64,000 nucleotides of DNA from Hymenobacter taeanensis. GTDB lineage: Bacteria; Bacteroidota; Bacteroidia; Cytophagales; Hymenobacteraceae. This document shows, one piece after another, positions 1 through 64,000 of the stretch. Every line of letters starts with the position of its first letter. The stretch's first letter is position 1. The stretch covers positions 3,689,001 to 3,753,000 of the forward strand of contig NZ_CP053538.1 of assembly GCF_013137895.1 (NCBI RefSeq). The letters run 5' to 3'. Below the pieces are notes generated by a model. It had not been told where the DNA came from, did not search any database, and saw only the letters and a list, made by a program, of their open reading frames with translations. The position numbers and the translations under genes are program-made.

Positions 1-798
1 ATTGCAGGCCAGGCCTACGCGCTGCACGGCGGGGTTTTGGTTTTTAGTAGCTAAAAAGGCATCGGCTTTTGGCATGCCTACCAGCTCGGTGCGGCCGTGT
101 ACGGGGCCACACTGCCGGTACTTATCCAGCGCATCCTGCCCTTCCAGCAAGCTCAAATCAAACCCCAGCGGCGGGAAGCTGGTGCTGACGCTGGCGTGCT
201 GCACATAGGCGGTGGGTACGCCGCAGGCGCGGGCTGCCAGCAGCATGGCTCGGGCGTCGTCGTTGTGGTCGTTGGCGAAGATGATGGCCTGGGGCCGGTA
301 ATGACGCAGCGCCCGGCAGTACACCTCAAAGTAGCCAATAGCGTTGAAAACCAAGTCGAAAAACCGCCACGCCTTTGTGCCTTCTGTGCGCCAGAGGCCT
401 AGCAGCACGCCCGGCAGCTGGCCATAGTACAGCAGCTTCCGCCGCAACGACAGCCGGTTTACCTGCTGGTTGTATCGCCCAATCTGCTTGCTTTGCCCCG
501 CCACCAGCACGCTATCTGGCCGGGCCTCCCGCACAAAATGCAGGGAGTCGTAATTATTCTGACTCACCACATAAAGCCACACTTTACCCCGCAGTTCCTC
601 CGCGTTACGCACCGGCCGAAACACGTTGCCCACTAGCCGTAGCGTCGCGTACCCCGCCACCTTCAGCAGCCGCTTAAGCGAGCTAGCCGGAGAAATAGGC
701 TCCAGCATGTGCGCCGGCAAACCCGTAAACAGGTCCGTAAACCGGAGCTGCAGGATGTCGCGCAAGCGGGCGGCGGGAGTGGAAGAAACGTCGGGCAT
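1..798 (-). CDS. GT-B-like surface-glycan glycosyltransferase, partial (C-terminus outside window)
   Basis: The frame is open from ATG at 798 to the window edge, giving 266 codons with the C-terminus missing. The protein has Rossmann-like hydrophobic strands near residues 73-78 and 171-175, an acidic DHNDDARAM stretch after the second, and a YVQHAS motif at 198-203 followed by FPPLGFD. A tyrosine/glutamine-histidine strand end of this kind is common in GT-B capsule and CDP-glycerol/polysialyl-type transferases, but I cannot assign a family with certainty. It lies 132 bases downstream of pseI on the same strand, so it is probably the distal gene of the pseudaminic acid operon. Transfer of pseudaminic acid to an acceptor is a plausible but inferred role. 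Confidence 0.7.
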   Translation of the reverse strand, partial: MPDVSSTPAARLRDILQLRFTDLFTGLPAHMLEPISPASSLKRLLKVAGYATLRLVGNVFRPVRNAEELRGKVWLYVVSQNNYDSLHFVREARPDSVLVAGQSKQIGRYNQQVNRLSLRRKLLYYGQLPGVLLGLWRTEGTKAWRFFDLVFNAIGYFEVYCRALRHYRPQAIIFANDHNDDARAMLLAARACGVPTAYVQHASVSTSFPPLGFDLSLLEGQDALDKYRQCGPVHGRTELVGMPKADAFLATKNQNPAVQRVGLACN

Positions 799-867
799 CA
801 AAAGATGGCAAGTCAAGCAAAGAAGGTGGTAAAAGCAGTAGCTGACAGGTCCTGAACAAGTAAATCA

Positions 868-899
868 GAACGTTATGCTTTGACAAGCTCAGCATGACA
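868..899. repeat. Degenerate AACGTCATGCT/AGCATGACG palindrome
   Basis: Imperfect dyad with left half GTTATGCT and right half AGCATGAC, separated by TTGACAAGCTC. It lies between pseI and the partial glycosyltransferase. The same core ends the larger repeats at 4421-4533 and 6976-7084 and the hairpins at 36687 and 55436, so it looks like a small member of that intergenic repeat family. Confidence 0.55.
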
Positions 900-930
900 G
901 GCTTTTTCTGGTTTCGGTCCAGGTAATGGT

Positions 931-1971
931 CTAGAGCGCCTCCCAGGTCAGGGGAGTGCCGGCGCGCAGATCTTGGCGGGCAGGTTTACCCAGGAGCTGA
1001 TCGTAGTAACGGGGTGGCAGACCGTCGCCGGGGCGCACTACGCGCAGGTTTTCTTTGGTGAACACATCGCCGGCTGCAATATTCTGGGCTACATACAGAG
1101 AGCGTTTATAGAGGCGGCTTTTTTCCTCGGCCCGCTGCACGCCGTATTGCACCTGGCCTAGGGCCTGCCACGCCCGTTCGGTTTCGGTTACCAGTTGGGC
1201 TACTTCTTCCGGCTCCAGGGAGAAGGCGGAATCCACACCCCCATCGGCGCGGCGCAGGGTCACGTGTTTTTCTACTACGCAGGCACCCAGGGCCACGGCA
1301 GCTACGGCAGCGCCCACGCCCATGGTGTGGTCGGAGAGGCCCACGAGGCAGTCGGGGAAGAGCTGCTGGAAGTGTGGCAGCGTGCGTAGGTTAGTGTTCT
1401 GGGGAGTGGCGGGGTAGGTGCTGGTGCACTTCAGCAATATCAGCTCCTTACAGCCAGCTTCGCGCAGCACCTGCACGGCTTCGGCTACCTCGGCTAAGGT
1501 GCTGGCGCCGGTGCTCATAATTACGGGCTTGCCGGTGGCTGCTACCCGGCGGAGTAGGGGCCAGTCGGTGTTTTCGAAGGAGGCAATTTTGTACGCGGGC
1601 ACGTCGAGGGTTTCCAGGAAATCCACGGCGGTTTCATCAAAAGGCGAGCTAAAGGCCAGCATGCCGTGCTCCCGGGCCCGGTCGAACAGTGGTTTGTGCC
1701 ATTCCCAGGGCGTGTGGGCCTCCTGGTAGAGCTCGTGCAGCTCGCGGCCGTACCACAGGGAGTTGGGGTCGTCGATGCGGTAGGCGCCGGGCAGCGTCAT
1801 GGTATCGGCGGTATACGTCTGGAGCTTGATAGCGTGGGCACCGGCCGCCGCCATGGCATCTATAATGGCCAAGCCCCGGTTGAGGTCCTGGTTATGGTTG
1901 CCGCTGAGCTCGGCAATGATGAAAGGCGGTTGGTCGGGGCCAATGGGGCGAGGGCCGATGGAAATCTGCAT
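931..1971 (-). CDS. pseI: Pseudaminic acid synthase
   Basis: 346 aa. PseI condenses 6-deoxy-AltdiNAc with phosphoenolpyruvate to give pseudaminic acid, a nine-carbon nonulosonate, in the cytoplasm. The N-terminal NeuB-type TIM barrel begins with IIAELSGNHNQ (about residues 18-28) and contains KLQTYTADTMTL, FSSPFDETAVDFL and GLSDHTMG, which fit PseI better than sialic acid synthase. A C-terminal SAF/antifreeze-like domain covers about 285-346 (RSLYVAQNIAAGDVFT through the C-terminus). Length is normal for the family. Its identity as PseI rather than NeuB is reinforced by pseB, pseC, pseF and pseG/H lying just upstream on the same strand; the gap to pseG/H is 110 bases. Confidence 0.93.
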   Translation of the reverse strand: MQISIGPRPIGPDQPPFIIAELSGNHNQDLNRGLAIIDAMAAAGAHAIKLQTYTADTMTLPGAYRIDDPNSLWYGRELHELYQEAHTPWEWHKPLFDRAREHGMLAFSSPFDETAVDFLETLDVPAYKIASFENTDWPLLRRVAATGKPVIMSTGASTLAEVAEAVQVLREAGCKELILLKCTSTYPATPQNTNLRTLPHFQQLFPDCLVGLSDHTMGVGAAVAAVALGACVVEKHVTLRRADGGVDSAFSLEPEEVAQLVTETERAWQALGQVQYGVQRAEEKSRLYKRSLYVAQNIAAGDVFTKENLRVVRPGDGLPPRYYDQLLGKPARQDLRAGTPLTWEAL

Positions 1972-2081
1972 GCTGCAAAAATACGAAGCCCCGCGGGAGG
2001 CGGGGCTATAGGATTAGAAGTATGCGTCGGGTTCAGGGATTGATTGAGGGCAGGTTGGCTGGAACAAGTGCGCCGGAAGCT

Positions 2082-3614
2082 TCACGCAGCAGAGCCGGCC
2101 GCTGCCCAGCAAAAAGTAACCTCATTTGCCTCTGCAAGTTTATCAGGCAACTGCCAAAACCCAGCCCGCTCAAAAGCCTTAACCGAAGCTACATTGGCTG
2201 GCTGCACGTGGCCTAGCACACTCCGTACTTGCGGAAACTGCGCCGTAACATGACGGGTGCCGGCCAGCAGCAGCAGCGCCGCCAAGCCCCGACCCCGGAA
2301 CCGGGCATCCAGCAAATAGCTCAGGGTGGCTTCCTCGCCCTCCACGGCAAACCGGATCAGGCCGGCAGGTAGGCCAGTGGCAGCATCCTGGGCCAACAGG
2401 AGCAGGGCCTGCGGATCGGCGAGGCGGGCGGCCAGCCACTGCCGGTGGTCGGCGGGGGCTACGGGGTTGGGGTTGAAGGAGTGCTGTCGCACCGCTGGCT
2501 CATTGGTCCAGGTCAGAAGCTGGTCGGAGTCAGCAGCCGTGACGGGGCGCAGGTAGAAGGGTGGGGGCGGCGGCAGCAGCGCGGTAAACTCCTGGCGGAG
2601 CCGCTCGGCCGTCAGCCCATCGAATACGCTGCGCTGCGCCTCTTGCAACTGGCTGGCAATGCGGGCAGCTTCGGGCGAGGTCAGTACGTTGGAAGCCGAG
2701 GTGTAGGGTAGGGCTAGACCAGCCTGCCGCAGATACTGGGCTATGTCGTATTGGTTGTCGGCCACTGGCAGGATGAACAACAGGCCTCCGCCAGCCGCGC
2801 AATACTCGTAGCTCACGGTGCTGGCCGAGCACACGGCCGCCCCGCACTGGCGCATCAGTTCGGCCAACTGCTCCCCCGTAAGGTTACGGTGCAGTAGCAG
2901 CCGGGGCTGATCCTGAGCCCACGACTGTAGGCTGTCCCAGCTTGCGTAGGCGCTACCCACTACGGCATGCACCTGCGGGGCCGAGGGCAAGTCTAGCAGC
3001 GCCGCCGTTACGCGCTGGGTTTGGTGGGTGGGGTCGGCGCCGCCGAGGCACACCAGAATCTGGTTCGGGTCGGGAGCCGCGGTGACTTTCTGGGGCTGGC
3101 GGAAAGCCGCTCGCAGAGGGGTATACGCGGGCCCACTAAGCAGGCGCGCGCCGGGCTGGCGCAACTCATATTGCTTCAGGATGATGCCTCCGGCTGGGTT
3201 CAGGATGAGGTCGGCGGCTAGCGGGAAGCTGTGCAGGTCGTCGAGGTACACTAGCCGGGCTACCACCCCCCGCACCGTGTTCTGGTACTCATAGCGGAAG
3301 TCGTAGCCATCCAGCACCACCACGTCAGTAGGCCGTAGCACCTGCCGCACCAGCTCGGCGGCTTCTTCGGGCAGCGGCCGAAGCGGCAGCTTCTGCACCA
3401 CAAGGCCCGCGGCAGTAAGTTGCTGCACCAACTCCGGATCAGGCTGCCGAATCAGAAAAAGCAGTTCAGCAGCCAGTGGAGCCAGCATCTCCGCCAGAGC
3501 CAGCAGGCGCATGACGTGGCCTAGGCCTATGCGGGAGTTGCCATCGGCCCGAAATACCAAGCGAGGAATGCGCGCGAATGCAGCCGCTCCAGCGGCCGGA
3601 ACAGGTGTTTCCAT
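2082..3614 (-). CDS. PseG-PseH fusion: UDP-sugar hydrolase plus amino-sugar N-acetyltransferase
   Basis: 510 aa. The N-terminal part (about 18-345) is PseG, which removes UDP from UDP-2,4-diacetamido-2,4,6-trideoxy-L-altropyranose. It begins FRADGNSRIGLGHVMRLLAL with the family's GxGHxxR motif at 30-36 (His33 is the expected catalytic residue), and a MurG-like fold follows. The C-terminal part (about 352-510) is a GNAT acetyltransferase (PFYLRPVTAADSDQLLTWTN, then the acetyl-CoA loop RFRGRGLA), matching PseH, which acetylates the C4 amine in the preceding step. In Campylobacter and Helicobacter these are separate genes; here one polypeptide carries consecutive steps. The ATG at 3614 is the first possible start. 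Gap to pseF upstream is 42 bases. Confidence 0.9.
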   Translation of the reverse strand: METPVPAAGAAAFARIPRLVFRADGNSRIGLGHVMRLLALAEMLAPLAAELLFLIRQPDPELVQQLTAAGLVVQKLPLRPLPEEAAELVRQVLRPTDVVVLDGYDFRYEYQNTVRGVVARLVYLDDLHSFPLAADLILNPAGGIILKQYELRQPGARLLSGPAYTPLRAAFRQPQKVTAAPDPNQILVCLGGADPTHQTQRVTAALLDLPSAPQVHAVVGSAYASWDSLQSWAQDQPRLLLHRNLTGEQLAELMRQCGAAVCSASTVSYEYCAAGGGLLFILPVADNQYDIAQYLRQAGLALPYTSASNVLTSPEAARIASQLQEAQRSVFDGLTAERLRQEFTALLPPPPPFYLRPVTAADSDQLLTWTNEPAVRQHSFNPNPVAPADHRQWLAARLADPQALLLLAQDAATGLPAGLIRFAVEGEEATLSYLLDARFRGRGLAALLLLAGTRHVTAQFPQVRSVLGHVQPANVASVKAFERAGFWQLPDKLAEANEVTFCWAAAGSAA

Positions 3615-3656
3615 GCCCCGAAAGTAGGGAGCCCGCCCGTAACCGCCGGTAGTGGC

Positions 3657-4382
3657 CTAGATTTTCTTCTGCTCTACGTGGGCGTTCAGCGCCACCAACT
3701 CCGGGTGCTGGTCGAGCAAGGCAACCAGCGCATCAGCGGATAAGGCTGCCGCCCCGTGCTCTTCTATCAACCGCCTAATCAGCTCAAAGTCCTCAGCAGT
3801 ATCTACGGTGAGGCGGTAGGCGCTACGGTTTTCAGAGCGCAGCACGTGCTGAAACCGCACCCCTCCCGAGCGGTTCTGGTGGATGTAAGGCGTTACGTGC
3901 TCGCGGTCGGAAGCCAGTGTGGCGTGTTGGGCCGCTTCTTCCAGGAGCTCCCGGGAGAAAATTTCAAAGTCGAAGCCCCGTGGGAAAGTGCGCTCCAGCA
4001 CGTTTGACAGGTACAGCCGCGTATCGTTGGCCCGCAGGTACTCCTGAACCGAGTGGCCTACAAGTGCCCCATCCAGAAGGGGGCAGTCGGAGGTTACGCG
4101 TACCACCACATCCAGTTCATGCTCCTGCGCGCACAAAGCGTACCGCGACAGCACATCGTGCTCATCACCACGCACGTAGGCGAGCTGCCGAGCCTCCGCA
4201 AAGTCAGCCAGCGGGCCGTCGGTGGCGTTGGTCGTAATGGCCAGGTGTAGGGGAAAACCACTGGCTTGCAGGCGCTCCACGTGGTGGTGCAGAAGCGGCT
4301 GGCCGCCTACCGGCAGCAGCACTTTGCCCGGCAGCCGGGTGCTGGTCATGCGGGCCTGCGAGATAATGCCGACTTTTTTCAC
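3657..4382 (-). CDS. pseF: Pseudaminic acid cytidylyltransferase
   Basis: 241 aa from a GTG start at 4382 (VKKVGIISQARMTSTRLPGK). A longer frame could begin with TTG at 4418, but its extra 12 residues are unlike the family and read into the intergenic repeat, so I prefer GTG. PseF activates pseudaminic acid with CTP to CMP-Pse, the glycosyl donor. The nucleotide-binding signature ARMTSTRLPGKVL is at the N-terminus, and DVVVRVTSDCPLLD provides the second conserved SpsF/KdsB-type block. It lies between pseC and pseG/H in one operon. SpsF-like cytidylyltransferases of other glycans look similar, so the assignment leans on context. Confidence 0.88.
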   Translation of the reverse strand: MKKVGIISQARMTSTRLPGKVLLPVGGQPLLHHHVERLQASGFPLHLAITTNATDGPLADFAEARQLAYVRGDEHDVLSRYALCAQEHELDVVVRVTSDCPLLDGALVGHSVQEYLRANDTRLYLSNVLERTFPRGFDFEIFSRELLEEAAQHATLASDREHVTPYIHQNRSGGVRFQHVLRSENRSAYRLTVDTAEDFELIRRLIEEHGAAALSADALVALLDQHPELVALNAHVEQKKI

Positions 4383-4420
4383 GGGGTACAGAAGTTTAGG
4401 AAATCGTCCAGCAAACAAAG

Positions 4421-4533
4421 AACGTCCTGCTGAGCTTGCCGAAGCATCTCTACCGCTGGCTAATTACTGGCCCAGGCCTCTGCAACGGAGCGGTAGAGAT
4501 GCTTCGACTGCGCGGACGCCAGATCAAGCAGGA
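4421..4533. repeat. Intergenic repeat A, copy 1 (about 113 bp, palindromic)
   Basis: Lies between pseC and pseF. It contains an internal inverted repeat, AGCATCTCTACCGCT against AGCGGTAGAGATGCT, and begins with a GTCCTGCTGAGC end motif. The reverse complement of 6976-7084 matches it along most of its length (shared blocks include CATCTCTACCGCTGGCTAATT and GCGCCAGATCA-type ends), so the two copies are in opposite orientation around pseC and pseB. No coding capacity; consistent with a REP/MITE-like element. Confidence 0.75.
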
Positions 4534-4567
4534 CAATTCTACAAATTTCAGTAGGTTCTGGATTCGT

Positions 4568-5746
4568 TTATGCCTGCACGAACTCCCGAATGCAGTCAAT
4601 CACATACTGCTGTTCCTCATTGGTAAGGCTGGGAAACAGCGGAATGCTCAGGCAATGGGCGTAGTAGGCTTCCGATAGCGGGAAGTTGCCGGGCTGCCAC
4701 CCGAGTTGCTGGTAATAGGGCATGGTGTGCACCGGGATGTAGTGCACCTGGGCAAAAATCTGCCGCTCCCGCAGGAAATCGTACAGTCCTTTCCGGTCTT
4801 CCACCTGAATCACATACAAGTGGTAAGCGTGGCCTGGTGCTCCGGCCAAGGGCCGCACCTCCGGCATTTGAGCAAAAACAGCATCATACCGAGCGGCCAG
4901 GTCGCGGCGGCGCGCTAGGCCTTCCTCGGCGCGCCGGAGCTGACTGATCCCGAGGGCGCAGAGCATATCAGGCATACGGTAGTTGTAGCCCAGCTCCTGC
5001 ATCTCCATGTACCAGCCGCCATCAGAAGGGCGTTCCAGCTGGGCGGGGTCTTTGGTGATGCCGTGAGTGCGCAGGCGCAGCAGGTGCTCGTAGAGTGCGG
5101 GGTTGTTGGTAGTAATCATGCCGCCCTCGCCGGTTGCAATGTGCTTCACGGGGTGGAAACTGAAAATGGCCAGGTCGGCAAACTGCCCGTTGCCGCAACG
5201 CTGCTTCTGGCCCAGTGAGTCGGTAAAGAACCCGCCGGGAGCGTGGCAGGCATCCTCAATAATCCAGAGGCCAAACTCATCGGCCAACTGCCGGGCTTCC
5301 TCCAGGTTCACTGCTAAACCGGCAAAGTCCACCGGAATCAGGCCCTGGAAGTGACCTGCGGGGTAGCTTTCCAGTAGGCGCCGTACTGCTTTCAGGTCAA
5401 TCAGCGCCGTGGCAGGGTCAATATCTACAAAGTGTACCTCGCCACCGCAGTAGCGCACGCAGTTAGCTGAGGCTGAAAAGGTAATGGGTGTGGTAATAAC
5501 CCGCTGGCCCGGCTGCACACCCAGCGCCAGCGCGCACAGGTGTAGCGCAGCCGTGCCATTAGCCACGGCCACGGCATAGGTAGCACCAATGTACTCGGCA
5601 AACTTCTGCTCAAACTCCGCCACTTTGGGGCCTTGCGTGAGGTAATCAGAGTATAGCGTATCGGTCACGGCCTGCACATCCTCGGGGGTGATGTGCTGGC
5701 GGCCGTAAGCAATGGGGTGCATAGGCTGGAAGGCGGACTGAATCAT
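4568..5746 (-). CDS. pseC: UDP-4-keto-6-deoxy-AltNAc 4-aminotransferase
   Basis: 392 aa, a normal length. PLP-dependent DegT/DnrJ/EryC1-family sugar aminotransferase that converts the PseB product to UDP-4-amino-4,6-dideoxy-AltNAc. Visible features are YGRQHITPEDVQAV at the N-terminus, the VANGTAALHL cofactor-phosphate loop at about 61-70, IIEDACHAPGG at about 162-172 and FSFHPVKHIATGEGGM, whose Lys201 is the expected Schiff-base lysine. It is transcribed with pseB (77-base gap) and pseF (repeat-containing gap). The start ATG at 5746 is the first in frame; the family core would also tolerate the internal Met9. Confidence 0.93.
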   Translation of the reverse strand: MIQSAFQPMHPIAYGRQHITPEDVQAVTDTLYSDYLTQGPKVAEFEQKFAEYIGATYAVAVANGTAALHLCALALGVQPGQRVITTPITFSASANCVRYCGGEVHFVDIDPATALIDLKAVRRLLESYPAGHFQGLIPVDFAGLAVNLEEARQLADEFGLWIIEDACHAPGGFFTDSLGQKQRCGNGQFADLAIFSFHPVKHIATGEGGMITTNNPALYEHLLRLRTHGITKDPAQLERPSDGGWYMEMQELGYNYRMPDMLCALGISQLRRAEEGLARRRDLAARYDAVFAQMPEVRPLAGAPGHAYHLYVIQVEDRKGLYDFLRERQIFAQVHYIPVHTMPYYQQLGWQPGNFPLSEAYYAHCLSIPLFPSLTNEEQQYVIDCIREFVQA

Positions 5747-5823
5747 AACAGATCAAAGGTAACGCAGAAGCCGCTTCCCGGCAGAAAGCGGCTTCTGATT
5801 ATAAAACCAATAAAGGCCAAACG

Positions 5824-6843
5824 CTACACCGTAAACGATGGGTCCACGTGCAGGCGAATTTCTTCACGGATCTGCTCGGCATCCAGCCACTCGGTGTTGT
5901 TGGAGGAGTCATACTGGAAGCCCAACTCCACACGGCGGCCATTGAAATGCTTTATAAACGCGTCTACATCCCAGCGGGGCGTAAAGGGCAGAATCACGTA
6001 GTACTTATCTAGCTCTACCGTGCTGAGCGCGTCGGTTTCGGTAATCATGGCCTCATGCAGCTTCTCGCCGGGCCGAATACCCACGATTTCCTGGCGGCAG
6101 TCGGGGCCGATGGCTTTGGCCACTTCCGTGATTTTGTAGCTCGGAATCTTAGGCACGAAAATCTCCCCGCCCCAGCTGTGCTCCAATGCGTACAGCACCA
6201 GGTCAACGCCTTCCTCCAGGGAGATGTTGAAGCGCGTCATGTCGGGGTGGGTGATGGGCAGCACGCCCGAGGAGCGGCGGTTAAGGAAGAACGGCACCAC
6301 TGAGCCGCGTGAGCCAATTACGTTGCCGTAGCGCACTACTGAGAAGCGCAGGTCGCGGGCGCCTTTCATATTGTTGGCGGCCACAAACAGCTTATCAGAG
6401 CACAGCTTGGTGGCACCATAGAGGTTAATGGGAGCGGCGGCTTTGTCGGTGCTCAGGGCCACCACGTCGGTTACGCCGCAGTCCAGGGCCGCATTAATCA
6501 CGTTTTCGGCCCCGAAGATGTTGGTCTTGATGCACTCCATGGGGTTGTACTCGGCGGCCGGTACCTGCTTAAGGGCGGCGGCGTGCACAATGATGTCGAT
6601 GCCTTCGCAGGCACGCTTCATGCGCTCCGCGTCGCGCACATCACCAATGAAGTAGCGGATGGCAGGGTATTTCTCGTGCGGAAACACCTGCGACATCTCG
6701 TATTGCTTCAGCTCATCGCGCGAGTACACCACCAGGCGCTTCACCTGCGGGAATTGCTCGAAAACAGTTTGCACAAACTGCTTGCCGAACGAACCGGTGC
6801 CACCGGTTACCAGAATAGACTTATGATTGAGGTCGAGGGCCAT
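5824..6843 (-). CDS. pseB: UDP-GlcNAc 4,6-dehydratase (5-inverting)
   Basis: 339 aa from ATG at 6843 (MALDLNHKSILVTGGTGSFG). The open frame extends upstream to 7302, but that extension runs through the intergenic repeat and antisense to the FkbH-like gene, so it is rejected. First enzyme of pseudaminic acid synthesis. Extended short-chain dehydrogenase fold with the NAD(P) loop TGGTGSFG at 13-20, YSRDELKQYEM, the LSTDKAAAPINLYGATK active-site segment and SRGSVVPFF, all typical of the PseB/FlaA1 group. It heads the minus-strand pse operon; a TAnnTTTG-type element lies about 70 bases upstream. Confidence 0.95.
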   Translation of the reverse strand: MALDLNHKSILVTGGTGSFGKQFVQTVFEQFPQVKRLVVYSRDELKQYEMSQVFPHEKYPAIRYFIGDVRDAERMKRACEGIDIIVHAAALKQVPAAEYNPMECIKTNIFGAENVINAALDCGVTDVVALSTDKAAAPINLYGATKLCSDKLFVAANNMKGARDLRFSVVRYGNVIGSRGSVVPFFLNRRSSGVLPITHPDMTRFNISLEEGVDLVLYALEHSWGGEIFVPKIPSYKITEVAKAIGPDCRQEIVGIRPGEKLHEAMITETDALSTVELDKYYVILPFTPRWDVDAFIKHFNGRRVELGFQYDSSNNTEWLDAEQIREEIRLHVDPSFTV

Positions 6844-6913
6844 TGGGAGTGATGAGGGGAGGAGGAAGAAGGGTGAAACGTCACCCAGATCGCACCTCCC
6901 GGGGTAAGGCAGG

Positions 6914-6921
6914 CAAAAATA
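6914..6921 (-). promoter_or_regulatory. Candidate -7 element of the pse operon promoter
   Basis: On the minus strand this reads TATTTTTG, an exact match to the Bacteroidota -7 consensus TAnnTTTG, about 70 bases before the pseB ATG. A convincing TTTG -33 element at the usual spacing is not obvious, so this is a moderate call. Confidence 0.4.
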
Positions 6922-6975
6922 GTCAATCCGGCGGGAGCTTGCGTACTTTTGCCAAACCGGCAGGCGCATTCGCCT

Positions 6976-7084
6976 GTCGGGCCTGATCTGGCGCCCGCGC
7001 AGTGGAAGCATCTCTACTACTTCGTTGCCAGGCCAGGGAATTAGCCAGCGGTAGAGATGCCCCGATAAGCTCAGCATGACGTCC
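6976..7084. repeat. Intergenic repeat A, copy 2 (inverted relative to copy 1)
   Basis: About 109 bp between the divergent pseB and FkbH-like genes. Its reverse complement aligns with 4421-4533. The terminal AGCTCAGCATGACGTCC provides the ATG (7076) used as start codon by the downstream gene. Ends and internal CATCTCTACCGCTGGC blocks are shared with copy 1. Confidence 0.75.
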
Positions 7085-8923
7085 TTTTCTAACCAGCCCG
7101 TAACTCTTGCCCAACCCGTTAAAGTCATTATCTGGGATTTGGATGATACGTTCTGGCGCGGTACGCTCTCAGAAGGCGCAGTAGAAGCGCTAGAGGAGAA
7201 TCTGCAGCTGGTACGTGACACGGCAGCCCGTGGCATTGTGCATACCATTGTCAGCAAAAACGACTTTGCTCCCGCCGAGGCTAAGCTGCAGGAGCTGGGC
7301 ATCCGCGACTTGTTTGTATTTCCTCAAATCAGCTGGCAGCCCAAGGGGCCTATCATCAAGCAGCTGCTGGAGCAAATGCAGCTGCGGGCACCCAACGCGC
7401 TGTTTCTGGATGACAACTCCATGAACCGCGCCGAAGCTCTGTACTACAGCCCCGAGCTGCAGGTAGCCGACCCCGCCGACCTGGCTCAGCTGGCCCCACT
7501 GCTCCGCGCCAGCGGCAAGCCCGACCCCGGGTTCTCGCGCCTGGAGCAGTACAAGCTGCTGGAGCGCCAGCAGGAAGCCCGCGCCGCCTACGACGATAAT
7601 CTGGCGTTCCTGCGTGACGCTCAGGTGCGCATTGAGTTCCGGGAAGGCCCCAGCGTAGCACCCGACTCAAGTCGCATGGAGGAGCTGATTAACCGCTCCA
7701 ACCAGCTTAACTTCACCAAGCGGCGCGTCATGAAGGAAGAACTGGCTGCCAGCTTCGAAGACCCTACTCGGCGCTGGGGTACCGTGCGTGCCCGTGACCG
7801 GTTCGGTGATTATGGCCTGGTAGGTATCTACTGCCTAAACCTGTCCGAAAACCGCCTAGAGCAGCTCGTTTTCTCGTGCCGCATACTGCATCTGGGCGTA
7901 GAACAGTTCACCTACGCACACCTGGGATTTCCTGCGTTAGAAGTTCAAGGCGAAGTCGCGACTATTCTCAATACCACCGACAAGCCCGACTGGATTGCTA
8001 TTGATACCGCGCCGGCAACTACAAACAGGCCTACACCTCCTGCTGCTACCAACTCTGGCTCAAAGCTGCGGGTGCTGCTAAAAGGCGGCTGCGACCTTGG
8101 CCAATTGACGCCGTTTCTGCAGGCGTTTCAGTTGGAGGTAGAGGAGGAGTTTAACTACAACAACGAAAACCAGATTCCCGTCCATGTGGAGCATACGGCC
8201 TTGCTCCGCGCGGGCCGCGAGTGGCCTAGGGCCGAGCAGCAGCGCCTGGCCGCGGCCCTGCCGTTTCTCGGGCAAGAGGCTTTCGACACGAAGCTCTGGG
8301 ACGCGCAGTACGAAGTACTGGTGTATAGCCCGCTCATGGACTACACGCAGGAGCTGTACCGCGAAAAAGCCACTGGCCTAGAAGTACCTTTCGGCGCCTA
8401 TCAGGATATAACGGCCCTAGATCCGGCCGCTCAAGCTGCGAAGTACGCACAACGCCGTTTTCGTGGGATGGACGAAGCTTTTTTACGTCGCTTTCAGCAA
8501 GAATTTGAATTTCTGGGCCAGATTTCGCCCTCTCGTTTTCAGGAAAACCTACGGTGGCTACGGGCTCAGGTGCCCACTCAAGTGCCCATTTTCTTCCTAA
8601 ACGGAGCGGAAATAGAAGTACCCGGCTCCGGCGAAACCGGGGCCGCCGCCCGTCAGGCCCAAATGAACCAGGCGCTGGAGAAATTTGTGACGGCGGCAGA
8701 AAACTGCTACATCGTGGATGTGCGCAGCTTCATCAAAACGTCCGCTGACGTCACCAATAACCTGCGCCATTACCACCGCCAGCATTACCGCACTCTGGCT
8801 CAGCGCCTCGCCGAGGCCATAGGCCAGTGGCACGGCCGCCAACTGGAGCGCTCCGGCTGGGTTGATTTAAAAGCCCGCGCCGCCAGCCTGGTGCCTGGCA
8901 AGCTGCGCGGTCTTTTCAAATAA
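7076..8923 (+). CDS. HAD-IIIC/FkbH-like protein with C-terminal SGNH-like domain
   Basis: 615 aa. Residues about 10-150 form a HAD-IIIC domain with the DxDxT motif in IIWDLDDTFWRG, then VSKNDF and LFLDDNSMNRAEA as later HAD motifs. Residues about 190-320 match the FkbH GNAT-like half (NRSNQLNFTKRR, DRFGDYGLVG). The remaining ~290 residues look like an SGNH/GDSL-type hydrolase: VLLKGGCDLGQ as a block-I-like start, FFLNGAEIEV, and a C-terminal HYHRQHYRTLAQRLA. FkbH-like proteins load or modify glyceryl or acyl groups on carriers or glycans; a glycan O-acylation role here is inferred from the adjacent pse locus. It is divergent from pseB. The only ATG that fits lies inside repeat A; a TTG near 7108 is an alternative. 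Confidence 0.8.
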   Translation: MTSFSNQPVTLAQPVKVIIWDLDDTFWRGTLSEGAVEALEENLQLVRDTAARGIVHTIVSKNDFAPAEAKLQELGIRDLFVFPQISWQPKGPIIKQLLEQMQLRAPNALFLDDNSMNRAEALYYSPELQVADPADLAQLAPLLRASGKPDPGFSRLEQYKLLERQQEARAAYDDNLAFLRDAQVRIEFREGPSVAPDSSRMEELINRSNQLNFTKRRVMKEELAASFEDPTRRWGTVRARDRFGDYGLVGIYCLNLSENRLEQLVFSCRILHLGVEQFTYAHLGFPALEVQGEVATILNTTDKPDWIAIDTAPATTNRPTPPAATNSGSKLRVLLKGGCDLGQLTPFLQAFQLEVEEEFNYNNENQIPVHVEHTALLRAGREWPRAEQQRLAAALPFLGQEAFDTKLWDAQYEVLVYSPLMDYTQELYREKATGLEVPFGAYQDITALDPAAQAAKYAQRRFRGMDEAFLRRFQQEFEFLGQISPSRFQENLRWLRAQVPTQVPIFFLNGAEIEVPGSGETGAAARQAQMNQALEKFVTAAENCYIVDVRSFIKTSADVTNNLRHYHRQHYRTLAQRLAEAIGQWHGRQLERSGWVDLKARAASLVPGKLRGLFK

Positions 8924-8937
8924 GACCTATCTAAACG

Positions 8938-9103
8938 TGTCATTGCGAGGAGGCCCGACGGAACAATCCCTCTATCTCACAGCGCCAAGCCATCTTAAGC
9001 GGAAATCTCTTACGCCTGGGCTGGAGGTAAGCACTCTTGAGTGGGACAGCGTTTCGGGCACAGTTAAGGACGGATTGCTTCATTGTAGCTCCTTGCAATA
9101 ACA
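8938..9103. repeat. Intergenic repeat B, copy 1 (about 166 bp, degenerate terminal inverted repeats)
   Basis: The left end reads TGTCATTGCGAGGAGGC and the right end TTGCAATAACA preceded by GGATTGCTTCATTG. Both ends resemble the near-perfect ends of the 168-bp element at 27216-27383, and the lengths nearly agree. It lies between the convergent FkbH-like gene and GT4 gene, without coding capacity. Confidence 0.65.
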
Positions 9104-9125
9104 GCCCAGCCAGCCCACCCTTGAC

Positions 9126-10433
9126 TTACTGCTTCACTAACTCTGCGAGCCGGGCAGTAAGGGCGCGGCGAGAGTAGCGTGCGTGGTTGAGGGCAGGCAA
9201 GTCTAGGTTGGGGTTGAGGCGCCACTGGCCTACCAAGGTTTCCAGCTGGGCTAGCATCACAGGGTAGCCGTCGTAGGGGAGGGCATGGCCGGCGCCGCAT
9301 TCCTCCAGCAAGGTATCGGCATCGGAGCCAATGGGCCCTACGCACAGGATAGGCTTATTAGCCGCCAGGTACTCGAACACTTTGCCGGGCAGGATGCCGA
9401 AGTTGTTGGCTACATCAGGAATGGCCATCAGCAGCACCGTAGAGCGCAACAGGTAGCTTACTGACTCATCGTGAGGGACAAAGGGTATAAACTCCGTTTG
9501 GCCCAGCAAGCCGGCCTGTTCAATTTGCGCTTGTAAGCCACCCGATACTTTTCCTACAAACCGTAGGCGGATGGGCACATCGGGGTGACGGCGGCCACAC
9601 TCGGCGCAGGCGGCCAACAGCTGCTCAATATGGTAGGTTTCGGAGATGGTGCCGGTGTGCGTGATGAGCAGTGCATCGGTGGGCGGCTGGCTAGGTGCCC
9701 GAAAATCGGCTTCGTCGTAGCCATTGGGCACTACCTGAATTTTATCGGCCGTAAGCCTGGGCGACTTCCCCAGGAACAGCCGCTTGGTATTGGGGCTGGT
9801 GACCAGCACGGCATCTGCCTGCTCCAACACCTGGCGCTCGTAGCGGGCATCGAGCCAGCGGGCCGGCGGGGTATGGTTGAGTTCCTTATAATAATAAATA
9901 TCCGTCCAGGGGTCGCGCATATCGGCCAGCCAGCGCAGGCCGTAGCGGCGTTTTAGCTCTAGGCCTATCAGCTGCGAGGAGTGGGGCGGGGAGCTGGTCA
10001 GCACGGCATCAAACTGCTCACCCTGGGCCAGTAAATCGGCCACGGCCCGCAGGGCATAGGCGTTCCAGCCCCGCCGCGCATCCGGTATAAACACGTTGCC
10101 GCGCACGAATTTGAATAGGCGCTGTACCAGGCTGGTTTTGCTCTCGCCCACGAAGCCGCCGAAGGGAACCTGCTTACCCGTCAGTTTCTTATAGCTGTCA
10201 AAAGGCTCAAACGTGCTGGTCCGGATGACGCGTACCCCCGCCGGAATGTCGGCTTCCAGTGAATAGTCTAGCACGGGGTAAGCGCCCTGAGCCGGATCTA
10301 CGGTTATTACAGTGGGCTCCACGCCACACTGTGGCAGGTGCTTCACAAACTTTAGGCTGCGTTGCACACCTGCCCCACCAGAGGGCGGCCAGTAATACGT
10401 AATGACAAGTAAACGAAGCGGACGGATGGGCAC
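9126..10433 (-). CDS. Glycosyltransferase, GT4-like (GT-B fold)
   Basis: 435 aa. It begins LLVITYYWPPSGGAGVQRSL, the typical N-terminal strand and donor/acceptor loop of GT4-type enzymes. The C-terminal Rossmann half contains IQVVPNGYDEADF, LLITHTGTISETYHIEQL, IRLRFVGKVSGG and, near the end, ILPGKVFEYLAANKPILCVG, whose GKVFEYLAANKP corresponds to the conserved nucleotide-sugar-binding E-x7-E region. Cytoplasmic or membrane-associated transfer of an activated sugar in cell-surface glycan synthesis is likely; donor and acceptor cannot be read from sequence. It sits at the end of the pse/FkbH locus, convergent with the FkbH-like gene. Confidence 0.85.
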   Translation of the reverse strand: MPIRPLRLLVITYYWPPSGGAGVQRSLKFVKHLPQCGVEPTVITVDPAQGAYPVLDYSLEADIPAGVRVIRTSTFEPFDSYKKLTGKQVPFGGFVGESKTSLVQRLFKFVRGNVFIPDARRGWNAYALRAVADLLAQGEQFDAVLTSSPPHSSQLIGLELKRRYGLRWLADMRDPWTDIYYYKELNHTPPARWLDARYERQVLEQADAVLVTSPNTKRLFLGKSPRLTADKIQVVPNGYDEADFRAPSQPPTDALLITHTGTISETYHIEQLLAACAECGRRHPDVPIRLRFVGKVSGGLQAQIEQAGLLGQTEFIPFVPHDESVSYLLRSTVLLMAIPDVANNFGILPGKVFEYLAANKPILCVGPIGSDADTLLEECGAGHALPYDGYPVMLAQLETLVGQWRLNPNLDLPALNHARYSRRALTARLAELVKQ

Positions 10434-10649
10434 AGATACTACTACAAGTGGTAAGGGCGGCGAAGGTACACAGCTATAGCCATTCCGGGGTTTTCTGGTT
10501 ACTTTTGGAGGCTAAACCGAGTGGCTGCTTCAGCAGCTACCCTAGCATTTCGCAATAAGGAGGCACACTGTAGCTTTTTGCTAAGTCAACTTACCGCAGC
10601 GGGATACAGAAGATAGTCAGAGAAAAATCAGCGCAAATCAGCGACTCCA

Positions 10650-11999
10650 ATGTTCGATAGTCTCAGTACCAAACTTGACCGGGCCTTTAAAACCCTTAAA
10701 GGCCAAGGCAGCATCACCGAAATCAACGTTGCGACAACCGTAAAGGAAATTCGTCGTGCCCTTGTAGATGCCGACGTTAACTACAAGGTAGCTAAGGAAG
10801 TAACCGATAAGATTAAAGAAGAGGCCATGGGCCGCGACGTGCTCATTAGCGTGTCGCCGGGCCAGCTGATGACCAAAATCGTGTACGATGAGCTCACCGA
10901 GCTCATGGGCGGTGAAAAGCAGGACATTGTCATCAAAGGCGAGCCGGCTGTGGTGCTGCTGTCGGGTCTGCAGGGCTCGGGTAAAACTACCTTCGCCGGT
11001 AAGCTGGCCAGCTACCTTAAAAAGCAAAACCGCTCAGTGCTACTGGTGGCCTGCGACGTGTACCGCCCTGCGGCTATCGACCAGCTAAAGGTGCTGGGCG
11101 AGCAGGTGGGCGTGGAAGTGTACTCAGAGCCGGAGAACAAGAATCCGGTTCAGATTTCGCAGAATGCCATTGAGTACGCCCGTAAAAACAGCAAGCGGGT
11201 AGTCATTATTGACACCGCCGGTCGTCTGGCCGTCGATGAGCAGATGATGAACGAGATTGAGGCCGTAAAACGCGCCATCAACCCCTCGGAAACCCTGTTC
11301 GTGGTAGACTCCATGACGGGCCAGGATGCTGTAAACACGGCCAAAACCTTCAACGACCGCCTCAACTTCGACGGCGTGGTTCTCACTAAGCTCGACGGTG
11401 ACTCGCGCGGTGGTGCGGCCCTTTCCATTCGGGCCGTGGTAGAAAAGCCCATCAAGTTCATCTCAACGGGTGAGAAAATGGAGGCGCTGGATATGTTCTA
11501 TCCAGACCGGATGGCCCAGCGAATCCTGGGTATGGGCGACGTGATTTCGCTGGTAGAACGGGCGCAGCAGCAGTTTGACGAGGAAGAAGCCAAGCGCATC
11601 AACCAGAAGATCCGCAAAAACCAGTTCAACTTCGATGACTTCCTTTCCCAGCTGGAGCAGATCAAGAAGATGGGTAACCTGAAGGATCTGGTGGGCATGA
11701 TCCCCGGCATGGGCAAAGCCATGAAGGACGTAGAAATTGACGATGATGCTTTCAAGCCAATCGAGGCCATTATCAAGAGCATGACGCCCAAAGAGCGCGC
11801 CCAGCCTGAGCTGCTGAACGGCTCACGCCGCCGCCGCCTGGCTAAAGGCTCCGGCACGGATATTCAGCAGGTAAACAACCTGATGAAGCAGTTTGAGGAT
11901 ATGCGTAAAGTGATGCGCACCATGAACAAAATGAGCCAGACCAAAGGCGGCATGCAACAGATGGCCCGCATGATGGGCATGAAAGGTCCCATGCGATAA
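10650..11999 (+). CDS. ffh: Signal recognition particle protein Ffh (SRP54 homologue)
   Basis: 449 aa, typical length. GTPase that binds signal sequences with the SRP RNA and hands ribosomes to FtsY at the membrane. Order: N domain (1-95), G domain with P-loop GLQGSGKTT at 106-114, DVYRPAAIDQL, DTAGRL, and TKLDGDSRGGAAL, then a methionine-rich M domain (about 300-449, ending in a run rich in MxxMxxMxG). The ATG is preceded by an AT-rich leader with no strong Shine-Dalgarno site. It is followed by a 34-bp perfect stem bidirectional terminator. Confidence 0.98.
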   Translation: MFDSLSTKLDRAFKTLKGQGSITEINVATTVKEIRRALVDADVNYKVAKEVTDKIKEEAMGRDVLISVSPGQLMTKIVYDELTELMGGEKQDIVIKGEPAVVLLSGLQGSGKTTFAGKLASYLKKQNRSVLLVACDVYRPAAIDQLKVLGEQVGVEVYSEPENKNPVQISQNAIEYARKNSKRVVIIDTAGRLAVDEQMMNEIEAVKRAINPSETLFVVDSMTGQDAVNTAKTFNDRLNFDGVVLTKLDGDSRGGAALSIRAVVEKPIKFISTGEKMEALDMFYPDRMAQRILGMGDVISLVERAQQQFDEEEAKRINQKIRKNQFNFDDFLSQLEQIKKMGNLKDLVGMIPGMGKAMKDVEIDDDAFKPIEAIIKSMTPKERAQPELLNGSRRRRLAKGSGTDIQQVNNLMKQFEDMRKVMRTMNKMSQTKGGMQQMARMMGMKGPMR

Positions 12000-12030
12000 T
12001 AGCCTCTAAACTGAACTTCGGCTTGGGACG

Positions 12031-12102
12031 CTCCACAGCCCGCTAAACCAAACCGGCCCGGATGCTAACATCCGGGCCGGTTTGGTTTAGCGGGCTGTGG
12101 AG
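12031..12102. terminator. Bidirectional terminator, 34-bp perfect stem
   Basis: 12031-12064 and 12069-12102 are exact reverse complements with a CTAA loop. The stem starts CTCCACAGCC at its base and is closed by CCGGATG/CATCCGG. It lies between the convergent ffh and the T9SS heparinase-like gene, so it can terminate both. Confidence 0.85.
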
Positions 12103-12110
12103 TCTAATGA

Positions 12111-15062
12111 CTATGGAGCGATTAGCACTCGCTGCGGTTTAGCCAAGAGCTGGCCCGTGTTGGCATCCAGCGGCTGCAGAAAATAAACGCCGGCTGGCAA
12201 GTGGCCTACCGATATTTGAGTTTGATCTTGAAAGTGCTGTTGCAGGACAATGCGGCCACTCTGATCCAGCAGGTGCAGGCGCACGTTCTGCTGCACACCC
12301 GAGTACTGAACGGTGAAATGAGAACGAGCCGGAACTGGCACAACCGTTAGCGTCGGGAGCGGCTTTGGTTGCCCCTTCACCACTGCTACCGACGAATAGG
12401 TGAAGCTTCCGTTCTGATCTTGTTGCCGTAACCGATAATATACTTCGCTGGTTGGAGCAGCTGAATCTTGGTAGCGGTAGGTGAATGGAACAGATGTGGT
12501 ACCCTGGCCTGGCACAAAACTCACTGGGTGAAAAGCTGCCTCGGTGATGGCACGCCTCTCCACAGTAAAGCCATGGTTTTGTAGCTCAGTTGCTGTTTGC
12601 CACACCAGCTGCACTCCGTTTGCCTGCCGTGTTGCCGTAAAGTGTACCAATTCTACCGGCAGCGGGCGACTTGCAGAAAGTTGAACCTGAAAGTTGCTGG
12701 CTTCGGTAAATACTATACTCAACTGCTGATTTGCTGCATCATAAGTATACTGATCAACTCCGGGTCCGGTAAGTGAAAGGGGAGCTTCCGCCAAGTTGAG
12801 CAGTAAGACAGTACTGCGGCTTACGTAACCGGCGTACTGGCGGGCACTTACTTTTTGCCAACTGATCGAGGCCCGCCGCGAAGACGACAGCACTTGGTTA
12901 TCGCCATCGCGCAGCAGTTTGCCCTGTTCTAAGAATGCTTGTGCAAACTCTCCGGCGGCATTACAGGAGTAAAACGTAAGTAAAGCATCAGAGCTAACGG
13001 GGGTAGTACCCAGGGTGCCCCCAGTTACCAAAATGGTATCCGCCTGACTGAAAGCGATGTCGTTAAAGTGTCCGTCAGCATTCGTGAGGCCAGCCATTGC
13101 CGTAGTGCTGATAGTGGAGATAGTAGGGGCAACGGATACGTGGGGGTATAGTGCGGCTAAAAACTGTGCTTGCGCCCCTGTACTTTCCACAAGCATGGTT
13201 GTGTGGTTTTCAGTCACGTTATATACCACTTCGTGGGTATTTGTGGCGGTGCTATATGCCGTCAGGCCTGCCGCTGTCACGTGGGCAAGCAGGCTAACAC
13301 CGTTCTTAGTCCAAATGCCCTCATGACCCGTGAACTTGTTCTGAAACTCGCCGGTAGCTGGTGTACCGCCCTCTAACCCGTAGCCATGCAGTTGCCAAGT
13401 AAAGGTATGGTCAGTAGGAGCAGTTACTACATCTGCCAGCAAATAGTAGGCATCGCGAATGAAAAGGCTTTTGCGGGTGATGGTAGCTTCCTTATAAGCC
13501 GTTTGAACTTCGCCATAGGATAATTGTGGCGTTGAAAAGGTGCGCTGAATAGTGGCTGGGGCGTCGTTGGCGGCTCCAGAAGTACCAATGTCGGGACCGG
13601 TGCCGTCTACCAGTAGCATATTGTGGTTGCTGGCATTTCCTACTTCAGCACGACGGTTGTAACTTAGGTAACCGGGGTCCAGCGCCAACAATTGCCCATA
13701 AGCATGCAGGATAAAGCTACCAGCATCGGCTTGGCTATGCCCCCCGGAATTGGTCTGTGCCAGCCCGTTCTTACCATATACGTGCAAGTAATTAGCCAGA
13801 GAGTCCGCCCCTGAGCGAAAGACAAGATTACCACTCTGCGGTAGAGCGGTGAGTCTGGGCTGCGCCGGTTGGGTAGGGGTTAGTTGAGCGGCGAGGTAGG
13901 CTGCCCGCATATCAACGGGCAAGTCACGCAGTTGGGCTGTAAGCGAGTTCATTTGCCGGCCATCCAGTTTGGTGAGTGCCAGCGGGCGTACGTATTGCGC
14001 TTTGCCCGTTAACGCCAATTCTGGCATTCCCATATCAATGTAAGAGTCCTCCAGGGCCGGGAATCGACCATCAGGCATCAATATGCTCGTTATCCAATGA
14101 TATAGCTTGTCGTAGCGTGAGTCAAAATAGGGGTTCTGAATAGTGCGAGAAATGTTCCCGTACGTATAAATACGGCTATCATCGGGCAAAAAGTGACCCA
14201 TAGCTCGGAAGAAGGGCAAGCAGTTTAAAAAAGCATACTTGAAGTAATAAGGCCCTTCTGCATACCCTGCTATTGACTGCGCATCTGATTGACGACCGGC
14301 ATCTTGCCACAGTACGTTATCAATTGTATACATAGCCACATTAATCCAGCTGGTAGGCTGCTGGTTTATGTCGGAACTGCTGGCGTCATTTAATACTACA
14401 GCTGCCATACCGAGTGCCGCAGCCGTCATGAGGGCGTGGTTATTTTTTACCTGTCGATAAAATGTTACACCCAGAAAAGGCTTATTCGACTCCAGGTACA
14501 AGTTGCCGGCAAACTGTTGCAGCTTGGCAGAGCTAGCCTGAAGCAAATCGGCCGATTCACCAGCACCCCGTAACAAATCATACGCAACCAGGTAATCAAT
14601 AAGCTCTTTAGAGCGCCATTGCCACTCCGTGTATGGAGTACCACTAAAGTTGGCAAAGGGCTCAACTGCTGGGTTAAGCTCCTCTAGAAGCGTTTTAGTT
14701 TGAGCAATCAGGGAAGCCCGCTCAGCTACTGACAATTCTATTAGCTGACCTGCCTCACTTTTACGGTTAAGCAATGCTACAAATGCGGCGTTTTTGGCAA
14801 AATTGGCGCGGGCACGTCGGTCGTCCGAAGATGAATTATTAAGAGGGTATGTTCCTGAAGTGCTTGAATAGAGGGTGTTGTATATAGAAAAGCGTGCCGG
14901 ATCCTTTAAAGATTCCCGCAAGCTTGGCACTGCGGAAGCACTCAATAAGGTCCGAGGGTAATCCTGATGAGCGTTTGCCGGACTCCAGCTGCCCGTCTGC
15001 GCAAATACTAAATGGCTCAGGAAAACCAATAAAGCAATTAAGGGTGAGGTTTTTTGACGCAA
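12111..15062 (-). CDS. Secreted heparinase II/III-like polysaccharide lyase with T9SS type A sorting domain
   Basis: 983 aa. A signal peptide (MRQKTSPLIALLVFLSHLVFAQ) leads to an alpha/alpha-toroid region (about 60-400, with FANFSGTPYTEWQWRSKELIDYL) and a beta-sandwich heparinase II/III-like region containing GGHSQADAGSFILHAYGQ and NASNHNMLLVDGTGPD. A Bacteroidota-type module (LPVELVHFTATRQANGVQL) and a C-terminal type IX secretion sorting domain (about 900-983, LTVVPVPARSHFTV to GVYFLQ) follow. It is predicted to be exported by T9SS and to act on an acidic or uronic-acid polysaccharide outside the cell; substrate unknown. It is convergent with ffh. Confidence 0.85.
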   Translation of the reverse strand: MRQKTSPLIALLVFLSHLVFAQTGSWSPANAHQDYPRTLLSASAVPSLRESLKDPARFSIYNTLYSSTSGTYPLNNSSSDDRRARANFAKNAAFVALLNRKSEAGQLIELSVAERASLIAQTKTLLEELNPAVEPFANFSGTPYTEWQWRSKELIDYLVAYDLLRGAGESADLLQASSAKLQQFAGNLYLESNKPFLGVTFYRQVKNNHALMTAAALGMAAVVLNDASSSDINQQPTSWINVAMYTIDNVLWQDAGRQSDAQSIAGYAEGPYYFKYAFLNCLPFFRAMGHFLPDDSRIYTYGNISRTIQNPYFDSRYDKLYHWITSILMPDGRFPALEDSYIDMGMPELALTGKAQYVRPLALTKLDGRQMNSLTAQLRDLPVDMRAAYLAAQLTPTQPAQPRLTALPQSGNLVFRSGADSLANYLHVYGKNGLAQTNSGGHSQADAGSFILHAYGQLLALDPGYLSYNRRAEVGNASNHNMLLVDGTGPDIGTSGAANDAPATIQRTFSTPQLSYGEVQTAYKEATITRKSLFIRDAYYLLADVVTAPTDHTFTWQLHGYGLEGGTPATGEFQNKFTGHEGIWTKNGVSLLAHVTAAGLTAYSTATNTHEVVYNVTENHTTMLVESTGAQAQFLAALYPHVSVAPTISTISTTAMAGLTNADGHFNDIAFSQADTILVTGGTLGTTPVSSDALLTFYSCNAAGEFAQAFLEQGKLLRDGDNQVLSSSRRASISWQKVSARQYAGYVSRSTVLLLNLAEAPLSLTGPGVDQYTYDAANQQLSIVFTEASNFQVQLSASRPLPVELVHFTATRQANGVQLVWQTATELQNHGFTVERRAITEAAFHPVSFVPGQGTTSVPFTYRYQDSAAPTSEVYYRLRQQDQNGSFTYSSVAVVKGQPKPLPTLTVVPVPARSHFTVQYSGVQQNVRLHLLDQSGRIVLQQHFQDQTQISVGHLPAGVYFLQPLDANTGQLLAKPQRVLIAP

Positions 15063-15189
15063 AACAGAGTTAAAATAGTTCTATTAATTGTGATCCTTTA
15101 AAGCTTAGGAATCACTTTAATATTATAAATGTAGTTAGAGTTCACTAGCAAAAAAAACTACTTCAATACTTGAAAATAAACCAGAAAGC

Positions 15190-15229
15190 GAACAACCGCA
15201 TCCTGCTTGCCAAGGGAATGCGGTTGTTC
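15190..15229 (-). terminator. Hairpin downstream of guanine deaminase gene
   Basis: GAACAACCGCAT and ATGCGGTTGTTC form a 12-bp perfect stem. It lies about 40 bases past the guaD stop on the minus strand. No strong T tract follows, so it could also be an mRNA-stabilising hairpin. Confidence 0.5.
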
Positions 15230-15267
15230 TGTTATAAAATTAGCTTATTCAGTGAAATGAGTAAAGT

Positions 15268-15744
15268 CTAATAATCTGTACGGCCCTCTTTCTGCTCCCA
15301 GGTCCGAAAACCTGCGGCAGCCTCATCACGCAACAGCTCCGTCATGGGAATACGACGGTCTGGAAGCGGCTTTTCCAGCTCTTCGTAAATGAACTGATCA
15401 TCGAAGCCAATGGCAGCGGCATCTTGCTTGGTATTGCCATAGAACACCCGACGGGGGCGGGCCCAGTAAATAGCACCCAAGCACATTGGGCACGGCTCGC
15501 AGGAAGTATACAGGTCGCAGTCTTCGAGCTGAAAAGTGCCAAGCGTGGCGCACGCTTTCCGAATTGCGTCAACCTCGGCGTGGCAGGTAGGGTCGTTGGT
15601 GCTGGTAACCTGGTTGAAGCCTCGGGCAATGATTTCACCGTTTCTCACGATTACGGCACCAAAGGGGCCGCCAAAGCCAGCCTGCATTTTATCAATTGAA
15701 AGGCGAATTGCTTCGCGCATAAACTCAGGGTTGGGAGTTTCCAT
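15268..15744 (-). CDS. guaD: Guanine deaminase / nucleoside deaminase
   Basis: 158 aa. Zinc-dependent deaminase of the CDA/TadA superfamily. The catalytic HAE is at 55-57 (Glu57 as proton shuttle) and PCPMC at 84-88 gives zinc ligands Cys85 and Cys88 with His55. GGPFGAVIVRNGEIIA and the C-terminal FDDQFIYEELEKPLPDR resemble the Bacillus-type guanine deaminase, which makes xanthine from guanine, more than TadA, which would have an RNA-binding surface and different tail. Starts at ATG 15744. No obvious partner genes. Confidence 0.85.
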   Translation of the reverse strand: METPNPEFMREAIRLSIDKMQAGFGGPFGAVIVRNGEIIARGFNQVTSTNDPTCHAEVDAIRKACATLGTFQLEDCDLYTSCEPCPMCLGAIYWARPRRVFYGNTKQDAAAIGFDDQFIYEELEKPLPDRRIPMTELLRDEAAAGFRTWEQKEGRTDY

Positions 15745-15974
15745 AGGGGGAGGAAATGATATGATTACTGTTGCCTACAGGCAAAAAACTGCGCAAAATA
15801 CAACGTTCAACAATTGCCTGATGCAAACACACATTGGGATATGAACAGGCTACGCAAATACTCTAGCAGAAATAAACAGCTTTTCTAAAAACCATAGCTG
15901 TGTTTATATGTATCATTAACTGAATAAAAGATGTAAGTGGAAGCGAAGCGCCCGCAAAATTTTTTGTTTTGTAT

Positions 15975-16000
15975 GCAACCTTCGCGGCCAGAAGCGTCTC
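15975..16000 (+). promoter_or_regulatory. Candidate ECF-sigma-type promoter
   Basis: GCAACC at 15975-15980 and CGTCTC at 15995-16000, separated by 14 bases, resemble the -35 (AAC) and -10 (CGTC) elements typical of ECF sigma factors. A transcript starting just downstream would end at the terminator near 16155. Confidence 0.4.
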
Positions 16001-16006
16001 TTATTC

Positions 16007-16155
16007 TTGTAGACACTTGAAACTGTTTGTGTAGTTAGTCATCCGAAGATCAGCTGTCATTTTTGGCCTGATAGTTGAAGAAGACAAAACGAAAGAATAG
16101 TTTTTTAGGTGTTTTGGTTGTGGAAAAGGGGCGGTCTTGTGGACCGCCTTTTTTT
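16007..16155 (+). ncRNA. Candidate small non-coding RNA
   Basis: About 150 bases bounded by the ECF-like promoter upstream and a strong intrinsic terminator downstream. There is no open frame of useful length inside and no resemblance that I recognise to 6S, tmRNA, SRP RNA or RNase P. The existence of a transcript is inferred from the two signals only. Confidence 0.35.
16130..16155 (+). terminator. Intrinsic terminator
   Basis: GGCGGTC-TTGTG-GACCGCC followed by seven T residues: a 7-bp GC-rich perfect stem with a classical U tract. No protein gene ends upstream on this strand within 1 kb, which is why a small RNA is suspected. Confidence 0.8.
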
Positions 16156-16292
16156 ATTATGATTGTGTATGTTAGAGAGTTATAAACTATGGTTTTAGAT
16201 TGAATTGTGAAATTTCGGGCACGTCATATCCAAGGCTAACAGGAGATACTGAATTTTCCCAAGCGGCAAATAGTAGATAGGCAAACTATTGC

Positions 16293-16310
16293 TGATTAGC
16301 GCGCTAATCA
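16293..16310. promoter_or_regulatory. 18-nt perfect palindrome, operator candidate
   Basis: TGATTAGCGCGCTAATCA is its own reverse complement. It lies 249 bases upstream of the small gene at 16559. It may be a dimeric regulator site; no regulator is assigned. Confidence 0.3.
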
Positions 16311-16558
16311 CTCAGCGGGCCCTGTTTGATTTAGTAGAGCGTAATAGCAACTTTTGCATTGGGTAATACTACTATGTATTGTCACAAAATAGCTTGCGTG
16401 GGCATGGTATAAAATGATGATATTCAATTTGTTGGTAGAGGCAGGGGCAGGTTTATAACGAATGATAATAGGCTGATAAGCTTGTCACAAATGAGGTGTT
16501 ATTTTCCTCGACAATCAGTAAGACTATGTGCAACTTTCTGACCTAAACGGTTTTGCAC

Positions 16559-16759
16559 ATGGAGAACAATCCGAAATATGGCCCGGCGGCACAAACGCCT
16601 GAACAACGGGCGTATGTGCTGGCTCAGATGCAGAAAGCACATCCGGGATTATACAAAAAGGTGACGGCCTATGTGGCTCAGCTGTATCGCCGTTATGTGG
16701 CCGGAGAGTTGAGCTGGCAGGATGTGTGCAAACTGCGTGAATCCTCTATGCAGCCGTAA
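16559..16759 (+). CDS. Small conserved-looking hypothetical protein
   Basis: 66 aa from ATG at 16559 (MENNPKYGPAAQTPEQRAYV); a TTG two codons earlier is less likely. The composition is protein-like: a helical, Tyr/Gln/Arg-rich segment (about 20-50, LAQMQKAHPGLYKKVTAYVAQLYRRYVAGELSW is amphipathic by eye), no signal peptide or membrane segment, and third positions richer in GC than the flanking AT-rich DNA. I do not recognise a family. It stands alone upstream of pta with 267 bases between. Confidence 0.55.
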   Translation: MENNPKYGPAAQTPEQRAYVLAQMQKAHPGLYKKVTAYVAQLYRRYVAGELSWQDVCKLRESSMQP

Positions 16760-17026
16760 GTATTCGGAGAATACGGGTTAAATAGCCCAGGAGCGGGCTA
16801 TAAGAACTTTATACAATGGCTAAGGCGTAGTGCTGCAATAGGCAGGGTCAGTAAAACAGTAGAAGGCGAAGAAGAGAGTAGGTAATGGGATGATTCCAGA
16901 TCAGGATAGTAAATACTCATCCTGTTACACTGAAGGTGCGTAAGCATAGCCTGTATAATGAGGCGCTGCAGCTGCGTATGCAGCGGTGCGTTAGGCGCTA
17001 GGCCTCTCTAACTGGCTGCTTCCACC

Positions 17027-19120
17027 ATGACCAAAACTGTTTTCATCGCTTCCGCTGAACCTTATACCGGCAAATCAATAGTTGCACTGGGGCTCGTGAA
17101 CATGCTGCTGGGCCAAGCCCGCAAGATTGGATACTTCAAGCCCATCATCGACGCCGACCCCCGCGAAAAGAAGGATGCTCATATTGAGACCATTCTCAGC
17201 TATTTCAAGCTGGCAGTGGCCTACGAAGACACCTACGCTTATACCCGGCCCGAAGCGCTACGCCTGATGGAAGCTGATGCTCAGGGTGAGATGATTGATA
17301 CTATCATCCACAAATACAAGCAGCTAGAAGAGAATTATGACTTTACAGTAGTAGAAGGCAGTGATTATGTGGGGCCAGGAACCGCGTTTGAATTTGACGC
17401 CAATGTTTCCATTGCCAAAAACCTGGGGGTGCCCGTTATTATGGTGGTTTCTGGGGAGGGGAAAACAACGGCTCAGGTAATTAGTGCGGCACTTACTACG
17501 CTCCGCAGCTTTGAGGCGCGTGAGGTGCCCGTACTGCTGGTAGTGGCTAATAAAATTAAGCCGGAGCAGGTGGAAGATGTGCGTGAGCTGCTGCTAGGCC
17601 AGTTGCCGCACGATATGATTTTGGCGGTAATTCCCGAAGATGTAAACCTGCTGCACCCCACCATGCGCGAAATTCATGCGGCGCTGGGAGGAAAGCTCTT
17701 GTTCGGGGAGCAGCAGCTGGCTAATCAGGTAGATAACTACGTGATTGGGGCCATGCAGGTGCCCAACTTCCTGAACTACCTGAAGGAGAACGTGTTAATT
17801 GTAACGCCCGGTGACCGGGGCGATATTATTATCTGTGCCCTGCAGGCTAACTCTTCTGCCAGCTACCCGCGGGTGGCGGGTATTGTACTCACGGCCGGCT
17901 CAGAGCCTGAGGCGCCTATTGTACGTCTGATTGAGGGCTTGCCCGCCGTAGTACCCATTCTGGCCGTACCCACAGGCTCCTTTGAAACCACCACGCGGGT
18001 GGCTGCCATCAAGTCGCGCATTGGGCCCGATAACCCCAAGAAGATTCAGCTAGCCATCAGCACCTTTGAGCGCTACGTGGACGTGCGGGCTCTGGAGGAG
18101 AAAATGGTGAGCTACCAGCCGGAGGGAATCACGCCGCACATGTTTCAGTACCGGCTGCTGCAGTGGGCTAAGCGTAAGCGCCAACACATTGTACTGCCCG
18201 AAGGCAACGACGACCGTATTCTGCGGGCAGCGGCGCTGCTACTGCAGCAAAATGTAGTAGACCTGACCATTCTGGGCAACCCCCAGGAAGTGGCGGCCTC
18301 AGCAAAAAGGTTAGGTATTCAGCTACCACCAAACCATTTGCGCGTCATTGACCCCGTGCAGTCGAAGTACTACTCCGAGTACGTGCAAACGTTTTATGAG
18401 CTGCGCAAAACCAAGGGCGTGAATGAGGACATGGCCCGCGACCTGATGCGCGACGTGTCGTATTTCGGGAGCATGATGGTGCACCAGGGCCACGCCAATG
18501 GTATGGTGTCGGGAGCGGTGCATACTACTCAACACACAATTCGGCCCGCCCTGCAGTTCATTAAAACCAAGCCCGGCGTGTCGGTAGTATCATCGGTGTT
18601 CTTCATGTGCCTGCCTGATCGGGTGGCCGTGTTTGGCGACTGCGCGGTGAACCCCAATCCTACGGCCGAGCAACTGGCAGAAATTGCTATTTCATCGGCG
18701 GAAAGCAGCCAGGCCTTCGGGATTGAGTCGCGCATTGCCATGCTCTCGTATTCCTCGGGTACCTCGGGGGTAGGAGCTGATGTGGAAAAGGTACGAGCGG
18801 CCACGGAGTTTGTGCGGCAGAAGCGGCCCGACCTGAAAGTGGAGGGCCCCATTCAGTATGATGCCGCCGTAGACCCCATTGTAGGCCGGCAGAAGCTGCC
18901 GGATTCGGAAGTAGCGGGGCAGGCTAGCGTGCTGATTTTCCCTGACCTCAACACGGGTAACAATACCTACAAAGCCGTGCAGCGCGAAACTGGAGCTCTG
19001 GCTATTGGGCCGGTGCTACAGGGCCTCAATAAACCCGTAAACGACCTCAGCCGCGGCTGTACGGTTGATGACGTGTTCAACACCGTGGTTATTACAGCCA
19101 TCCAGAGTCAGCAAGGCTAA
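17027..19120 (+). CDS. pta: Phosphate acetyltransferase
   Basis: 697 aa, the long three-domain form. Converts acetyl-CoA and phosphate to acetyl-phosphate. The N-terminal P-loop-like domain starts VFIASAEPYTGKSIVALGL (GxxxTGKS-type loop); a DRTGG domain covers roughly 210-330; the catalytic PTA_PTB domain occupies about 370-697 (VLPEGNDDRILRAA, SGAVHTTQHTIRPALQ, SYSSGTSGVGADVEKV, GPIQYDAAVDPIVG, VLIFPDLNTGNNTYKA). Its usual partner ackA lies 2.5 kb downstream on the same strand, separated here by a DUF808 gene and an opposing OB-fold gene rather than being directly adjacent. Confidence 0.97.
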   Translation: MTKTVFIASAEPYTGKSIVALGLVNMLLGQARKIGYFKPIIDADPREKKDAHIETILSYFKLAVAYEDTYAYTRPEALRLMEADAQGEMIDTIIHKYKQLEENYDFTVVEGSDYVGPGTAFEFDANVSIAKNLGVPVIMVVSGEGKTTAQVISAALTTLRSFEAREVPVLLVVANKIKPEQVEDVRELLLGQLPHDMILAVIPEDVNLLHPTMREIHAALGGKLLFGEQQLANQVDNYVIGAMQVPNFLNYLKENVLIVTPGDRGDIIICALQANSSASYPRVAGIVLTAGSEPEAPIVRLIEGLPAVVPILAVPTGSFETTTRVAAIKSRIGPDNPKKIQLAISTFERYVDVRALEEKMVSYQPEGITPHMFQYRLLQWAKRKRQHIVLPEGNDDRILRAAALLLQQNVVDLTILGNPQEVAASAKRLGIQLPPNHLRVIDPVQSKYYSEYVQTFYELRKTKGVNEDMARDLMRDVSYFGSMMVHQGHANGMVSGAVHTTQHTIRPALQFIKTKPGVSVVSSVFFMCLPDRVAVFGDCAVNPNPTAEQLAEIAISSAESSQAFGIESRIAMLSYSSGTSGVGADVEKVRAATEFVRQKRPDLKVEGPIQYDAAVDPIVGRQKLPDSEVAGQASVLIFPDLNTGNNTYKAVQRETGALAIGPVLQGLNKPVNDLSRGCTVDDVFNTVVITAIQSQQG

Positions 19121-19253
19121 CGGCCTTTGGGCGCCTTACTGGGGGAAATAGCACCAGTGCCACTGCCTCCCTGATTTCAACTTAGCTTGCAGCCCGGTTA
19201 AGCCATATAATAAGTCATCTTTTTTAGTAGCAGTACAGATCTCACCCCAATCT

Positions 19254-20174
19254 ATGCCTTCAGGATTTTTTGCCCTCTTAGACGATGTTTCAGCTTTGGT
19301 GAAGGCCAGTGCTGCCAGTTTAGACGATGTGCCCACCCAGATAGCCAAGACGACCGGCAAGGTTTCTGGGATAGTGATTGACGATACGGCGGTGACGCCG
19401 AAGTATGTAGTAGGCCTAGACCCCTCCCGGGAGCTGTCAATTATCTTTCAGATTGCGAAAAAGTCACTGCTCAACAAACTGCTGATTTTAAGTCCGGCAG
19501 CCTTAGGGTTGGGGTACTTCGCTCCATGGGCTATTACGCCTATTTTGATGCTGGGTGGTGCTTATCTGTGCTTCGAGGGGTACGAAAAGGTGCATTCTCT
19601 TTTCAGCAAGCACCCCCATGTGGCCGACGAAAAGGAAATACCTGCTATTACGCCGGAGGAGCTGGAACAGGAGCGTATTGCGGGCGCTGTGCGCACAGAT
19701 ATTATTCTGTCGGCGGAGATTATGGCTATTGCCTACAGCCAGGTAACCGGGCAGCCCATCGTGAACCAGATTCTGGTGATGTTGGCGGTAGCTGTTGTAA
19801 TCACAGTGGGGGTATATGGGTTTGTAGGGCTGATTGTGAAGATGGATGACATTGGCGTGCACCTGGCCCAAGGGGACTATAGTGCTGCCATCCAAGGCTT
19901 CGGGCGTGGCATGGTAAGGTTTATGCCACATTTCCTGCGTATTCTGGGCTATGTGGGTACGGCTGCCATGCTCTGGGTTGGGGCCGAAATCATTGCCCAT
20001 GGTATACCGTATACCAGCCACTTGCTACATGAGCTGGAACACGCCTTAGCTACTGTACCATTAGTGGCATGGCTCGCCAAGGCTCTTGCTTGTGGCATTG
20101 CCGGGCTTATACTGGGGTTCTTAGTTGATAAGGTGGTAAGTCTGGTAAAGAAGGCGTGGCCTGGCAGCAATTAA
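19254..20174 (+). CDS. DUF808 family membrane protein
   Basis: 306 aa. The N-terminus MPSGFFALLDDVSALVKASAASLDDVPTQ and VGLDPSRELSIIFQIAKKSLLNKLL match the DUF808 (YedI-like) family, inner-membrane proteins of unknown function. Hydrophobic segments are visible near 80-110, 150-190, 215-245 and 270-295. It follows pta by 133 bases and may be cotranscribed with it. Function not known; I infer none. Confidence 0.88.
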   Translation: MPSGFFALLDDVSALVKASAASLDDVPTQIAKTTGKVSGIVIDDTAVTPKYVVGLDPSRELSIIFQIAKKSLLNKLLILSPAALGLGYFAPWAITPILMLGGAYLCFEGYEKVHSLFSKHPHVADEKEIPAITPEELEQERIAGAVRTDIILSAEIMAIAYSQVTGQPIVNQILVMLAVAVVITVGVYGFVGLIVKMDDIGVHLAQGDYSAAIQGFGRGMVRFMPHFLRILGYVGTAAMLWVGAEIIAHGIPYTSHLLHELEHALATVPLVAWLAKALACGIAGLILGFLVDKVVSLVKKAWPGSN

Positions 20175-20447
20175 AGGCTGAATACAGTCGCCCGAAACTA
20201 ACGCTTCCATTAGGGCTTGGGCCCGCAGTAGTTTACTTAAGTAAGTTGGTTGCTGCTGGTGGGTTGATGTCCCATTGTAGCTGTCAGCAGGTTATGCGCT
20301 GGTAGTTGCTTGGCACCAGCAGCCTCACAGACAGCGTAAGCAGGAGGTTTCCTTGCTATCTTACTGCTAAAAGCAAAGGCATCAGATTGCACTCTGTTCA
20401 GCTAACCGCTATAACCTTGTCAAGGCTGGTTGACCAGTGCGCCTTGT

Positions 20448-21167
20448 TTATTTAGCTTGGGAATAGCCTACTTGGTAGCCCTGGTGAGAGGAATTTGCGT
20501 TGGGAAGGGTGCCATCTGCGGAAAGCAGAAAATTAGGCGGATCCTTTTCGTTGTCAGTTGAGGCCCGATATAGGCCGGCAAATCCTTTCAGCGGACCGGC
20601 AGTAAATCGGATAGTTTTGGTTTTGGGGTCGTAGATGCAATTTCCGGGCTTACTATTAAGCGTATATGAGCTGTACGATTTAAGATAAAACGTGTATTGG
20701 TAGTTGAATCCTGTGCCGTCATTTTGATACACATTATACTTTCCCAAAGGAGCATTATCTGGTGCGTTGCTTTTCCTGGCAACAGGTTGAGCAGTGGCAA
20801 ATGTGCAGTCGGTTAAGAAAACTGCATCATTGATGTTTGAGGCAGCCTTGCCGGTTACGGTTACATACTCACCCACCTTGAAACGACCGAGAATGGCTGA
20901 ATCTTTATACGGAATCTGGCACACCACGAAATTTTCATAATCAGTGGCAGTTAAATGGATTCGGTGGACATCTTGATCTTTCCAAAATTCACTTGCGGGG
21001 CTAATGCTTCTGATTTTTCCCGTAACGGTTATTGTCTGGCCACTGTACTTCGTGCTGAAGGTGTACTTGTTTGCTCGATATTCATCATAGAGCTGCCGTA
21101 CGGTTAGAGTTTGGGCAAACCCTGATAATGAAAACAAAAGACAGAAAAACAAGATAATGCCTTTCAT
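20448..21167 (-). CDS. Exported OB-fold (tRNA_anti-like) protein
   Basis: 239 aa from ATG at 21167 (MKGIILFFCLLFSLSGFAQ, a good signal peptide). An upstream in-frame start at 21245 would bury that signal and is rejected. Residues about 20-135 contain VRQLYDEYRANKYTFSTKYSGQTITVTGKI and FKVGEYVTVTGKAASNI, the strand pattern of the tRNA_anti-like OB-fold family of exported Bacteroidota proteins. The C-terminal ~100 residues (YNVYQNDGTGFNYQYTFYL and on) form a separate unrecognised domain. Periplasmic; ligand unknown. It lies between the DUF808 and ackA genes on the opposite strand. Confidence 0.75.
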   Translation of the reverse strand: MKGIILFFCLLFSLSGFAQTLTVRQLYDEYRANKYTFSTKYSGQTITVTGKIRSISPASEFWKDQDVHRIHLTATDYENFVVCQIPYKDSAILGRFKVGEYVTVTGKAASNINDAVFLTDCTFATAQPVARKSNAPDNAPLGKYNVYQNDGTGFNYQYTFYLKSYSSYTLNSKPGNCIYDPKTKTIRFTAGPLKGFAGLYRASTDNEKDPPNFLLSADGTLPNANSSHQGYQVGYSQAK

Positions 21168-21573
21168 TGTGGCTGGTACAGTGATGCGGTGGTAGGGAAA
21201 GAGAAATGAGCTTGTGATTTTGCAAAAAATAACAAGAAATATCAATCGGCTTCTCTATTTATGTGGCCTAGCGTATAGCCATTTCTCAACTCGTGGCAAG
21301 CCGCGAGTTAGTGTATTACTGACCACTAGAGCCACTAAACTGCATTTCTATTCTCATAGTGAGCTAGGCATACTGCCCAGCCGCATTGAGGCGGCGGCAG
21401 GAAACCATACACCCACTCTGGTGCAGGAAATGGTGTAGGCCTCTGAGCTGTTACCTGCCAGGCCTACGTAAAAGAGTATTCCTATACTTCATTTTTTGCA
21501 CCACGTACAACCCAATCAGTACCCCAATTAGGCTTGCTTTGCAGCAGAAGCGGCCTAAGAAGGGAAGCCGCCT

Positions 21574-22782
21574 ATGAACATCTTCGTCATCAACTCCGGT
21601 AGCAGCTCGCTGAAATACCAGTTGTTTCGCTTTCCTGCCGAGCAGCCTCTTTGTAGTGGTTTGGTAGAACGTATCGGGCTCGAGAATTCTATCATCACCC
21701 ACAAAGTGTTTCCGGCCACCGAAGAGGAGCAGGTAGTGCGCCGCACGCTGGCACTACCCGACCACCGTGCCGGGCTGCAGCAGGTGCTGCAACTGCTCAC
21801 CGATGCTGAAATAGGCATCCTGCGTGCCCCAGGTGAGGTGGAAGTAGTAGGGCACCGCGTGGTGCATGGGGGGGAGAGTTTTGCCGCCACTACCATTATT
21901 ACGCCCGAGGTAAAGCACGAAATCAGGCGGTTGTTTCCATTGGCGCCCTTGCACAACCCAGCTAATTACCTTGGTATTGAAGTGGCGGAGCAAATATTTC
22001 CGCAGGCCCGGCAAGTGGCGGTGTTCGATACGGCTTTCCACCAAACCCTGCCCGAACACGCCTTCCGCTACGCGCTGCCCGAGGAGCTATACCGCGAGCA
22101 AGGCATACGAGTGTATGGGTTTCATGGTACCAGCCATAGGTATGTAGCCGCCCGCGCCGCTGCGTACCTCGGCCAGTCTGAGGCCCGGTTGATTACGGTA
22201 CACTTGGGTAACGGCTGCAGCATAGCGGCCGTGCGAGGTGGCGTATCAGTAGATACCAGCATGGGCTTCGGACCGCTGGCGGGGCTGGTGATGGGTACCC
22301 GTTCCGGCGACATTGACCCCTCCGTTATCTTTCATCTCATGGGGCAGCTGGGCTACGATGCGGAGCAGGTGGCTGACCTGCTCAACAAGCATAGTGGTAT
22401 GCTGGGCCTGACCGGCAACAGTGACATGCGCGATATCGGCCACGCCCTGGAAGCGGGCGACCCACGCGCTGCGCTGGCCTACGAGATGTATGCCTATCGA
22501 ATCAAAAAATACATTGGGGCCTACGCCGCTGTGCTGGGCGGCCTCGACGCCCTTATCTTCACGGCCGGCGTAGGGGAGAACGATGCTCTGGTGCGCCGCC
22601 TGGCCTGCCAAGACCTTGGCTTCTTGGGTATCCAACTCGATGAATCGGTGAATGCGTTACGAGCACCTGGCCTGCGTGAAATCAACCACCCAGAATCACG
22701 AGTGAAACTTCTGATAATTCCGACGAACGAGGAGCTGGAAATTGCCAAACAGTGTGCCGAGCTGCTGGGAGTTAATATGTAA
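21574..22782 (+). CDS. ackA: Acetate kinase
   Basis: 402 aa, normal length. Interconverts acetyl-phosphate plus ADP with acetate plus ATP, completing the Pta-AckA pathway with pta at 17027. ASKHA-fold signatures: NSGSSSLKYQLF at 7-18, GHRVVHGGESF, FDTAFHQTLPEHAF, FHGTSHRYVA, VHLGNGCSIAAVRGG, MGFGPLAGLVMGTRSGDIDP and FTAGVGENDALVR. It is followed by a 38-bp perfect-stem terminator. Confidence 0.97.
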   Translation: MNIFVINSGSSSLKYQLFRFPAEQPLCSGLVERIGLENSIITHKVFPATEEEQVVRRTLALPDHRAGLQQVLQLLTDAEIGILRAPGEVEVVGHRVVHGGESFAATTIITPEVKHEIRRLFPLAPLHNPANYLGIEVAEQIFPQARQVAVFDTAFHQTLPEHAFRYALPEELYREQGIRVYGFHGTSHRYVAARAAAYLGQSEARLITVHLGNGCSIAAVRGGVSVDTSMGFGPLAGLVMGTRSGDIDPSVIFHLMGQLGYDAEQVADLLNKHSGMLGLTGNSDMRDIGHALEAGDPRAALAYEMYAYRIKKYIGAYAAVLGGLDALIFTAGVGENDALVRRLACQDLGFLGIQLDESVNALRAPGLREINHPESRVKLLIIPTNEELEIAKQCAELLGVNM

Positions 22783-22865
22783 GCCTAGAACCGCTAGGCG
22801 CGTAAGCTAACCTCAAGAAGTACCCCCCGTTTCGGGTGCATAATAGTAGCCTTCAGCTCTGACAC

Positions 22866-22947
22866 AAAACCCAGTTCACGACGAGGGCAGCGTATTCTTC
22901 TGCAAAAACGCAGAAGAATACGCTGCCCTCGTCGTGAACTGGGTTTT
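22866..22947. terminator. Bidirectional terminator, 38-bp perfect stem
   Basis: 22866-22903 and 22910-22947 are exact reverse complements around an AAAAAC loop. The base of the stem is AAAACCC/GGGTTTT, supplying T tracts in both directions. It lies between convergent ackA and the coiled-coil protein gene. Confidence 0.85.
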
Positions 22948-22978
22948 CGGATTCCAAAGAGTTGGGTCCTGAAACAGC

Positions 22979-23425
22979 CTAAAATACTACACGCAACTGA
23001 TAGGTAGGGGTGGCACCCTCTTCCGTGGCGGCTTCCTTAAAGGCACCCACACGGCTAGGACCGTAGCCAAGGTTGACTTTGATCCACTCATCGCGCACAG
23101 GAAGCATGTTAATTATTTCTTGGCGCAGCAGGTCAAGATCATCGTGAAGGTTCTGAAGGCGGTGGTGCATCTCGTCGCCGGCCTGGTCATAGCTGCCGGT
23201 GGGAGGGCGCTGCTCAAAGATACCATCAGAAGTAGGGGGCGTGCCAGAATGGGCCGCTGCCGCGGCGGCAGGTCCGGTAGTGGCATCTGGCTGCGGCGCC
23301 GGGTGCGTTAGTGAGGCCTGCTCGGCTACTGCCCGCTGTAATTCTTTCTCGGCATCCAGGTAGGCCTGTATTTTCTCTTCGAGGGGTTTCAGGGATGGAT
23401 CGAGGTAGTTGAGGTTGCTGGCCAT
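22979..23425 (-). CDS. Hypothetical protein with coiled coil and Ala/Pro-rich linker
   Basis: 148 aa. An N-terminal helical segment (LKPLEEKIQAYLDAEKELQR, about 12-40) is followed by a low-complexity Ala/Pro/Thr linker (about 42-75), a second helix (EMHHRLQNLHDDLDLLRQEI, about 85-105) and a C-terminal beta-rich tail (WIKVNLGYGPSRVGAF). No signal peptide, membrane segment or catalytic motif. I do not recognise the family. Codon usage matches its neighbours and the frame ends at a strong terminator, which supports it being real. Confidence 0.7.
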   Translation of the reverse strand: MASNLNYLDPSLKPLEEKIQAYLDAEKELQRAVAEQASLTHPAPQPDATTGPAAAAAAHSGTPPTSDGIFEQRPPTGSYDQAGDEMHHRLQNLHDDLDLLRQEIINMLPVRDEWIKVNLGYGPSRVGAFKEAATEEGATPTYQLRVVF

Positions 23426-23552
23426 GCTGGGTTTGGTAGGGAGAAATAAGGAGTTACTAGTTCTCAGAACGAAACCCGAGCGTAGAAGGATGCAGGCAGC
23501 TTCAGGTAGATATTACAAGCCTAAAGTATACTACTAGGCAAAAGAATGGAGC

Positions 23553-23735
23553 TTAGCTGGCTGCCAGTGGTTTGGGCTTGTTGCGCTGGCACTTCTCACC
23601 GCAGTACTTCACCTCCTCCCAACAGTTACGCCACTTCTTGCGGTACTCAAAGGGGCGGCCGCAGGTCAGGCAAATTTTGGTGGGCAGGTTGCCTTTGGTG
23701 AGGCGCGCAGGGAGCTTGGAGGCAGAGGGCGGCAT
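23553..23735 (-). CDS. DUF2256 zinc-ribbon protein
   Basis: 60 aa from ATG at 23735; the frame extends to 23888 but that part overlaps the divergent methyltransferase start. KGNLPTKICLTCGRPFEYRK with Cys22 and Cys25, and EVKYCGEKC with Cys45 and Cys49, match DUF2256, a small CxxC...CxxxC protein often encoded near cryptochrome/photolyase genes; none is seen here. Function unknown; likely a zinc-binding cytoplasmic protein. Confidence 0.85.
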   Translation of the reverse strand: MPPSASKLPARLTKGNLPTKICLTCGRPFEYRKKWRNCWEEVKYCGEKCQRNKPKPLAAS

Positions 23736-23846
23736 GGCAGGAGGGAACAATGGCCGGGGTGGCCTAGGGCTTACGTGAACTGAACCGCACATGGCCACCA
23801 TAGTTTTCAGGTATCCTGCCAAAGCTGCTGCCCGTATCTTTGAGCC

Positions 23847-24581
23847 ATGTCGCCATCTGCCCTTACCTCTCAGGATCCGCTCGGCCACGCCTTACTGGCC
23901 TACCAGCGCGGACAGCAAAACGCCACCATTACCGTGTACAGCAATGTAGCGGATGAAGAGCCGCTCCCCGCCGCCTACTTCTTCCGCACGCTCTGGGAGA
24001 TGCCCGAGCTGGAGCGTACTGCCCTCAACGAATGTCGCGGTCGTGTGCTCGATCTAGGGGCCGGAGCCGGCTGCCATGCCCTTGAGCTGCAAAGCCGGGG
24101 TTTTGAGGTGAAGGCCGTGGATATTTCGCCCGGAGCAACGCAGGTGATGCAGGAGCGGGGCGTAGGCCAGGTAGCCTGCCACGATATCTACGATCAGGCC
24201 CTCACCCAGGAAAAATACGACACCGTATTGATGCTTATGAATGGCATTGGCTTGGCCGGCACCCTCGAAGGCCTGGAGCGTTTCCTGCAGCATGCCCACC
24301 AGCTGCTGGCTCCCGGCGGCCAAATCCTGGCTACCTCCTCTGATATCAGCTACCTCTACGAGGATGAAGATGGCGCCCTAGTGTTTGACCTCAACGGACC
24401 CTACTACGGCGAGGTAGAATACACTATGCAGTATGAGAACGAGGCCGGTGCCACCTTCCACTGGATCTTCGCCGACCCCAGCTTACTCCAGAACTGCGCC
24501 GAGGCCGCCGGCTATCAGGTTGAGTTTCTCGACGAAGACGACCAGCAGCAGTACCTCGTGCGGCTGACGCTAAAAGGCTAG
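23847..24581 (+). CDS. Class I SAM-dependent methyltransferase
   Basis: 244 aa. Rossmann methyltransferase with motif I VLDLGAGAGCHALEL (about 66-80), an acidic residue ending strand 2 (VKAVDISP), a motif III/IV region (YDTVLMLMNGIGLAGTLEGL) and LLAPGGQILATSSD. The short N-terminus and C-terminal cap (DEDDQQQYLVRLTLKG) give no substrate clue. Start at ATG 23847; the divergent DUF2256 gene starts 111 bases away. Confidence 0.85.
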   Translation: MSPSALTSQDPLGHALLAYQRGQQNATITVYSNVADEEPLPAAYFFRTLWEMPELERTALNECRGRVLDLGAGAGCHALELQSRGFEVKAVDISPGATQVMQERGVGQVACHDIYDQALTQEKYDTVLMLMNGIGLAGTLEGLERFLQHAHQLLAPGGQILATSSDISYLYEDEDGALVFDLNGPYYGEVEYTMQYENEAGATFHWIFADPSLLQNCAEAAGYQVEFLDEDDQQQYLVRLTLKG

Positions 24582-24771
24582 CACATCCTGGGCGTTTTGG
24601 ACAGTACGCGCAAAGGACATCACGCTGAGCGCAGCCGGGACAGGAAGTTCTTTTTGTTATTTAAAGGCCTTACTGTCTACATAGCCTAGGCCAGTTCCGG
24701 CAACCCCTGGTATGGCTCGAGAGTTACCAAAACTGGTCTAGCCCCTCACTTTTCGCTTTTACTATTTTTGA

Positions 24772-25227
24772 ATGACTACTCCCTACGAAAAAACCTACAC
24801 CGTTCGGTGGGCTGATATGGACCCCAATGGGCACATGCGCCACTCCGCCTACACCGATTATGCTGCCCAGCTCCGCATTGAGTATCTGGCGGCTCAGGGC
24901 TTCTCATTACAACGTTTTGCTCAGTTAGGAATAGGTCCTATTCTGTTCCGCGAGGACACCCGTTTCCTGAAGGAAATGCACATCAGTGAGCCACTGCGGG
25001 TAAACGGGGAACTAGCTGGCCTGAACGAAGACGGCTCCCGTTGGCGCATAGTGCACACCCTGTTTAAAGCAGATGGCCGCCCCGCCGCCACCGTTACCGT
25101 AGATGGGGCCTGGCTTGATTTGCGCGCCCGTAAGCTCATGGTGCCACCCGCTGAAATCACGGACATTATGCGCAACCTGCCCCGCCACGAGAGCTACGCC
25201 GACATCGTGCGCGAGCCGAAGGTATAA
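24772..25227 (+). CDS. Acyl-CoA thioesterase (4HBT hot-dog family)
   Basis: 151 aa single hot-dog domain. The motif WADMDPNGHMRHSAY (13-27) is the 4-hydroxybenzoyl-CoA thioesterase/YbgC signature, with Asp17 as likely catalytic residue and His21 in the conserved GH. DTRFLKEMHISEPLRVNGEL follows as the expected central strands. It hydrolyses an acyl-CoA or acyl-ACP thioester; chain specificity unknown. The next gene is convergent, with a terminator between. Confidence 0.87.
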   Translation: MTTPYEKTYTVRWADMDPNGHMRHSAYTDYAAQLRIEYLAAQGFSLQRFAQLGIGPILFREDTRFLKEMHISEPLRVNGELAGLNEDGSRWRIVHTLFKADGRPAATVTVDGAWLDLRARKLMVPPAEITDIMRNLPRHESYADIVREPKV

Positions 25228-25266
25228 CGCTAGGCCACTTATCCGGAGGGGTAACTTACTGTTACT

Positions 25267-25333
25267 CCTTACACAAACGCCTCACCGCCAGCAGAAGCAT
25301 TGATTCCGTTGGCGGTGAGGCGTTCGTGTAAGG
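25267..25333. terminator. Bidirectional terminator, 24-bp stem with one mismatch
   Basis: 25267-25290 pairs with 25310-25333; only one A/C position fails to pair. It separates the convergent thioesterase and DinB genes. Confidence 0.8.
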
Positions 25334-25342
25334 AAGCTGCAG

Positions 25343-25879
25343 CTAGCTTACGGCTTTCTTGATGCGCTCAATCTGCTGCTGATGATGCAGGATGTGGTCG
25401 AGCATGAAATCCAAGGTTTGGTTGATGGTGAGCATGCCTGAGCGGGGGTGCTTAAAGATGGCATGATTTACCAGCTTGCCCGGAAACTCGTTGAGCAGGC
25501 GCTCCAGGCGGCGGCGCACTGCTTCCCATTCCGCGCGCAGCTCCGAGATTGGGGGCGCTGTGGCAGGCATTAAGTTGGCCAGATACGTGGGGGCTTTAAA
25601 ACGCGTGAAGGGGAGGCGTAAGGCCAGGCGCAGCAGTTTAGATTTCAGAAAGGTCCCGATGCCTGCTTTTTGGTGGCCCTCTTCCTGTAGCAGCTTCTTC
25701 TCTAAGTACTGGCCAATGGCTGTTTCTGATATAACCAAGTGCTGCACTACCTGCGCCGCCGACCACGTGTTTGCCCCCGGGGATTGATAAGCTTTATCGC
25801 CCAGCTCGGCCACGGAATTTAGCATACGGGTAGTGGCCTGTTCAAGCTGCTCTAAACGAAGGTGTAACCGATTGTTCAT
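25343..25879 (-). CDS. DinB/YfiT-family protein
   Basis: 178 aa four-helix-bundle protein. The N-terminal helix LEQLEQATTRMLNSV and NTWSAAQVVQHLVISE provide the first conserved histidine (HL), and TLDFMLDHILHHQQQIERI near the C-terminus provides the DHxxHH metal ligands typical of DinB_2. DinB-like proteins include metal-dependent thiol transferases and many of unknown role. No operon partner; convergent with the thioesterase gene. Confidence 0.85.
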   Translation of the reverse strand: MNNRLHLRLEQLEQATTRMLNSVAELGDKAYQSPGANTWSAAQVVQHLVISETAIGQYLEKKLLQEEGHQKAGIGTFLKSKLLRLALRLPFTRFKAPTYLANLMPATAPPISELRAEWEAVRRRLERLLNEFPGKLVNHAIFKHPRSGMLTINQTLDFMLDHILHHQQQIERIKKAVS

Positions 25880-26015
25880 TGGGGAGAAACAGTGGGTGGG
25901 AGAGTGGCAATAGCCAAAAAGGTACGTAAAATTCAGGCTGCTGTGGAGCTAGTAAACGGAATGCCTGTGCCAGGCTAAGCCACCAGGCTTCCCCGCTATA
26001 ACTGGGCCAAAAACA

Positions 26016-26050
26016 AACAGACCAGCCACCCCTAAGGCAACTGGTCTGTT
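26016..26050 (-). terminator. Terminator of pdhB
   Basis: AACAGACCAG and CTGGTCTGTT form a 10-bp perfect stem, followed on the minus strand by a T-rich GTTTGTTTTT. It lies about 40 bases past the pdhB stop. Confidence 0.8.
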
Positions 26051-26090
26051 GTGCGTATTGAGTAGCAGAGTGTTGCTAGCCCCAAACGAA

Positions 26091-27074
26091 TTACTTGTTC
26101 ACGTACAGCACTTCTTTCACTGCCTTCACCGTGCGCTCCACGTTGGGCAGAGCAGCATCAATGAGCGTCGGTGCGTAGGGCAGGGGCACGTCCATGTTAG
26201 TGATGCGCAGGACGGGAGCGTCGAGGTAGTCGAAGGCGCGGCGCTGTACCATGTACGACAGCTCCGAGCTGATGCTGGCCAGAGGCCAAGCTTCTTCTAC
26301 TACCACCATGCGGTTGGTTTTCTTTACCGACTCGATAAGGGTATCGTAGTCGATGGGGCGAACCGAGCGCAGGTCAATAACCTCGGCGCTGATGCCCTCT
26401 TTGGCCAGCTCATCGGCGGCACCCAGGGCCACTTTCATCATTTTGCCGAAGCTCACGATGGTTACGTTCTCACCGGGGCGTACTACGTTGGCTTTGCCAA
26501 TCGGAATGAGGTACTCTTCCTCAGGAACCTCGCCCTTGTCTCCGTACATCAGCTCCGACTCCATGAAGATAACCGGGTCAGCGTCGCGGATGGCGCTCTT
26601 CAGCAGGCCTTTAGCGTCGTAGGGGGTAGAAGGAACTACCACTTTCAGACCGGGCGTGTTAGCGTACCAGTTCTCGAAGTTCTGGGAGTGCTGCGACGAC
26701 AGCATGCCGGCGTTGCCGGTAGGGCCGCGGAACACGATGGGGCAGGAGTACTGCCCACCCGACATCGAATAGATTTTGGCGGCGGAGTTAATCACCTGGT
26801 CGATTGCCACCAACGAGAAGTTGAAGGTCATGAACTCGATGATGGGCAGCAGACCATTGGCGGCCGCGCCCACCCCGATACCAGCGAAGCCCAGCTCAGC
26901 AATCGGCGTGTCAATCACGCGCTCCGGGCCGAATTCGTCGAGCATACCCTGGCTCACTTTGTAGGCGCCGTTGTACTCGGCTACTTCTTCACCCATCAGA
27001 AATACGCGCGGGTCGCGGCGCATTTCTTCAGACATGGCTTCACGCAGGGCTTCCCGGAATTGGATGGTCCGCAT
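26091..27074 (-). CDS. pdhB: Pyruvate dehydrogenase E1 component, beta subunit
   Basis: 327 aa. Transketolase-like E1 beta subunit, which with E1 alpha decarboxylates pyruvate using thiamine diphosphate and feeds acetyl units to E2. Features: [38 protein letters not shown] at the N-terminus (Glu in [10 protein letters not shown] binds the cofactor), [20 protein letters not shown], ECxxxLAS-type [14 protein letters not shown] and [16 protein letters not shown] at the C-terminus. The alpha subunit and E2 are not adjacent in this window. Confidence 0.95.
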
Positions 27075-27215
27075 AATCGTAAGGAAAGACGAAAGAACTG
27101 TTCAGAATCAAAAAGCCGGAGGCTATCCGGCGCGTAAAGCTACAACGAAGCGGTGAGATGGTGAAATAGTGAGATAGTGAGTTTGCCGTTCTAGAGGCGC
27201 GAGTGACCTAGAGCG

Positions 27216-27383
27216 TGTCATTGCGAGGACGCAGGACGAAGCAATCCTTCCTTCCGCCCGCGTCACTTGCCAACCCATTGAAAAGTCCTTACATCCTGTA
27301 TGGAAGTAGGGGCTTTTTTGTAGACCAGCAAATGGCGCGACCGGGAAGGAAAGATTGCTTCGTCCTGCGTCCTCGCAATGACA
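27216..27383. repeat. Intergenic repeat B, copy 2: 168-bp element with 38-bp terminal inverted repeats
   Basis: 27216-27253 and 27346-27383 are reverse complements with one mismatch (starting TGTCATTGCGAGGACGCAGG). The interior is non-coding. It has the size and form of a MITE or REP-type element. The copy at 8938-9103 is a decayed relative. It lies between divergently oriented neighbours: upstream of pdhB and downstream of the OmpA/TPR gene. Confidence 0.8.
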
Positions 27384-27389
27384 GGAGGC

Positions 27390-29204
27390 TTACCGCAGCG
27401 CTTCCAGAAACGCTTTGCCCTTCGCGAAATCCCGGAACTCTAGGTCCTCTACGGCGCGGTTAGCGTAGGTGCGGTCGAGGGCAACGGCGTGGCGCAGGTG
27501 CATGGCCATGGCGGGTTCGTTTTGTTGGCGGGCGGCTACCACGGCCAGGCAGTAGGCCAAGAGTGGGTCATCGGGGCGCAGGGCAATGGCCTCTTGGTAG
27601 ATGTTGGCGGCACCTTGGTAATTGCCCTTCAGTACGTAAATCAGGGCGCGGTTCATGATATTCTGGTAGCTCTTGCCGCTGTAACTAAGGCTGCGTAGGG
27701 CATCATCGAGCTGGCCAACTTCAATTTCGAGGGCGGCTTTATCCGAGAAAACCTTGTTCAGCATAGGCCTAGAGCCCCCAAGCTTAATGGCGTAATCGTA
27801 GTTCTGCAGGGCTTCCAGCTTGTCGCCGGCGCGGTGGTAAGCGGTAGCCACGTGGTAGAACGACTCAGCGGTAGGGTTGCGGTGGGCGGCCAGTGTGAAG
27901 TTGACAGCGGCGCGGCGCAGGTAGGCCTTTTGCACCTTCGGGTTTACTTCTTTCTCAGAGCGCAACAGCAGCACCACTGCCAAGTTGTGATAGGCCTGCC
28001 AGAGGCCCGTAGTAGCCACTGAGGTTTCATAAATGCGCTGCTTTTCGGCCAGTAAGGGCGTGAGTGTGGCCGAATAGCGCAGCTCTTCCGGCGTGAGGGC
28101 ATCAGCCTCGGTCTGCTTTTCTACAATCTTCTTGGAGAGTACATAAATCTCAGAGTCGTAGCGCTTGGGCGCGGTGTAGCGCACGGCCACGGTGCCAAAG
28201 CGCATAACTGGGTAGATGTACTGCTCCAGGTAGTCGTAAAACGACAATGCGTGCAGGCTTTTCTCTTTGGTCGCATACGTGCCGGGCGTGTCGTTGATGA
28301 GCAGCAACACGGAATCTACCTGGGCCGGCCGCAGCGCCGACTCCTGTACCTTGTTCAGGAACAGGTCCCAGCGGCGGTGGTAGGCCTCTGTTTCGAAGTC
28401 AATGTCGCGAACTTTGTTGAGGTAGGAGTCGGTATCTACCTGCTTCTTGTAGTACCTCAACAAGGCCTGCACGCGCTTGTCGGCCAGGCGCGGGTCGTGC
28501 CGGTCAAGCGAGTCGGGAGAGTGGCCCGCTACAATCATCACTTTCTCGGTACGCTGGTTCGCCTCAATGAAATCTTCCAGGGCGGCCACATTGGTGCCCA
28601 GGTAGTTACGGATTTCGGCTTTGCCGGCATCAAAGAAGAAAGGCAGCACCCGGGTACCACTCATGTTATTGCTCACCGACTCAGGCAGCAGGTTCAGGGC
28701 GGTATCTTGGCGCACTACCAGGCGGCTGGTAGTCACAATGCCGCGGGCCAGCTTGATTTCCTTGCCCTTCACGCGCTTACCGTTAGGTTTGAGCTCGTGC
28801 ACGTCGGGGAGAGCTACCAATTCGCCGGGGCTTTTGCGCGGGGAGTAAGGGAAGGCAAACTGCTTGCGAATGAGAAGTTTGTCCTTCTGCTCCTCGTCGT
28901 AGATGTACTCGCCCGACATGAACGTCATGCGCCCGACGGTGTCTTCGCGCAGGCCGTTTTCATAGCGGTAGCTGAGCCCCAGGTTGTAAGCCACGCCTTT
29001 TTTAAGGTGCTTGACGGGCACTTTGGCCGTTACCTCAAACAGCACATTTTCGCCGTTGCTTTCCAGTACGGTTGGCTCTACGGTGATTTGCTGGCCAGAT
29101 TGAGCTGACTTTAGCACCTTGGAGAGGGGCGAGCAGGCGGGCAGAAACCCCGCGGCACCAGCTAAAACAACCAACGAAAACAGACGGGGCAACGTACTTT
29201 GCAT
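27390..29204 (-). CDS. Lipoprotein with OmpA-like and TPR regions
   Basis: 604 aa from ATG at 29204. A longer frame to 29285 is rejected because Met at 29204 begins a lipoprotein signal (LVVLAGAAGFLPACS, lipobox Cys about residue 24). A beta-rich region follows, then an OmpA-like segment (about 215-290, LPFFFDAGKAEIRNYL and VMIVAGHSPDSLDRHDPRLADKRVQALLRYY), and several TPR-like helices in the last ~200 residues (YHNLAVVLLLRSE, ESFYHVATAYHRAGDKLEALQNYDYAI, GNYQGAANIYQEAIALRPDDPLLAYCLAVV). Probably an outer-membrane lipoprotein that touches peptidoglycan. It occurs alone. Confidence 0.8.
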   Translation of the reverse strand: MQSTLPRLFSLVVLAGAAGFLPACSPLSKVLKSAQSGQQITVEPTVLESNGENVLFEVTAKVPVKHLKKGVAYNLGLSYRYENGLREDTVGRMTFMSGEYIYDEEQKDKLLIRKQFAFPYSPRKSPGELVALPDVHELKPNGKRVKGKEIKLARGIVTTSRLVVRQDTALNLLPESVSNNMSGTRVLPFFFDAGKAEIRNYLGTNVAALEDFIEANQRTEKVMIVAGHSPDSLDRHDPRLADKRVQALLRYYKKQVDTDSYLNKVRDIDFETEAYHRRWDLFLNKVQESALRPAQVDSVLLLINDTPGTYATKEKSLHALSFYDYLEQYIYPVMRFGTVAVRYTAPKRYDSEIYVLSKKIVEKQTEADALTPEELRYSATLTPLLAEKQRIYETSVATTGLWQAYHNLAVVLLLRSEKEVNPKVQKAYLRRAAVNFTLAAHRNPTAESFYHVATAYHRAGDKLEALQNYDYAIKLGGSRPMLNKVFSDKAALEIEVGQLDDALRSLSYSGKSYQNIMNRALIYVLKGNYQGAANIYQEAIALRPDDPLLAYCLAVVAARQQNEPAMAMHLRHAVALDRTYANRAVEDLEFRDFAKGKAFLEALR

Positions 29205-29242
29205 AAGCAACAGGAGCGGGGGTGGGGCGGAAATCCAGACAA

Positions 29243-29250
29243 CAAACGTA
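29243..29250 (-). promoter_or_regulatory. Candidate TAnnTTTG -7 element for the OmpA/TPR lipoprotein
   Basis: The minus strand reads TACGTTTG, matching TAnnTTTG, 39 bases before the chosen start at 29204. This also supports that start over 29285. No clear -33 element. Confidence 0.35.
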
Positions 29251-29372
29251 AAACTGCCCACCACAGACGTATCTTGCGGAGCCATTTTACCGTAAGTGCT
29301 TGATACACTCCGTGAATTAGTATATTTTGGTCAATAGGTTAGCCACCGAAGGCAGCTTCTACTTCAGTACAT

Positions 29373-29591
29373 ATGAAACGACTAACCGACTTTATAGAAA
29401 AGCAGAGCTTTGGCGTCTGCAACGCCCTGGGCAACCGGTTAGGCTTCTCCTCCAGCAGTGTGCGGCTATCCTTCGTGTATGCCTCTTTCTTTACTTTCGG
29501 CTCGCCTATTGTGCTGTATTTTGCTTTGGCCTTCTGGATGAACGTTCGGCGGGCTATGCGGCGGCAGCGCAGCACAGTTTGGGATTTGTAA
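29373..29591 (+). CDS. PspC-domain small membrane protein
   Basis: 72 aa. KRLTDFIEKQSFGVCNALGNRLGFSSSSVRLSFVYASFF fits the PspC domain (a soluble turn then a transmembrane helix, about 38-58, FTFGSPIVLYFALAFWM) with a basic C-terminal tail. PspC proteins sense or buffer envelope stress at the inner membrane. Starts at ATG 29373, stand-alone, ends at a terminator shared with the convergent GT2 gene. Confidence 0.8.
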   Translation: MKRLTDFIEKQSFGVCNALGNRLGFSSSSVRLSFVYASFFTFGSPIVLYFALAFWMNVRRAMRRQRSTVWDL

Positions 29592-29621
29592 TCGTTTCAG
29601 CTTCGAGTTACAAAATTTTTG

Positions 29622-29656
29622 AAAAGCCCGCGTTGCCTTCTGCAGCGCGGGCTTTT
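29622..29656. terminator. Bidirectional terminator between PspC and GT2 genes
   Basis: AAAAGCCCGCG and CGCGGGCTTTT form an 11-bp perfect GC-rich stem with A/T tracts on both sides, which suits both strands. Confidence 0.85.
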
Positions 29657-29679
29657 ATATAAGGGCTTTTGCCAGGCTA

Positions 29680-30840
29680 CTAGGTAAGCAAGTCAGGCTC
29701 TAATTCTGAGAAATGCTTCTTGCCTTTGCCAAAGTAGGCCCAAACCAAACTACCTCGGTACAGGCCTGCCCGCTCGGCGGTACGCCGTAGCGGCGGAAAT
29801 TTCTGTCGCCGTTGGCGCCAGTAGGCCAGTTGCCGCCAGAATTGCCAGTGCGCCCGCAAAATAGCTCGAAACTCGGGAGTGTTGCCTTGGGTGAGCAGGC
29901 GCAGGGCAGCTACCCAGTCAAGCAGCAGGCGGGTGGTTACGGTACCAAGTAGCTCACTGCCATGGGTGTTCATGTACACCAGGGCTAACCCGTTGCGGAA
30001 GTTCAGGAAGGTTTTACGTGGGTTTGATTTATGCAAGGTGCCGCCCCCCACATGGTACACCATACTGACGCCCTGGTACCACACCTCAAAGCCAGCGTTT
30101 TGCAGGCGCCAGCAGAGGTCAATTTCTTCCATGTGCGCAAAAAACCTGGGCTCTAGGCCACCTAGTTGGTGCCAGGCAGTAGCCCGCACGAGCATGCAGG
30201 CGCCGGTGGCCCACGCTACTGGCCTAGCATCGTTGTACTGGCCTTGGTCGGTCTCGAGGGTGTCAAAGAGGCGGCCGCGGCAGAAGGGATAACCCAGGCG
30301 GTCGAGGTAGCCGCCGCCGGCACCGGCGTATTCCAGAAGCTGCCGCTCGGTCTCATTGCGGCTATACTGCCTGATTTTGGGTTGACAGGCAGCTATTTGG
30401 GGGCGTTGCTCCAGCAATTCTCGCTGGGGGCGCAGCCAACTGGGTGTTACCTCCACATCAGAGTTAAGCAGCACGTAGTACCGGAATCCAAACGTGTCAG
30501 TCCAGTCTTGGCCACGCGCTGCCTGTGGCCGCGGGTTTTTGGGCGCATTTGTCAGTGGTCCGGTCCATCGTACATCATCAAGGGCCGCATTATACCCTTT
30601 GCAGAAGCCTAGATTGTGCGCCAGCCTAATTACCCGCACCTGCGGAAACTCCTGCTCAAGCATGGCTACCGAGTCATCAGTAGAGGCGTTATCGGCCACA
30701 AAAACGGTGGCCCCATCGGAGTAGGCCAGCACCGATGGCAGGAAGCGGCGCAGGAAATCCTGGCCGTTCCAGTTGAGTATTACCACCGCTACATCGGCGC
30801 AGGGGCTGGGAGCTAGGCCACTGTTAGAGGCCAAAGCCAC
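29680..30840 (-). CDS. Glycosyltransferase family 2 (rhamnosyltransferase-like)
   Basis: 386 aa GT-A enzyme. VAVVILNWNGQDFLRRFLPSVL and VFVADNASTDDSVAMLEQEFP form the nucleotide-binding half, YVLLNSDVEVTPSWL carries the DxD-type metal site (NSDVE), ATGACMLVRATAWHQLGGLEPRFFAHMEEIDLCWRLQNAGFEV is the acceptor half with the ED/EEIDLCWR motif. It resembles bacterial rhamnosyl/dTDP-sugar transferases of surface glycans. The ATG at 30840 overlaps the end of ybaB by 17 bases, so the two are co-transcribed. The internal insertion around residues 95-110 (LTNAPKNPRPQAARG) is unusual for the family. Confidence 0.88.
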   Translation of the reverse strand: MALASNSGLAPSPCADVAVVILNWNGQDFLRRFLPSVLAYSDGATVFVADNASTDDSVAMLEQEFPQVRVIRLAHNLGFCKGYNAALDDVRWTGPLTNAPKNPRPQAARGQDWTDTFGFRYYVLLNSDVEVTPSWLRPQRELLEQRPQIAACQPKIRQYSRNETERQLLEYAGAGGGYLDRLGYPFCRGRLFDTLETDQGQYNDARPVAWATGACMLVRATAWHQLGGLEPRFFAHMEEIDLCWRLQNAGFEVWYQGVSMVYHVGGGTLHKSNPRKTFLNFRNGLALVYMNTHGSELLGTVTTRLLLDWVAALRLLTQGNTPEFRAILRAHWQFWRQLAYWRQRRQKFPPLRRTAERAGLYRGSLVWAYFGKGKKHFSELEPDLLT

Positions 30841-31159
30841 CGAGGTCGAGGCCGGGAATATTGGGGATGAGGCCCGACGTCTTGCTCTTCATTTCTTCCT
30901 TGGCCTTTTCGCCGGCTTCTTCCATCACCTTGTTCACGGCCGCTACCACTAGGTCGGCAAGCATGTCACGGTCTTGGGGTTGGAGCAGGGATTCGTCGAT
31001 TTCCAGCTTTAGCAGGCGGCGCTGGCCGTTAGCAGTGGCCTTCACCAAGCCGCCCCCCGACTCGGCGGTGGCGGTAATGTGTTGCAGTTCATCTTGGGCC
31101 TGCTTCATCTTGTCCTGAAGCTCTTTCATTTTGCCCATCATCCCCATTACATCAAACAT
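30824..31159 (-). CDS. YbaB/EbfC family nucleoid-associated protein
   Basis: 111 aa. MFDVMGMMGKMKELQDKMKQAQDELQ is the long N-terminal helix, followed by the beta strands ATANGQRRLLKLEIDESLL and LADLVVAAVNKVMEEAGEKAKEEM, the standard YbaB tweezers-like dimer fold that binds DNA. The C-terminal Gly-rich tail (IPNIPGLDLGGFGL) is common in Bacteroidota members. The recR/dnaX neighbours found in many bacteria are absent; here it overlaps a GT2 gene. Confidence 0.92.
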   Translation of the reverse strand: MFDVMGMMGKMKELQDKMKQAQDELQHITATAESGGGLVKATANGQRRLLKLEIDESLLQPQDRDMLADLVVAAVNKVMEEAGEKAKEEMKSKTSGLIPNIPGLDLGGFGL

Positions 31160-31504
31160 CTTTTAGAATCGTTGTTTCCAGCTAAATGGAAGGGTTTTTA
31201 AAATTGTTTTGCTACAGCTTGCTACAGGACTTCGCCTCTGTTGAGCCCGGGAGGAGCATCTCACCAGGCTCTAGGATATATCCACAATAAGTCTGTGCCA
31301 CCGGCTCCTCAAGGAAAAAGCCAGTGGCGCAATTTACGTAAAGCATACGCATTACGTAATGGTAGAGCGGCGTGCCAGCGCCTTCGAAGTGACCGGGCAG
31401 TAGCCCTACCCCGGCGAGGGTGCCACCGCCAGCCTAACGGCCTGGGAAAACCTGGCCGACGCACTAGGCCGGGTGGGGCTTACCCCACCGCGCTCCTGAA
31501 CTAG
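31160..31504. other. Intergenic stretch with possible decayed coding DNA
   Basis: 345 bases between ybaB and the NmrA-like remnant. A short plus-strand frame (about 31340-31500) reads AFEVTG then a stop, then GATASLTAWENLADALG; this might be further debris of an old gene but matches nothing I can name. Confidence 0.4.
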
Positions 31505-31812
31505 ACGTTCGCTCTCACCGGCCGCGGGCCTATAGTTCCCCTGAACTGACCGTCGAGCTGACGGTAGTTGTTGGCTAGCCCATTACCTACGTGCCCATTT
31601 CGCTGGAAGACTACCGCTTAACCCTGCTGGCCGCCGGTATGCCCATGCCCACTGTGGCCTACGTGGTAAGTTCTAGCAGGTTCAGCATACCAAGCGGGCA
31701 GTTGGCCTTGATAGATGCTACCCCGCCTCGCCAAGTGTAGGGCCGGAAGCCTCAGCACTTGGCGGCTATTCTGCCGCCCGTGCCGGATAAAGACGCCTTT
31801 GGAGGCATCTGA
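31505..31812 (+). pseudogene. Decayed C-terminal part of an NmrA-type NAD(P)-binding protein
   Basis: TFALTG (31505-31522) is followed after a frame change by RAYSSPELTVELTVVVG, an in-frame TAG at 31576-31578, PITYVPISLEDYRLTLLAAG, a second in-frame TAG at 31738-31740, and GRKPQHLAAIL. In intact NmrA-family proteins these pieces form one continuous block (FxLTGPxxxS...GRPITYVPIS.E.Y...LxAAG...GRxPxxL). One frameshift and two stops make it non-functional; the upstream nucleotide-binding half is missing or beyond recognition. Confidence 0.7.
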
Positions 31813-32095
31813 TGAGTACTTTCCACTAAAGGAGCAAGGTCTTTGTTTTTCAGAGAAGCGAGGTTTAGTGCAAGCACATCAGCGGTAGGTTGCCATATAC
31901 TTACTTCCTATGCCGCTGCCGCGACTAAGTAGGTGCATTCTGCTTTAGTCAGGCAACTGTCTCGGTCCTGGCAGCATCTGCTGGCTGTGCTCCCCTCACT
32001 TATTCACCTTCCCGTGCAACGGCAGCAGTTGTCCGTTGCGCGCTATACTGCACAGGAAGCAGTAGAGGCTCGTGCTTAACCCTAGTTCACTCTCC

Positions 32096-32851
32096 ATGAC
32101 TCCTCTCTTCCCAAACACCACGCCACAGACACTTGCCCGTCTGGGTGGGGCCTTGTATTTAGCCATCATCGTATGTGGAGCTTTCTCAGAAGGGTTTGTA
32201 ATGAGCCAGTTGGTGGTATCGGGCGATGCCGCGGCTACGGCGCGCAACATCCTGGCGGCCCCAGGGCTGTGGCAATGCGCCGTACTGCTTAATGTGCTGC
32301 TCGTCTTGTGTGCCGTGCCCCTGCAATGGATTGAGTATGTACTCCTTCGGCCCGTTCATCACCGCCTCGCCCTGCTGGCCTTAGTGCTAAACCTGGTGTC
32401 GCTGTCGGTAGAATCAGTGAGCAAAGTGTTTATGCTCCTCGTGCTGCCAACGCTGGAAAACACACAGTATATGCACACCCTGGGTCCGCAGCAGGTGGCT
32501 ATGTTGGCGCACCTGCTATTGCATGCGCACGGTGTGGCGTTTAATGTCGCCTTACTGTTTTTCGGCCTCACCTGCCTGGTAAATGGCTACCTGATTTTCC
32601 ACTCAGGCTACTTGCCCAAAGTCCTGGGCGTGGGGATGCAAGCTGCGGGGGGCAGCTATGTGGCGAGTTGCCTGGCCGCACTGTTTGCCCCGGCCTTGGC
32701 GGAGATGCTGCTACCAGCACTATTGCTGGTGCCGTTCCTCGGGGAGTTGTGCTTGTGCCTGTGGTTACTCCTTAAGGGAGTGAACATAACTACGTGGAAG
32801 GCTAGCGCAGCTCAGAGTCAGAAACTGAGGCCCGTGTTAGTGGGAGAGTAA
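32096..32851 (+). CDS. DUF4386 family membrane protein
   Basis: 251 aa from ATG at 32096 (a GTG eight codons upstream is possible). Six or so hydrophobic helices are visible (LGGALYLAIIVCGAFSEGFV, LWQCAVLLNVLLVLCAVPLQ, LALLALVLNLVSLSVESVSKV, GVAFNVALLFFGLTCLVNG, YVASCLAALFAPALAEML, LLLVPFLGELCLCLWLLLKG). The first helix with RLGGALYL, and the FGLxCLxxGYLIFxSGYLPKxLGxxM block, match DUF4386. Inner-membrane protein of unknown function. Confidence 0.88.
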   Translation: MTPLFPNTTPQTLARLGGALYLAIIVCGAFSEGFVMSQLVVSGDAAATARNILAAPGLWQCAVLLNVLLVLCAVPLQWIEYVLLRPVHHRLALLALVLNLVSLSVESVSKVFMLLVLPTLENTQYMHTLGPQQVAMLAHLLLHAHGVAFNVALLFFGLTCLVNGYLIFHSGYLPKVLGVGMQAAGGSYVASCLAALFAPALAEMLLPALLLVPFLGELCLCLWLLLKGVNITTWKASAAQSQKLRPVLVGE

Positions 32852-33069
32852 CGGTGTCCTGAGAAGCACGAAACAGTCATCAGGCGTCTTGCCTGACGGG
32901 CTCAGTACTCATAACGACTGTGCGGCAAAGTGTGCGCTGCAGCTACCTGAGCACACCGCTAGCAGAATTTACTGCCACTAGGGGGTTATTGATTTTGGGT
33001 GAATTTCCTGGTCAGTTCGCCGGTAATTAATAAGAGCTTGGGAACTGCCTGCGCAGGTCTGGTAAGTGC

Positions 33070-35031
33070 TTAACGCAAAATGGTAACAGTGCCCTGTCGC
33101 ACCACATGCTGGTTGGCTTGGTCGTTGGCCTCAAAGCGCCACACGTAAGCGCCGGGTACCGGCGCGGCGGTGCCAATCCGGCCGTCCCAGGTTTGGTTGC
33201 GGGTGGTAGCCTTGAATACTTCTTGTCCGTTGCGGTCAATCACCACAAACCGGAAATTATCAAGGTAACTACCTTTGAGCTCCAGCACATCATTCAGGCC
33301 GTCGCCGTTGGGAGTGAAGGCAGTGGGCACAAAAAGCTTGAGGGCGCGTGCTACGGTAGCAATGTTTGAGTAGCTGGGGCTTGCTAGGCCACCTCCCGTT
33401 ACCTCAATGCGGTAGCGAAGTACCTGCTGGTTCTGCTGGCTAATTAAGGGAGCAAGATCCGAAATGGCTAAGCTAGTGCCCGCAGCAATGGTGCCCAAAG
33501 CGGCACCATCGGCCCCGAGGCCGACTACCCGGTAGCTGACCGGCACCGCCGGATCAGGTCCCTGAAAAGCCGTCCAAGTTAAACTAACTAGCGTACCCTC
33601 CTGGTTTGCACTGCTGGCAGTAAGCAAAACCGGGCAGGTGGTGGGGCTGCTACTTGAGCGGTTGCCGCAGGCATTCTGGAACAGCGCCGAATAGCACAGC
33701 GAACCAGTAAGGGTATTGATAGAGTCGCGGAGGGTGCGGTTTGGGGTGGTGCGCAGCTCTGAGCCGTTACGCAGGTAGGTGAGCTGCCCCCCGGTAGGCG
33801 TGCCCGGTACTACAGCCGTTAACTCTACCTGATTACGCAGGTTAAATGACGCACTGAGGCGCGGGGCAGGAGGTGCCAGGGTAGAAACGGTGGTGACGGT
33901 GGCCTCATTAGAAACGGAGGCTACGGAACCAGATACCGCCGTAAGCTGGTAGGTGTAGGCCTCTCCGCACGTTACGTCGGGGTCTTCGTACTGAGTAGTG
34001 CCGGCGGGTAGGGTGCGCAGGGTTTGGCCGTTGCGGGTAAGCACAAAGCTACCCGGCTGGCTGGTGGCCCACGTGAGGCGGTTTCGCCCATCCAGCGAGG
34101 TGGCTGTCAACGCCACGGCGCAGATATTGGTAGAGCTAAGAGCTGTGGTAGATGGCTGGCAGGCATCGGTCAGGAGCAAGCGGTAGCAGCCGGTGGGGGT
34201 GGTAGCGGCCAGGGTGTAGCTGGTAGCAGCTGCCGGAACCGTAGCCACAGTGCGGTAGCCGGTGGGGGCGGCGCCATCGGCTACCTGCAGGCTATAGGTG
34301 TAAGCCGGCTGCAGGGCCGCAAACTGAAACTGCAACGTGTTGGACCCACTCACCGCCAGCCGCTGCATGACTGGCTGCTGCGGGGCTGGCAGCGGCGTAA
34401 ACGACTGCTGGGCCGAGTTGGTGCATAACTCAGCCGATACATAGCTCCCCGCCACGGTCACCGTTGTTACGCCAGTAACCGGAAAGGTGGTTTGCGTACC
34501 AGAGCGAACGGCTACAGCCGGCCCGGAGCCTACTTGAACGGTATAGCTGTCATAGGTGCGGTCCGTTACGGTTACCTGCACGGTGCCGGGACCGCAGGCC
34601 TGGAGCGTGAAGGTAGGCGGGGGAGAGGCCTTAACTTCAAAGGCCGGAGGTACCACCAAAGCCCCCGATGAGCTTCCGGAGCCGGCATTAGCATTCACAT
34701 TAATAGAAACTACCAACGGGCCTTCCCGTTCCGGAGTGAAGAAAACGGAGGTATCGCCCTCCGCGAAGCTACAGGCAGCAGAGGGGTTGGCAATTTTATA
34801 GAAGTTTCGCCGGTTAGCGGGTTTCGGTACGCTACGGTCTACAATGCGCACTTTGCGCCCTAAGCACAAAAAGCGGCCCGTAATGGGTTGCTTGGTGAGG
34901 GCATCTACAAACTGAAAGTTGAATTCGGGGCCTACGGGAACCGTTGGGGTGCATTGCGCCCACACGAGGGTAGTGGGGAGCAGGGAAAGGGTAAACAGGA
35001 AAAGCAGGGCCGGTACTATCCTTTTCATCAT
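33070..35031 (-). CDS. Secreted protein with T9SS type B sorting domain
   Basis: 653 aa. A signal peptide (MMKRIVPALLFLFTLSLLPTTLVWAQC) is followed by several Ig/fibronectin-like beta-sandwich repeats (PKD/FN3-like blocks around 150-560, with repeated CGEAYTYQLTAVSG-type strands). A C-terminal CHU_C/gliding-type type B sorting domain (about 565-653) begins FVPTAFTPNGDGLNDVLEL and ends YVWRFEA...GTVTILR. It is predicted to be exported by the type IX system and attached at the surface. Extracellular adhesion or structure is a guess. Confidence 0.88.
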   Translation of the reverse strand: MMKRIVPALLFLFTLSLLPTTLVWAQCTPTVPVGPEFNFQFVDALTKQPITGRFLCLGRKVRIVDRSVPKPANRRNFYKIANPSAACSFAEGDTSVFFTPEREGPLVVSINVNANAGSGSSSGALVVPPAFEVKASPPPTFTLQACGPGTVQVTVTDRTYDSYTVQVGSGPAVAVRSGTQTTFPVTGVTTVTVAGSYVSAELCTNSAQQSFTPLPAPQQPVMQRLAVSGSNTLQFQFAALQPAYTYSLQVADGAAPTGYRTVATVPAAATSYTLAATTPTGCYRLLLTDACQPSTTALSSTNICAVALTATSLDGRNRLTWATSQPGSFVLTRNGQTLRTLPAGTTQYEDPDVTCGEAYTYQLTAVSGSVASVSNEATVTTVSTLAPPAPRLSASFNLRNQVELTAVVPGTPTGGQLTYLRNGSELRTTPNRTLRDSINTLTGSLCYSALFQNACGNRSSSSPTTCPVLLTASSANQEGTLVSLTWTAFQGPDPAVPVSYRVVGLGADGAALGTIAAGTSLAISDLAPLISQQNQQVLRYRIEVTGGGLASPSYSNIATVARALKLFVPTAFTPNGDGLNDVLELKGSYLDNFRFVVIDRNGQEVFKATTRNQTWDGRIGTAAPVPGAYVWRFEANDQANQHVVRQGTVTILR

Positions 35032-35106
35032 GCCTTAACGGTTGAAGTAGGCAGTTATGCTTGCCTAGTGCTTAAAAATAGCAGCAAGTATCAGATTACG
35101 CGCGGC

Positions 35107-36606
35107 TTACTGCCACGCATAAGCCCGCACGAAGGCCGCCGCCGCGTGCAAGTCAGGATACAGGATGCGGTCTTGGCTCACAAAGGGCACTTTCTCGCGG
35201 AAAGCAGCTACTACTTCCTCCAGCGCCGCTGAGGTGCGGCCCGGGTGGCGGAAGGCCAGCGCCTGGGTGGCCGTGAAAAGCTCGATGCCCAGCACCTGCT
35301 CTACGTTCTCGACTACGCGGCGGGCCTTGGTGGCAGCGTTGGCGCCCATGCTCACGTGGTCTTCCTGGCCGTTGCTGCTCACAATGCTGTCAACTGACGA
35401 TGGGGTGCACAGTTGTTTGTTCTGGCTCACAATACCGGCCGCCGTGTACTGCGGAATCATCAGGCCCGAGTTTAGCCCAGGCTCAGCCACCAAAAAGGGC
35501 GGCAGGCCCCGCTGGCCACTAATAAGCTGATACGTACGGCGCTCCGATATGCTGCCCAGCTCCGCTACGGCCATAGCCAGCATATCCAGCGCCAATGCCA
35601 GCGGCTGCCCATGAAAATTGCCGCCACTGAGAATGGCATCGTCATCGGGGAAAATGTTGGGGTTGTCGGTTACTGCGTTGCACTCCGTTTCCACTACTTG
35701 TTGCACGTAGGCCAGGGCATCACGGGAGGCACCGTGCACTTGGGGCATGCACCGGAAGGAGTAGGGGTCTTGCACGGCCAAACGCGGTTGCAGCTGCAGC
35801 TCGCTACTCACCAGGAGCTCACGCACCCGCTGGGCTACCGTAAGCTGCCCGGCGTGAGGCCTGATGCGGTGCAGGCGCTCATCAAACGGCTCGCTGCGCC
35901 CCCCAAACGCCTCCAGAGACAGGGCTCCGATAACATCGGCAGCTGCTGCCAGGCGCCGTGCCCGCAATAGCGTGTGTACCCCATAGGCCAGCATAAACTG
36001 TGTACCGTTCAGCAAGGCCAGTCCTTCTTTGGCCTTGAGGGTAAGGGGCTGCCAACTGAAGAGGCTTTGCGCGTCAGCCGCTGACAGTCGGTAGCCCATG
36101 TAGTTCACTTCCCCTAAGCCTAGCAGCGGCAGGCATAAATGAGCCAAGGGGGCCAGGTCGCCGCTGGCCCCCAGGGAACCCTGCTGATACACTATCGGCA
36201 GCATTTCGCGGTTATAAAAGTCAAGCAGACGCTGCACGGTACTGAGTTGTACGCCGCTGTGGCCGTAGCTTAGGCTCTGGGCTTTGAGTAGCAGCATCAG
36301 GCGCACCAGTTCTGCTGGCACTTCCTCCCCGGTTCCGCAGGCGTGCGACATCATCAGGTTTACCTGCAGCTGCTGGCGCTGCTCAGGGGCAATAGCCGTG
36401 TTGCACAAAGCGCCAAACCCCGTGTTGATGCCGTAAATGGGCGCATCGGGGGTAGCTTCCAGGCGGTTGTGCAGGTAGCGGTGGCAGTCCTCGATACGCT
36501 GGCTGGCTTCCTCGCTCAACACCACGCGGGCGTTAGTGCTCAGCAGGTGGCCTAGCGTAGCCAGATCAAGATGGGTGGTGGGGGTGAGAGCGAAATCCTG
36601 AGCCAT
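35107..36606 (-). CDS. hutH: Histidine ammonia-lyase
   Basis: 499 aa, normal length. Deaminates histidine to urocanate, first step of histidine use. The MIO prosthetic group forms from Ala147-Ser148-Gly149 in GSLGASGDLAPLAH. Tyr58 in YGINTGFG, and QVNLMMSHACGTGEEV and SSNGQEDHVSMGA (active-site Asn/Gln/Glu blocks) are present. Other hut genes are not in the window. Downstream of hisS on the same strand but separated by a hairpin. Confidence 0.94.
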   Translation of the reverse strand: MAQDFALTPTTHLDLATLGHLLSTNARVVLSEEASQRIEDCHRYLHNRLEATPDAPIYGINTGFGALCNTAIAPEQRQQLQVNLMMSHACGTGEEVPAELVRLMLLLKAQSLSYGHSGVQLSTVQRLLDFYNREMLPIVYQQGSLGASGDLAPLAHLCLPLLGLGEVNYMGYRLSAADAQSLFSWQPLTLKAKEGLALLNGTQFMLAYGVHTLLRARRLAAAADVIGALSLEAFGGRSEPFDERLHRIRPHAGQLTVAQRVRELLVSSELQLQPRLAVQDPYSFRCMPQVHGASRDALAYVQQVVETECNAVTDNPNIFPDDDAILSGGNFHGQPLALALDMLAMAVAELGSISERRTYQLISGQRGLPPFLVAEPGLNSGLMIPQYTAAGIVSQNKQLCTPSSVDSIVSSNGQEDHVSMGANAATKARRVVENVEQVLGIELFTATQALAFRHPGRTSAALEEVVAAFREKVPFVSQDRILYPDLHAAAAFVRAYAWQ

Positions 36607-36686
36607 GAGGGGGAAACGTATGAGGCGCGGCGGGTGGAGCCGCAGGAACTCCCAAAAGTGAGTGTTTCCGGCGGAACCAAAAAATA

Positions 36687-36721
36687 GAACGTCATGCCAC
36701 GGCTAGCGCAGCATGACGTTC
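36687..36721. terminator. Hairpin GAACGTCATGC/GCATGACGTTC
   Basis: 11-bp perfect stem between hisS and hutH, with AAAATAG on one side and CAAAACAG on the other, so it may terminate hisS transcripts. Its sequence is the same core as the small palindromic repeats at 868 and 55436. Confidence 0.6.
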
Positions 36722-36742
36722 AAAACAGATTATTGGAGCAGA

Positions 36743-38140
36743 CTACTTAACCAACTCGGTCAGCACCTCCGCCAGCGAAAGGGCGCGTTCTGTGCCGGTG
36801 CCCAGGTTCTTGAGCTTGAACTGGCCGGCGGCCCTTTCCTCTGAACCCTGCAGCAGCACGTACGGAATGCCCTTTTGATCAGCGTATTGAAATTGCTTTT
36901 TCAGCTTACCCGCCTCCGGGAACAGCTCACTCGGGATGCCGGCCTCCCGCAACTGGCGCAGCACGGGTAGCACCGCCGCCTCGCTTTCCGCATCAAAGTT
37001 GGCTACTAGGCAGCGCGTGGTAGTGGCCGCATCGGGCGGGAACAGGTTCAGTTCATCCAGGCAGTCGTAGAGCCGGTCAACACCGAAGGAAAAGCCCACG
37101 CCCGAGACCCCTGGCAGCCCAAAGGCACCGGTGAGGTTGTCGTAGCGGCCCCCGCCACTCACGCTACCCATGTTCACGTTGTTGATCTTGATTTCGAAGA
37201 TGCACCCCGTGTAGTAGCTCAGGCCACGGGCCAGCGTCACGTCAAACTCCAGGTTCTCAAACTTATCAAACCCAAAGCTTACGAGGTAATCATACACCCG
37301 CTTCAGGTCTTGCAGGCCCTTGTAGCCCTCGGCATTATCGGGCTCTACGCCGGCCGTCACGAAGGCGGCCAGCAGGCGCTCCAGCTTCTCGGCAAAGTCG
37401 CCGCCCACGCTCAGCAGGTCAAAGAGGCGCTCAGTAGCATCAGCAGAGAAGCCCCGCCCCACCAGTTCCTTTTCTACGCCCTCACGCCCTATCTTATCGA
37501 GCTTGTCAATGGCTGTAAACAGGTCTACCTCGGTACCCTCGCCACCCAATGCCTGGTAAAAGGCCCCCAACACGCGGCGGTGGTTGATTTTGATGGTGTG
37601 CTCCGTGAGGCCCAACTGCGTGAGTACCTCCGACATCATGAGCACAATTTCTGCCTCGCACAGCAGCGAGTCGGTACCTACCACGTCGGCGTCGCACTGG
37701 TAAAACTCGCGGTAGCGGCCGCGCTGGGGGCGGTCGGCACGCCACACGGGCTGTATCTGGTAACGCTTGAAAGGGAAAACCAGCGTGTTACGGTTCATTA
37801 CCACGTAACGCGCAAAGGGCACGGTGAGGTCATACCGCAAGCCCTTTTCGGCTACTTTAGGCAGAATGCGCTTGCTGCGGTTCTCGGCCGCCAGGTCCTC
37901 AGAGGTTACCTCCTTGGCAAAGTCGCCGGAGTTCAGCACTTTAAACAAGAGCTGGTCGCCTTCTTCGCCGTACTTGCCGGTAAGCACCGAGAGGTTCTCC
38001 AGGGTAGGCGTTTCGAGGGGGGCGTACCCAAATTTCTCGAAGGTGCGGCGGATAATGCCAAATATATAGTTGCGGCGGGCCACTACGGCCGGGCCAAAGT
38101 CGCGGGTGCCACGGGGGATGCTAGGCTTCTGTGCGCTCAT
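36743..38140 (-). CDS. hisS: Histidyl-tRNA synthetase
   Basis: 465 aa class II synthetase. IPRGTRDFGP at the N-terminus, motif 2 FKRYQIQPVWRADRPQRGRYREFYQCDAD, the histidine A motif region LARGLSYYTGCIFEI, motif 3 GGGRYDNLTGAFG...GVGFSFGVDRL, and a C-terminal anticodon-binding domain (about 375-465, TRCLVANFDAESEAAVLPVLRQLREAG) are in order. Start ATG 38140. Charges tRNA-His; essential. Confidence 0.97.
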   Translation of the reverse strand: MSAQKPSIPRGTRDFGPAVVARRNYIFGIIRRTFEKFGYAPLETPTLENLSVLTGKYGEEGDQLLFKVLNSGDFAKEVTSEDLAAENRSKRILPKVAEKGLRYDLTVPFARYVVMNRNTLVFPFKRYQIQPVWRADRPQRGRYREFYQCDADVVGTDSLLCEAEIVLMMSEVLTQLGLTEHTIKINHRRVLGAFYQALGGEGTEVDLFTAIDKLDKIGREGVEKELVGRGFSADATERLFDLLSVGGDFAEKLERLLAAFVTAGVEPDNAEGYKGLQDLKRVYDYLVSFGFDKFENLEFDVTLARGLSYYTGCIFEIKINNVNMGSVSGGGRYDNLTGAFGLPGVSGVGFSFGVDRLYDCLDELNLFPPDAATTTRCLVANFDAESEAAVLPVLRQLREAGIPSELFPEAGKLKKQFQYADQKGIPYVLLQGSEERAAGQFKLKNLGTGTERALSLAEVLTELVK

Positions 38141-38214
38141 CAGACAGTCAGGAGGGGTGCGGAAATACGGCCGCGAAGGTACGCTTAACCGACGGGAATC
38201 CGGCGTTTTGCCTG

Positions 38215-38607
38215 CTACTGTAACTGATTGGACTGATCAGGGTTACGAATCAGGTTCTTACCTAGGTCAAGCTCTATTTCATGAATAGCATCCAGCAAAG
38301 ACGGCACCAACAACGGTTGAGATGCGGCATCGAGGAAGATGAAATTATGCTGAACTGGCTGAGGCACATGACATAAGATCAGGCGGCGTTCTTGCGAGTG
38401 CAACATGTAGGCGTAGGCCAGGAGCAACTCAATAGCCTCTTCAGAGATATGGTCAACCAATCCAAAATCAATCAGGATTGCCTGCTTATCGCTCCGAGTA
38501 GCCCGGTGCAGGGCTCGACTGAGCTTTATTTCATCTGTGGGAGACGCCTCAGGAGACAAAATCAAAAGGAATCCATTCGGCAGTACTTCCCGGTATACAT
38601 CCAACAT
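38215..38607 (-). CDS. STAS-domain-like protein
   Basis: 130 aa from ATG at 38607 (GTG one codon earlier possible). The pattern FLLILSPEASPTDEIKLSRALHRATRSDKQAILIDFGLVDHISEEAIELLLAYAYMLHSQERRLILCHVPQPVQHNFIFL is an anti-sigma-antagonist/STAS fold: beta strand, linker, IDFGLVDHISEEAIELL corresponding to the phosphorylation-site turn and helix. Ser is replaced or shifted here (HISEE), so phospho-switching is uncertain. It precedes hisS by 75 bases on the same strand. Confidence 0.7.
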   Translation of the reverse strand: MLDVYREVLPNGFLLILSPEASPTDEIKLSRALHRATRSDKQAILIDFGLVDHISEEAIELLLAYAYMLHSQERRLILCHVPQPVQHNFIFLDAASQPLLVPSLLDAIHEIELDLGKNLIRNPDQSNQLQ

Positions 38608-38720
38608 CACCCGAACTGTAAATTGAAAAGCTTCTTAGACTTTTCTAATAGCGCATAAACAGAGCCAAGGTTGTGTAAACGAAATAAGTATAAATAGTAA
38701 ATAACACTGAAAATAGCTGA

Positions 38721-39430
38721 CTAAGGAGAATTCTTCTCCAAATCAGGTTCTGCTCGCCGGGCCTGAAATAGGACCGAGGCGGCCAGCGGAGCTTTTAGCG
38801 CGGCCCTGATGCCGGTCTTTTTCAGGGCTTGGTTGGTCCAGTCGTTACACGTGCGCCATGCCGAATAATGTCCTTGAGCGCGAAAGAAAAAATCTTCGGG
38901 GGTATACCCGGTCGGAACACGTAACTGGTACTGGCCCAGGCTATCAGGGGGCTGAAGGAGCTACGCACGTAGGCCGCTAAGCGAAGGTACTGCGCCTCAG
39001 AAATGCGCAAGGGCACCACCCGTGCACTGGCCTTTGGAGCGCTCCGGTAGAAATCAACGTGCATGAGGGTGCTCGACGGAAACACGGCTCCTAGAATGGC
39101 TTTCGGGCCCGGAAAATTATCCCCCCTCGACTCCAGATAAAATCGTTCATTGCCCCAACCAAAAGCTACGTACTGGTAACGCGCAAACTGGGCTGTGAGG
39201 GTGGGTTGGTGCAGCTCCTGTAGCCAGTTAGTATTAGTTTGGACCTCGTGTAGGGGCAGCACAACATCAGTATGAAATCCGTTTGACACTACATAAATAG
39301 GAATACCATCAGGTGATTGACGGAAGCTGTGGTTTACGGGCACAAGGGTGCCCGTGAGTAGAAATGCAATAAGCGCGAGCAGAGCCTGCATACATCTAAG
39401 GCCAATTCGGCGGAGAGAAGGGGACGCCAT
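38721..39430 (-). pseudogene. DUF2459/TIGR02117-family protein, one-base frameshift
   Basis: The ORF from ATG 39430 ends early at 38822 with an unrelated tail. In the next frame the family's conserved C-terminus continues without a stop to TAG at 38721: VPTGYTPEDFFFRAQGHYSA, then WRTCNDWTNQALKKTG. The two frames meet at a run of five G (C on the coding strand) at 38947-38951; one extra C restores a single protein (SPPDSLGQYQLRVPTG). The N-terminal half is intact: a membrane anchor, IYVVSNGFHTDVVLPL and the YVAFGWGNERFYL block. The family is of unknown function and usually membrane bound. Either a sequencing slip, a pseudogene, or a phase-variable tract. Confidence 0.8.
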
Positions 39431-39523
39431 CAGAGGAGTACCTTGATTGGGCAAGATACTCCTGTATACGCCGCATGACAGGCCCCAGCTAGCCCATTAT
39501 ATAGAACAGCTGTTTCGGAAGGC

Positions 39524-39850
39524 CTAGAGTTTTGGGGCCTTAATGAAGATGAACATATTATTCGGATTCGTTTTATCCAACGCCGTCGAGCTTTGCAGCA
39601 CGTAGCCCTGCTCAATGTAGGTGGCGATGATCTTTTGATACTGGGGTGTTGCTTGCTCATACGTATCGCCGAATTTGAACTTGAACTCTTGCCGTGCGGC
39701 CTTCTCTTCACCACGGGAGGTGTAGATATAGAACTTGTTGACTGACTCCACCGTCCTTACCACGATAACTCTGGGTTGCTCGCCTTGCGCTAAAGCAGAG
39801 GAGCTGCTGAGCACTAGCCAGCAGCCCACCATATAGAATAGTTTCTTCAT
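39524..39850 (-). CDS. Small exported hypothetical protein
   Basis: 108 aa. A signal peptide (MKKLFYMVGCWLVLSSSSALAQG) is followed by an alpha/beta domain: VIVVRTVESVNKFYIYTSRGEEKA, then EFKFKFGDTYEQATPQYQKII and FIFIKAPKL. Periplasmic by prediction. No recognised family. Stand-alone; starts at ATG 39850. Confidence 0.75.
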   Translation of the reverse strand: MKKLFYMVGCWLVLSSSSALAQGEQPRVIVVRTVESVNKFYIYTSRGEEKAARQEFKFKFGDTYEQATPQYQKIIATYIEQGYVLQSSTALDKTNPNNMFIFIKAPKL

Positions 39851-39978
39851 AGGTCCTCAAGATACGGGCCGTTCTGACATCTCCTTCTATGCCTATCACA
39901 AAGCCCAAAAACAACAAAGCCTGCCACGGGGTAGGCCTTGTCTGAAAAACTTCCTCACTGCTCCACTAAAAAACCACT

Positions 39979-40016
39979 CGCCCGCCGGGCGGCTGCACTG
40001 AGCCGCCCGGCGGGCG
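39979..40016. terminator. 16-bp perfect GC-rich hairpin
   Basis: CGCCCGCCGGGCGGCT and AGCCGCCCGGCGGGCG around GCACTG. It lies downstream of the CarboxypepD_reg gene (minus strand) in front of the small exported protein gene, with an A-rich run (ACTAAAAAACCACT) that gives a T tract on the minus strand. Confidence 0.75.
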
Positions 40017-40085
40017 AAAGAATAGGCGCGTAGGCACCACGCAAAAATCAATAGGCCAGGCGCACGGCTCTGCGGCGCGGATCCG

Positions 40086-40547
40086 CTACGACCGAACGCG
40101 CACGGCGGGGCGCAGGGGCTCCAGCGCGACTACCGGACTGGTCCGGCGGGCCCAGGCAAGCTTGCTGGCTTGCGAAGCACGTGGCGTACGAAGGGGCACT
40201 AGCACCACGGAGCCAAGAGCCAGGTGAGTTTGGCGGGCATGCAAAGACACCTTCGGGTTTGCCTCCTGATACCCTAGCACAGTGGTTTTGAACTTGTACT
40301 GGCCCAGGGGCAGGTTGCCAGCCGTAAAATGGCCCTTGGCATCCGTCTCCACTGACTTTACAAACTGGTTGTCGGAAGCTCGCAGCAGTATTACGTTGGC
40401 GTGCGGAATAGGCTCCTGGGTTTGGCCATCGAAGAGGCGTCCGCTCAGTGAACCACGCTGCCCCGACTGGGCTTGGGCCGGCAGGGTGCCCAGGGCAACG
40501 CAGAACGAAAAAACAGCAAGAGCGCAGGAGGCAAAGGAAGTTTTCAT
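40086..40547 (-). CDS. Stand-alone CarboxypepD_reg-like exported protein (receptor-like N-domain without barrel)
   Basis: 153 aa from ATG at 40547 (an upstream in-frame start at 40625 lacks a signal peptide). Signal peptide MKTSFASCALAVFSFCVALG to QAQS, then one carboxypeptidase regulatory-like domain, GSLSGRLFDGQTQEPIPHAN through LGSVVLVP. It is clearly similar to residues 32-118 of the TonB-dependent receptor encoded at 41713-44178 (GSLHGSLLDQANNQPVPFAN through MGTLKLVP), but stops about 35 residues later without plug or barrel. Either a remnant of a duplicated receptor or a separate periplasmic partner. Confidence 0.75.
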   Translation of the reverse strand: MKTSFASCALAVFSFCVALGTLPAQAQSGQRGSLSGRLFDGQTQEPIPHANVILLRASDNQFVKSVETDAKGHFTAGNLPLGQYKFKTTVLGYQEANPKVSLHARQTHLALGSVVLVPLRTPRASQASKLAWARRTSPVVALEPLRPAVRVRS

Positions 40548-40863
40548 GACTGAAGAAGGAATTGAAAGACAAAGGCACGGCCATCCCCGGCGCACAACAG
40601 GCAGCCGCAGTAAGGTCTGGGACATGCCCAGGGATAGCCAACAAGTGAAAGGAGTCGAGCCCAGAGGGGCCGTGGCGAGCCACGTGCCAGGTGGGGCGAG
40701 GCCCCGCGGCAGGAGCGGAGACCAGGTAACAAGGCCTTAGCTAGGACACTCAGTAACCGGCGGACCAGCTGTACTAAGCTGGCAGGCCTTATAATATAAA
40801 CTAATGATAGAGTAGATGGCCGATAACACCCCGCGCGACTGGCCTAGCCACGCCGGCTGGTTT
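40548..40863. other. Intergenic region
   Basis: 316 bases between two same-strand exported genes. No gene or clear hairpin seen. It presumably carries the promoter of the CarboxypepD_reg gene on the minus strand. Confidence 0.4.
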
Positions 40864-41244
40864 TTAGCGTACCGCGTACAGGCGCTGCGTGTGGCGGTTC
40901 AGGGCAACCATGTTGGTAGAAACTACGCAGTTGGTTTGCATGCGCTGTACTTGCTGCAGGGCCGTGCCCAGCATTTTAGAAATGCGCCGGTGAGCCGCTA
41001 CGCTCTTGCTGGGGTCAAGGTAAACACCAGCCAGTTTCTCTTCATATAGCAGTTCGTGCTGGTCGTTGTAGAAGCGCACGGTGGAGCAGTCCCGCACCTG
41101 CGTGTCGGTAACGATGGTCCAGTAGCCGGTTTTGGCCACCACAGGGGCTTCGCTGTATACTATTGGATCGGCGAGAGCCACCGTGGTGGAACAAACAAGG
41201 GCCAGGCCTAATACACTCAGACGGGAAATCAGGGAAGTTTTCAT
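40864..41244 (-). CDS. Small exported hypothetical protein
   Basis: 126 aa from ATG at 41244. Signal peptide MKTSLISRLSVLGLALVCSTTVALA, then WTIVTDTQVRDCSTVRFYNDQHELLYEEKLAGVYLD, a short beta-sheet pattern, and a helical C-terminus (RRISKMLGTALQQVQRMQ). The leader MKTS..., matching that of the next gene at 40547, hints at similar export. The longer in-frame start at 41355 has no signal. Unrecognised family; looks lineage-restricted. Confidence 0.7.
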   Translation of the reverse strand: MKTSLISRLSVLGLALVCSTTVALADPIVYSEAPVVAKTGYWTIVTDTQVRDCSTVRFYNDQHELLYEEKLAGVYLDPSKSVAAHRRISKMLGTALQQVQRMQTNCVVSTNMVALNRHTQRLYAVR

Positions 41245-41712
41245 GGTTTTTGGAGAAATTAACAGACAAGGAAGTACCCGCCGACCTGCCCGCACCCGCA
41301 GGCAAACCGAAAAAACAGAAGAACTATAAGGGGGAGGAGCTACCAGCTTCAGCACAATGGCTAGTACAAATGCTAGTTACTCGGGGCAACTCTACCTGGT
41401 GCGGCAGAGCACGTTTGGCGGGCGGGTGGCCATGACCGCTCTGGGAAGAGAAGTCTCCGCGGGCCAAAACAGGAGCGGTAAACAACAGCAGAAGTAGCTA
41501 CCTATCTGCCGGAAGAACTGCAGCTATCTAGTAGATGTGAGCCGCAGGGAAAGGGATGCTTGAGCGATAGAAAATATTTTTGCTAGTGAATAAAGAGTGG
41601 CGAACCGGGTGGTAGCTGATACTCTAAAGGGCGGCTTCTGCTGTGGACACCGCGTTTTTTGTGAAAAGTTACAGCCGTGTGAAAATTTATTTTTGGAGTG
41701 GCCTAGCCTCGC
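41245..41712. other. Intergenic region downstream of the TonB receptor
   Basis: 468 bases with several small frames on both strands and no supportable gene. Nothing structured was seen beyond the leader of the 40864-41244 gene. Confidence 0.4.
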
Positions 41713-44178
41713 TTAGCCACCAAAGCCCCCGCCGCCACCCTGGGGTTGGCCTTCAATCTTTTTCGGGGGCTTGTTTGAACCCATGTACCAGGAGAAACCC
41801 AGGTAGGCCACCCGCGACTCCCACTTGTTGTAGTAAGTGGCGCGGAAGTTCTCCGTGAATGATTCGGTGAGGTTGCGCTGGGTGTTAAAGACATCAGAAA
41901 CGCGCAGGGTAACCGCGCCACGGTCGTTGAACAGGCGCTGGCGCAACGCTATATCCATGGAGCCTACCGGTGCAATACGGCCTTGGGCCGTAACGGCAGC
42001 AGCGCGGTAGCTGCCCGTTAGCTGAATATCAAGCTTGGGCGTGGGAGTGAAGGAGTTCATCAGGCGGGCTGTGCCCGATACTACCCGGCGGTTGGCCTCA
42101 TTGCCCGTGGCGGCCGTTACGGTGTTCTGAAACAGCGAGCCACTAGCCGTTAGGCGCCACCATTTAGCAAGTGGCTGGTTCAAGGATACTTCAGCCCCGT
42201 ACGTGGTGGCCTGCCCAAAATTGTCGCTGTACTGAGCGGTAACCACCGCGCCAGCTCCGTAGAGGCGGGTAGCAGTGGTATCTACCCGCAGCAGGCGCTG
42301 AATGGCATTGTTGGTCTGGCGATAAAACAGGGTGGAGGTGAGAGAAGCCTGCCCCATGGTTACCTGGTGGCCTAGCTCAAAGGCATTGATGTACTCGGGC
42401 CGTAGCGTAGGGTCTCCGATGCGGTAGAAGCGCTGATCTTGGTACAGTGGGAAGGCCAGCAGCTGCATAAAGCCGGGGCGGTTGAGGCGCCGGGAGTAGC
42501 TGACCTGCACGCGCTGGTCGGCGCTGGAGAGCTTCCGGGCTACCGTAGCCGAGGGGAACAGGTTCAGATATTCCAGCTTGAAGGGGCCATTTCCGCCAAC
42601 TACCTGGCCGCTGGTATTGGTGTACTCAGCGCGTAGGCCACCTTGCATGGTCCAGTTGCCGGTTTCCCGCTGAAACGTAGCATAGCCAGCCTGGGTGTAT
42701 TCCTTGAAGTCATAGGCATAAGAGCGGTCGGGGAGGCGGTAAAAGCCAGCATTATCGGTGTTTTGGCGCAGGAAGTCGTCGGTGCCGTTATTTTTCTGCC
42801 ATTGGCCTTTGAGACCAACATCAAAGCGGGCTTTTTCGCCTAGTGGATGCGCGTAATCTAGCTGGCCACCCACTGCATCCAGATCAACCTGTAGGTCTTG
42901 GCGCCATTCCTGCAGATCGGGGCTGCCCTCCGTGTTGCGCTGAGCTACCACCACATTGGCGTTCAGGTAGGTGTGGTATACATTGGCGGTTAGCTCACGG
43001 CCCTTGTGTGCTTCCCAGGTCCGGCGGTAGTCCACAGAGCTTTCAATGTTATCAACCTTCTCTGAAACTCCAAAGTTGCTCCCGATACGTGCATTAGTGG
43101 CCCCACTCAGGGTGGCCAGCTGCACGCCGGTGTTATTCGAGCGGTTGATATTAGGCTCCACCGTTACGGTGATAGTCTGGTTGGCGGACAAGGTGTAATC
43201 GAAACCCACGCGGCCACTGGAGTTTTTGGTGTGGCGCACATTGGTGCCCTGCTGGTACGTGCGCAGCTGCTGGCCTTCCAGTAGCGCATATTGGTCGCTC
43301 CACATGCGGATGTGGTAGGTATCATCGCGCAAATCAGCAGAGCCAAATAGGTTAAGCTTGCCCATGCGGCGGTTCAGACTCAGGCTGGGGTTGTACTTGT
43401 TGCGGGTACCCACATTTAGCATGGCCTGCCCGTTCCATCCATCTTTCTTCTGCTTCTTAAGGATGATGTTGAGCACCCCACCCGCGCCCGCCGCGTCATA
43501 TCGGGCTGAGGGGTTAGTTACCACTTCCACGCGTTCAATGGCGCTGGCCGGAATCTGCTCCAAGCGGTTGCCACCGGCGCCGCTGTTGGCGGAGTTGCTG
43601 GGCTTACCATCAATCAGAATGGTAATGTTTGAGCTGCCGCGCATGCTCACGGTACCATCGGCGGCTACCGTTACGGAGGGCACATTCTGCAGCACGTTCA
43701 CGGCCGTGCCACCTACGCTGCTAAGGTCTTTTTCAACGTTGATTACTTTCTTATCGAGGCTTTCCTGCACGGTAGCGCGCTCACCTTGCACCGTTACCCC
43801 TGCTAGTTGGGTAGCCGTGGGAACCAGCTTCAGTGTGCCCATTCGCAGGTTAGGGGCGGCTGTAGTTAGCGAAACTGCGCGGCGCAGCCCTTGGTAGCCC
43901 ACCGCTGAGGCCTTCACTATATAAGACCCCAGACCTAGCTTTTCCAGAGAGAATGTGCCGTTTTCGGCAGACTCAGCCCCTGCTACAAACGTAGAATCCT
44001 GGGCCCGCAGTACCACTACGTTAGCAAAGGGAACGGGCTGATTGTTGGCCTGGTCGAGCAGGCTGCCGTGCAGCGAGCCAGTGGGTTGTTGCTGAGCGGC
44101 GGCGGCCAGCGGAAAGAGCATAGCGAGGAACCCCAGACCTTTAAGGATCTGGTCAGAAGGCAGATAAGAAGTCATCAC
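41713..44178 (-). CDS. TonB-dependent outer-membrane receptor-like protein
   Basis: 821 aa. Signal peptide (about 1-28, LGFLAMLFPLAAAAQQ), N-terminal CarboxypepD_reg domain (about 32-118), plug domain (about 125-235, VEKDLSSVGGTAVNVLQNVPSVTVAADGTVSMRGSSNITILIDGKPS...IERVEVVTNPSARYDAAGAGGVLNIILKK), then a beta barrel (about 240-800) of the OMP_b-brl_3 type. The C-terminus ends in a Gly-rich GGGGGFGG rather than the usual aromatic residue. There is no adjacent SusD gene, so it is a solo receptor; substrate unknown. It has its own TAnnTTTG promoter. Likely takes up a siderophore, peptide or other ligand. Confidence 0.9.
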   Translation of the reverse strand: MMTSYLPSDQILKGLGFLAMLFPLAAAAQQQPTGSLHGSLLDQANNQPVPFANVVVLRAQDSTFVAGAESAENGTFSLEKLGLGSYIVKASAVGYQGLRRAVSLTTAAPNLRMGTLKLVPTATQLAGVTVQGERATVQESLDKKVINVEKDLSSVGGTAVNVLQNVPSVTVAADGTVSMRGSSNITILIDGKPSNSANSGAGGNRLEQIPASAIERVEVVTNPSARYDAAGAGGVLNIILKKQKKDGWNGQAMLNVGTRNKYNPSLSLNRRMGKLNLFGSADLRDDTYHIRMWSDQYALLEGQQLRTYQQGTNVRHTKNSSGRVGFDYTLSANQTITVTVEPNINRSNNTGVQLATLSGATNARIGSNFGVSEKVDNIESSVDYRRTWEAHKGRELTANVYHTYLNANVVVAQRNTEGSPDLQEWRQDLQVDLDAVGGQLDYAHPLGEKARFDVGLKGQWQKNNGTDDFLRQNTDNAGFYRLPDRSYAYDFKEYTQAGYATFQRETGNWTMQGGLRAEYTNTSGQVVGGNGPFKLEYLNLFPSATVARKLSSADQRVQVSYSRRLNRPGFMQLLAFPLYQDQRFYRIGDPTLRPEYINAFELGHQVTMGQASLTSTLFYRQTNNAIQRLLRVDTTATRLYGAGAVVTAQYSDNFGQATTYGAEVSLNQPLAKWWRLTASGSLFQNTVTAATGNEANRRVVSGTARLMNSFTPTPKLDIQLTGSYRAAAVTAQGRIAPVGSMDIALRQRLFNDRGAVTLRVSDVFNTQRNLTESFTENFRATYYNKWESRVAYLGFSWYMGSNKPPKKIEGQPQGGGGGFGG

Positions 44179-45205
44179 GAAGGAGGAATAGTGGAAGTTT
44201 CGGGCAAAGAGGAGCTGTGTCCGGTGGCCGCGGTTCCGCCGGATGCTCGTTGCTAGAAAGTAGAGAGAAGGCCTAGTAGGGGCCCAAGCTTAGCCGTGCC
44301 CTCTGGGCTCCGTGACCTGTGCCACGCGGGACCAGAGTAGCTCCGGTGCCCGTTTGGTACCGGTAGGTAAGCGTGCGTCGGGTGGGGCCGGTAGGGCCGA
44401 CGACAGAGTTCATTCAATCACTGTGACAAATATAGGATAAGGTACTATGTAACGCAAGGTACCTTTAAAATTTATTTTCACTCAGTGGTTTTGAACCGCC
44501 GCTATACATAAGCGAAATAGATAGTGAGGGATGCGGTAAGTGGAGCCAGTAAGTCTGGGACCGGGAATGGATCTGCTCTTTTCTAAAATTCAGATGCTGC
44601 TGTTCTCACAAGCGTTGCCTGGCTGGTACTGCAAGTGCTAAAAACTTCACTGAGCCGAGCCTCATAAGCTAGCTGAAGGGGCTTTTTTGAGGGGTTTCAG
44701 AAAAAAATGTTTCCCTCCCTATTTTTTTATTTAACCTACTAACAGCCACGCCTGAAACCGCCGAGATTTGAATAGTATAGCTGAGCAATGGAAAAATTAA
44801 AAATCGAGTTCTGTTATAGGAAAAATTATAATTAATTATAGGTATAATCATTCTGTCAAGCTACATGAATGGCCCGGAATATGCTTCATCGAATTGGTGT
44901 TGGGTAGTCTCTGATACCTGCATCAAAGGATTTAATTCAAATTAATTACACCTTTGGGATAGGAATTCGCTTGGCAGGCGGTCCTCAAGCGGTAAGGGCA
45001 CTGTGCAGACGGGTGCGGTGGTCAATGTAGAAATATTGCAATTGTTGGTTTCTTCTCGTAGCTCGACTGCGGTAGTCGGGTTAGCTCCCCATTTCTAAGG
45101 CCCCACTGCCTGTTGTGGCCTTGGCGAAGGAGTTGATTTTCCTTCTGGAAAGTCGGCTTCTGTTTAGGACGTTTTGCTCTACCTGTTCTCTCAATTTCCT
45201 CTGTT
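44179..45205. other. 1-kb intergenic region, AT-rich centre
   Basis: Separates divergent receptor and GH43 genes. The first 250 bases are the receptor leader and promoter. 44650-44960 is very AT-rich and includes the 14-nt palindrome TATAATTAATTATA at 44827-44840. Small frames here look non-coding. Confidence 0.5.
44427..44457 (-). promoter_or_regulatory. Bacteroidota promoter of the TonB receptor gene
   Basis: On the minus strand TTG (44457-44455), 20 bases, then TATATTTG (44434-44427), matching TTTG/TTG...TAnnTTTG. Predicted start near 44420 leaves an untranslated leader of about 240 bases before the ATG at 44178. Confidence 0.6.
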
Positions 45206-46813
45206 GTGTCTTTCACAGTAGAAACTAAGGCCTTCCAGGAGGCCTCTACCCTCAGCACTCCTTGTGCTGCTGCATCTGAAGCTACTAATACGGCCGTGCA
45301 CGTGGCGCCGCCGGTAACTTCGCAGCCTCTTACCTCTTACGCTAACGTTGTCCTGCCCGGCGACTTCCCCGACCCAACCATCGCTCAAATCGGCGATACC
45401 TACTGGGCCAGCGCTACCTCAGCAGAATGGGGGCCCGTGTTCCCGCTGTTCAAGTCTACCAACCTGGTTGATTGGGAGCTGGTGAGCCACGTTTTCCCTA
45501 CCACCGACTCTGTGCCGGAGTGGGCGGGTTCCAACTTCTGGGCTCCGGAGATATTCCACGAGAACGGTAAAACGTACGTGTATTACACGGCCCGCCAAAA
45601 GGGCAAAAAGGGCCGTTTGGCTATTGGCGTAGCCAGCGCCGACAATCCTGCCGGTCCTTACACTGACCACGGGTTTTTAGTGGCTCAGCGCAACGGCTCC
45701 ATTGATGGTTTCCCGATGCGCGATGAGCATGGTAAGCTCTACCTTGTTTGGAAGGAAGACGGCAACGCATTCAGAAAGCCTACGCCCATTTTTGCCCAGC
45801 GTGTAAATGCCACGCATACTGCTCTGGTGGGCAAGAAGGTAGAGCTTTTCCGCAACGACCCTACCACTTGGGAAGGTTGCCTGGTAGAAGGCTCAGCCAT
45901 CATTCGGCACCAAGAGTACTTCTACATGTTTTATGCTGGCAATGGCTGTTGCGGTAAGTGCTGCACCTATGCCACTGGCGTAGCACGTGCCAAGAGCCTG
46001 CTTGGCCCCTGGGAGAAGTGCCCGCAGAACCCCATTCTCAAGAAAAACGCCACCTGGAAATGCCCCGGTCACGGCACCGTGGCGCAGTATGAGGGCCGCT
46101 GGTTTTTGCTGCATCATGCGTACTACAACCAGAGCCACGAGTTTGTGGGGCGCCAGGGTATTCTCAGCGAGTTCACGTTTAATGAGGAAGGCTGGCCTGA
46201 GTTTGAGGGCAACAGCCCACAAGCGGCGCCCCTCAAGGATGTGAGCGTGCTTAACATTACCGAAAACTTTGCTGGCAACGCCTTGGCCGGCAGCTGGCAG
46301 TGGCCTATCGGAAAGCAGCCTGAGGTAGGAGTCAGTGATGGGCAACTGCTGCTGACGGCAAATCCGCTGGGCATTGGCGCCATTGTAGCTCAGCGCACGT
46401 TCACGGCTACTTACAAAGCTACTACCTCGCTGGCTGTTTCGTCGTTGGAGGCTGATACGTTTGCGGGCCTCTGCGCCATTGGCGACCCTGATAATGCGCT
46501 GGCTCTGGTGGCTGGCGCTGATTCTTTACAAGTGTGGCACGTGAAGGGCGGCCAGCACCAGACGCTGGCCAAGCTAGATTTGCCCGCCGGCCTGACCCTA
46601 AACCTGCGCCTTGAAGCCTGGGGTGGACAGCGTTTCCGCTTCACCTATAACCTTGATGGCAACTCCTGGCAGCCTATTGTGCTTGATAGTTTTGCCCTCA
46701 ATGGTGAATATCTGCCGCCCTGGGACCGTGGCGTACGGGTAGGCCTGTTAGCGCAAGGCCTCGACTCGGCAACGGTGGCTTTCAACAGCTTTACCATTCG
46801 TAATCAGCGCTAA
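45206..46813 (+). CDS. Glycoside hydrolase family 43-like protein
   Basis: 535 aa from GTG at 45206, the only plausible start after an in-frame stop at 45134. The five-bladed propeller domain (about 45-345) has GDFPDPTIAQIGDTYWASAT (catalytic-base Asp in DPT), GSNFWAPEIFHENGKTYVYYTA, NGSIDGFPMRDEHGKLYLVWKEDG and LVEGSAIIRHQEYFYMFYAG (general-acid Glu in EGSA). The C-terminal ~190 residues form a beta sandwich as in GH43_C2/DUF1349 tails. Such enzymes cut arabinan or xylan side chains. There is no signal peptide, which is odd for a polysaccharidase; the cysteine-rich CCGKCC segment (about 250-256) is also unusual. No Sus-like partners. Confidence 0.82.
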   Translation: MSFTVETKAFQEASTLSTPCAAASEATNTAVHVAPPVTSQPLTSYANVVLPGDFPDPTIAQIGDTYWASATSAEWGPVFPLFKSTNLVDWELVSHVFPTTDSVPEWAGSNFWAPEIFHENGKTYVYYTARQKGKKGRLAIGVASADNPAGPYTDHGFLVAQRNGSIDGFPMRDEHGKLYLVWKEDGNAFRKPTPIFAQRVNATHTALVGKKVELFRNDPTTWEGCLVEGSAIIRHQEYFYMFYAGNGCCGKCCTYATGVARAKSLLGPWEKCPQNPILKKNATWKCPGHGTVAQYEGRWFLLHHAYYNQSHEFVGRQGILSEFTFNEEGWPEFEGNSPQAAPLKDVSVLNITENFAGNALAGSWQWPIGKQPEVGVSDGQLLLTANPLGIGAIVAQRTFTATYKATTSLAVSSLEADTFAGLCAIGDPDNALALVAGADSLQVWHVKGGQHQTLAKLDLPAGLTLNLRLEAWGGQRFRFTYNLDGNSWQPIVLDSFALNGEYLPPWDRGVRVGLLAQGLDSATVAFNSFTIRNQR

Positions 46814-46841
46814 GCTACTAAATAGGCGCACGCAGTTTCTA

Positions 46842-46875
46842 AATGCCCCGATGAGCAATTACTCATTGGGGCATT
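46842..46875 (+). terminator. Terminator of GH43 gene
   Basis: AATGCCCCGATGAG pairs with CTCATTGGGGCATT (one G-U pair), followed by ATTTTTTTTTT. Classical intrinsic terminator 29 bases after the stop. Confidence 0.9.
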
Positions 46876-46915
46876 ATTTTTTTTAAGTCCTTTGAGTTTA
46901 TAATATCGAACAGCG

Positions 46916-46931
46916 TGTCCAATAGTGGACA
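46916..46931. promoter_or_regulatory. Activator-binding dyad upstream of the adaptor gene
   Basis: TGTCCAATAGTGGACA, a perfect TGTCC-N6-GGACA dyad (extended to GTGTCCA-N4-TGGACAC at 46915-46932). Its centre is 73.5 bp upstream of the TGGC of the sigma-54 promoter at 46997. The equivalent site at 49859 has the same spacing. Confidence 0.7.
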
Positions 46932-46996
46932 CATTCAGGTGAGGTTATCTAAACATTAGAAACAATAACTTGCTGATAATAAAGTATTTATAAAAG

Positions 46997-47013
46997 TGGC
47001 ATGACCGTTGGCT
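46997..47013 (+). promoter_or_regulatory. Sigma-54 promoter of the adaptor-TolC operon
   Basis: TGGCATGACCGTTGGCT against consensus TGGCACG-N4-TTGCW: invariant GG at -24 is present and TTGG stands for TTGC at -12 with correct spacing. It would start transcription about 25 bases before the ATG at 47049. Confidence 0.75.
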
Positions 47014-47048
47014 GATCGTACTGGAACCCCTTTCCTTCCTGTACGAAA

Positions 47049-48296
47049 ATGGACAGATCCATTCCTGCCGCCACCCAACAGCGTCGCCAGCGCCAGCGCT
47101 GGTTAACGGGGGCGGGTATCTTAGCATTACTAGTGTTAGGCCTGGTTGCATTCCGCAGTATTCTGAAGCCTAGCCTAGACCGCAGCGCTATTCTGCTGGC
47201 TACCACCGAAACCGGAGATGTTGAGGCCGCGCTAACGGCCGCTGGCGTCATTATTCCGGCGCATGAGGCAGTTATTACCAGCCCCATTCAGAGCACCATT
47301 AGGCGGGTAATGGTGCCCGTAGGCAGCAAGGTGCAACCGGGGCAAACTATTCTGGAGCTAGACCGCGAGCTGACTACCACCGCCCTGGCAAAGCTGCAGG
47401 ATGAGCAGCAGCAAAACCGCAACAAGAACAACCAGCTCCAGCTCACCCTGGAAAAGGCGCTTAATGACCTCCGCTCCCAGGAGCAGGTGCAGCAAGTGAA
47501 AGTGCGTAGCCTGCAGTCGGCGCTTCGTGATGAGCAGTACATGCTCAAAATTGGAGGCGGCACTTCAGAAAGTGTACGTCAGGCGGAGCTGAACCTAAAA
47601 GTGGCCCAGCTGGAGCTGCAGCGCCTAGGTGAGCAAATCCGGAACCAGCAGGCCGCCAACGCTGCCGATGTACGGGAGCTAGGCTTCACCATGCAAATTC
47701 AAGACCGCAGTATTGCGGAGCTGGCCGGCAAGTTGGCCCAGGCCAACATTAGTAGCCAGCAGCCCGGCGTGCTTACCTGGGTAAAAGACGACCTGGGTAC
47801 CACCGTGCAGGCCGGCGACGCCCTAGCCCGAGTAGCCGACCTCAGTCATTTTCGGGTGCGGGCTACCATAGCCGACTCCTATGCCGACGCTCTGCACCTC
47901 GGCGACGCAGTGATAGTTCGTATCAATGGCACCGACCTGCGCGGCACTATTAGTACGGTGAGTCCGGCGGTGGAGAAGGGCGTAGTCACGTTTTATGCGG
48001 CACTGGCCCAGGACAACCATCCGGCGCTGCGCTCTAACCTGCGGGCCGATGTGTTTGTGGTGACGAAAGCGCTGCATAATGTGGTGCGCGTGAAAAACGG
48101 CCCCTTCTACCAAGGCGGTAAAGAGCAGCCAGTGTTTGTAGTGAAAGACGGCAAAGCCGTGCGCCGGACGGTGCAGTTTGGGGAGAGCAATTTTGACTAC
48201 GTGCAGGTAACAAGTGGCCTAGCCGCTGGTGAGCAGATCATACTCTCCGACACTAAAGACTACCTGGATACGCCCGAACTCACTATTAAGGACTAG
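47049..48296 (+). CDS. Periplasmic adaptor (membrane-fusion) subunit, MacA/HlyD-like
   Basis: 415 aa. A single N-terminal transmembrane helix (about 18-38, LTGAGILALLVLGLVAFRSIL) is followed by a beta-barrel/lipoyl hairpin (GVIIPAHEAVITSPIQSTIRRVMVPVGSKVQPGQTILEL), a long coiled coil (about 115-215, LAKLQDEQQQNRNKNN through LQRLGEQIRNQ), then a second lipoyl half and membrane-proximal domain. It bridges an inner-membrane MacB-like transporter and a TolC channel. The first gene of the sigma-54-driven operon; the TolC-like gene follows after 7 bases. Confidence 0.88.
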   Translation: MDRSIPAATQQRRQRQRWLTGAGILALLVLGLVAFRSILKPSLDRSAILLATTETGDVEAALTAAGVIIPAHEAVITSPIQSTIRRVMVPVGSKVQPGQTILELDRELTTTALAKLQDEQQQNRNKNNQLQLTLEKALNDLRSQEQVQQVKVRSLQSALRDEQYMLKIGGGTSESVRQAELNLKVAQLELQRLGEQIRNQQAANAADVRELGFTMQIQDRSIAELAGKLAQANISSQQPGVLTWVKDDLGTTVQAGDALARVADLSHFRVRATIADSYADALHLGDAVIVRINGTDLRGTISTVSPAVEKGVVTFYAALAQDNHPALRSNLRADVFVVTKALHNVVRVKNGPFYQGGKEQPVFVVKDGKAVRRTVQFGESNFDYVQVTSGLAAGEQIILSDTKDYLDTPELTIKD

Positions 48297-48303
48297 CGGC
48301 TGT

Positions 48304-49749
48304 ATGAAACGGATTCTACCTTTACTGGCGCTGCTGGCGGGTACCCCGGCCGCGGCTCAATCTTCTAACACCGTAACCCTGCAACAGGTGATCAACTCGG
48401 CCCTAGGCCAGTCGGCGGTGGCAAAACAAACGCAAACCACCCGCGACAAAAGCTACTGGGAGTGGCGTACATACCAGGCCAACTACAAGCCGCAGCTGGG
48501 TCTGCAGGGCACGCTACCTGGGTTCAGCCGCGCCGTCACGCCCGTTGTGCAGCCTGATGGTACCACCGATTTCCGGGCCGTGCGCATCAACAACTCCAAC
48601 CTGGCCATGACGGTCACGCAAAATATTGGCCTGACTGGTGGGCAGTTATTCGTGGCTTCTGAAGTGCAACGCTTTGATGATTTCAATGGGCGGCTGAAAC
48701 GCTACAACAACCAGCCCGTGGCCATAGGAGTGACGCAGCCCATTGGGATGTTCAACGGCCTGAAGTGGGCCCGGCAAATTGAGCCACTACGCTATCAAGA
48801 AAGTCAGCGCCAGTACGTGGAGGAGCACGAAGGTATTGCCCAGCGCATCACAGAACTGTATTTCGACGTGTTGCAGCAGCAAGTAAATGCCGAGGTGGCC
48901 AGCCAAAACGTGCGAGCCAACGAGGAGCTCCTACGAATAGGGAAGGAGCGCTACCAACTAGGGCGCCTTTCGCAAAGCGACTTACTGCGCTTAGAGCTTA
49001 ACTTGCTCAATGCCCGGCAGGCTATGGCCCAAGGGCAGCTTGATGCAGAAAATGCAGCCGTGAGCTTGCAGAGCTACACTGGCCTACGGGCCGCCGAACT
49101 ATACCTGACGATTCCGGCAGCGGCTCCGCGCTTGGTGGTGCCAGCAGAATTGGCTCTGGCTCAGGCCCGGCAAAATAGGAGCGTGGTACTGGCCTTCCAG
49201 CGGCGTTTGCTGCAGGCCGAGCGGGAAGTTGCTCTGGCCAGAGGTACTACTGGCCTACAAGCCTCTCTCTCTGCCAACTTGGGCTACGTAAACCAAGCTG
49301 GTAACCTGTGGGATACCTATGCTGCGCTGCAAAATCAGCAGCAGGTACGCCTTACGTTCTCACTGCCGCTGGTAGACTGGGGCAAGCAACGCTCTATTGT
49401 GAAAACTGCTGAACTGACCCGGCAACAGGCGCAGACCGATATTGCACAGGAGGAAGCTACGTTTGAGCAGAATGTGCAGGTGCAAGCAGCTCAACTGAGC
49501 ACGCTAAGCCAGCAACTAGACCTGGCCGCCCGCGCCGATTCTTTGGCTCAGCAGCGCTATGATATTGCTCAGGCCACCTATAAAGTGGGGCGCATCAGCC
49601 TCACCGACCTCACTATTGCCTCTAATGAAAAGGACCAGGCCCGGCGGGCCTACATTCTGGCGCTTAGAGCGGCCTGGGTGGCCCATTACCGATTACGGGC
49701 GCTTACGCTCTATGACTTTGAGCGCCAATTGCCTTTGGCGGCACAGTAG
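48304..49749 (+). CDS. TolC-family outer-membrane efflux channel
   Basis: 481 aa from ATG at 48304 (an earlier in-frame start at 48229 would overlap the adaptor gene and bury the signal peptide MKRILPLLALLAGTPAAAQS). Long helices rich in Gln/Ala/Leu with TolC-type features are visible: VTLQQVINSALGQSAVAKQTQ, ITELYFDVLQQQVNAEVASQNVRANEELLRIGKERYQLGRLSQSDLLRLELNLL and the second repeat RYDIAQATYKVGRISLTDLTIASNEK. Outer-membrane exit duct for the adaptor and ABC permeases encoded alongside. Confidence 0.9.
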   Translation: MKRILPLLALLAGTPAAAQSSNTVTLQQVINSALGQSAVAKQTQTTRDKSYWEWRTYQANYKPQLGLQGTLPGFSRAVTPVVQPDGTTDFRAVRINNSNLAMTVTQNIGLTGGQLFVASEVQRFDDFNGRLKRYNNQPVAIGVTQPIGMFNGLKWARQIEPLRYQESQRQYVEEHEGIAQRITELYFDVLQQQVNAEVASQNVRANEELLRIGKERYQLGRLSQSDLLRLELNLLNARQAMAQGQLDAENAAVSLQSYTGLRAAELYLTIPAAAPRLVVPAELALAQARQNRSVVLAFQRRLLQAEREVALARGTTGLQASLSANLGYVNQAGNLWDTYAALQNQQQVRLTFSLPLVDWGKQRSIVKTAELTRQQAQTDIAQEEATFEQNVQVQAAQLSTLSQQLDLAARADSLAQQRYDIAQATYKVGRISLTDLTIASNEKDQARRAYILALRAAWVAHYRLRALTLYDFERQLPLAAQ

Positions 49750-49769
49750 CCATACTACAAGCACGGTAC

Positions 49770-49805
49770 ACACAGCGGCGTGGGGGCAACCCTACGCCGC
49801 TGTGT
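49770..49805 (+). terminator. Hairpin after the TolC-like gene
   Basis: ACACAGCGGCGT and ACGCCGCTGTGT form a 12-bp perfect stem 20 bases past the stop. The T tract is poor (TGTAT), but it closes the first transcription unit before the second sigma-54 promoter. Confidence 0.65.
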
Positions 49806-49858
49806 TGTATATGGGCATTCTACAAAGTGTCTGGTGCATTCAACATTACTGAACACTC

Positions 49859-49874
49859 TGTTCGGTATCGGACA
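49859..49874. promoter_or_regulatory. Activator-binding dyad upstream of the ABC operon
   Basis: TGTTCGGTATCGGACA fits TGTyC-N6-GGACA. Centre at 49866.5, exactly 73.5 bp upstream of TGGC at 49940, the same as the site at 46916-46931 relative to its promoter. Confidence 0.65.
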
Positions 49875-49939
49875 TATTCTAATAATTCAATAGTTTTAAT
49901 ATTTATCATAAACAAATGATTTATAGATAATTGTGGGTT

Positions 49940-49956
49940 TGGCACGCTGCTTGGCT
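49940..49956 (+). promoter_or_regulatory. Sigma-54 promoter of the ABC-ECF operon
   Basis: TGGCACGCTGCTTGGCT: the -24 half TGGCACG is a full consensus match, and the -12 half TTGG differs only in the final base from TTGC. Predicted start near 49966, about 73 bases before the ATG at 50039. Confidence 0.8.
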
Positions 49957-50038
49957 ATTCTACTACACCCCGGGTGGCCTAGTGCCCAAAACCGGACATC
50001 TACTTAGAACGCCTTCCTCATTTCTACTTCGCCATCCC

Positions 50039-50782
50039 ATGGAAAACATTCTCGCCCAAACTGCCGCTCGGCCTCAAGCTACTGGTAGCGCCGCAAGTAC
50101 TGCTACTAAACCCGTCATCCAGCTCCGCGACATTGAGAAGGTCTACCAGACCAAAACAATTGAGACGGTAGCGCTTAACCGAGTTAATCTCACTATTAAC
50201 CAAGGCGAGTTTGTGTCCATCATGGGGCCGTCGGGTTGCGGCAAGTCTACGCTGCTCAGCATTATTGGCCTGCTTGATGAGCCCACCAGCGGCGTAATCG
50301 AGTTAGATGGTCGCCCAGTGCAGTCGTACTCCGACAAGGAACTGGCCTACCTACGCAACCAGAAAATCGGGTTCGTTTTCCAGAGCTACCACCTCATCAA
50401 CGATCTGTCGGTGTTGGATAACGTGGAGCTGCCCCTGCTCTACCGCGCCGGGGTAGGCGGGAAGGAGCGGCGGGAGCGCGCTTATGCTGCCCTTGATAAG
50501 GTGGGTCTGAGTGCCCGCACCAACCACTTCCCCAGCCAGCTCTCGGGTGGGCAGCGCCAGCGGGTGGCCATTGCCAGAGCCCTGGCTGGTCGTCCCGAAA
50601 TCATTCTGGCCGACGAACCCACCGGTAACCTCGATTCTGTGATGGGGGAGGAGATTATGGATCTGTTGCTGGGCCTAAACCAGCAGGAGGGCGTCACCAT
50701 TGTGATGGTAACCCACGACGAGCAGCAAGCCCACAAAACCCAACGTCTTATCCGCTTCTTCGACGGCAGCCAAGTAAGCTAA
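50039..50782 (+). CDS. ABC transporter ATP-binding protein, MacB/LolD type
   Basis: 247 aa from ATG at 50039 (the frame opens at 49931 but that part includes the promoter). Walker A GPSGCGKST at 63-71, Q-loop FVFQSYHLI, signature LSGGQ at 168-172, Walker B IILADEP at 188-194 followed by TGNLDS, and a switch histidine in VMVTHDE. An Ala/Thr-rich 22-residue N-terminal extension is unusual. Hydrolyses ATP to power the FtsX-type permeases encoded downstream. First gene of the operon: ATPase, ECF sigma, permease 1, permease 2. Confidence 0.92.
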   Translation: MENILAQTAARPQATGSAASTATKPVIQLRDIEKVYQTKTIETVALNRVNLTINQGEFVSIMGPSGCGKSTLLSIIGLLDEPTSGVIELDGRPVQSYSDKELAYLRNQKIGFVFQSYHLINDLSVLDNVELPLLYRAGVGGKERRERAYAALDKVGLSARTNHFPSQLSGGQRQRVAIARALAGRPEIILADEPTGNLDSVMGEEIMDLLLGLNQQEGVTIVMVTHDEQQAHKTQRLIRFFDGSQVS

Positions 50783-50825
50783 TCCACAGAAGCCAGCAGT
50801 AGTTGACAGTTTTCACTTCTGAGTT

Positions 50826-51413
50826 ATGAAAACGCTCACCCTTTCCCTGCCCGATACTGAGTTAGTAGCCGCTTGCCGCCAAGGTAGTGCAGCTGCTCAG
50901 GAACAGCTATACCGTCGTTTTGCCCCCAAAATGCTAGGCCTATGCTTGCGCTACCTGCGCCACCAGTTTGATGCGGAGGATGCCTTGGCTCGGGGCTTCG
51001 TGAAAGTATTTCGGTGCCTAGGCCAGTTTGAGGGCAAGGGCAGCCTGGAAGGGTGGGTCCGCTGTATTATGGTGCGCGAAGCCCTAAACTGCTTGCGCCG
51101 CCGCGAGTCACTGACGCTGAGCATCGAAGACTGCTATACGGGCCACTTGGCTACTGAACTGCCCAGCGCCGAGGTGGAACTGCAAGCCGCCGATTTGTTG
51201 CGGCTAGTGCAGGAACTGCCCGCGGGCTACCGGGCCGTGTTCAACCTATGTGCGCTGGAGGGCTATACCCACCCCGAAGTGGCCGAGATGCTCGGTATTT
51301 CGGAGGGCACCAGCAAATCACAGCTTAGTAAGGCCCGGGCCGTGCTGCAGCGGCAGGTGGCCGCGCTTCATTCTTCTCTCTCTACTTCCTACGCCCACGC
51401 TCATGTTGCTTAG
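50826..51413 (+). CDS. ECF-type RNA polymerase sigma factor
   Basis: 195 aa. Sigma-70 region 2 (ELVAACRQGSAAAQEQLYRRFAPKMLGLCLRYLRHQFDAEDALARGFVKVFRCLGQFEG) and region 4 (LVQELPAGYRAVFNLCALEGYTHPEVAEMLGISEGTSKSQLSKAR) fit the RpoE-like/ECF class, cytoplasmic. The gene lies 43 bases after the ATPase gene and overlaps the start of permease 1 by 11 bases, so it is translated within the transporter operon. No anti-sigma gene is adjacent, which is unusual for an ECF factor; the level may be set by sigma-54-dependent transcription instead. Confidence 0.92.
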   Translation: MKTLTLSLPDTELVAACRQGSAAAQEQLYRRFAPKMLGLCLRYLRHQFDAEDALARGFVKVFRCLGQFEGKGSLEGWVRCIMVREALNCLRRRESLTLSIEDCYTGHLATELPSAEVELQAADLLRLVQELPAGYRAVFNLCALEGYTHPEVAEMLGISEGTSKSQLSKARAVLQRQVAALHSSLSTSYAHAHVA

Positions 51414-52656
51414 CTACCTCAAAATTGCCTGGAAAGTCTTGCTGCGCCGCAAGTTCTTCACCTTCATCAGCCTGTTTGGCATCTCGTTCACGCTCATGGT
51501 ACTGCTCGTGGTGGTGGCCATGTTTGACCACGTGGTAGGAGCCCACGCCCCCGAAACGCGGCTTAACCGAATGCTGTTCGTGAACTTCCTGCACATCAAG
51601 TACAAGAACGGGGGCAACCAGAACTCCCCCGCCAGCTATTACTTGCTTGACCGGTACGTGCGCCCGCTCAAGACGCCGGAAAAAGTAGCCGTGCACTCTA
51701 TGTTTCACTCTACGCCCAGCTACGTAGGCAACAACCGCATTGACCTGGACCTCAAGTATACCGACAATGTTTTTTGGCAGGTGCTGGACTTCGATTTCAA
51801 AGAGGGTAAGCCCTTCGGCGAGTCAGAGATGAAGTCGGCGGCTCACGTGGCAGTTATCAACCAGACCACCGCCCGCAAATACTTTGGTACCGCTACGGGT
51901 GTGGTAGGTCGTACCATTGAAATCAACCAGAGCGCCTACCGGGTGATGGGCGTGGTAGAGGATGTACCGGTAATGCGCATATCCTCCTACGCCGATGTGT
52001 GGGTGCCCATCTCCACGAGCTCCAATAATCTAAACCAGGTTAGGCTTGATGGTGAGTACTCCGCTATTATTCTGGCCAAGTCTGCGGCCGATAAAGCAGC
52101 CGTGCAAGCCGAGTTTGATCAGATGGTGAAGCGCGTTCCGCTGCCCAACCCCAAAGAAATGGACCACCTTGATCTGCATGCCGATCAACTACTGGCCTCC
52201 TATTCTCGGCAGCTGATGAGCCCCCTTACTGATTACAGCTCCGACGGTACGGCTCTCCTCTACACAATTCTTTCGGGCATTGCCTTGCTCTTCATGCTGC
52301 TACCGGCCCTAAACCTGGTGAACATCAACGTGAGCCGCATCATGGAACGCTCCTCAGAAATTGGCGTCCGGAAGGCCTTCGGAGCCACCAGCGGCACCCT
52401 GATAGGACAGTTTCTGGTAGAAAATATTTTTCTGACCAGTATTGGTGGCTTACTAGGCTTACTACTAGCCTACGTGGCACTACAGCTGATTGGCGGAGCG
52501 CAAATTATGGCCTACGCCCACTTTGAATTGAACTGGCGGATTTTCAGCTGGGCCCTAGCCGTGACGTTGTTCTTCGGTGTACTATCGGGGGTATATCCAG
52601 CCTTTAAAATGTCGCGGCTGTTGCCCGTGCAGGCTCTGAAAGGCGGAGCCAAATAG
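51403..52656 (+). CDS. ABC transporter permease 1 (MacB/FtsX-type)
   Basis: 417 aa from ATG at 51403; the longer frame from 51250 only overlaps the sigma gene. N-terminal TM (about 22-42, FFTFISLFGISFTLMVLLVVV), a large periplasmic MacB_PCD-like domain (about 45-290), and C-terminal FtsX domain with three helices (about 285-310, 340-365, 380-402; LLYTILSGIALLFMLLPALNLVNINVSRIMERSSEIGVRKAFGA). The 11-base overlap with the ECF sigma gene suggests translational coupling. It is followed by permease 2 after 36 bases. Confidence 0.9.
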   Translation: MLLSYLKIAWKVLLRRKFFTFISLFGISFTLMVLLVVVAMFDHVVGAHAPETRLNRMLFVNFLHIKYKNGGNQNSPASYYLLDRYVRPLKTPEKVAVHSMFHSTPSYVGNNRIDLDLKYTDNVFWQVLDFDFKEGKPFGESEMKSAAHVAVINQTTARKYFGTATGVVGRTIEINQSAYRVMGVVEDVPVMRISSYADVWVPISTSSNNLNQVRLDGEYSAIILAKSAADKAAVQAEFDQMVKRVPLPNPKEMDHLDLHADQLLASYSRQLMSPLTDYSSDGTALLYTILSGIALLFMLLPALNLVNINVSRIMERSSEIGVRKAFGATSGTLIGQFLVENIFLTSIGGLLGLLLAYVALQLIGGAQIMAYAHFELNWRIFSWALAVTLFFGVLSGVYPAFKMSRLLPVQALKGGAK

Positions 52657-52692
52657 AGTGGGGGTACCTCAGAAATATTAAGCTGAAAAATC

Positions 52693-53886
52693 ATGATACG
52701 TCACCTGTTTACCCTGATTTGGAACCGCAAACGCTCGAATTTTCTGCTCATGGCCGAAATTCTGCTGTCGTTCTTCGTGCTGTTTGTTGTGAGCGTGCTG
52801 CTCGTGAACAACTTCTACAACTACCGTCAGCCGTTGGGGTTTGTGCCCGATAATGTGTGGGAGTTTGATGTGGACCCCGGCTTGGATACCACCGACCGCA
52901 AAGGCACTTTGCGCCTGCTTGTACAGGAGCTGCAAGCCACCCCCGGTGTGGCAGCCGTCACCTGGACCAGCTCCAACACGCCCTTCTCGTTCAGCAACAT
53001 GAACACCGACCAGTATCACTACAAAGACAAGCAGGGCCCCCTGACGGAGCGCTATGATGTTGATGATGACATGGTGCGCGTGCTGGGGCAGAAGGTAGTA
53101 GCCGGCCGGTGGTTTGACCGCCGCGATGATGCTTCCACCCGCCCGCCCGTGGTCGTCAACCAGAAGTTTGCGGAGGAGGTATTCGGGCAGGAGTCTGCCG
53201 TTGGTAAGGTGCTCACCAACGATAAGCACGACCAGGAGTGGCAGATTGTAGGCGTGATAGAGGCCTACCGCTCAGGCAACGACTTTGCGGCCAACGAACC
53301 CGCCATTTTCGACCGGCGCGTGGTGCAGGATACCGCGCAGATTGGCAACCATGAGCAACCAATACTGCTGGTGCGCGTGCAGCCCGGGAGTGGCGCCGTG
53401 CTAGAGCAGCAGCTAGTGCGCAAAATCAAGCGGGTAACCAAGGGCTGGGATGCCAACGTGAACACCCTCGCTGAAAACCGCCAAGATAAGATGAAGTTCA
53501 TGCTCACGCCCTTGGTAGCCTTGGGGCTGGTAGGCCTGTTCTTAATCATCAATGTGGCGCTAGGCCTGTTTGGTGTACTATGGTACAACATCAACCAGCG
53601 CAAAGCCGAAATTGGGTTGCGCAGGGCCCTGGGCGCCACTGGTAACGGCATCAGCCGGCAATTTTTGGGAGAAATGCTGGTAGTCACCACCCTGGGAGTG
53701 GCTGGGGGCTTGTTGCTGGCCGTGCAGTTTCCGCTACTCGGGGTGTTTGGATTAGCTTCTCAGGTGTATGTGCAGGCTATGCTGCTGGCAACGGTGCTTA
53801 TCTACTTGCTGACGGCCATTTGCGCCCTGCAGCCCAGCCGTATTGCGGCTGGTATTCACCCAGCAGTGTCGTTGCGGGAGGAGTAG
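52693..53886 (+). CDS. ABC transporter permease 2 (MacB/FtsX-type)
   Basis: 397 aa with the same plan as permease 1: N-terminal TM (about 16-37, ILLSFFVLFVVSVLLVNNF), a periplasmic domain (about 40-270), three C-terminal helices (about 280-305, LVALGLVGLFLIINVALGLFGVLWYN; 320-345; 365-385) with RKAEIGLRRALGATG. The two permeases are distinct in sequence, so the membrane unit is probably a heterodimer powered by the ATPase at 50039. Exports or extracts an envelope substrate that I cannot identify. Confidence 0.9.
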   Translation: MIRHLFTLIWNRKRSNFLLMAEILLSFFVLFVVSVLLVNNFYNYRQPLGFVPDNVWEFDVDPGLDTTDRKGTLRLLVQELQATPGVAAVTWTSSNTPFSFSNMNTDQYHYKDKQGPLTERYDVDDDMVRVLGQKVVAGRWFDRRDDASTRPPVVVNQKFAEEVFGQESAVGKVLTNDKHDQEWQIVGVIEAYRSGNDFAANEPAIFDRRVVQDTAQIGNHEQPILLVRVQPGSGAVLEQQLVRKIKRVTKGWDANVNTLAENRQDKMKFMLTPLVALGLVGLFLIINVALGLFGVLWYNINQRKAEIGLRRALGATGNGISRQFLGEMLVVTTLGVAGGLLLAVQFPLLGVFGLASQVYVQAMLLATVLIYLLTAICALQPSRIAAGIHPAVSLREE

Positions 53887-53898
53887 TGTAGAAGGGCT

Positions 53899-53927
53899 CG
53901 TAGCTCGGCCTTTCGGGCTGGGCTACG
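53899..53927. terminator. Possible hairpin between permease 2 and the activator gene
   Basis: CGTAGCTCGGCC and GGCTGGGCTACG form a 12-bp stem with two G-U pairs around TTTCG. No T tract; weak support for ending the operon before the two-component genes. Confidence 0.35.
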
Positions 53928-54026
53928 GGTGATGGGGTAAGCCATTTACGCCTGCTGCTCACAGCCGGCAAAAGCACTCCTACCTCTCGATTTTCTCTGT
54001 AGCTTTTCCGTCCTTCGCAACCACGT

Positions 54027-55409
54027 ATGATTCTCATAATTGACGACGACTTAGCCGTCCGGACTTCGCTAGGGTTATTACTAAAGCAGGCGGGCTACGT
54101 AACCAAGGGGGTGGCCACGCCCGAAGAAGCCTTGCGCCACGTGCAAGAAACAGTGCCCTCCCTGATCCTGATGGACATGAATTTCTCACTCGAGACCAGT
54201 GGCCTTGACGGGTTACGGCTGCTAGGCCAGGTAAAACAGCTGGCCCCGCAGGTACCCGTGATTTTGATTACTGGGTGGGGCTCTATTGCACTGGCCGTGG
54301 AGGGCATGAAAGCCGGAGCCGCTGAGTTCGTGACCAAGCCCTGGAACAACGACTCCCTGCTGCAAACTATCCGGACAATTCTGAGCCTGCACGAGGCAGA
54401 ACCAGAAACAGACGCGGGTGCCCTCACTCGCCGGCAGCTGGACAAGCAGTATAACTTCAAGGGGATAGTAGGCCAGGATGCGCGTCTGTTGCAGGTGCTG
54501 CGCAACGTAGGCCAAGTAGCCGCCACCGATGCCTCCGTGCTAATCGAGGGTGAATCGGGCACCGGCAAAGAGCTCATTGCCGAGGCGGTGCACCAGAACA
54601 GCCACCGCCACCGACAGCCATTTGTGAAGGTAAACCTGGGCGGTATTTCGGCCTCCTTGTTTGAGAGCGAGATGTTTGGGCACCGGCGCGGCGCCTTTAC
54701 CGATGCTAAAACCGACCGCGTAGGCCGCTTTGAGCTTGCCAATGGTGGTACTATTTTTCTGGATGAGATTGGCGAGCTGGATCTGGGCTCCCAGGTAAAG
54801 CTGCTGCGGGTGCTGCAAGACCGCACCTACGAGGTGCTCGGCGACAGCAAGCCCCGCCGCCTCGATATTCGGGTGATTTGCGCCACCAACCGCAACCTGG
54901 CCGAGATGGTGCAACAAGGCCGCTTCCGCGAGGATCTGTTCTACCGCATCAACCTGATAACCGTGCGCCTGCCCGCTCTGCGTGAGCGTCCGCAGGATAT
55001 TCCGCTGCTGGTGCAGCACTTTGTAGATGGCCTGCGCGCCACTTACAACCGCCCTGCCCTGAAGGTGAGCACCCGCGCCCAGCACTGGCTGCAGGAGCAG
55101 CCGTTGCCGGGCAATATTCGGGAGTTGAAAAACCTGGTAGAGCGGGCCGTGCTGGTGAGCGGCAAAGATGAGCTGGGCCCCGAAGACTTTCAGGCGCAGT
55201 TTCAGCGTGTGCCCACCCGGCAGCCTGAGCCCGGCGAGCTGCCCGAACCAGGCACCATCACCCTCGATGAACTAGAGGCTCAAATGATTCGCCGCACGCT
55301 GGAGCACTACAGCGGCAACATCAGCCGCGTGGCTAAAGCCTTGGGTTTAAGCCGCGGCGCTCTTTACCGCCGACTGGAGAAATACGCCATTCCGTTTGAT
55401 GCGGAATAG
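54027..55409 (+). CDS. Sigma-54-dependent response regulator (NtrC type)
   Basis: 460 aa. Receiver domain (about 1-120) with IIDDD at 4-8 and phospho-acceptor Asp50 in LILMDMN; AAA+ domain (about 140-380) with Walker A GESGTGKE (173-180), the sigma-54 contact loop reading GAFTDA at 220-225 instead of GAFTGA, Walker B IFLDEI (241-246) and GNIRELKNLVERAV; C-terminal Fis-type helix-turn-helix (about 415-455, HYSGNISRVAKALGLSRGALYRRLEKY). It activates sigma-54 promoters after phosphorylation by the kinase encoded next; the two dyads at 46916 and 49859 are its likely sites. Confidence 0.94.
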   Translation: MILIIDDDLAVRTSLGLLLKQAGYVTKGVATPEEALRHVQETVPSLILMDMNFSLETSGLDGLRLLGQVKQLAPQVPVILITGWGSIALAVEGMKAGAAEFVTKPWNNDSLLQTIRTILSLHEAEPETDAGALTRRQLDKQYNFKGIVGQDARLLQVLRNVGQVAATDASVLIEGESGTGKELIAEAVHQNSHRHRQPFVKVNLGGISASLFESEMFGHRRGAFTDAKTDRVGRFELANGGTIFLDEIGELDLGSQVKLLRVLQDRTYEVLGDSKPRRLDIRVICATNRNLAEMVQQGRFREDLFYRINLITVRLPALRERPQDIPLLVQHFVDGLRATYNRPALKVSTRAQHWLQEQPLPGNIRELKNLVERAVLVSGKDELGPEDFQAQFQRVPTRQPEPGELPEPGTITLDELEAQMIRRTLEHYSGNISRVAKALGLSRGALYRRLEKYAIPFDAE

Positions 55410-55435
55410 ATGCCAGCGAATCCCATCTTTACCAC

Positions 55436-55469
55436 GAACGTCATGCTTTATCCCAAGAGCATGACGTTC
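55436..55469 (+). terminator. Hairpin between response regulator and kinase genes
   Basis: GAACGTCATGCT and AGCATGACGTTC form a 12-bp perfect stem followed by TCCATTTT. It carries the same palindrome core as 36687-36721. It could attenuate read-through into the kinase gene 92 bases later. Confidence 0.6.
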
Positions 55470-55501
55470 TCCATTTTACTCACAGCCCATAGTCTCCCTG
55501 C

Positions 55502-56800
55502 ATGACTCTCCGCGTACAATTTCTGCTGTTTGTAGTGCTGATTCATGCAGTACTTATTGTGCTGGCAGCGCAAATAATGCGGACGAATGCCCCTCTTTTC
55601 CTGGGGCTTGAGGCGCTGCTGGGAGTCAGTATTTACCTAACCGTTCGGCTGTATAAAGGCTTTGTGCGGCCTTTCCAACTGATTGCCGCTGGCACGGAAG
55701 CCATTCGGGCCAAAGATTTCTCTATGAAATTTGTGCCCGTAGGCCAGCGTGAAATGGACCAGCTCATTGATGTGTATAACCACATGATTGATGAGCTGCG
55801 CAACGAGCGCGTAACCCAGCACGAGAAAAGCTACCTCCTTGAAAGCCTTATTCAGGCCTCGCCCGCTGGGGTGCTCTTGCTCACGTTTGATGGCCGCATT
55901 GAGGGAGTGAATCCGGCCGCTGAGCATATGCTAGGCCTGTCAACTAAGCAGCTGTTAGGAGAAAGGCCCGATCAATTACCCGGCGACTGGGGCCCCGCGC
56001 TGGCTAACCTCTCAGAGCAGGAGCCCCAAGTGGTACAGCTCTCGGGTATTCAAACCTACCGGGCCCACTGCTCCCGATTTGTAGACCGTGGTTTCACGCG
56101 GCGGTTTATTATGCTGGAGGAGCTAACCCAAGACCTGATTCGGCAGGAAAAACAGGCCTACGGGAAATTGATCCGGATGATGTCGCATGAAATCAACAAC
56201 TCCATCGGCGCCATCAACTCCATTCTGCAAAGCTTCCATTACTATGCCCCCCAGCTGCAACTCACCGACCAGCCCGACTTCATAGAGGCCCTCGATGTGT
56301 CCATTAACCGCAATACCCACCTGGCGAACTTCATTGCCAACTTTGCCAACCTGGTGCGTCTGCCCTTGCCGCAGCGCCAGCCCACCGATGTACACGAGCT
56401 GCTGCGCACCACCGAGCGTCTGCTGCATGTGCAGGTAGAGCGCCGCCAGATTTGCTGGCACTGGGAGCTGGCACCCGAGCCGTTAATAGTTGACTTGGAC
56501 CCTCTGCAACTGGAGCAAGCGTTACTGAACATCTGCAAAAACGCTCTCGAGGCCATCGGCGAACAGGGCAACGTGTGGGTGCGCACTACGGCAAACCCAG
56601 CGCAGGTCATCATTGAAAATGATGGGCCCGGTATTCCACCTGATGTGCAACGCCGCCTATTTACACCCTTCTTCAGCACCAAGCGCGACGGGCAAGGCAT
56701 CGGCCTCACTCTCATCCGCGACATACTGCTGCAGCATGAATTCAGCTTCGGTCTCGAAACTAGGAGCAACGGCCGGACGGCCTTTAGCATCCGGTTTTAA
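55502..56800 (+). CDS. PAS-containing sensor histidine kinase
   Basis: 432 aa. Two N-terminal hydrophobic helices (about 5-24 and 31-50) with almost no periplasmic loop, a HAMP-like linker (about 55-105), a PAS domain (about 112-208, SPAGVLLLTFDGRIEGVNPAAEHMLG), an H-box with His229 (MMSHEINNSIGAINSIL) and a HATPase domain (about 310-432, ALLNICKNALEAI, VIIENDGPGIPPDVQRRLFTPFFSTKRDGQGIGLTLIRDIL). Since it lacks a sensory loop it probably senses within the membrane or cytoplasm, as do kinases of cell-envelope stress. Cognate to the regulator at 54027. Confidence 0.92.
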   Translation: MTLRVQFLLFVVLIHAVLIVLAAQIMRTNAPLFLGLEALLGVSIYLTVRLYKGFVRPFQLIAAGTEAIRAKDFSMKFVPVGQREMDQLIDVYNHMIDELRNERVTQHEKSYLLESLIQASPAGVLLLTFDGRIEGVNPAAEHMLGLSTKQLLGERPDQLPGDWGPALANLSEQEPQVVQLSGIQTYRAHCSRFVDRGFTRRFIMLEELTQDLIRQEKQAYGKLIRMMSHEINNSIGAINSILQSFHYYAPQLQLTDQPDFIEALDVSINRNTHLANFIANFANLVRLPLPQRQPTDVHELLRTTERLLHVQVERRQICWHWELAPEPLIVDLDPLQLEQALLNICKNALEAIGEQGNVWVRTTANPAQVIIENDGPGIPPDVQRRLFTPFFSTKRDGQGIGLTLIRDILLQHEFSFGLETRSNGRTAFSIRF

Positions 56801-56918
56801 TGCCAGGCTGTATCATAATGCATAAGAAAACTCCGACCCAGTGGCTGCTCATTACAAGAACGGCAGATTCACCAGATCGGAGTGTAGCACGCCACTAGGC
56901 CTAGGCCACAGCCGGCAG

Positions 56919-58379
56919 CTATTTTCTTTTTACGGGTGCGGCCGGCTTCTTAGCGGCAGGTTTGGCCGCACCGGGTTTAGCGTCAGCTACTACCTGCCCA
57001 TTGCGGAAGTTTTTCTTCTCCTTCACCGTAGTGCCATCGGCCTCAAAGTAGCTCCAAACGCCGCTTTCCTTTCCGTTGCGGAAAAGGCCGGAAACCTCGG
57101 TAGTGCCATCTTCACGCAGCTGCCGGTATGGGCCGGTCTTCAGGCCTTTCACGTAGGTAGATTCTGATTTCAGCTTGCCCGATGGGTAATATTCCTGGCC
57201 TAGGCCAGTAGCGCGGCCGCCTTCATACACTAGTTTGCTTTTGATGCTGCCCGTGGGGTAGAAGGTAGTCTGCTCTCCCGTGAGTTTACCGTTCACGTAG
57301 GTTTCCTGCTTCTGCACCTCCTTGCCCCCCGGATAAAAGACCCGCCAAACCCCCGCGGGCTGATTGTTCTTGTACCCCTGCTCCTCGTGCGGAAAGCCGT
57401 CCTCAAAGAACGTCGTGACTTTCCGGTCACGGCCCTGATTCGCGTAATCAATTTTCTGCTCTACTTTCCCCGACTCGTAGTAGTCTTGCTGGGTGCCCAC
57501 CAATACGCCCTGCCGGTAGGTCTGGGTGCTCTTGATGGCTCCGCTTTCGTAGTACGATTTGGCGGGCCCGTCGAGGTTGCTGGTGCCGCCGGCCAGGTTC
57601 TTGGCCTGGGAGGTAAGGTCGTCGGCCAGAGGGTTTTTCACGGCCCTCCCCGCCAACGTGGCCGGTACATAGGTGCCCTCAGTGCGTAGCTTGCCGGAGC
57701 GGTAGTAGCTATGGTAACTCCCGCGCCCCGATTTGTCAGCCTGCACATCGGTTTCTATCTGGCCGTTGTCATAATACGTTTTGTATGGCCCGGCCAATAG
57801 GCCTCGGTTGTAGGTGCCTTCGCTTTGCAGCTGGCCGTTCTCGTAATAGGTCTTAGCAGAGCCATTCGCCTGCCCATTCTGGTAAGTGATTTCAGCCCGC
57901 GTTTTACCCGATGGATACAGCTCCCGGATGGGGCCGGCGGGCTGCCCGCCCAATAGCGTAGTTTCCAGCTTTATCTCGCCATTGGGGTGGTAAAACCGTA
58001 ACTGGCCCGTGGGCTGATCATTTTCATACGTGCCCTCCTGGGCTATTTTACCAGTTTCATAGTACGTTTTGAAGGGACCTTGGCGTACTCCATCTTGGTA
58101 AGTAACCTCTATGCGCCGCCCGCCATTCGGGTGAAACTCCACGTAGGCAGAATCGCGCTTGCCGGCGGTGTAGCGGGTTTGGGCCTCCAGCTTACCCGAG
58201 CGGTAAAAGCGTTTGTAGGGGCCTTCCATCACCGTATCACTGGCTACTACTGCCGAGTAGACTTCGTGCTTACGGGTGTTTGTGGAATCATAGTAAGTAG
58301 TGAAGCGCCTAAGTTTCTGGGCTTTAGCCGTTGTAATGGCTAACAGCCCCAGGGGCAGCATCAAAAAAAAACGTTTCAT
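56919..58379 (-). CDS. Exported YwqK/MORN-like repeat protein
   Basis: 486 aa from ATG at 58379 (MKRFFLMLPLGLLAITTAKAQ is a signal peptide). The body consists of more than a dozen ~23-residue repeats of the kind YYxNGxxxxEGTYxxGxxxGxxK (for example TYYENGQLQSEGTYNRGLLAGPYKTYYDNG). These are YwqK-family/MORN-variant beta-hairpin repeats, often labelled toxin-antitoxin YwqK antitoxin; no toxin is seen nearby and that label should not be taken literally. The C-terminus is basic and Lys/Ala/Pro-rich. Predicted periplasmic or surface protein of unknown role. Confidence 0.87.
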   Translation of the reverse strand: MKRFFLMLPLGLLAITTAKAQKLRRFTTYYDSTNTRKHEVYSAVVASDTVMEGPYKRFYRSGKLEAQTRYTAGKRDSAYVEFHPNGGRRIEVTYQDGVRQGPFKTYYETGKIAQEGTYENDQPTGQLRFYHPNGEIKLETTLLGGQPAGPIRELYPSGKTRAEITYQNGQANGSAKTYYENGQLQSEGTYNRGLLAGPYKTYYDNGQIETDVQADKSGRGSYHSYYRSGKLRTEGTYVPATLAGRAVKNPLADDLTSQAKNLAGGTSNLDGPAKSYYESGAIKSTQTYRQGVLVGTQQDYYESGKVEQKIDYANQGRDRKVTTFFEDGFPHEEQGYKNNQPAGVWRVFYPGGKEVQKQETYVNGKLTGEQTTFYPTGSIKSKLVYEGGRATGLGQEYYPSGKLKSESTYVKGLKTGPYRQLREDGTTEVSGLFRNGKESGVWSYFEADGTTVKEKKNFRNGQVVADAKPGAAKPAAKKPAAPVKRK

Positions 58380-58473
58380 AGCTGCAAGAACGAAAGATTG
58401 CTCCAGAAAAGTGCAAATGACAAGCATCAGCACGGTGCCCCGCTAGCAACCTTCGTGCCTAGGAGGCAAAACA

Positions 58474-58503
58474 AAAGCCCCACCGCATTTGCGGTGAGGC
58501 TTT
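58474..58503 (-). terminator. Terminator of the thiolase gene
   Basis: AAAGCCCCACCGCA and TGCGGTGAGGCTTT form a 14-base stem with one mismatch around TT, followed on the minus strand by a T-rich run (TTTGTTTTG). It lies 41 bases past the thiolase stop. Confidence 0.85.
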
Positions 58504-58543
58504 CGGTTATTGATAATTTGGAGAGGCAGCGCGAGTGGCGAAA

Positions 58544-59725
58544 TTACAGCTTTTCTACCACGATGCTTGAAGCACCGCCGCCGCCGTTGCAAATACCGGT
58601 TACGCCAATTTTGCCGCCTTCATTCTGCAGCACGTTTAGCAGCGTAGTCATGATGCGCGCCCCCGAAGCCCCGAGAGGGTGGCCCAGGCTAACGGCACCA
58701 CCATACACGTTCACTTTCGCGCCTTCTAGGTTCAGCAGCTTGTTGTTAGCTAGTGATACCACCGAGAAAGCCTCGTTGATTTCGTAGAAGTCTACATCTT
58801 TCGCCTCCAGGCCGGCGTGTTTAAGTGCCTTCGGGATGGCCAGGGAAGGAGTGGTGGTGAACCACTCAGGGGCCTGCTCAGCATCGGCGAAGCCGCGGAT
58901 GCGGGCCAGCGGCGTTACGCCCAGCTCTTCTGCCTTTTCGCGGCTCATCAGCAGTACCGCAGCGGCACCATCGTTGAGGGTAGAGGCGTTGGCGGCGGTT
59001 ACCGTTCCTTCTTTGGTGAAGGCCGCCTTCAGGCCGGAAAACTTCGTGAAGTCAACCTTAGTGTACTCCTCGTCGTCTTCGACCACGGTGCTCTTTCCGC
59101 GCACGGTAATCGTTACGGGAATGATTTCGTCCTTCTTCTTGCCGGCTTTGGCGGCCTGAGCGCTCCGCTCATACGACTGCTGCGCAAAAGCATCCTGCTC
59201 TTCGCGGGTAATGCCGTAGTGCGCTGCGGTAGCGTCGGCGGCGTTGCCCATAGCGTAATCGTTGTAGGGGTCCCAAAGGCCATCCTTCATCAGGCCGTCA
59301 ATCATTTGGCCGTGGCCGTACTTGGCACCAAAGCGGGCTTTATCAAGGTAGTACGGAACGTTCGACATGCTTTCCATACCGCCGGCCAGAATCACATCGG
59401 CCTGACCCAGCATAATAGCCTGGGAGGCAAACATGATGGCTTTTGTGCCTGAAGCACACACTTTATTCACCGTAGTGCACTCAACAGTATCAGGTAGGCC
59501 AGCCTTTTTTGCAGCCTGACGGGCGGGCGCCTGGCCTAGGTTGGCCGAAATGACGTTGCCCATAATTACCTGTTGAACTTCTTTTGGGTCGATGCCAGCT
59601 TTTTCCAGCGCACCTTTTAGGGCAATGCCGCCCAGATCAGTTGCGGAAAGCGACGACAGGCTGCCGCCGAAAGAGCCGATAGGTGTGCGCACCGCGGCAA
59701 CAATTACCACTTCTTTGGTTTGCAT
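58544..59725 (-). CDS. Acetyl-CoA C-acyltransferase (thiolase)
   Basis: 393 aa, normal length. VVIVAAVRTPIGSFGGSLSSL at the N-terminus, active-site Cys90 in TVNKVCASGTKAIMFA, NEAFSVV, GGAVSLGHPLGASGAR (catalytic His) and the C-terminal GICNGGGGASSIVVEKL with the second catalytic Cys. Forms or cleaves acetoacetyl-CoA or longer 3-ketoacyl-CoA. No dehydrogenase or hydratase partner adjacent, so biosynthetic (AtoB-like) or degradative use cannot be told apart. Confidence 0.95.
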   Translation of the reverse strand: MQTKEVVIVAAVRTPIGSFGGSLSSLSATDLGGIALKGALEKAGIDPKEVQQVIMGNVISANLGQAPARQAAKKAGLPDTVECTTVNKVCASGTKAIMFASQAIMLGQADVILAGGMESMSNVPYYLDKARFGAKYGHGQMIDGLMKDGLWDPYNDYAMGNAADATAAHYGITREEQDAFAQQSYERSAQAAKAGKKKDEIIPVTITVRGKSTVVEDDEEYTKVDFTKFSGLKAAFTKEGTVTAANASTLNDGAAAVLLMSREKAEELGVTPLARIRGFADAEQAPEWFTTTPSLAIPKALKHAGLEAKDVDFYEINEAFSVVSLANNKLLNLEGAKVNVYGGAVSLGHPLGASGARIMTTLLNVLQNEGGKIGVTGICNGGGGASSIVVEKL

Positions 59726-59938
59726 ATACTACGTGGGGTGGGTTAGGTGGATTTGTGGGCTAAAGGTAGAACTAAGAATTGAGAGCATGGAACCAGACAG
59801 AGCCGGCGTAGTAGCAATCCTGTTGCAGCCCGTTGAATACTACACGTAAAATCACTTCCCGGTTTTGCAGGGCCTGCTTGCCGAGGCCTAAGAGCTTGCC
59901 TGTACCCGGAGTTTCAGCAGTTAGCTGTAAGTTGCTAC

Positions 59939-60931
59939 CTACCAGCCGGGTTTGGTTTTATCGGTAGGGCGCGTGCTCTTACGTGGTAGTTGCTGCAGGT
60001 ATTGCTGCTCTGCGGCGTGCATAGCCTCGAGCAGCTGACGGGCCTGGCCGGAGCTTAAATTCATTTGCTGCAGCCGCGCCCGTTGCGTTTGGAGCTGGGC
60101 TTCATCCAGTGCCGCCTGCTCAGTACCACCCCGGGAGCTGGTGCCTCCTGGCGCTTCGGGTCCTGTAGCTTCGTCGCTAAGCCCCCGCACTGAGCCCGGT
60201 TGGTTGCCGCGCGCCACTTCTCGCTGCTCGCCGCGGCCAGGCATAAAGCCGTTGGGGGCAGAATTACCCGCATTGCTGGAGGGTTGGTCAGAGGCTGGCT
60301 TGCCCTGAGCATTGGGCTGTGATTGAGGCGCAGTGCGTGGGTCTTGTGGCCTTGTAGGGTCATTGAGTTGCCCCTGCTGGTCAGCGCCGGGCTTAGGGCG
60401 AGGCCGCTGCTCTGGGTTCTGCGGGTCAGGCGTACGGTGCTCGTTTACATCGGGGCTGCCATCGGAGCCGGGAGGTGGTATCTGTGGATCATTGGCCCGC
60501 CGGGCGAGATAGTCCCGCAATACCTCGTAATTAAATCGCGCATCCGCGTTTCGAGGGTTAGCAACCAAAGACTGCCGTAATAAGGCTATGGCATGGGCAT
60601 AGTCACTTTTTTGAGTGGCCAAATTAGCCAGCTGTTGCAAGGCTACACTCCGGATAGCGGGAGTGGAGCTAGTAAGCAAATGCCCATAGTAGCCGCGCGC
60701 TTCGGCACTACGCCCCATGCGGGCGGTAGCGTGGGCCAAATTGAGCCACACCTTATCATCTTGGCTGCCCAAACGTATAGCTGCTTCTTTGTAGGCCTGT
60801 GCTGCGAGGCGGTACTCTTGCCGGGCGTAGGCCTGTTCCCCCCGAGCAATGGCAGCGTTGCGGTCATGAATGCGCGAGAGGCCGCCCCAAGAACTTAGCA
60901 GTAGTATGCTACTTAGCAACAGGGTTCTCAT
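59939..60931 (-). CDS. TPR protein of Bat (aerotolerance) type
   Basis: 330 aa. N-terminal hydrophobic stretch (MRTLLLSSILLLSSWGGL), then TPR-like helices (about 25-140, EQAYARQEYRLAAQAYKEAAIRL and YAHAIALLRQSLVANPRNADARFNYEVL), then a long disordered Pro/Gln/Ser-rich segment (about 150-275) and a C-terminal helix (LQQMNLSSGQARQLLEAMHAAEQQYLQQLPR). Resembles BatC, which accompanies the VWA proteins BatA/B in the periplasm. The start overlaps the VWA stop by 4 bases (ATGA), so both are one operon. Confidence 0.85.
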   Translation of the reverse strand: MRTLLLSSILLLSSWGGLSRIHDRNAAIARGEQAYARQEYRLAAQAYKEAAIRLGSQDDKVWLNLAHATARMGRSAEARGYYGHLLTSSTPAIRSVALQQLANLATQKSDYAHAIALLRQSLVANPRNADARFNYEVLRDYLARRANDPQIPPPGSDGSPDVNEHRTPDPQNPEQRPRPKPGADQQGQLNDPTRPQDPRTAPQSQPNAQGKPASDQPSSNAGNSAPNGFMPGRGEQREVARGNQPGSVRGLSDEATGPEAPGGTSSRGGTEQAALDEAQLQTQRARLQQMNLSSGQARQLLEAMHAAEQQYLQQLPRKSTRPTDKTKPGW

Positions 60932-61905
60932 GGGCGAATCACTTTTACAGTTACTAAAATGTCCAGTACCATCAATAGCAAAGCTACTACCAATGGGTAA
61001 CGGTAGCGGTTGTCAGCCACTGATACCGTCCGGACCTGTTCAGCCTGACCTTCTACGCGGTTGAGGGCATTTACCAGTAAGGGAAACTCATTGCGCCGAT
61101 CAGTAAGTTCGAAATATTGTCCGCCGGTTTGCTCCGCCAGGCGGCGCAGGGGAGTAGGAGCTAGCCTGCTGATGGCTTCCCGGCCCCGGGCATCGCGCAC
61201 GTAGCGTCCGCCCGATTGTGGAATGCGGCTGCCTTCCGTGGTGCCTACTCCCATAGTAAACACGCGGGCGCCAGAGCGAGCCAGCACCCGCACTGTAGGC
61301 TCCAGATTGCCACCAAAGTCTTCCCCGTCTGTTACCAACACGATGGCCGTAGCACGGGGGAGATTTCCCGCCGCCGGAGCACTACTGCCTAGTCTGGTCA
61401 ACACCAACTCCAGCGGCGGCACTAGATCTGTGCTGCCAGCCGGGACCAGAGAAGTTTGCAGGGTGCTCAGAAAAAGCTGCAGAGCCGCTTGGTCGTACGT
61501 CAAAGGGCACTGCACAAAAGCCTCTCCGGCGAAAATGATAAGCCCTAACCGGTCGGCCTGAAACCGATTAACCAAATTGGCTAGCTCAGCTTTCGTCTTT
61601 TGCAGGCGGGTTGGCGACACGTCTGGGGCATCCATGGAGCGGGAAAGGTCCACGAGCAGCCACACATCTTTACCCGCGGTACGCACGGGCTTTTGCGTTA
61701 AACCGTAGGCTGGCCCTAGCAAAGCAACCAGTAGCAAGCTAAAATACAGCAGGCGCAGCACTAGCTTCCAGCTCAGCGGCCACCCTCTTTGGCCTAGCGG
61801 GGCACCCAAGCGGCGTGTGCGCAAGCCGTAGCCGATGTAAAAAAATAAAAAAATTACCGCGGCTAGTACCTCCGGCCACCCCAGTGTGTAGGCCCAGTTT
61901 AGCAT
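60928..61905 (-). CDS. VWA-domain membrane protein of Bat type
   Basis: 325 aa. Two N-terminal membrane helices (about 10-28, VLAAVIFLFFYIGYG, and 50-68, LRLLYFSLLLVALLGPAYG), a VWA domain with MIDAS motif DLSRS at 86-90 and later VTDGED, and a C-terminal helix (about 303-322, PLVVALLLMVLDILVTV). BatA/BatB-like. In many Bacteroidota the run is moxR, DUF58, batA, batB, batC, batD; here only one VWA gene and the TPR gene are present, next to the tRNA cluster. Confidence 0.9.
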   Translation of the reverse strand: MLNWAYTLGWPEVLAAVIFLFFYIGYGLRTRRLGAPLGQRGWPLSWKLVLRLLYFSLLLVALLGPAYGLTQKPVRTAGKDVWLLVDLSRSMDAPDVSPTRLQKTKAELANLVNRFQADRLGLIIFAGEAFVQCPLTYDQAALQLFLSTLQTSLVPAGSTDLVPPLELVLTRLGSSAPAAGNLPRATAIVLVTDGEDFGGNLEPTVRVLARSGARVFTMGVGTTEGSRIPQSGGRYVRDARGREAISRLAPTPLRRLAEQTGGQYFELTDRRNEFPLLVNALNRVEGQAEQVRTVSVADNRYRYPLVVALLLMVLDILVTVKVIRP

Positions 61906-61962
61906 TGCGGTAAGTGGTTACGAATCATAGATAAAGCGAGAAAACTGCCCTCGTCAACCCGA

Positions 61963-61970
61963 CAAATATA
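61963..61970 (-). promoter_or_regulatory. Candidate -7 element of the bat gene pair
   Basis: The minus strand reads TATATTTG, an exact TAnnTTTG match, 58 bases before the ATG at 61905. No convincing -33 TTTG. Confidence 0.4.
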
Positions 61971-62037
61971 CGGGCCTGCGCCCAAGGTGGGCCAGCAGCT
62001 GCGGAGGTGCCAAGGAAGATATTTTTTCTGAAAAGGG

Positions 62038-62066
62038 TTTGTTTTTCCATTCTAGGTGTATATTTG
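62038..62066 (+). promoter_or_regulatory. Promoter of the tRNA operon
   Basis: TTTG at 62038-62041, a 17-base spacer, then TATATTTG at 62059-62066, matching the Bacteroidota -33/-7 consensus. Transcription would start about 25 bases before the tRNA-Ser gene. Confidence 0.75.
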
Positions 62067-62097
62067 CACACCTTTTAGACGGAAAGGGTTTCCCACT

Positions 62098-62187
62098 GGA
62101 GAGGTGGGTGAGTGGCTTAAACCAGTAGTTTGCTAAACTGCCGTAGCTCTAAAGGTTACCGGGGGTTCGAATCCCCCCCTCTCCACT
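62098..62187 (+). tRNA. tRNA-Ser (GCT)
   Basis: Acceptor GGAGAGG (62098-62104) pairs with CCTCTCC (62178-62184); anticodon stem GTAGT/ACTGC with loop TTGCTAA gives anticodon GCT; a long variable arm (class II) and T arm GGGGGTTCGAATCCCCC are present. CCA is not encoded. First gene of a three-tRNA operon. Confidence 0.93.
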
Positions 62188-62258
62188 TTGCATGTTGAAT
62201 TTTGATTGGTGAATCCTGTGTTCATTCTATATCATCTTTCAGAATTCAACATTTTTTT

Positions 62259-62332
62259 CGGGGTGTAGCGTAGCCCGGTATCGCGCCTGCTTTGGGAGCA
62301 GGAGGCCGCAGGTTCGAATCCTGCCACCCCGA
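62259..62332 (+). tRNA. tRNA-Pro (TGG)
   Basis: Acceptor CGGGGTG/CACCCCG, anticodon arm CCTGC-TTTGGGA-GCAGG (anticodon TGG), T arm GCAGGTTCGAATCCTGC. No encoded CCA. Separated by about 70 bases from tRNA-Ser. Confidence 0.95.
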
Positions 62333-62381
62333 CACACTGATAGCCGTCAGCCCACCACTGGGCGGGCGGCTATTTGTTTTT

Positions 62382-62455
62382 GACCCCGTAGCTCAGCTGG
62401 ATAGAGCATCTGCCTTCTAAGCAGACGGTCATTGGTTCGAATCCAATCGGGGCCA
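62382..62455 (+). tRNA. tRNA-Arg (TCT) with A2-C71 mismatch
   Basis: Anticodon arm CTGCC..., loop CTTCTAA giving TCT; D arm GCTCAGCTGGATAGAGC; T arm ATTGGTTCGAATCCAAT. The acceptor is GACCCCG against CGGGGCC, so position 2 A faces C71 and does not pair, while the other six pairs are standard. Without encoded CCA. Confidence 0.92.
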
Positions 62456-62466
62456 CTCTCAGAATC

Positions 62467-62501
62467 AACCACTTAGCAAGAGCGCTGAGTGGTTTTTTTG
62501 T
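62467..62501 (+). terminator. Terminator of the tRNA operon
   Basis: AACCACTTAGC and GCTGAGTGGTT (one G-U pair) around AAGAGC, followed by TTTTTGTG. Immediately follows tRNA-Arg. Confidence 0.85.
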
Positions 62502-62835
62502 GTCCGGTGCCCACGATGGTGCCTACAATGCCTTTCCTTTGCCGTCTGTGAAAGATGAGAATCAGGTTTTCCTGAGTCGGCGGGAAACCCTTGGAAAGCG
62601 CCGATTGCTTGGCCTAGTCGGAACAGGGAAGGACGCTCAAGGTTGTAGAGCCCAGCCAGTTTGTGGGTCAAGTACTGCCGCGTCTCCTTCTCCCGCCAAA
62701 ATTAGGCGGGCTGCGCTTGGCGTGAAAGAGGTAGAAATTTCCTGGAAACAGGACCGCGCAAATTGTTAGCTTGCTCACCTCCCTTCCGGTCAACTACGGG
62801 ACGTCGCTTGCGGCGTGCTCCTGCCTTCTGCTGCT
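62502..62835. other. Gap between tRNA operon and the partial sensor gene
   Basis: 334 bases. A minus-strand frame (about 62465-62671) and plus-strand frames are open but show no recognised motif, and the first overlaps the terminator; nothing I can support as a gene. Confidence 0.4.
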
Positions 62836-64000
62836 ATGCCCTACTTTCTACTGCTCGCGGCCCTGTGGTTGCTGGTTCACCCCGTGGCGGCGGCCCCGCT
62901 GCACCCCGACACCGCCGCGCCCCGCCTCACGCGCACGGGTTTGCCGCTCGGTAACGCCTGGCGTTACCATGTCGGCGACAACCCGGCATGGGCCCGGCCT
63001 GACTTCGACGCCAGCGCCTGGGATACCCTCAACCCGACCCGGCCGGGGCGCGAACTGCCGCCGGCCACCCGGGCGGGCGTGTACTGGCTGCGGCGGCGCT
63101 TTCAGCTCAGCGACAGCCTGCGCCAGCAAACCCTGGTGCTGCGGTGCTACCGCCAGGGCGCGGTCGACATCTACCTCAACGGCCGCTTGCTCACCGACAG
63201 CACCCAACGCGCCCGCTCCCGAGGTTTTTTCTTCGTGCCCGGCCTGCTGGAAGTGCCCCGCAATGGGCCCGCCGAGCAAGTGCTGGCCGTACGCTTCGAG
63301 CCCCGGCGGCTGCCCCTGCTGCTGGGGACCGACCGGCTGCCGCCCTTATCGTTGCGGTTGATGTCGCTGCCGGAGCGGGAGCAGCAGGAAAAGTTGTACG
63401 CGCAGCTCGATACCAGCTACTGGGTGGTGGCGACGGTGTTCTTGCTGCTGGCGCTGCTGCACTACACGTTTTACCTCTACAACCCCGGCCAGCCGGCCAA
63501 CCGCGATTTTGCCCGCTACGCCCTATGCTCTTGTCTGGGCCTTTTGTGCGTAAACTTTCAAGCCCAAAGCAACGGGGAGCTGCCCTCGTGGAAGTGGGGC
63601 CTCGCCGTGTCGGTGGTTCAGTTTTCGCTGATATTTCTCGGGCACCTGTGCAATGTGCGGGCCGTGTACCGCTTGTTCGGCTTTCGGCCTGGCCGCGTTT
63701 TCGCGGGTTTGGTCGTGAGCGGGGCGCTGCTGCTGCTGGCCCAGGAGCTGACCCTGATTTCGCCGTGGTACCTACTGCCCTACCTGCTGTTTGCAGTCCT
63801 GGTGCTGGCCGAAGAGCTGCGCCTAACCGTCCAGGCGCTGCGGCAGCGGCGGCGGGGGGCGCGCGTTATCGCTGGGGGCTACGCCGGGGGGCTGCTCGTC
63901 GTCTTGCTCTGCCTGGGCTTGCAAACGCTGGACGTGCGCTTGCCTGTGCTGGCTAATAACCTGCTGCTGCTGTTTGGCGTCCTGCTGCCCGGGCTGGGCA
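62836..64000 (+). CDS. Membrane sensor protein with N-terminal carbohydrate-binding-like domain, partial
   Basis: 388 complete codons from ATG 62836, still open at the window edge. Signal peptide MPYFLLLAALWLLVHPVAAA, then a GH2-like jelly-roll segment (about 40-180, AGVYWLRRRFQLSDS and VDIYLNGRLLTDS), then at least six hydrophobic helices (about 205-388, SYWVVATVFLLLALLHYTFYLY onward). The plan of a soluble sugar-binding-type domain followed by 7TM helices is that of 7TM-DISM sensors, usually followed by a kinase, phosphatase or transcription domain that lies outside. Notably more GC-rich than the rest of the window. The output domain is unknown. Confidence 0.8.
   Translation, partial: MPYFLLLAALWLLVHPVAAAPLHPDTAAPRLTRTGLPLGNAWRYHVGDNPAWARPDFDASAWDTLNPTRPGRELPPATRAGVYWLRRRFQLSDSLRQQTLVLRCYRQGAVDIYLNGRLLTDSTQRARSRGFFFVPGLLEVPRNGPAEQVLAVRFEPRRLPLLLGTDRLPPLSLRLMSLPEREQQEKLYAQLDTSYWVVATVFLLLALLHYTFYLYNPGQPANRDFARYALCSCLGLLCVNFQAQSNGELPSWKWGLAVSVVQFSLIFLGHLCNVRAVYRLFGFRPGRVFAGLVVSGALLLLAQELTLISPWYLLPYLLFAVLVLAEELRLTVQALRQRRRGARVIAGGYAGGLLVVLLCLGLQTLDVRLPVLANNLLLLFGVLLPGLG

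Follow-up and report, generated by a model that had tools for sequence, protein, structure and literature searches.

Comparative sequence analysis supports a closed sigma-54-type circuit around an export pump in Hymenobacter

How might a multi-gene exporter be controlled from within its own locus, and by which DNA sites? The question is raised by a locus of Hymenobacter taeanensis in a stretch of 64,000 nucleotides (contig NZ_CP053538.1, positions 3,689,001 to 3,753,000), which we call the window and from whose first letter all coordinates are counted. A first-pass annotation, made from the letters alone, had proposed that two near-consensus sigma-54 promoters with identically spaced upstream dyads, followed by the genes of an activator and its kinase, form an autonomous circuit for efflux or envelope export. 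The genes concerned are the following.

47049..48296, + strand: HlyD-type periplasmic adaptor (PF13437, PF16576)
48304..49749, + strand: TolC-type outer-membrane efflux protein (OEP; PF02321)
50039..50782, + strand: ABC ATPase (PF00005), presumably of the LolD/MacB type
50826..51413, + strand: ECF-type sigma factor within the ABC unit
51403..52656, + strand: permease 1, MacB_PCD + FtsX (domain scan from 51400; ATG at 51403)
52693..53886, + strand: permease 2, MacB_PCD + FtsX
54027..55409, + strand: NtrC-type response regulator (REC, sigma-54 AAA+ with GAFTDA loop, HTH_8; G444 in the recognition helix)
55502..56800, + strand: histidine kinase (two N-terminal membrane helices, almost loopless; HAMP, PAS)

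The efflux and envelope export genes are present as proposed (HlyD, OEP/TolC, ABC ATPase, two MacB_PCD/FtsX permeases), and the two pump units are indeed followed by an activator (REC-AAA+(sigma-54)-HTH_8, at 54027) and a histidine kinase (at 55502). Further families of the order share the gene order HlyD-TolC-ABC-FtsX-FtsX-RR-HK, and within the class it is found in part; the ECF-type sigma factor of the ABC unit is unmatched in many loci of the genus. The regulator carries, in this order and all over cut-off, the domains REC (PF00072), sigma-54 AAA+ (PF00158) and Fis-type HTH (PF02954). All six aligned regulators have D50 in REC, which we take to be the phospho-acceptor aspartate, and all six share the sigma-54 contact loop (residues 222-227), which reads GAFTDA and differs by one residue from the usual GAFTGA. 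In 111 of the 114 readable orthologues, the kinase begins with two hydrophobic stretches that are separated by 0-10 residues (one stretch in the other three; 9 of 123 loci were unread). It has the make-up of an intramembrane-sensing histidine kinase, i.e., two N-terminal membrane helices and no periplasmic sensor domain.

The DNA sites around the two promoters, which precede the HlyD and the ABC gene, respectively, are listed here; distances are from the TGGC of each promoter.

46908..46912, + strand: distal half-site GAACA, promoter 1 (-89)
46916..46931, + strand: putative upstream activator dyad, promoter 1, TGTCCAATAGTGGACA (-81; about -107 to -92 from the predicted start)
46966..46990, + strand: IHF-type palindrome, promoter 1 (15 of 17 fixed positions; centre at -19)
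46997..47013, + strand: sigma-54-type promoter 1, TGGCAT-N5-TTGGCT (start predicted at about 47023 from the -24/-12 geometry)
47040..47055, + strand: downstream dyad-like site, promoter 1, TGTACGAAAATGGACA (+43; overlaps the HlyD start codon)
49851..49855, + strand: distal half-site GAACA, promoter 2 (-89)
49859..49874, + strand: putative upstream activator dyad, promoter 2, TGTTCGGTATCGGACA (-81)
49909..49933, + strand: IHF-type palindrome, promoter 2 (12 of 17 fixed positions)
49940..49956, + strand: sigma-54-type promoter 2, TGGCAC-N5-TTGGCT (transcript start predicted at about 49966)
49983..49998, + strand: downstream dyad-like site, promoter 2, TGCCCAAAACCGGACA (+43; in the untranslated leader)

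Both promoters lie where they had been placed (46997 and 49940) and have the -24 element, TGGCAC-like with GG-N10-G spacing. The -12 element reads TTGG, not the TTGC of textbook sigma-54 promoters, so that "near-consensus" is valid for the -24 element only and we speak of sigma-54-type promoters. The word TGGCAN6TTGGCT has two matches in the window vs 0.07 expected (two or more in 0 of 100 shuffles). In the genus profile, TTGG stands at -12 in 51 of 53 HlyD and 38 of 40 ABC promoters and the remaining four have TTGA, in a set that was itself anchored on TTG[GA]. The sigma-54 DNA-binding domain (rpoN) was found in all 21 genomes of the genus that were searched, the window's genome among them. 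That the GAFTDA loop goes with TTGG was not supported, as one locus (L218) combines GAFTDA with TTGC. The ABC promoter was found in 40 of 69 genus loci by a strict TTGG search, and at least three of the 29 misses (L056, L081 and L088) have a near version of it. The shorter word TGGCAY-N5-TTGG occurs at 26 places in the genome (15 forward, 11 reverse); outside the window, 11 of its 13 forward occurrences lie in open stretches of at least 198 codons and two in shorter ones.

Upstream of both promoters we recovered the annotated TGTyC-N6-GGACA dyads, with exactly 73.5 bp from dyad centre to TGGC in both cases (81 bp from start to start). The dyad word TGTYCN6GGACA is found at two places in the window (three strand matches) vs 0.17 expected, and three or more matches arose in 1 of 100 shuffles. 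In the 4.88-Mb genome, the composite of dyad, 65 nucleotides and TGGY-N7-TTG occurs with zero mismatches at the two window promoters only, with two mismatches at one place and with three at 18, the reversed control giving 27 at up to three. The shuffles and this whole-genome search led us to reject a chance origin of the promoter/dyad pairs. Loss of the dyad-promoter spacing in orthologous loci had been named as the finding that would speak against the proposal, and within the genus the spacing is kept: the dyad stands at -81 within two mismatches in 50 of 53 HlyD promoters and within one mismatch in 39 of 41 ABC promoters, exact even though the spacer averages just 43-46% identity between loci. 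All five pairs of the dyad form in 44/53 HlyD and 34/41 ABC promoters, GAACA is found at -89 in 31/53 and 38/41, and 90 of the 91 dyads in 73 loci fall at the two promoters. The gap that separates the ABC promoter from the end of the TolC alignment ranges from 119 to 4924 across loci. Outside the genus the dyad lies at -61 to -101, positions for which no consistent rule of helical phasing was found. The HlyD set derives from the 57 of 73 loci with a HlyD match, less four with too little upstream sequence. The ABC profile has 40 rows and the counts 41, one row having been dropped as more than 90% identical, and L031 and L057 are absent from the profile because each offers two possible -24/-12 words, with a perfect -81 dyad in either case. 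Neither the GAACA half-sites nor the downstream dyad-like sites were part of the first-pass annotation.

Across the genus, 82 of the 98 listed spaced matches (counted by eye) are on the regulator's contig and in the right orientation. The other 16 comprise two reverse readings of the locus dyad, four matches on other contigs and 10 elsewhere; two of the four on other contigs were examined and belong to a HlyD gene and to a degenerate HlyD with two FtsX genes. Sequence comparison establishes the sites, their spacing and their near-exclusivity to the locus. The proposed autonomy agrees with the single motif pair in the window's own genome and has to be narrowed in two respects, the ABC promoter having been found in part of the genus only and the position of the dyad varying outside the genus. 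With these qualifications, a closed circuit of an intramembrane-type kinase, an NtrC-type regulator and a HlyD/TolC/ABC/FtsX pump is well supported at the level of sequence.

Do the dyads belong to the adjacent regulator? They could be sites of another regulator, the neighbouring one acting elsewhere, and at E<=1e-60 the regulator does have seven matches in the genome, itself included. The confinement of the dyads of the fetched loci to the two promoters makes this very improbable, and so does the tracking, outside the genus, of the operator letters by residue 444 of the recognition helix: F at this position goes with TGTGC in 13 of 13 cases and other residues in 0 of 26. Only two independent pairs underlie this covariation, for which a sign test gives p 0.5. 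The tree behind this comparison has 53 rows (12 chosen from the genus and 41 others), 14 of which have no operator call; for 14 loci the operator letters were entered manually, and the paralogue loci L179, L180, L182, L183 and L227-L229 were excluded. The A/S classes are not clean, with T in 8/12 vs 1/14 for G/P, and a one-residue code for all operator classes was rejected, as A and S give T or C. In the f18 loci, which have N at 444, a TGT-type dyad was not called. In the boldest reading, operator specificity would have been rewired between bacterial families mainly at this residue, the neighbour of a conserved arginine in the recognition helix.

Between dyad and promoter, adjoining the -24 element, lies a 25-bp palindrome that had gone unremarked and that consists of two opposed words resembling the IHF site, whose consensus is WATCAANNNNTTR. 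Whether it is a protein site of the IHF/HU kind or just DNA rich in A+T, flexible or contacted by the alpha-CTD, is a matter on which we lean towards the former, the latter being a substantial possibility. The region is A+T-rich, and position C of the IHF word is weakly kept (24/53 HlyD and 19/41 ABC promoters). Individual matches to the word are imperfect, with at most one mismatch in 15/53 and 17/41 right halves and 23/53 and 25/41 left halves. Against a merely A+T-rich element, score and symmetry peak at -31..-7 only, at one centre, with 6.1-6.6 complementary pairs of 12 (median 3.6-3.7) and a score of 13.1-13.6 of 17 vs 6.4 in shuffled spacers. The palindrome scores 11-17 of 17 in 20 outgroup promoters, hand-picked by TGG-TTG words from 13 of 28 order loci and from 7 class loci with HlyD (mean 13.8 vs 8.7 in shuffles). 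It was not upheld as a regulon-specific site: with up to three mismatches it occurs at 51 places in the genome vs 16 for the reversed control. One copy, with two mismatches, precedes the start of a paralogous activator match by about 230 bp, and together these occurrences suggest that the palindrome is probably a general bend site. The composite of palindrome and promoter, at up to two mismatches, turns up only once outside the two window promoters, at a place with two mismatches.

Beyond the predicted start, the GGACA half recurs at +54 in 52/53 HlyD and 40/41 ABC promoters of the genus. It is identical with the upstream half-site and its register, TGNNC-N6-GGACA, is the same, with a degenerate left half, and at both window promoters the upstream dyad and the downstream site are 124 bp apart (about 11.8 helical turns). 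By sequence only, putative sites of the regulator stand on both sides of the start, a FleQ-like bracket. The ABC leaders are 69-157 nt long, in 25 different lengths, and GGACA is fixed in them relative to the promoter, not to the start codon. All 52 HlyD genes that start with ATG carry AGA at codon 3, a codon that makes up 0.1% of the 1827 other Arg codons of the same genes and none of the 195 at positions 4-16; in neighbouring genes it accounts for 0/314 Arg codons at codons 2-12 and 7/2227 at codons 21-150. Judged from these comparisons, the downstream GGACA is under DNA-level constraint within the genus, and the rare-codon signature suggests a general route to regulatory sites hidden in coding starts. 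None of the 20 hand-picked outgroup promoters has the full site TGNNC-N6-GGACA, which means that elsewhere the switch operates in its absence. Nine of these 20 loci do carry the bare GGACA half at the HlyD start, including some with other upstream dyad classes, which indicates that this portion of the HlyD word goes back in part to ancestral coding sequence.

What the downstream site does admits several readings. It might aid activation, upstream and downstream hexamers being joined across a bent promoter by a loop or wrap that gives higher or switch-like output. The 124-bp distance and the bend-type palindrome between the sites would suit such an arrangement, which has a precedent in FleQ: as Jyot reportedly found in 2002, this activator binds enhancer sites downstream of the RpoN site. 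The degenerate left half fits an affinity below that of the upstream dyad, and the outgroup promoters manage without the full site; we regard an activating role as possible but doubtful. A role in RNA (translation start context, leader stability or an RNA-binding protein) strikes us as unlikely, even though GGACA is transcribed and in HlyD sits on the start codon, where the adjoining leader letters are also kept, and even though some outgroup loci carry it there, also with other operator classes. The downstream halves still pair at three or four of five positions in 51/53 HlyD and 25/41 ABC promoters, for which reason we keep an RNA stem among the possibilities; all five pairs form in 0/53 and 5/41, far from the frequencies of the upstream dyad. 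The identity of the word with the upstream half-site, register included, and its constant distance from the ABC promoter also argue against RNA, and a hairpin seems less likely here than a DNA site.

The reading we prefer makes the downstream site a brake. The kinase, lacking a periplasmic sensor domain, probably senses inner-membrane disturbance or the state of the pump, and would phosphorylate the regulator. The regulator would assemble on tandem sites about 100 bp upstream, the -81 dyad and the -89 half-site of both promoters, and a DNA-bending protein at the IHF-type palindrome would bring it to the sigma-54 polymerase, leading to open complexes. Promoter 1 would then supply the adaptor and the outer-membrane channel, and promoter 2 the ATPase, the permeases and, most likely through co-transcription with the ABC unit, the regulator and kinase; the regulator may also have a promoter of its own in the 140-bp gap before 54027. 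The third site (about +18 to +33) would bind the same regulator more weakly and would most likely be filled only at high levels of the phosphorylated form, whereupon it would block promoter escape or close a loop and so limit the positive feedback. Binding of the dyads by regulator 54027, the bending protein, the brake and the signal are what we infer from this arrangement. A self-regulated, envelope-coupled export switch that combines dyad/half-site activation, bending and a downstream brake is, as one explanation, likely. The bolder combination, in which one activator reads three sites per promoter, the bend site is symmetric and suits an IHF/HU homodimer, the pump limits itself and residue 444 rewires the operator, we hold tentatively, a little short of even chances. 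In the three-site reading, the downstream copy on the HlyD start codon holds an almost unused codon in place. Small, closed and conserved as it is, with a single kinase, a single regulator, one pump and a pair of promoters, the circuit offers a clean natural case for the role of a downstream site and for the link between a loop-less kinase and an FtsX-type exporter, and it also offers a measure of activator-operator rewiring in evolution, at the scale of one residue and one base pair.

How does the locus compare with known systems? By sequence, it resembles the Pseudomonas aeruginosa pel and flagellar promoters of FleQ, as these appear in the excerpts cited here, in having an NtrC-type activator, sites up- and downstream and bending between boxes. 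FleQ works with FleN and c-di-GMP, and pel-type promoters are sigma-70-dependent (excerpt of PMC10723142); a robust FleQ consensus was not found (excerpt of PMC6120874). Sigma-54 control has been predicted on a genome scale, according to the available part of PMC12316311, for COG0577-type FtsX permeases of Bacteroidia, termed first evidence there, and for COG1136 ATPases in Opitutia; that part mentions neither an operator nor a regulator pairing, and neither a bracket architecture nor a circuit. In our literature search, a description of this locus or of a bracketed sigma-54 promoter was not found, and little was found on sigma-54 circuits in Bacteroidota. The regulator resembles the group I activators NtrC, AtoC and ZraR in its REC, AAA+ and Fis-type HTH domains, its paired kinase, its sites near -100 and its -24/-12 promoter. 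It differs from them in the GAFTDA loop (theirs is GAFTGA), the TTGG at -12, the half-site beside the main dyad, the downstream site at a fixed distance and a regulon confined to its own pump locus. The pump, with HlyD adaptor, TolC channel, ABC ATPase and MacB_PCD/FtsX permeases, is like MacAB-TolC and other HlyD/ABC/FtsX tripartite exporters; unlike the fused MacB chain, it has separate ATPase and permease genes with two different permeases, and it has its own kinase and sigma-54 regulator. The kinase, finally, resembles the intramembrane-sensing kinases of BceRS systems in its two almost loopless helices and its place beside an FtsX-type ABC transporter, but here the partners are an NtrC-type sigma-54 activator and a MacB-like transporter.

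The locus places two sigma-54-type promoters ahead of an export system and its regulatory genes (gene assignments from Pfam):

46916, upstream dyad of the HlyD promoter, TGTyC-N6-GGACA
46997, HlyD promoter
47049, HlyD adaptor
48304, OEP/TolC
49859, upstream dyad of the ABC promoter, TGTyC-N6-GGACA
49940, ABC promoter
50039, ABC ATPase
50826-51413, ECF sigma factor, within the ABC unit and overlapping the first permease gene
51403, MacB_PCD/FtsX permease 1
52693, MacB_PCD/FtsX permease 2
54027, regulator, REC-AAA+-HTH_8
55502, histidine kinase, PAS/HAMP

The first-pass annotation had placed two promoters and two identically spaced dyads here, and all four elements were recovered at exactly those positions, the dyad lying 81 bp ahead of the promoter's TGGC in both cases (offsets are counted from this TGGC). 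It had also staked its reading on the spacing being conserved in orthologous loci, and this holds across the genus. Of 81 genus genomes, 73 (including that of the window) have a regulator orthologue of about 70% identity or more, and the other 72 loci were fetched; HlyD was matched in 57 of the 73, and 53 of these had sufficient upstream sequence. All 53 carry a TGG-TTG[GA] promoter, with TGG 51-52 nt ahead of the HlyD start. The dyad lies at exactly -81 in 46/53 (at most one mismatch) or 50/53 (at most two), and in 39/41 ABC promoters (at most one); a one-base shift explains some of the misses (-82 in loci L059 and L045). The ABC promoter is present in only part of the genus (40/69 loci in a strict TTGG search). 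Since the dyad-promoter spacer averages only 43-46% identity between genus loci (dyad, 70-72%; promoter, 79-81%), the fixed distance is, judging from these alignments, not merely a matter of recent ancestry.

The arrangement is nearly exclusive to the locus. A search of all 4.88 Mb for the composite dyad-65N-TGGY-N7-TTG gives two places without mismatch, both in the window, one at two mismatches and 18 at three (reversed control, 27 at up to three). Across the 73 loci, 90 of 91 dyads (TGT[CT]C-N6-G[GA]ACA, reading strand) stand at HlyD or ABC promoters, the exception being in locus L091. The spaced motif is present in 57/81 genus genomes, with seven places in all for the reversed control. Among the 98 places listed (counted by eye), 82 share the regulator's contig and are correctly oriented, 79 of them with a dyad-to-TGG gap of exactly 65 bases; the other 16 comprise two reverse readings of a locus dyad, four on other contigs and ten elsewhere. 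Of the four, one (contig G017:C57) has an HlyD gene downstream. Another (G057:C5; locus L315, 3001-6355) precedes a second, degenerate HlyD and then two FtsX genes, with dyad, TGGT..TTGG promoter and downstream GGACA all present.

At both window promoters, 124 bp past the upstream dyad, lies a second dyad-like word (47040 and 49983) that the first-pass annotation missed. In the genus, 52/53 HlyD and 40/41 ABC promoters have its right half, GGACA, at +54. ABC start codons stand at 25 different distances from the promoter, between 69 and 157, and GGACA stays at +54 regardless, with a mean identity of 0.76 vs 0.36 and 0.33 in the flanks. At HlyD the word spans ATG GAC AGA, and codon 3 is AGA in 52/52 ATG-starting genes, the 53rd (L100) being off by one base. 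Elsewhere AGA is nearly unused: it makes up 0.1% of the 1827 other Arg codons of the same genes (0/195 at codons 4-16) and, in neighbouring genes, 0/314 at codons 2-12 and 7/2227 at codons 21-150. Such fixation of a nearly unused codon indicates that the word is held at the nucleotide level within the genus. Part of the HlyD word is nevertheless old coding sequence, because GGACA stands at the HlyD start in 9/20 outgroup promoters, some with other operator classes, so cleaner evidence comes from the ABC leader; the full TGNNC-N6-GGACA was found downstream at none of these 20. The degenerate left half (TGTAC, TGCAC, TGCCC, TGTTC, among others) points to a site weaker than the upstream dyad. The GGACA word could instead work in RNA, given that three or four stem pairs are possible in 51/53 HlyD and 25/41 ABC promoters, but the complete five-pair stem is rare (0/53 and 5/41; upstream dyad, 44/53 and 34/41), and we consider this reading unlikely.

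The locus is probably a self-regulated, envelope-coupled export switch, in which the kinase and the NtrC-type regulator control the pump and the downstream site would act as a brake on positive feedback. The regulator would bind the sites on both sides of the promoter, with bending of the DNA between them, and it and the kinase would be co-transcribed with the ABC unit. A sigma-54 DNA-binding domain is present in 21/21 genus genomes searched, including this one. Kinase orthologues have two N-terminal hydrophobic stretches 0-10 residues apart in 111 of 114 readable cases, the hallmark of intramembrane-sensing kinases; such a near-loopless kinase beside an FtsX-type transporter suggests that the signal is sensed within the membrane or via the pump. 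The ECF gene lies inside the ABC unit and many genus loci lack a match (73-locus set), which may mean that the circuit has recruited a second sigma factor. Between the regulator and kinase genes (55436-55469) there is a perfect 11-bp inverted repeat, GAACGTCATGC ... GCATGACGTTC, with a 12-base loop, possibly a terminator or attenuator setting the regulator/kinase ratio.

Between dyad and promoter, at -31 to -7, lies a palindrome also missed in the first pass, YAANNNNTTGATWATCAANNNNTTR, which we take to be two opposed IHF consensus words with a common centre. Its mean score out of 17 is 13.1 at HlyD and 13.6 at ABC promoters, against 6.4 in shuffled spacers (15 and 12 at window promoters 1 and 2), and symmetry across genus promoters is maximal at its centre. 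In 20 hand-picked outgroup promoters the mean of the best scores within -33..-29 is 13.8, with a minimum of 11; shuffles give 8.7 (largest of 500 means, 9.65), a comparison of group means in which single promoters have no threshold. The genome has one full-length and one partial HU/IHF-family match (PF00216 only), and a single full-length protein would suit a homodimer on a symmetric site. The palindrome is enriched genome-wide beyond the locus (51 places vs 16 in the reversed control) and is therefore not private to this regulon. One such palindrome (L323, contig C1, near 2076166) was seen by eye beside a TGGCAT word and GCGTACAG repeats. It lies some 230 bp ahead of a match to a paralogous NtrC-type regulator, on the opposite strand, and points away from it; the scripted promoter pattern found no match there. 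It is perhaps another sigma-54 circuit of like build.

Tandem sites and operator changes accompany the system. A half-site GAACA stands at -89 in 31/53 HlyD and 38/41 ABC promoters, and a second, often imperfect dyad was seen by eye 19-20 bp further upstream in 7/20 outgroup promoters. Regulator orthologues (E<=1e-115) occur in 59/194 order-sample and 18/295 class-sample genomes, counts in which the genus itself and some paralogues are included. Other families of the order show this gene order too, and it is partly kept in the class. The genus operator is mostly TGTCC-N6-GGACA (of 100 promoter calls, 88 are C|G and 10 T|G), with G or P at regulator residue 444, which directly follows the arginine aligned with Arg85 of E. 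coli Fis, a DNA-contacting residue. Order-level relatives have TGTTC-N6-GAACA with A or S, a mixed class (T in 8/12 rows vs 1/14 for G/P), and F goes with TGTGC-N6-GCACA (G|C in 13/13 F rows vs 0/26 non-F rows), a covariation that on the tree amounts to two independent pairs, far short of significance. In loci L171-L178, where residue 444 is asparagine (f18), 17-bp NtrC-like TGC-N11-GCA palindromes were seen by eye upstream of HlyD in several loci; the promoter pattern used found no sigma-54 word there.

PMC12316311 predicts that FtsX-type ABC permeases of Bacteroidia are under sigma-54 control and terms this first evidence, so the general link is already in print. This circuit is not described in the literature searched, which lay mostly outside subscription journals. 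FleQ offers a precedent on two counts: it reportedly binds sites located downstream of an RpoN promoter, and in PMC10723142 it has boxes on both sides of a promoter, with bending.
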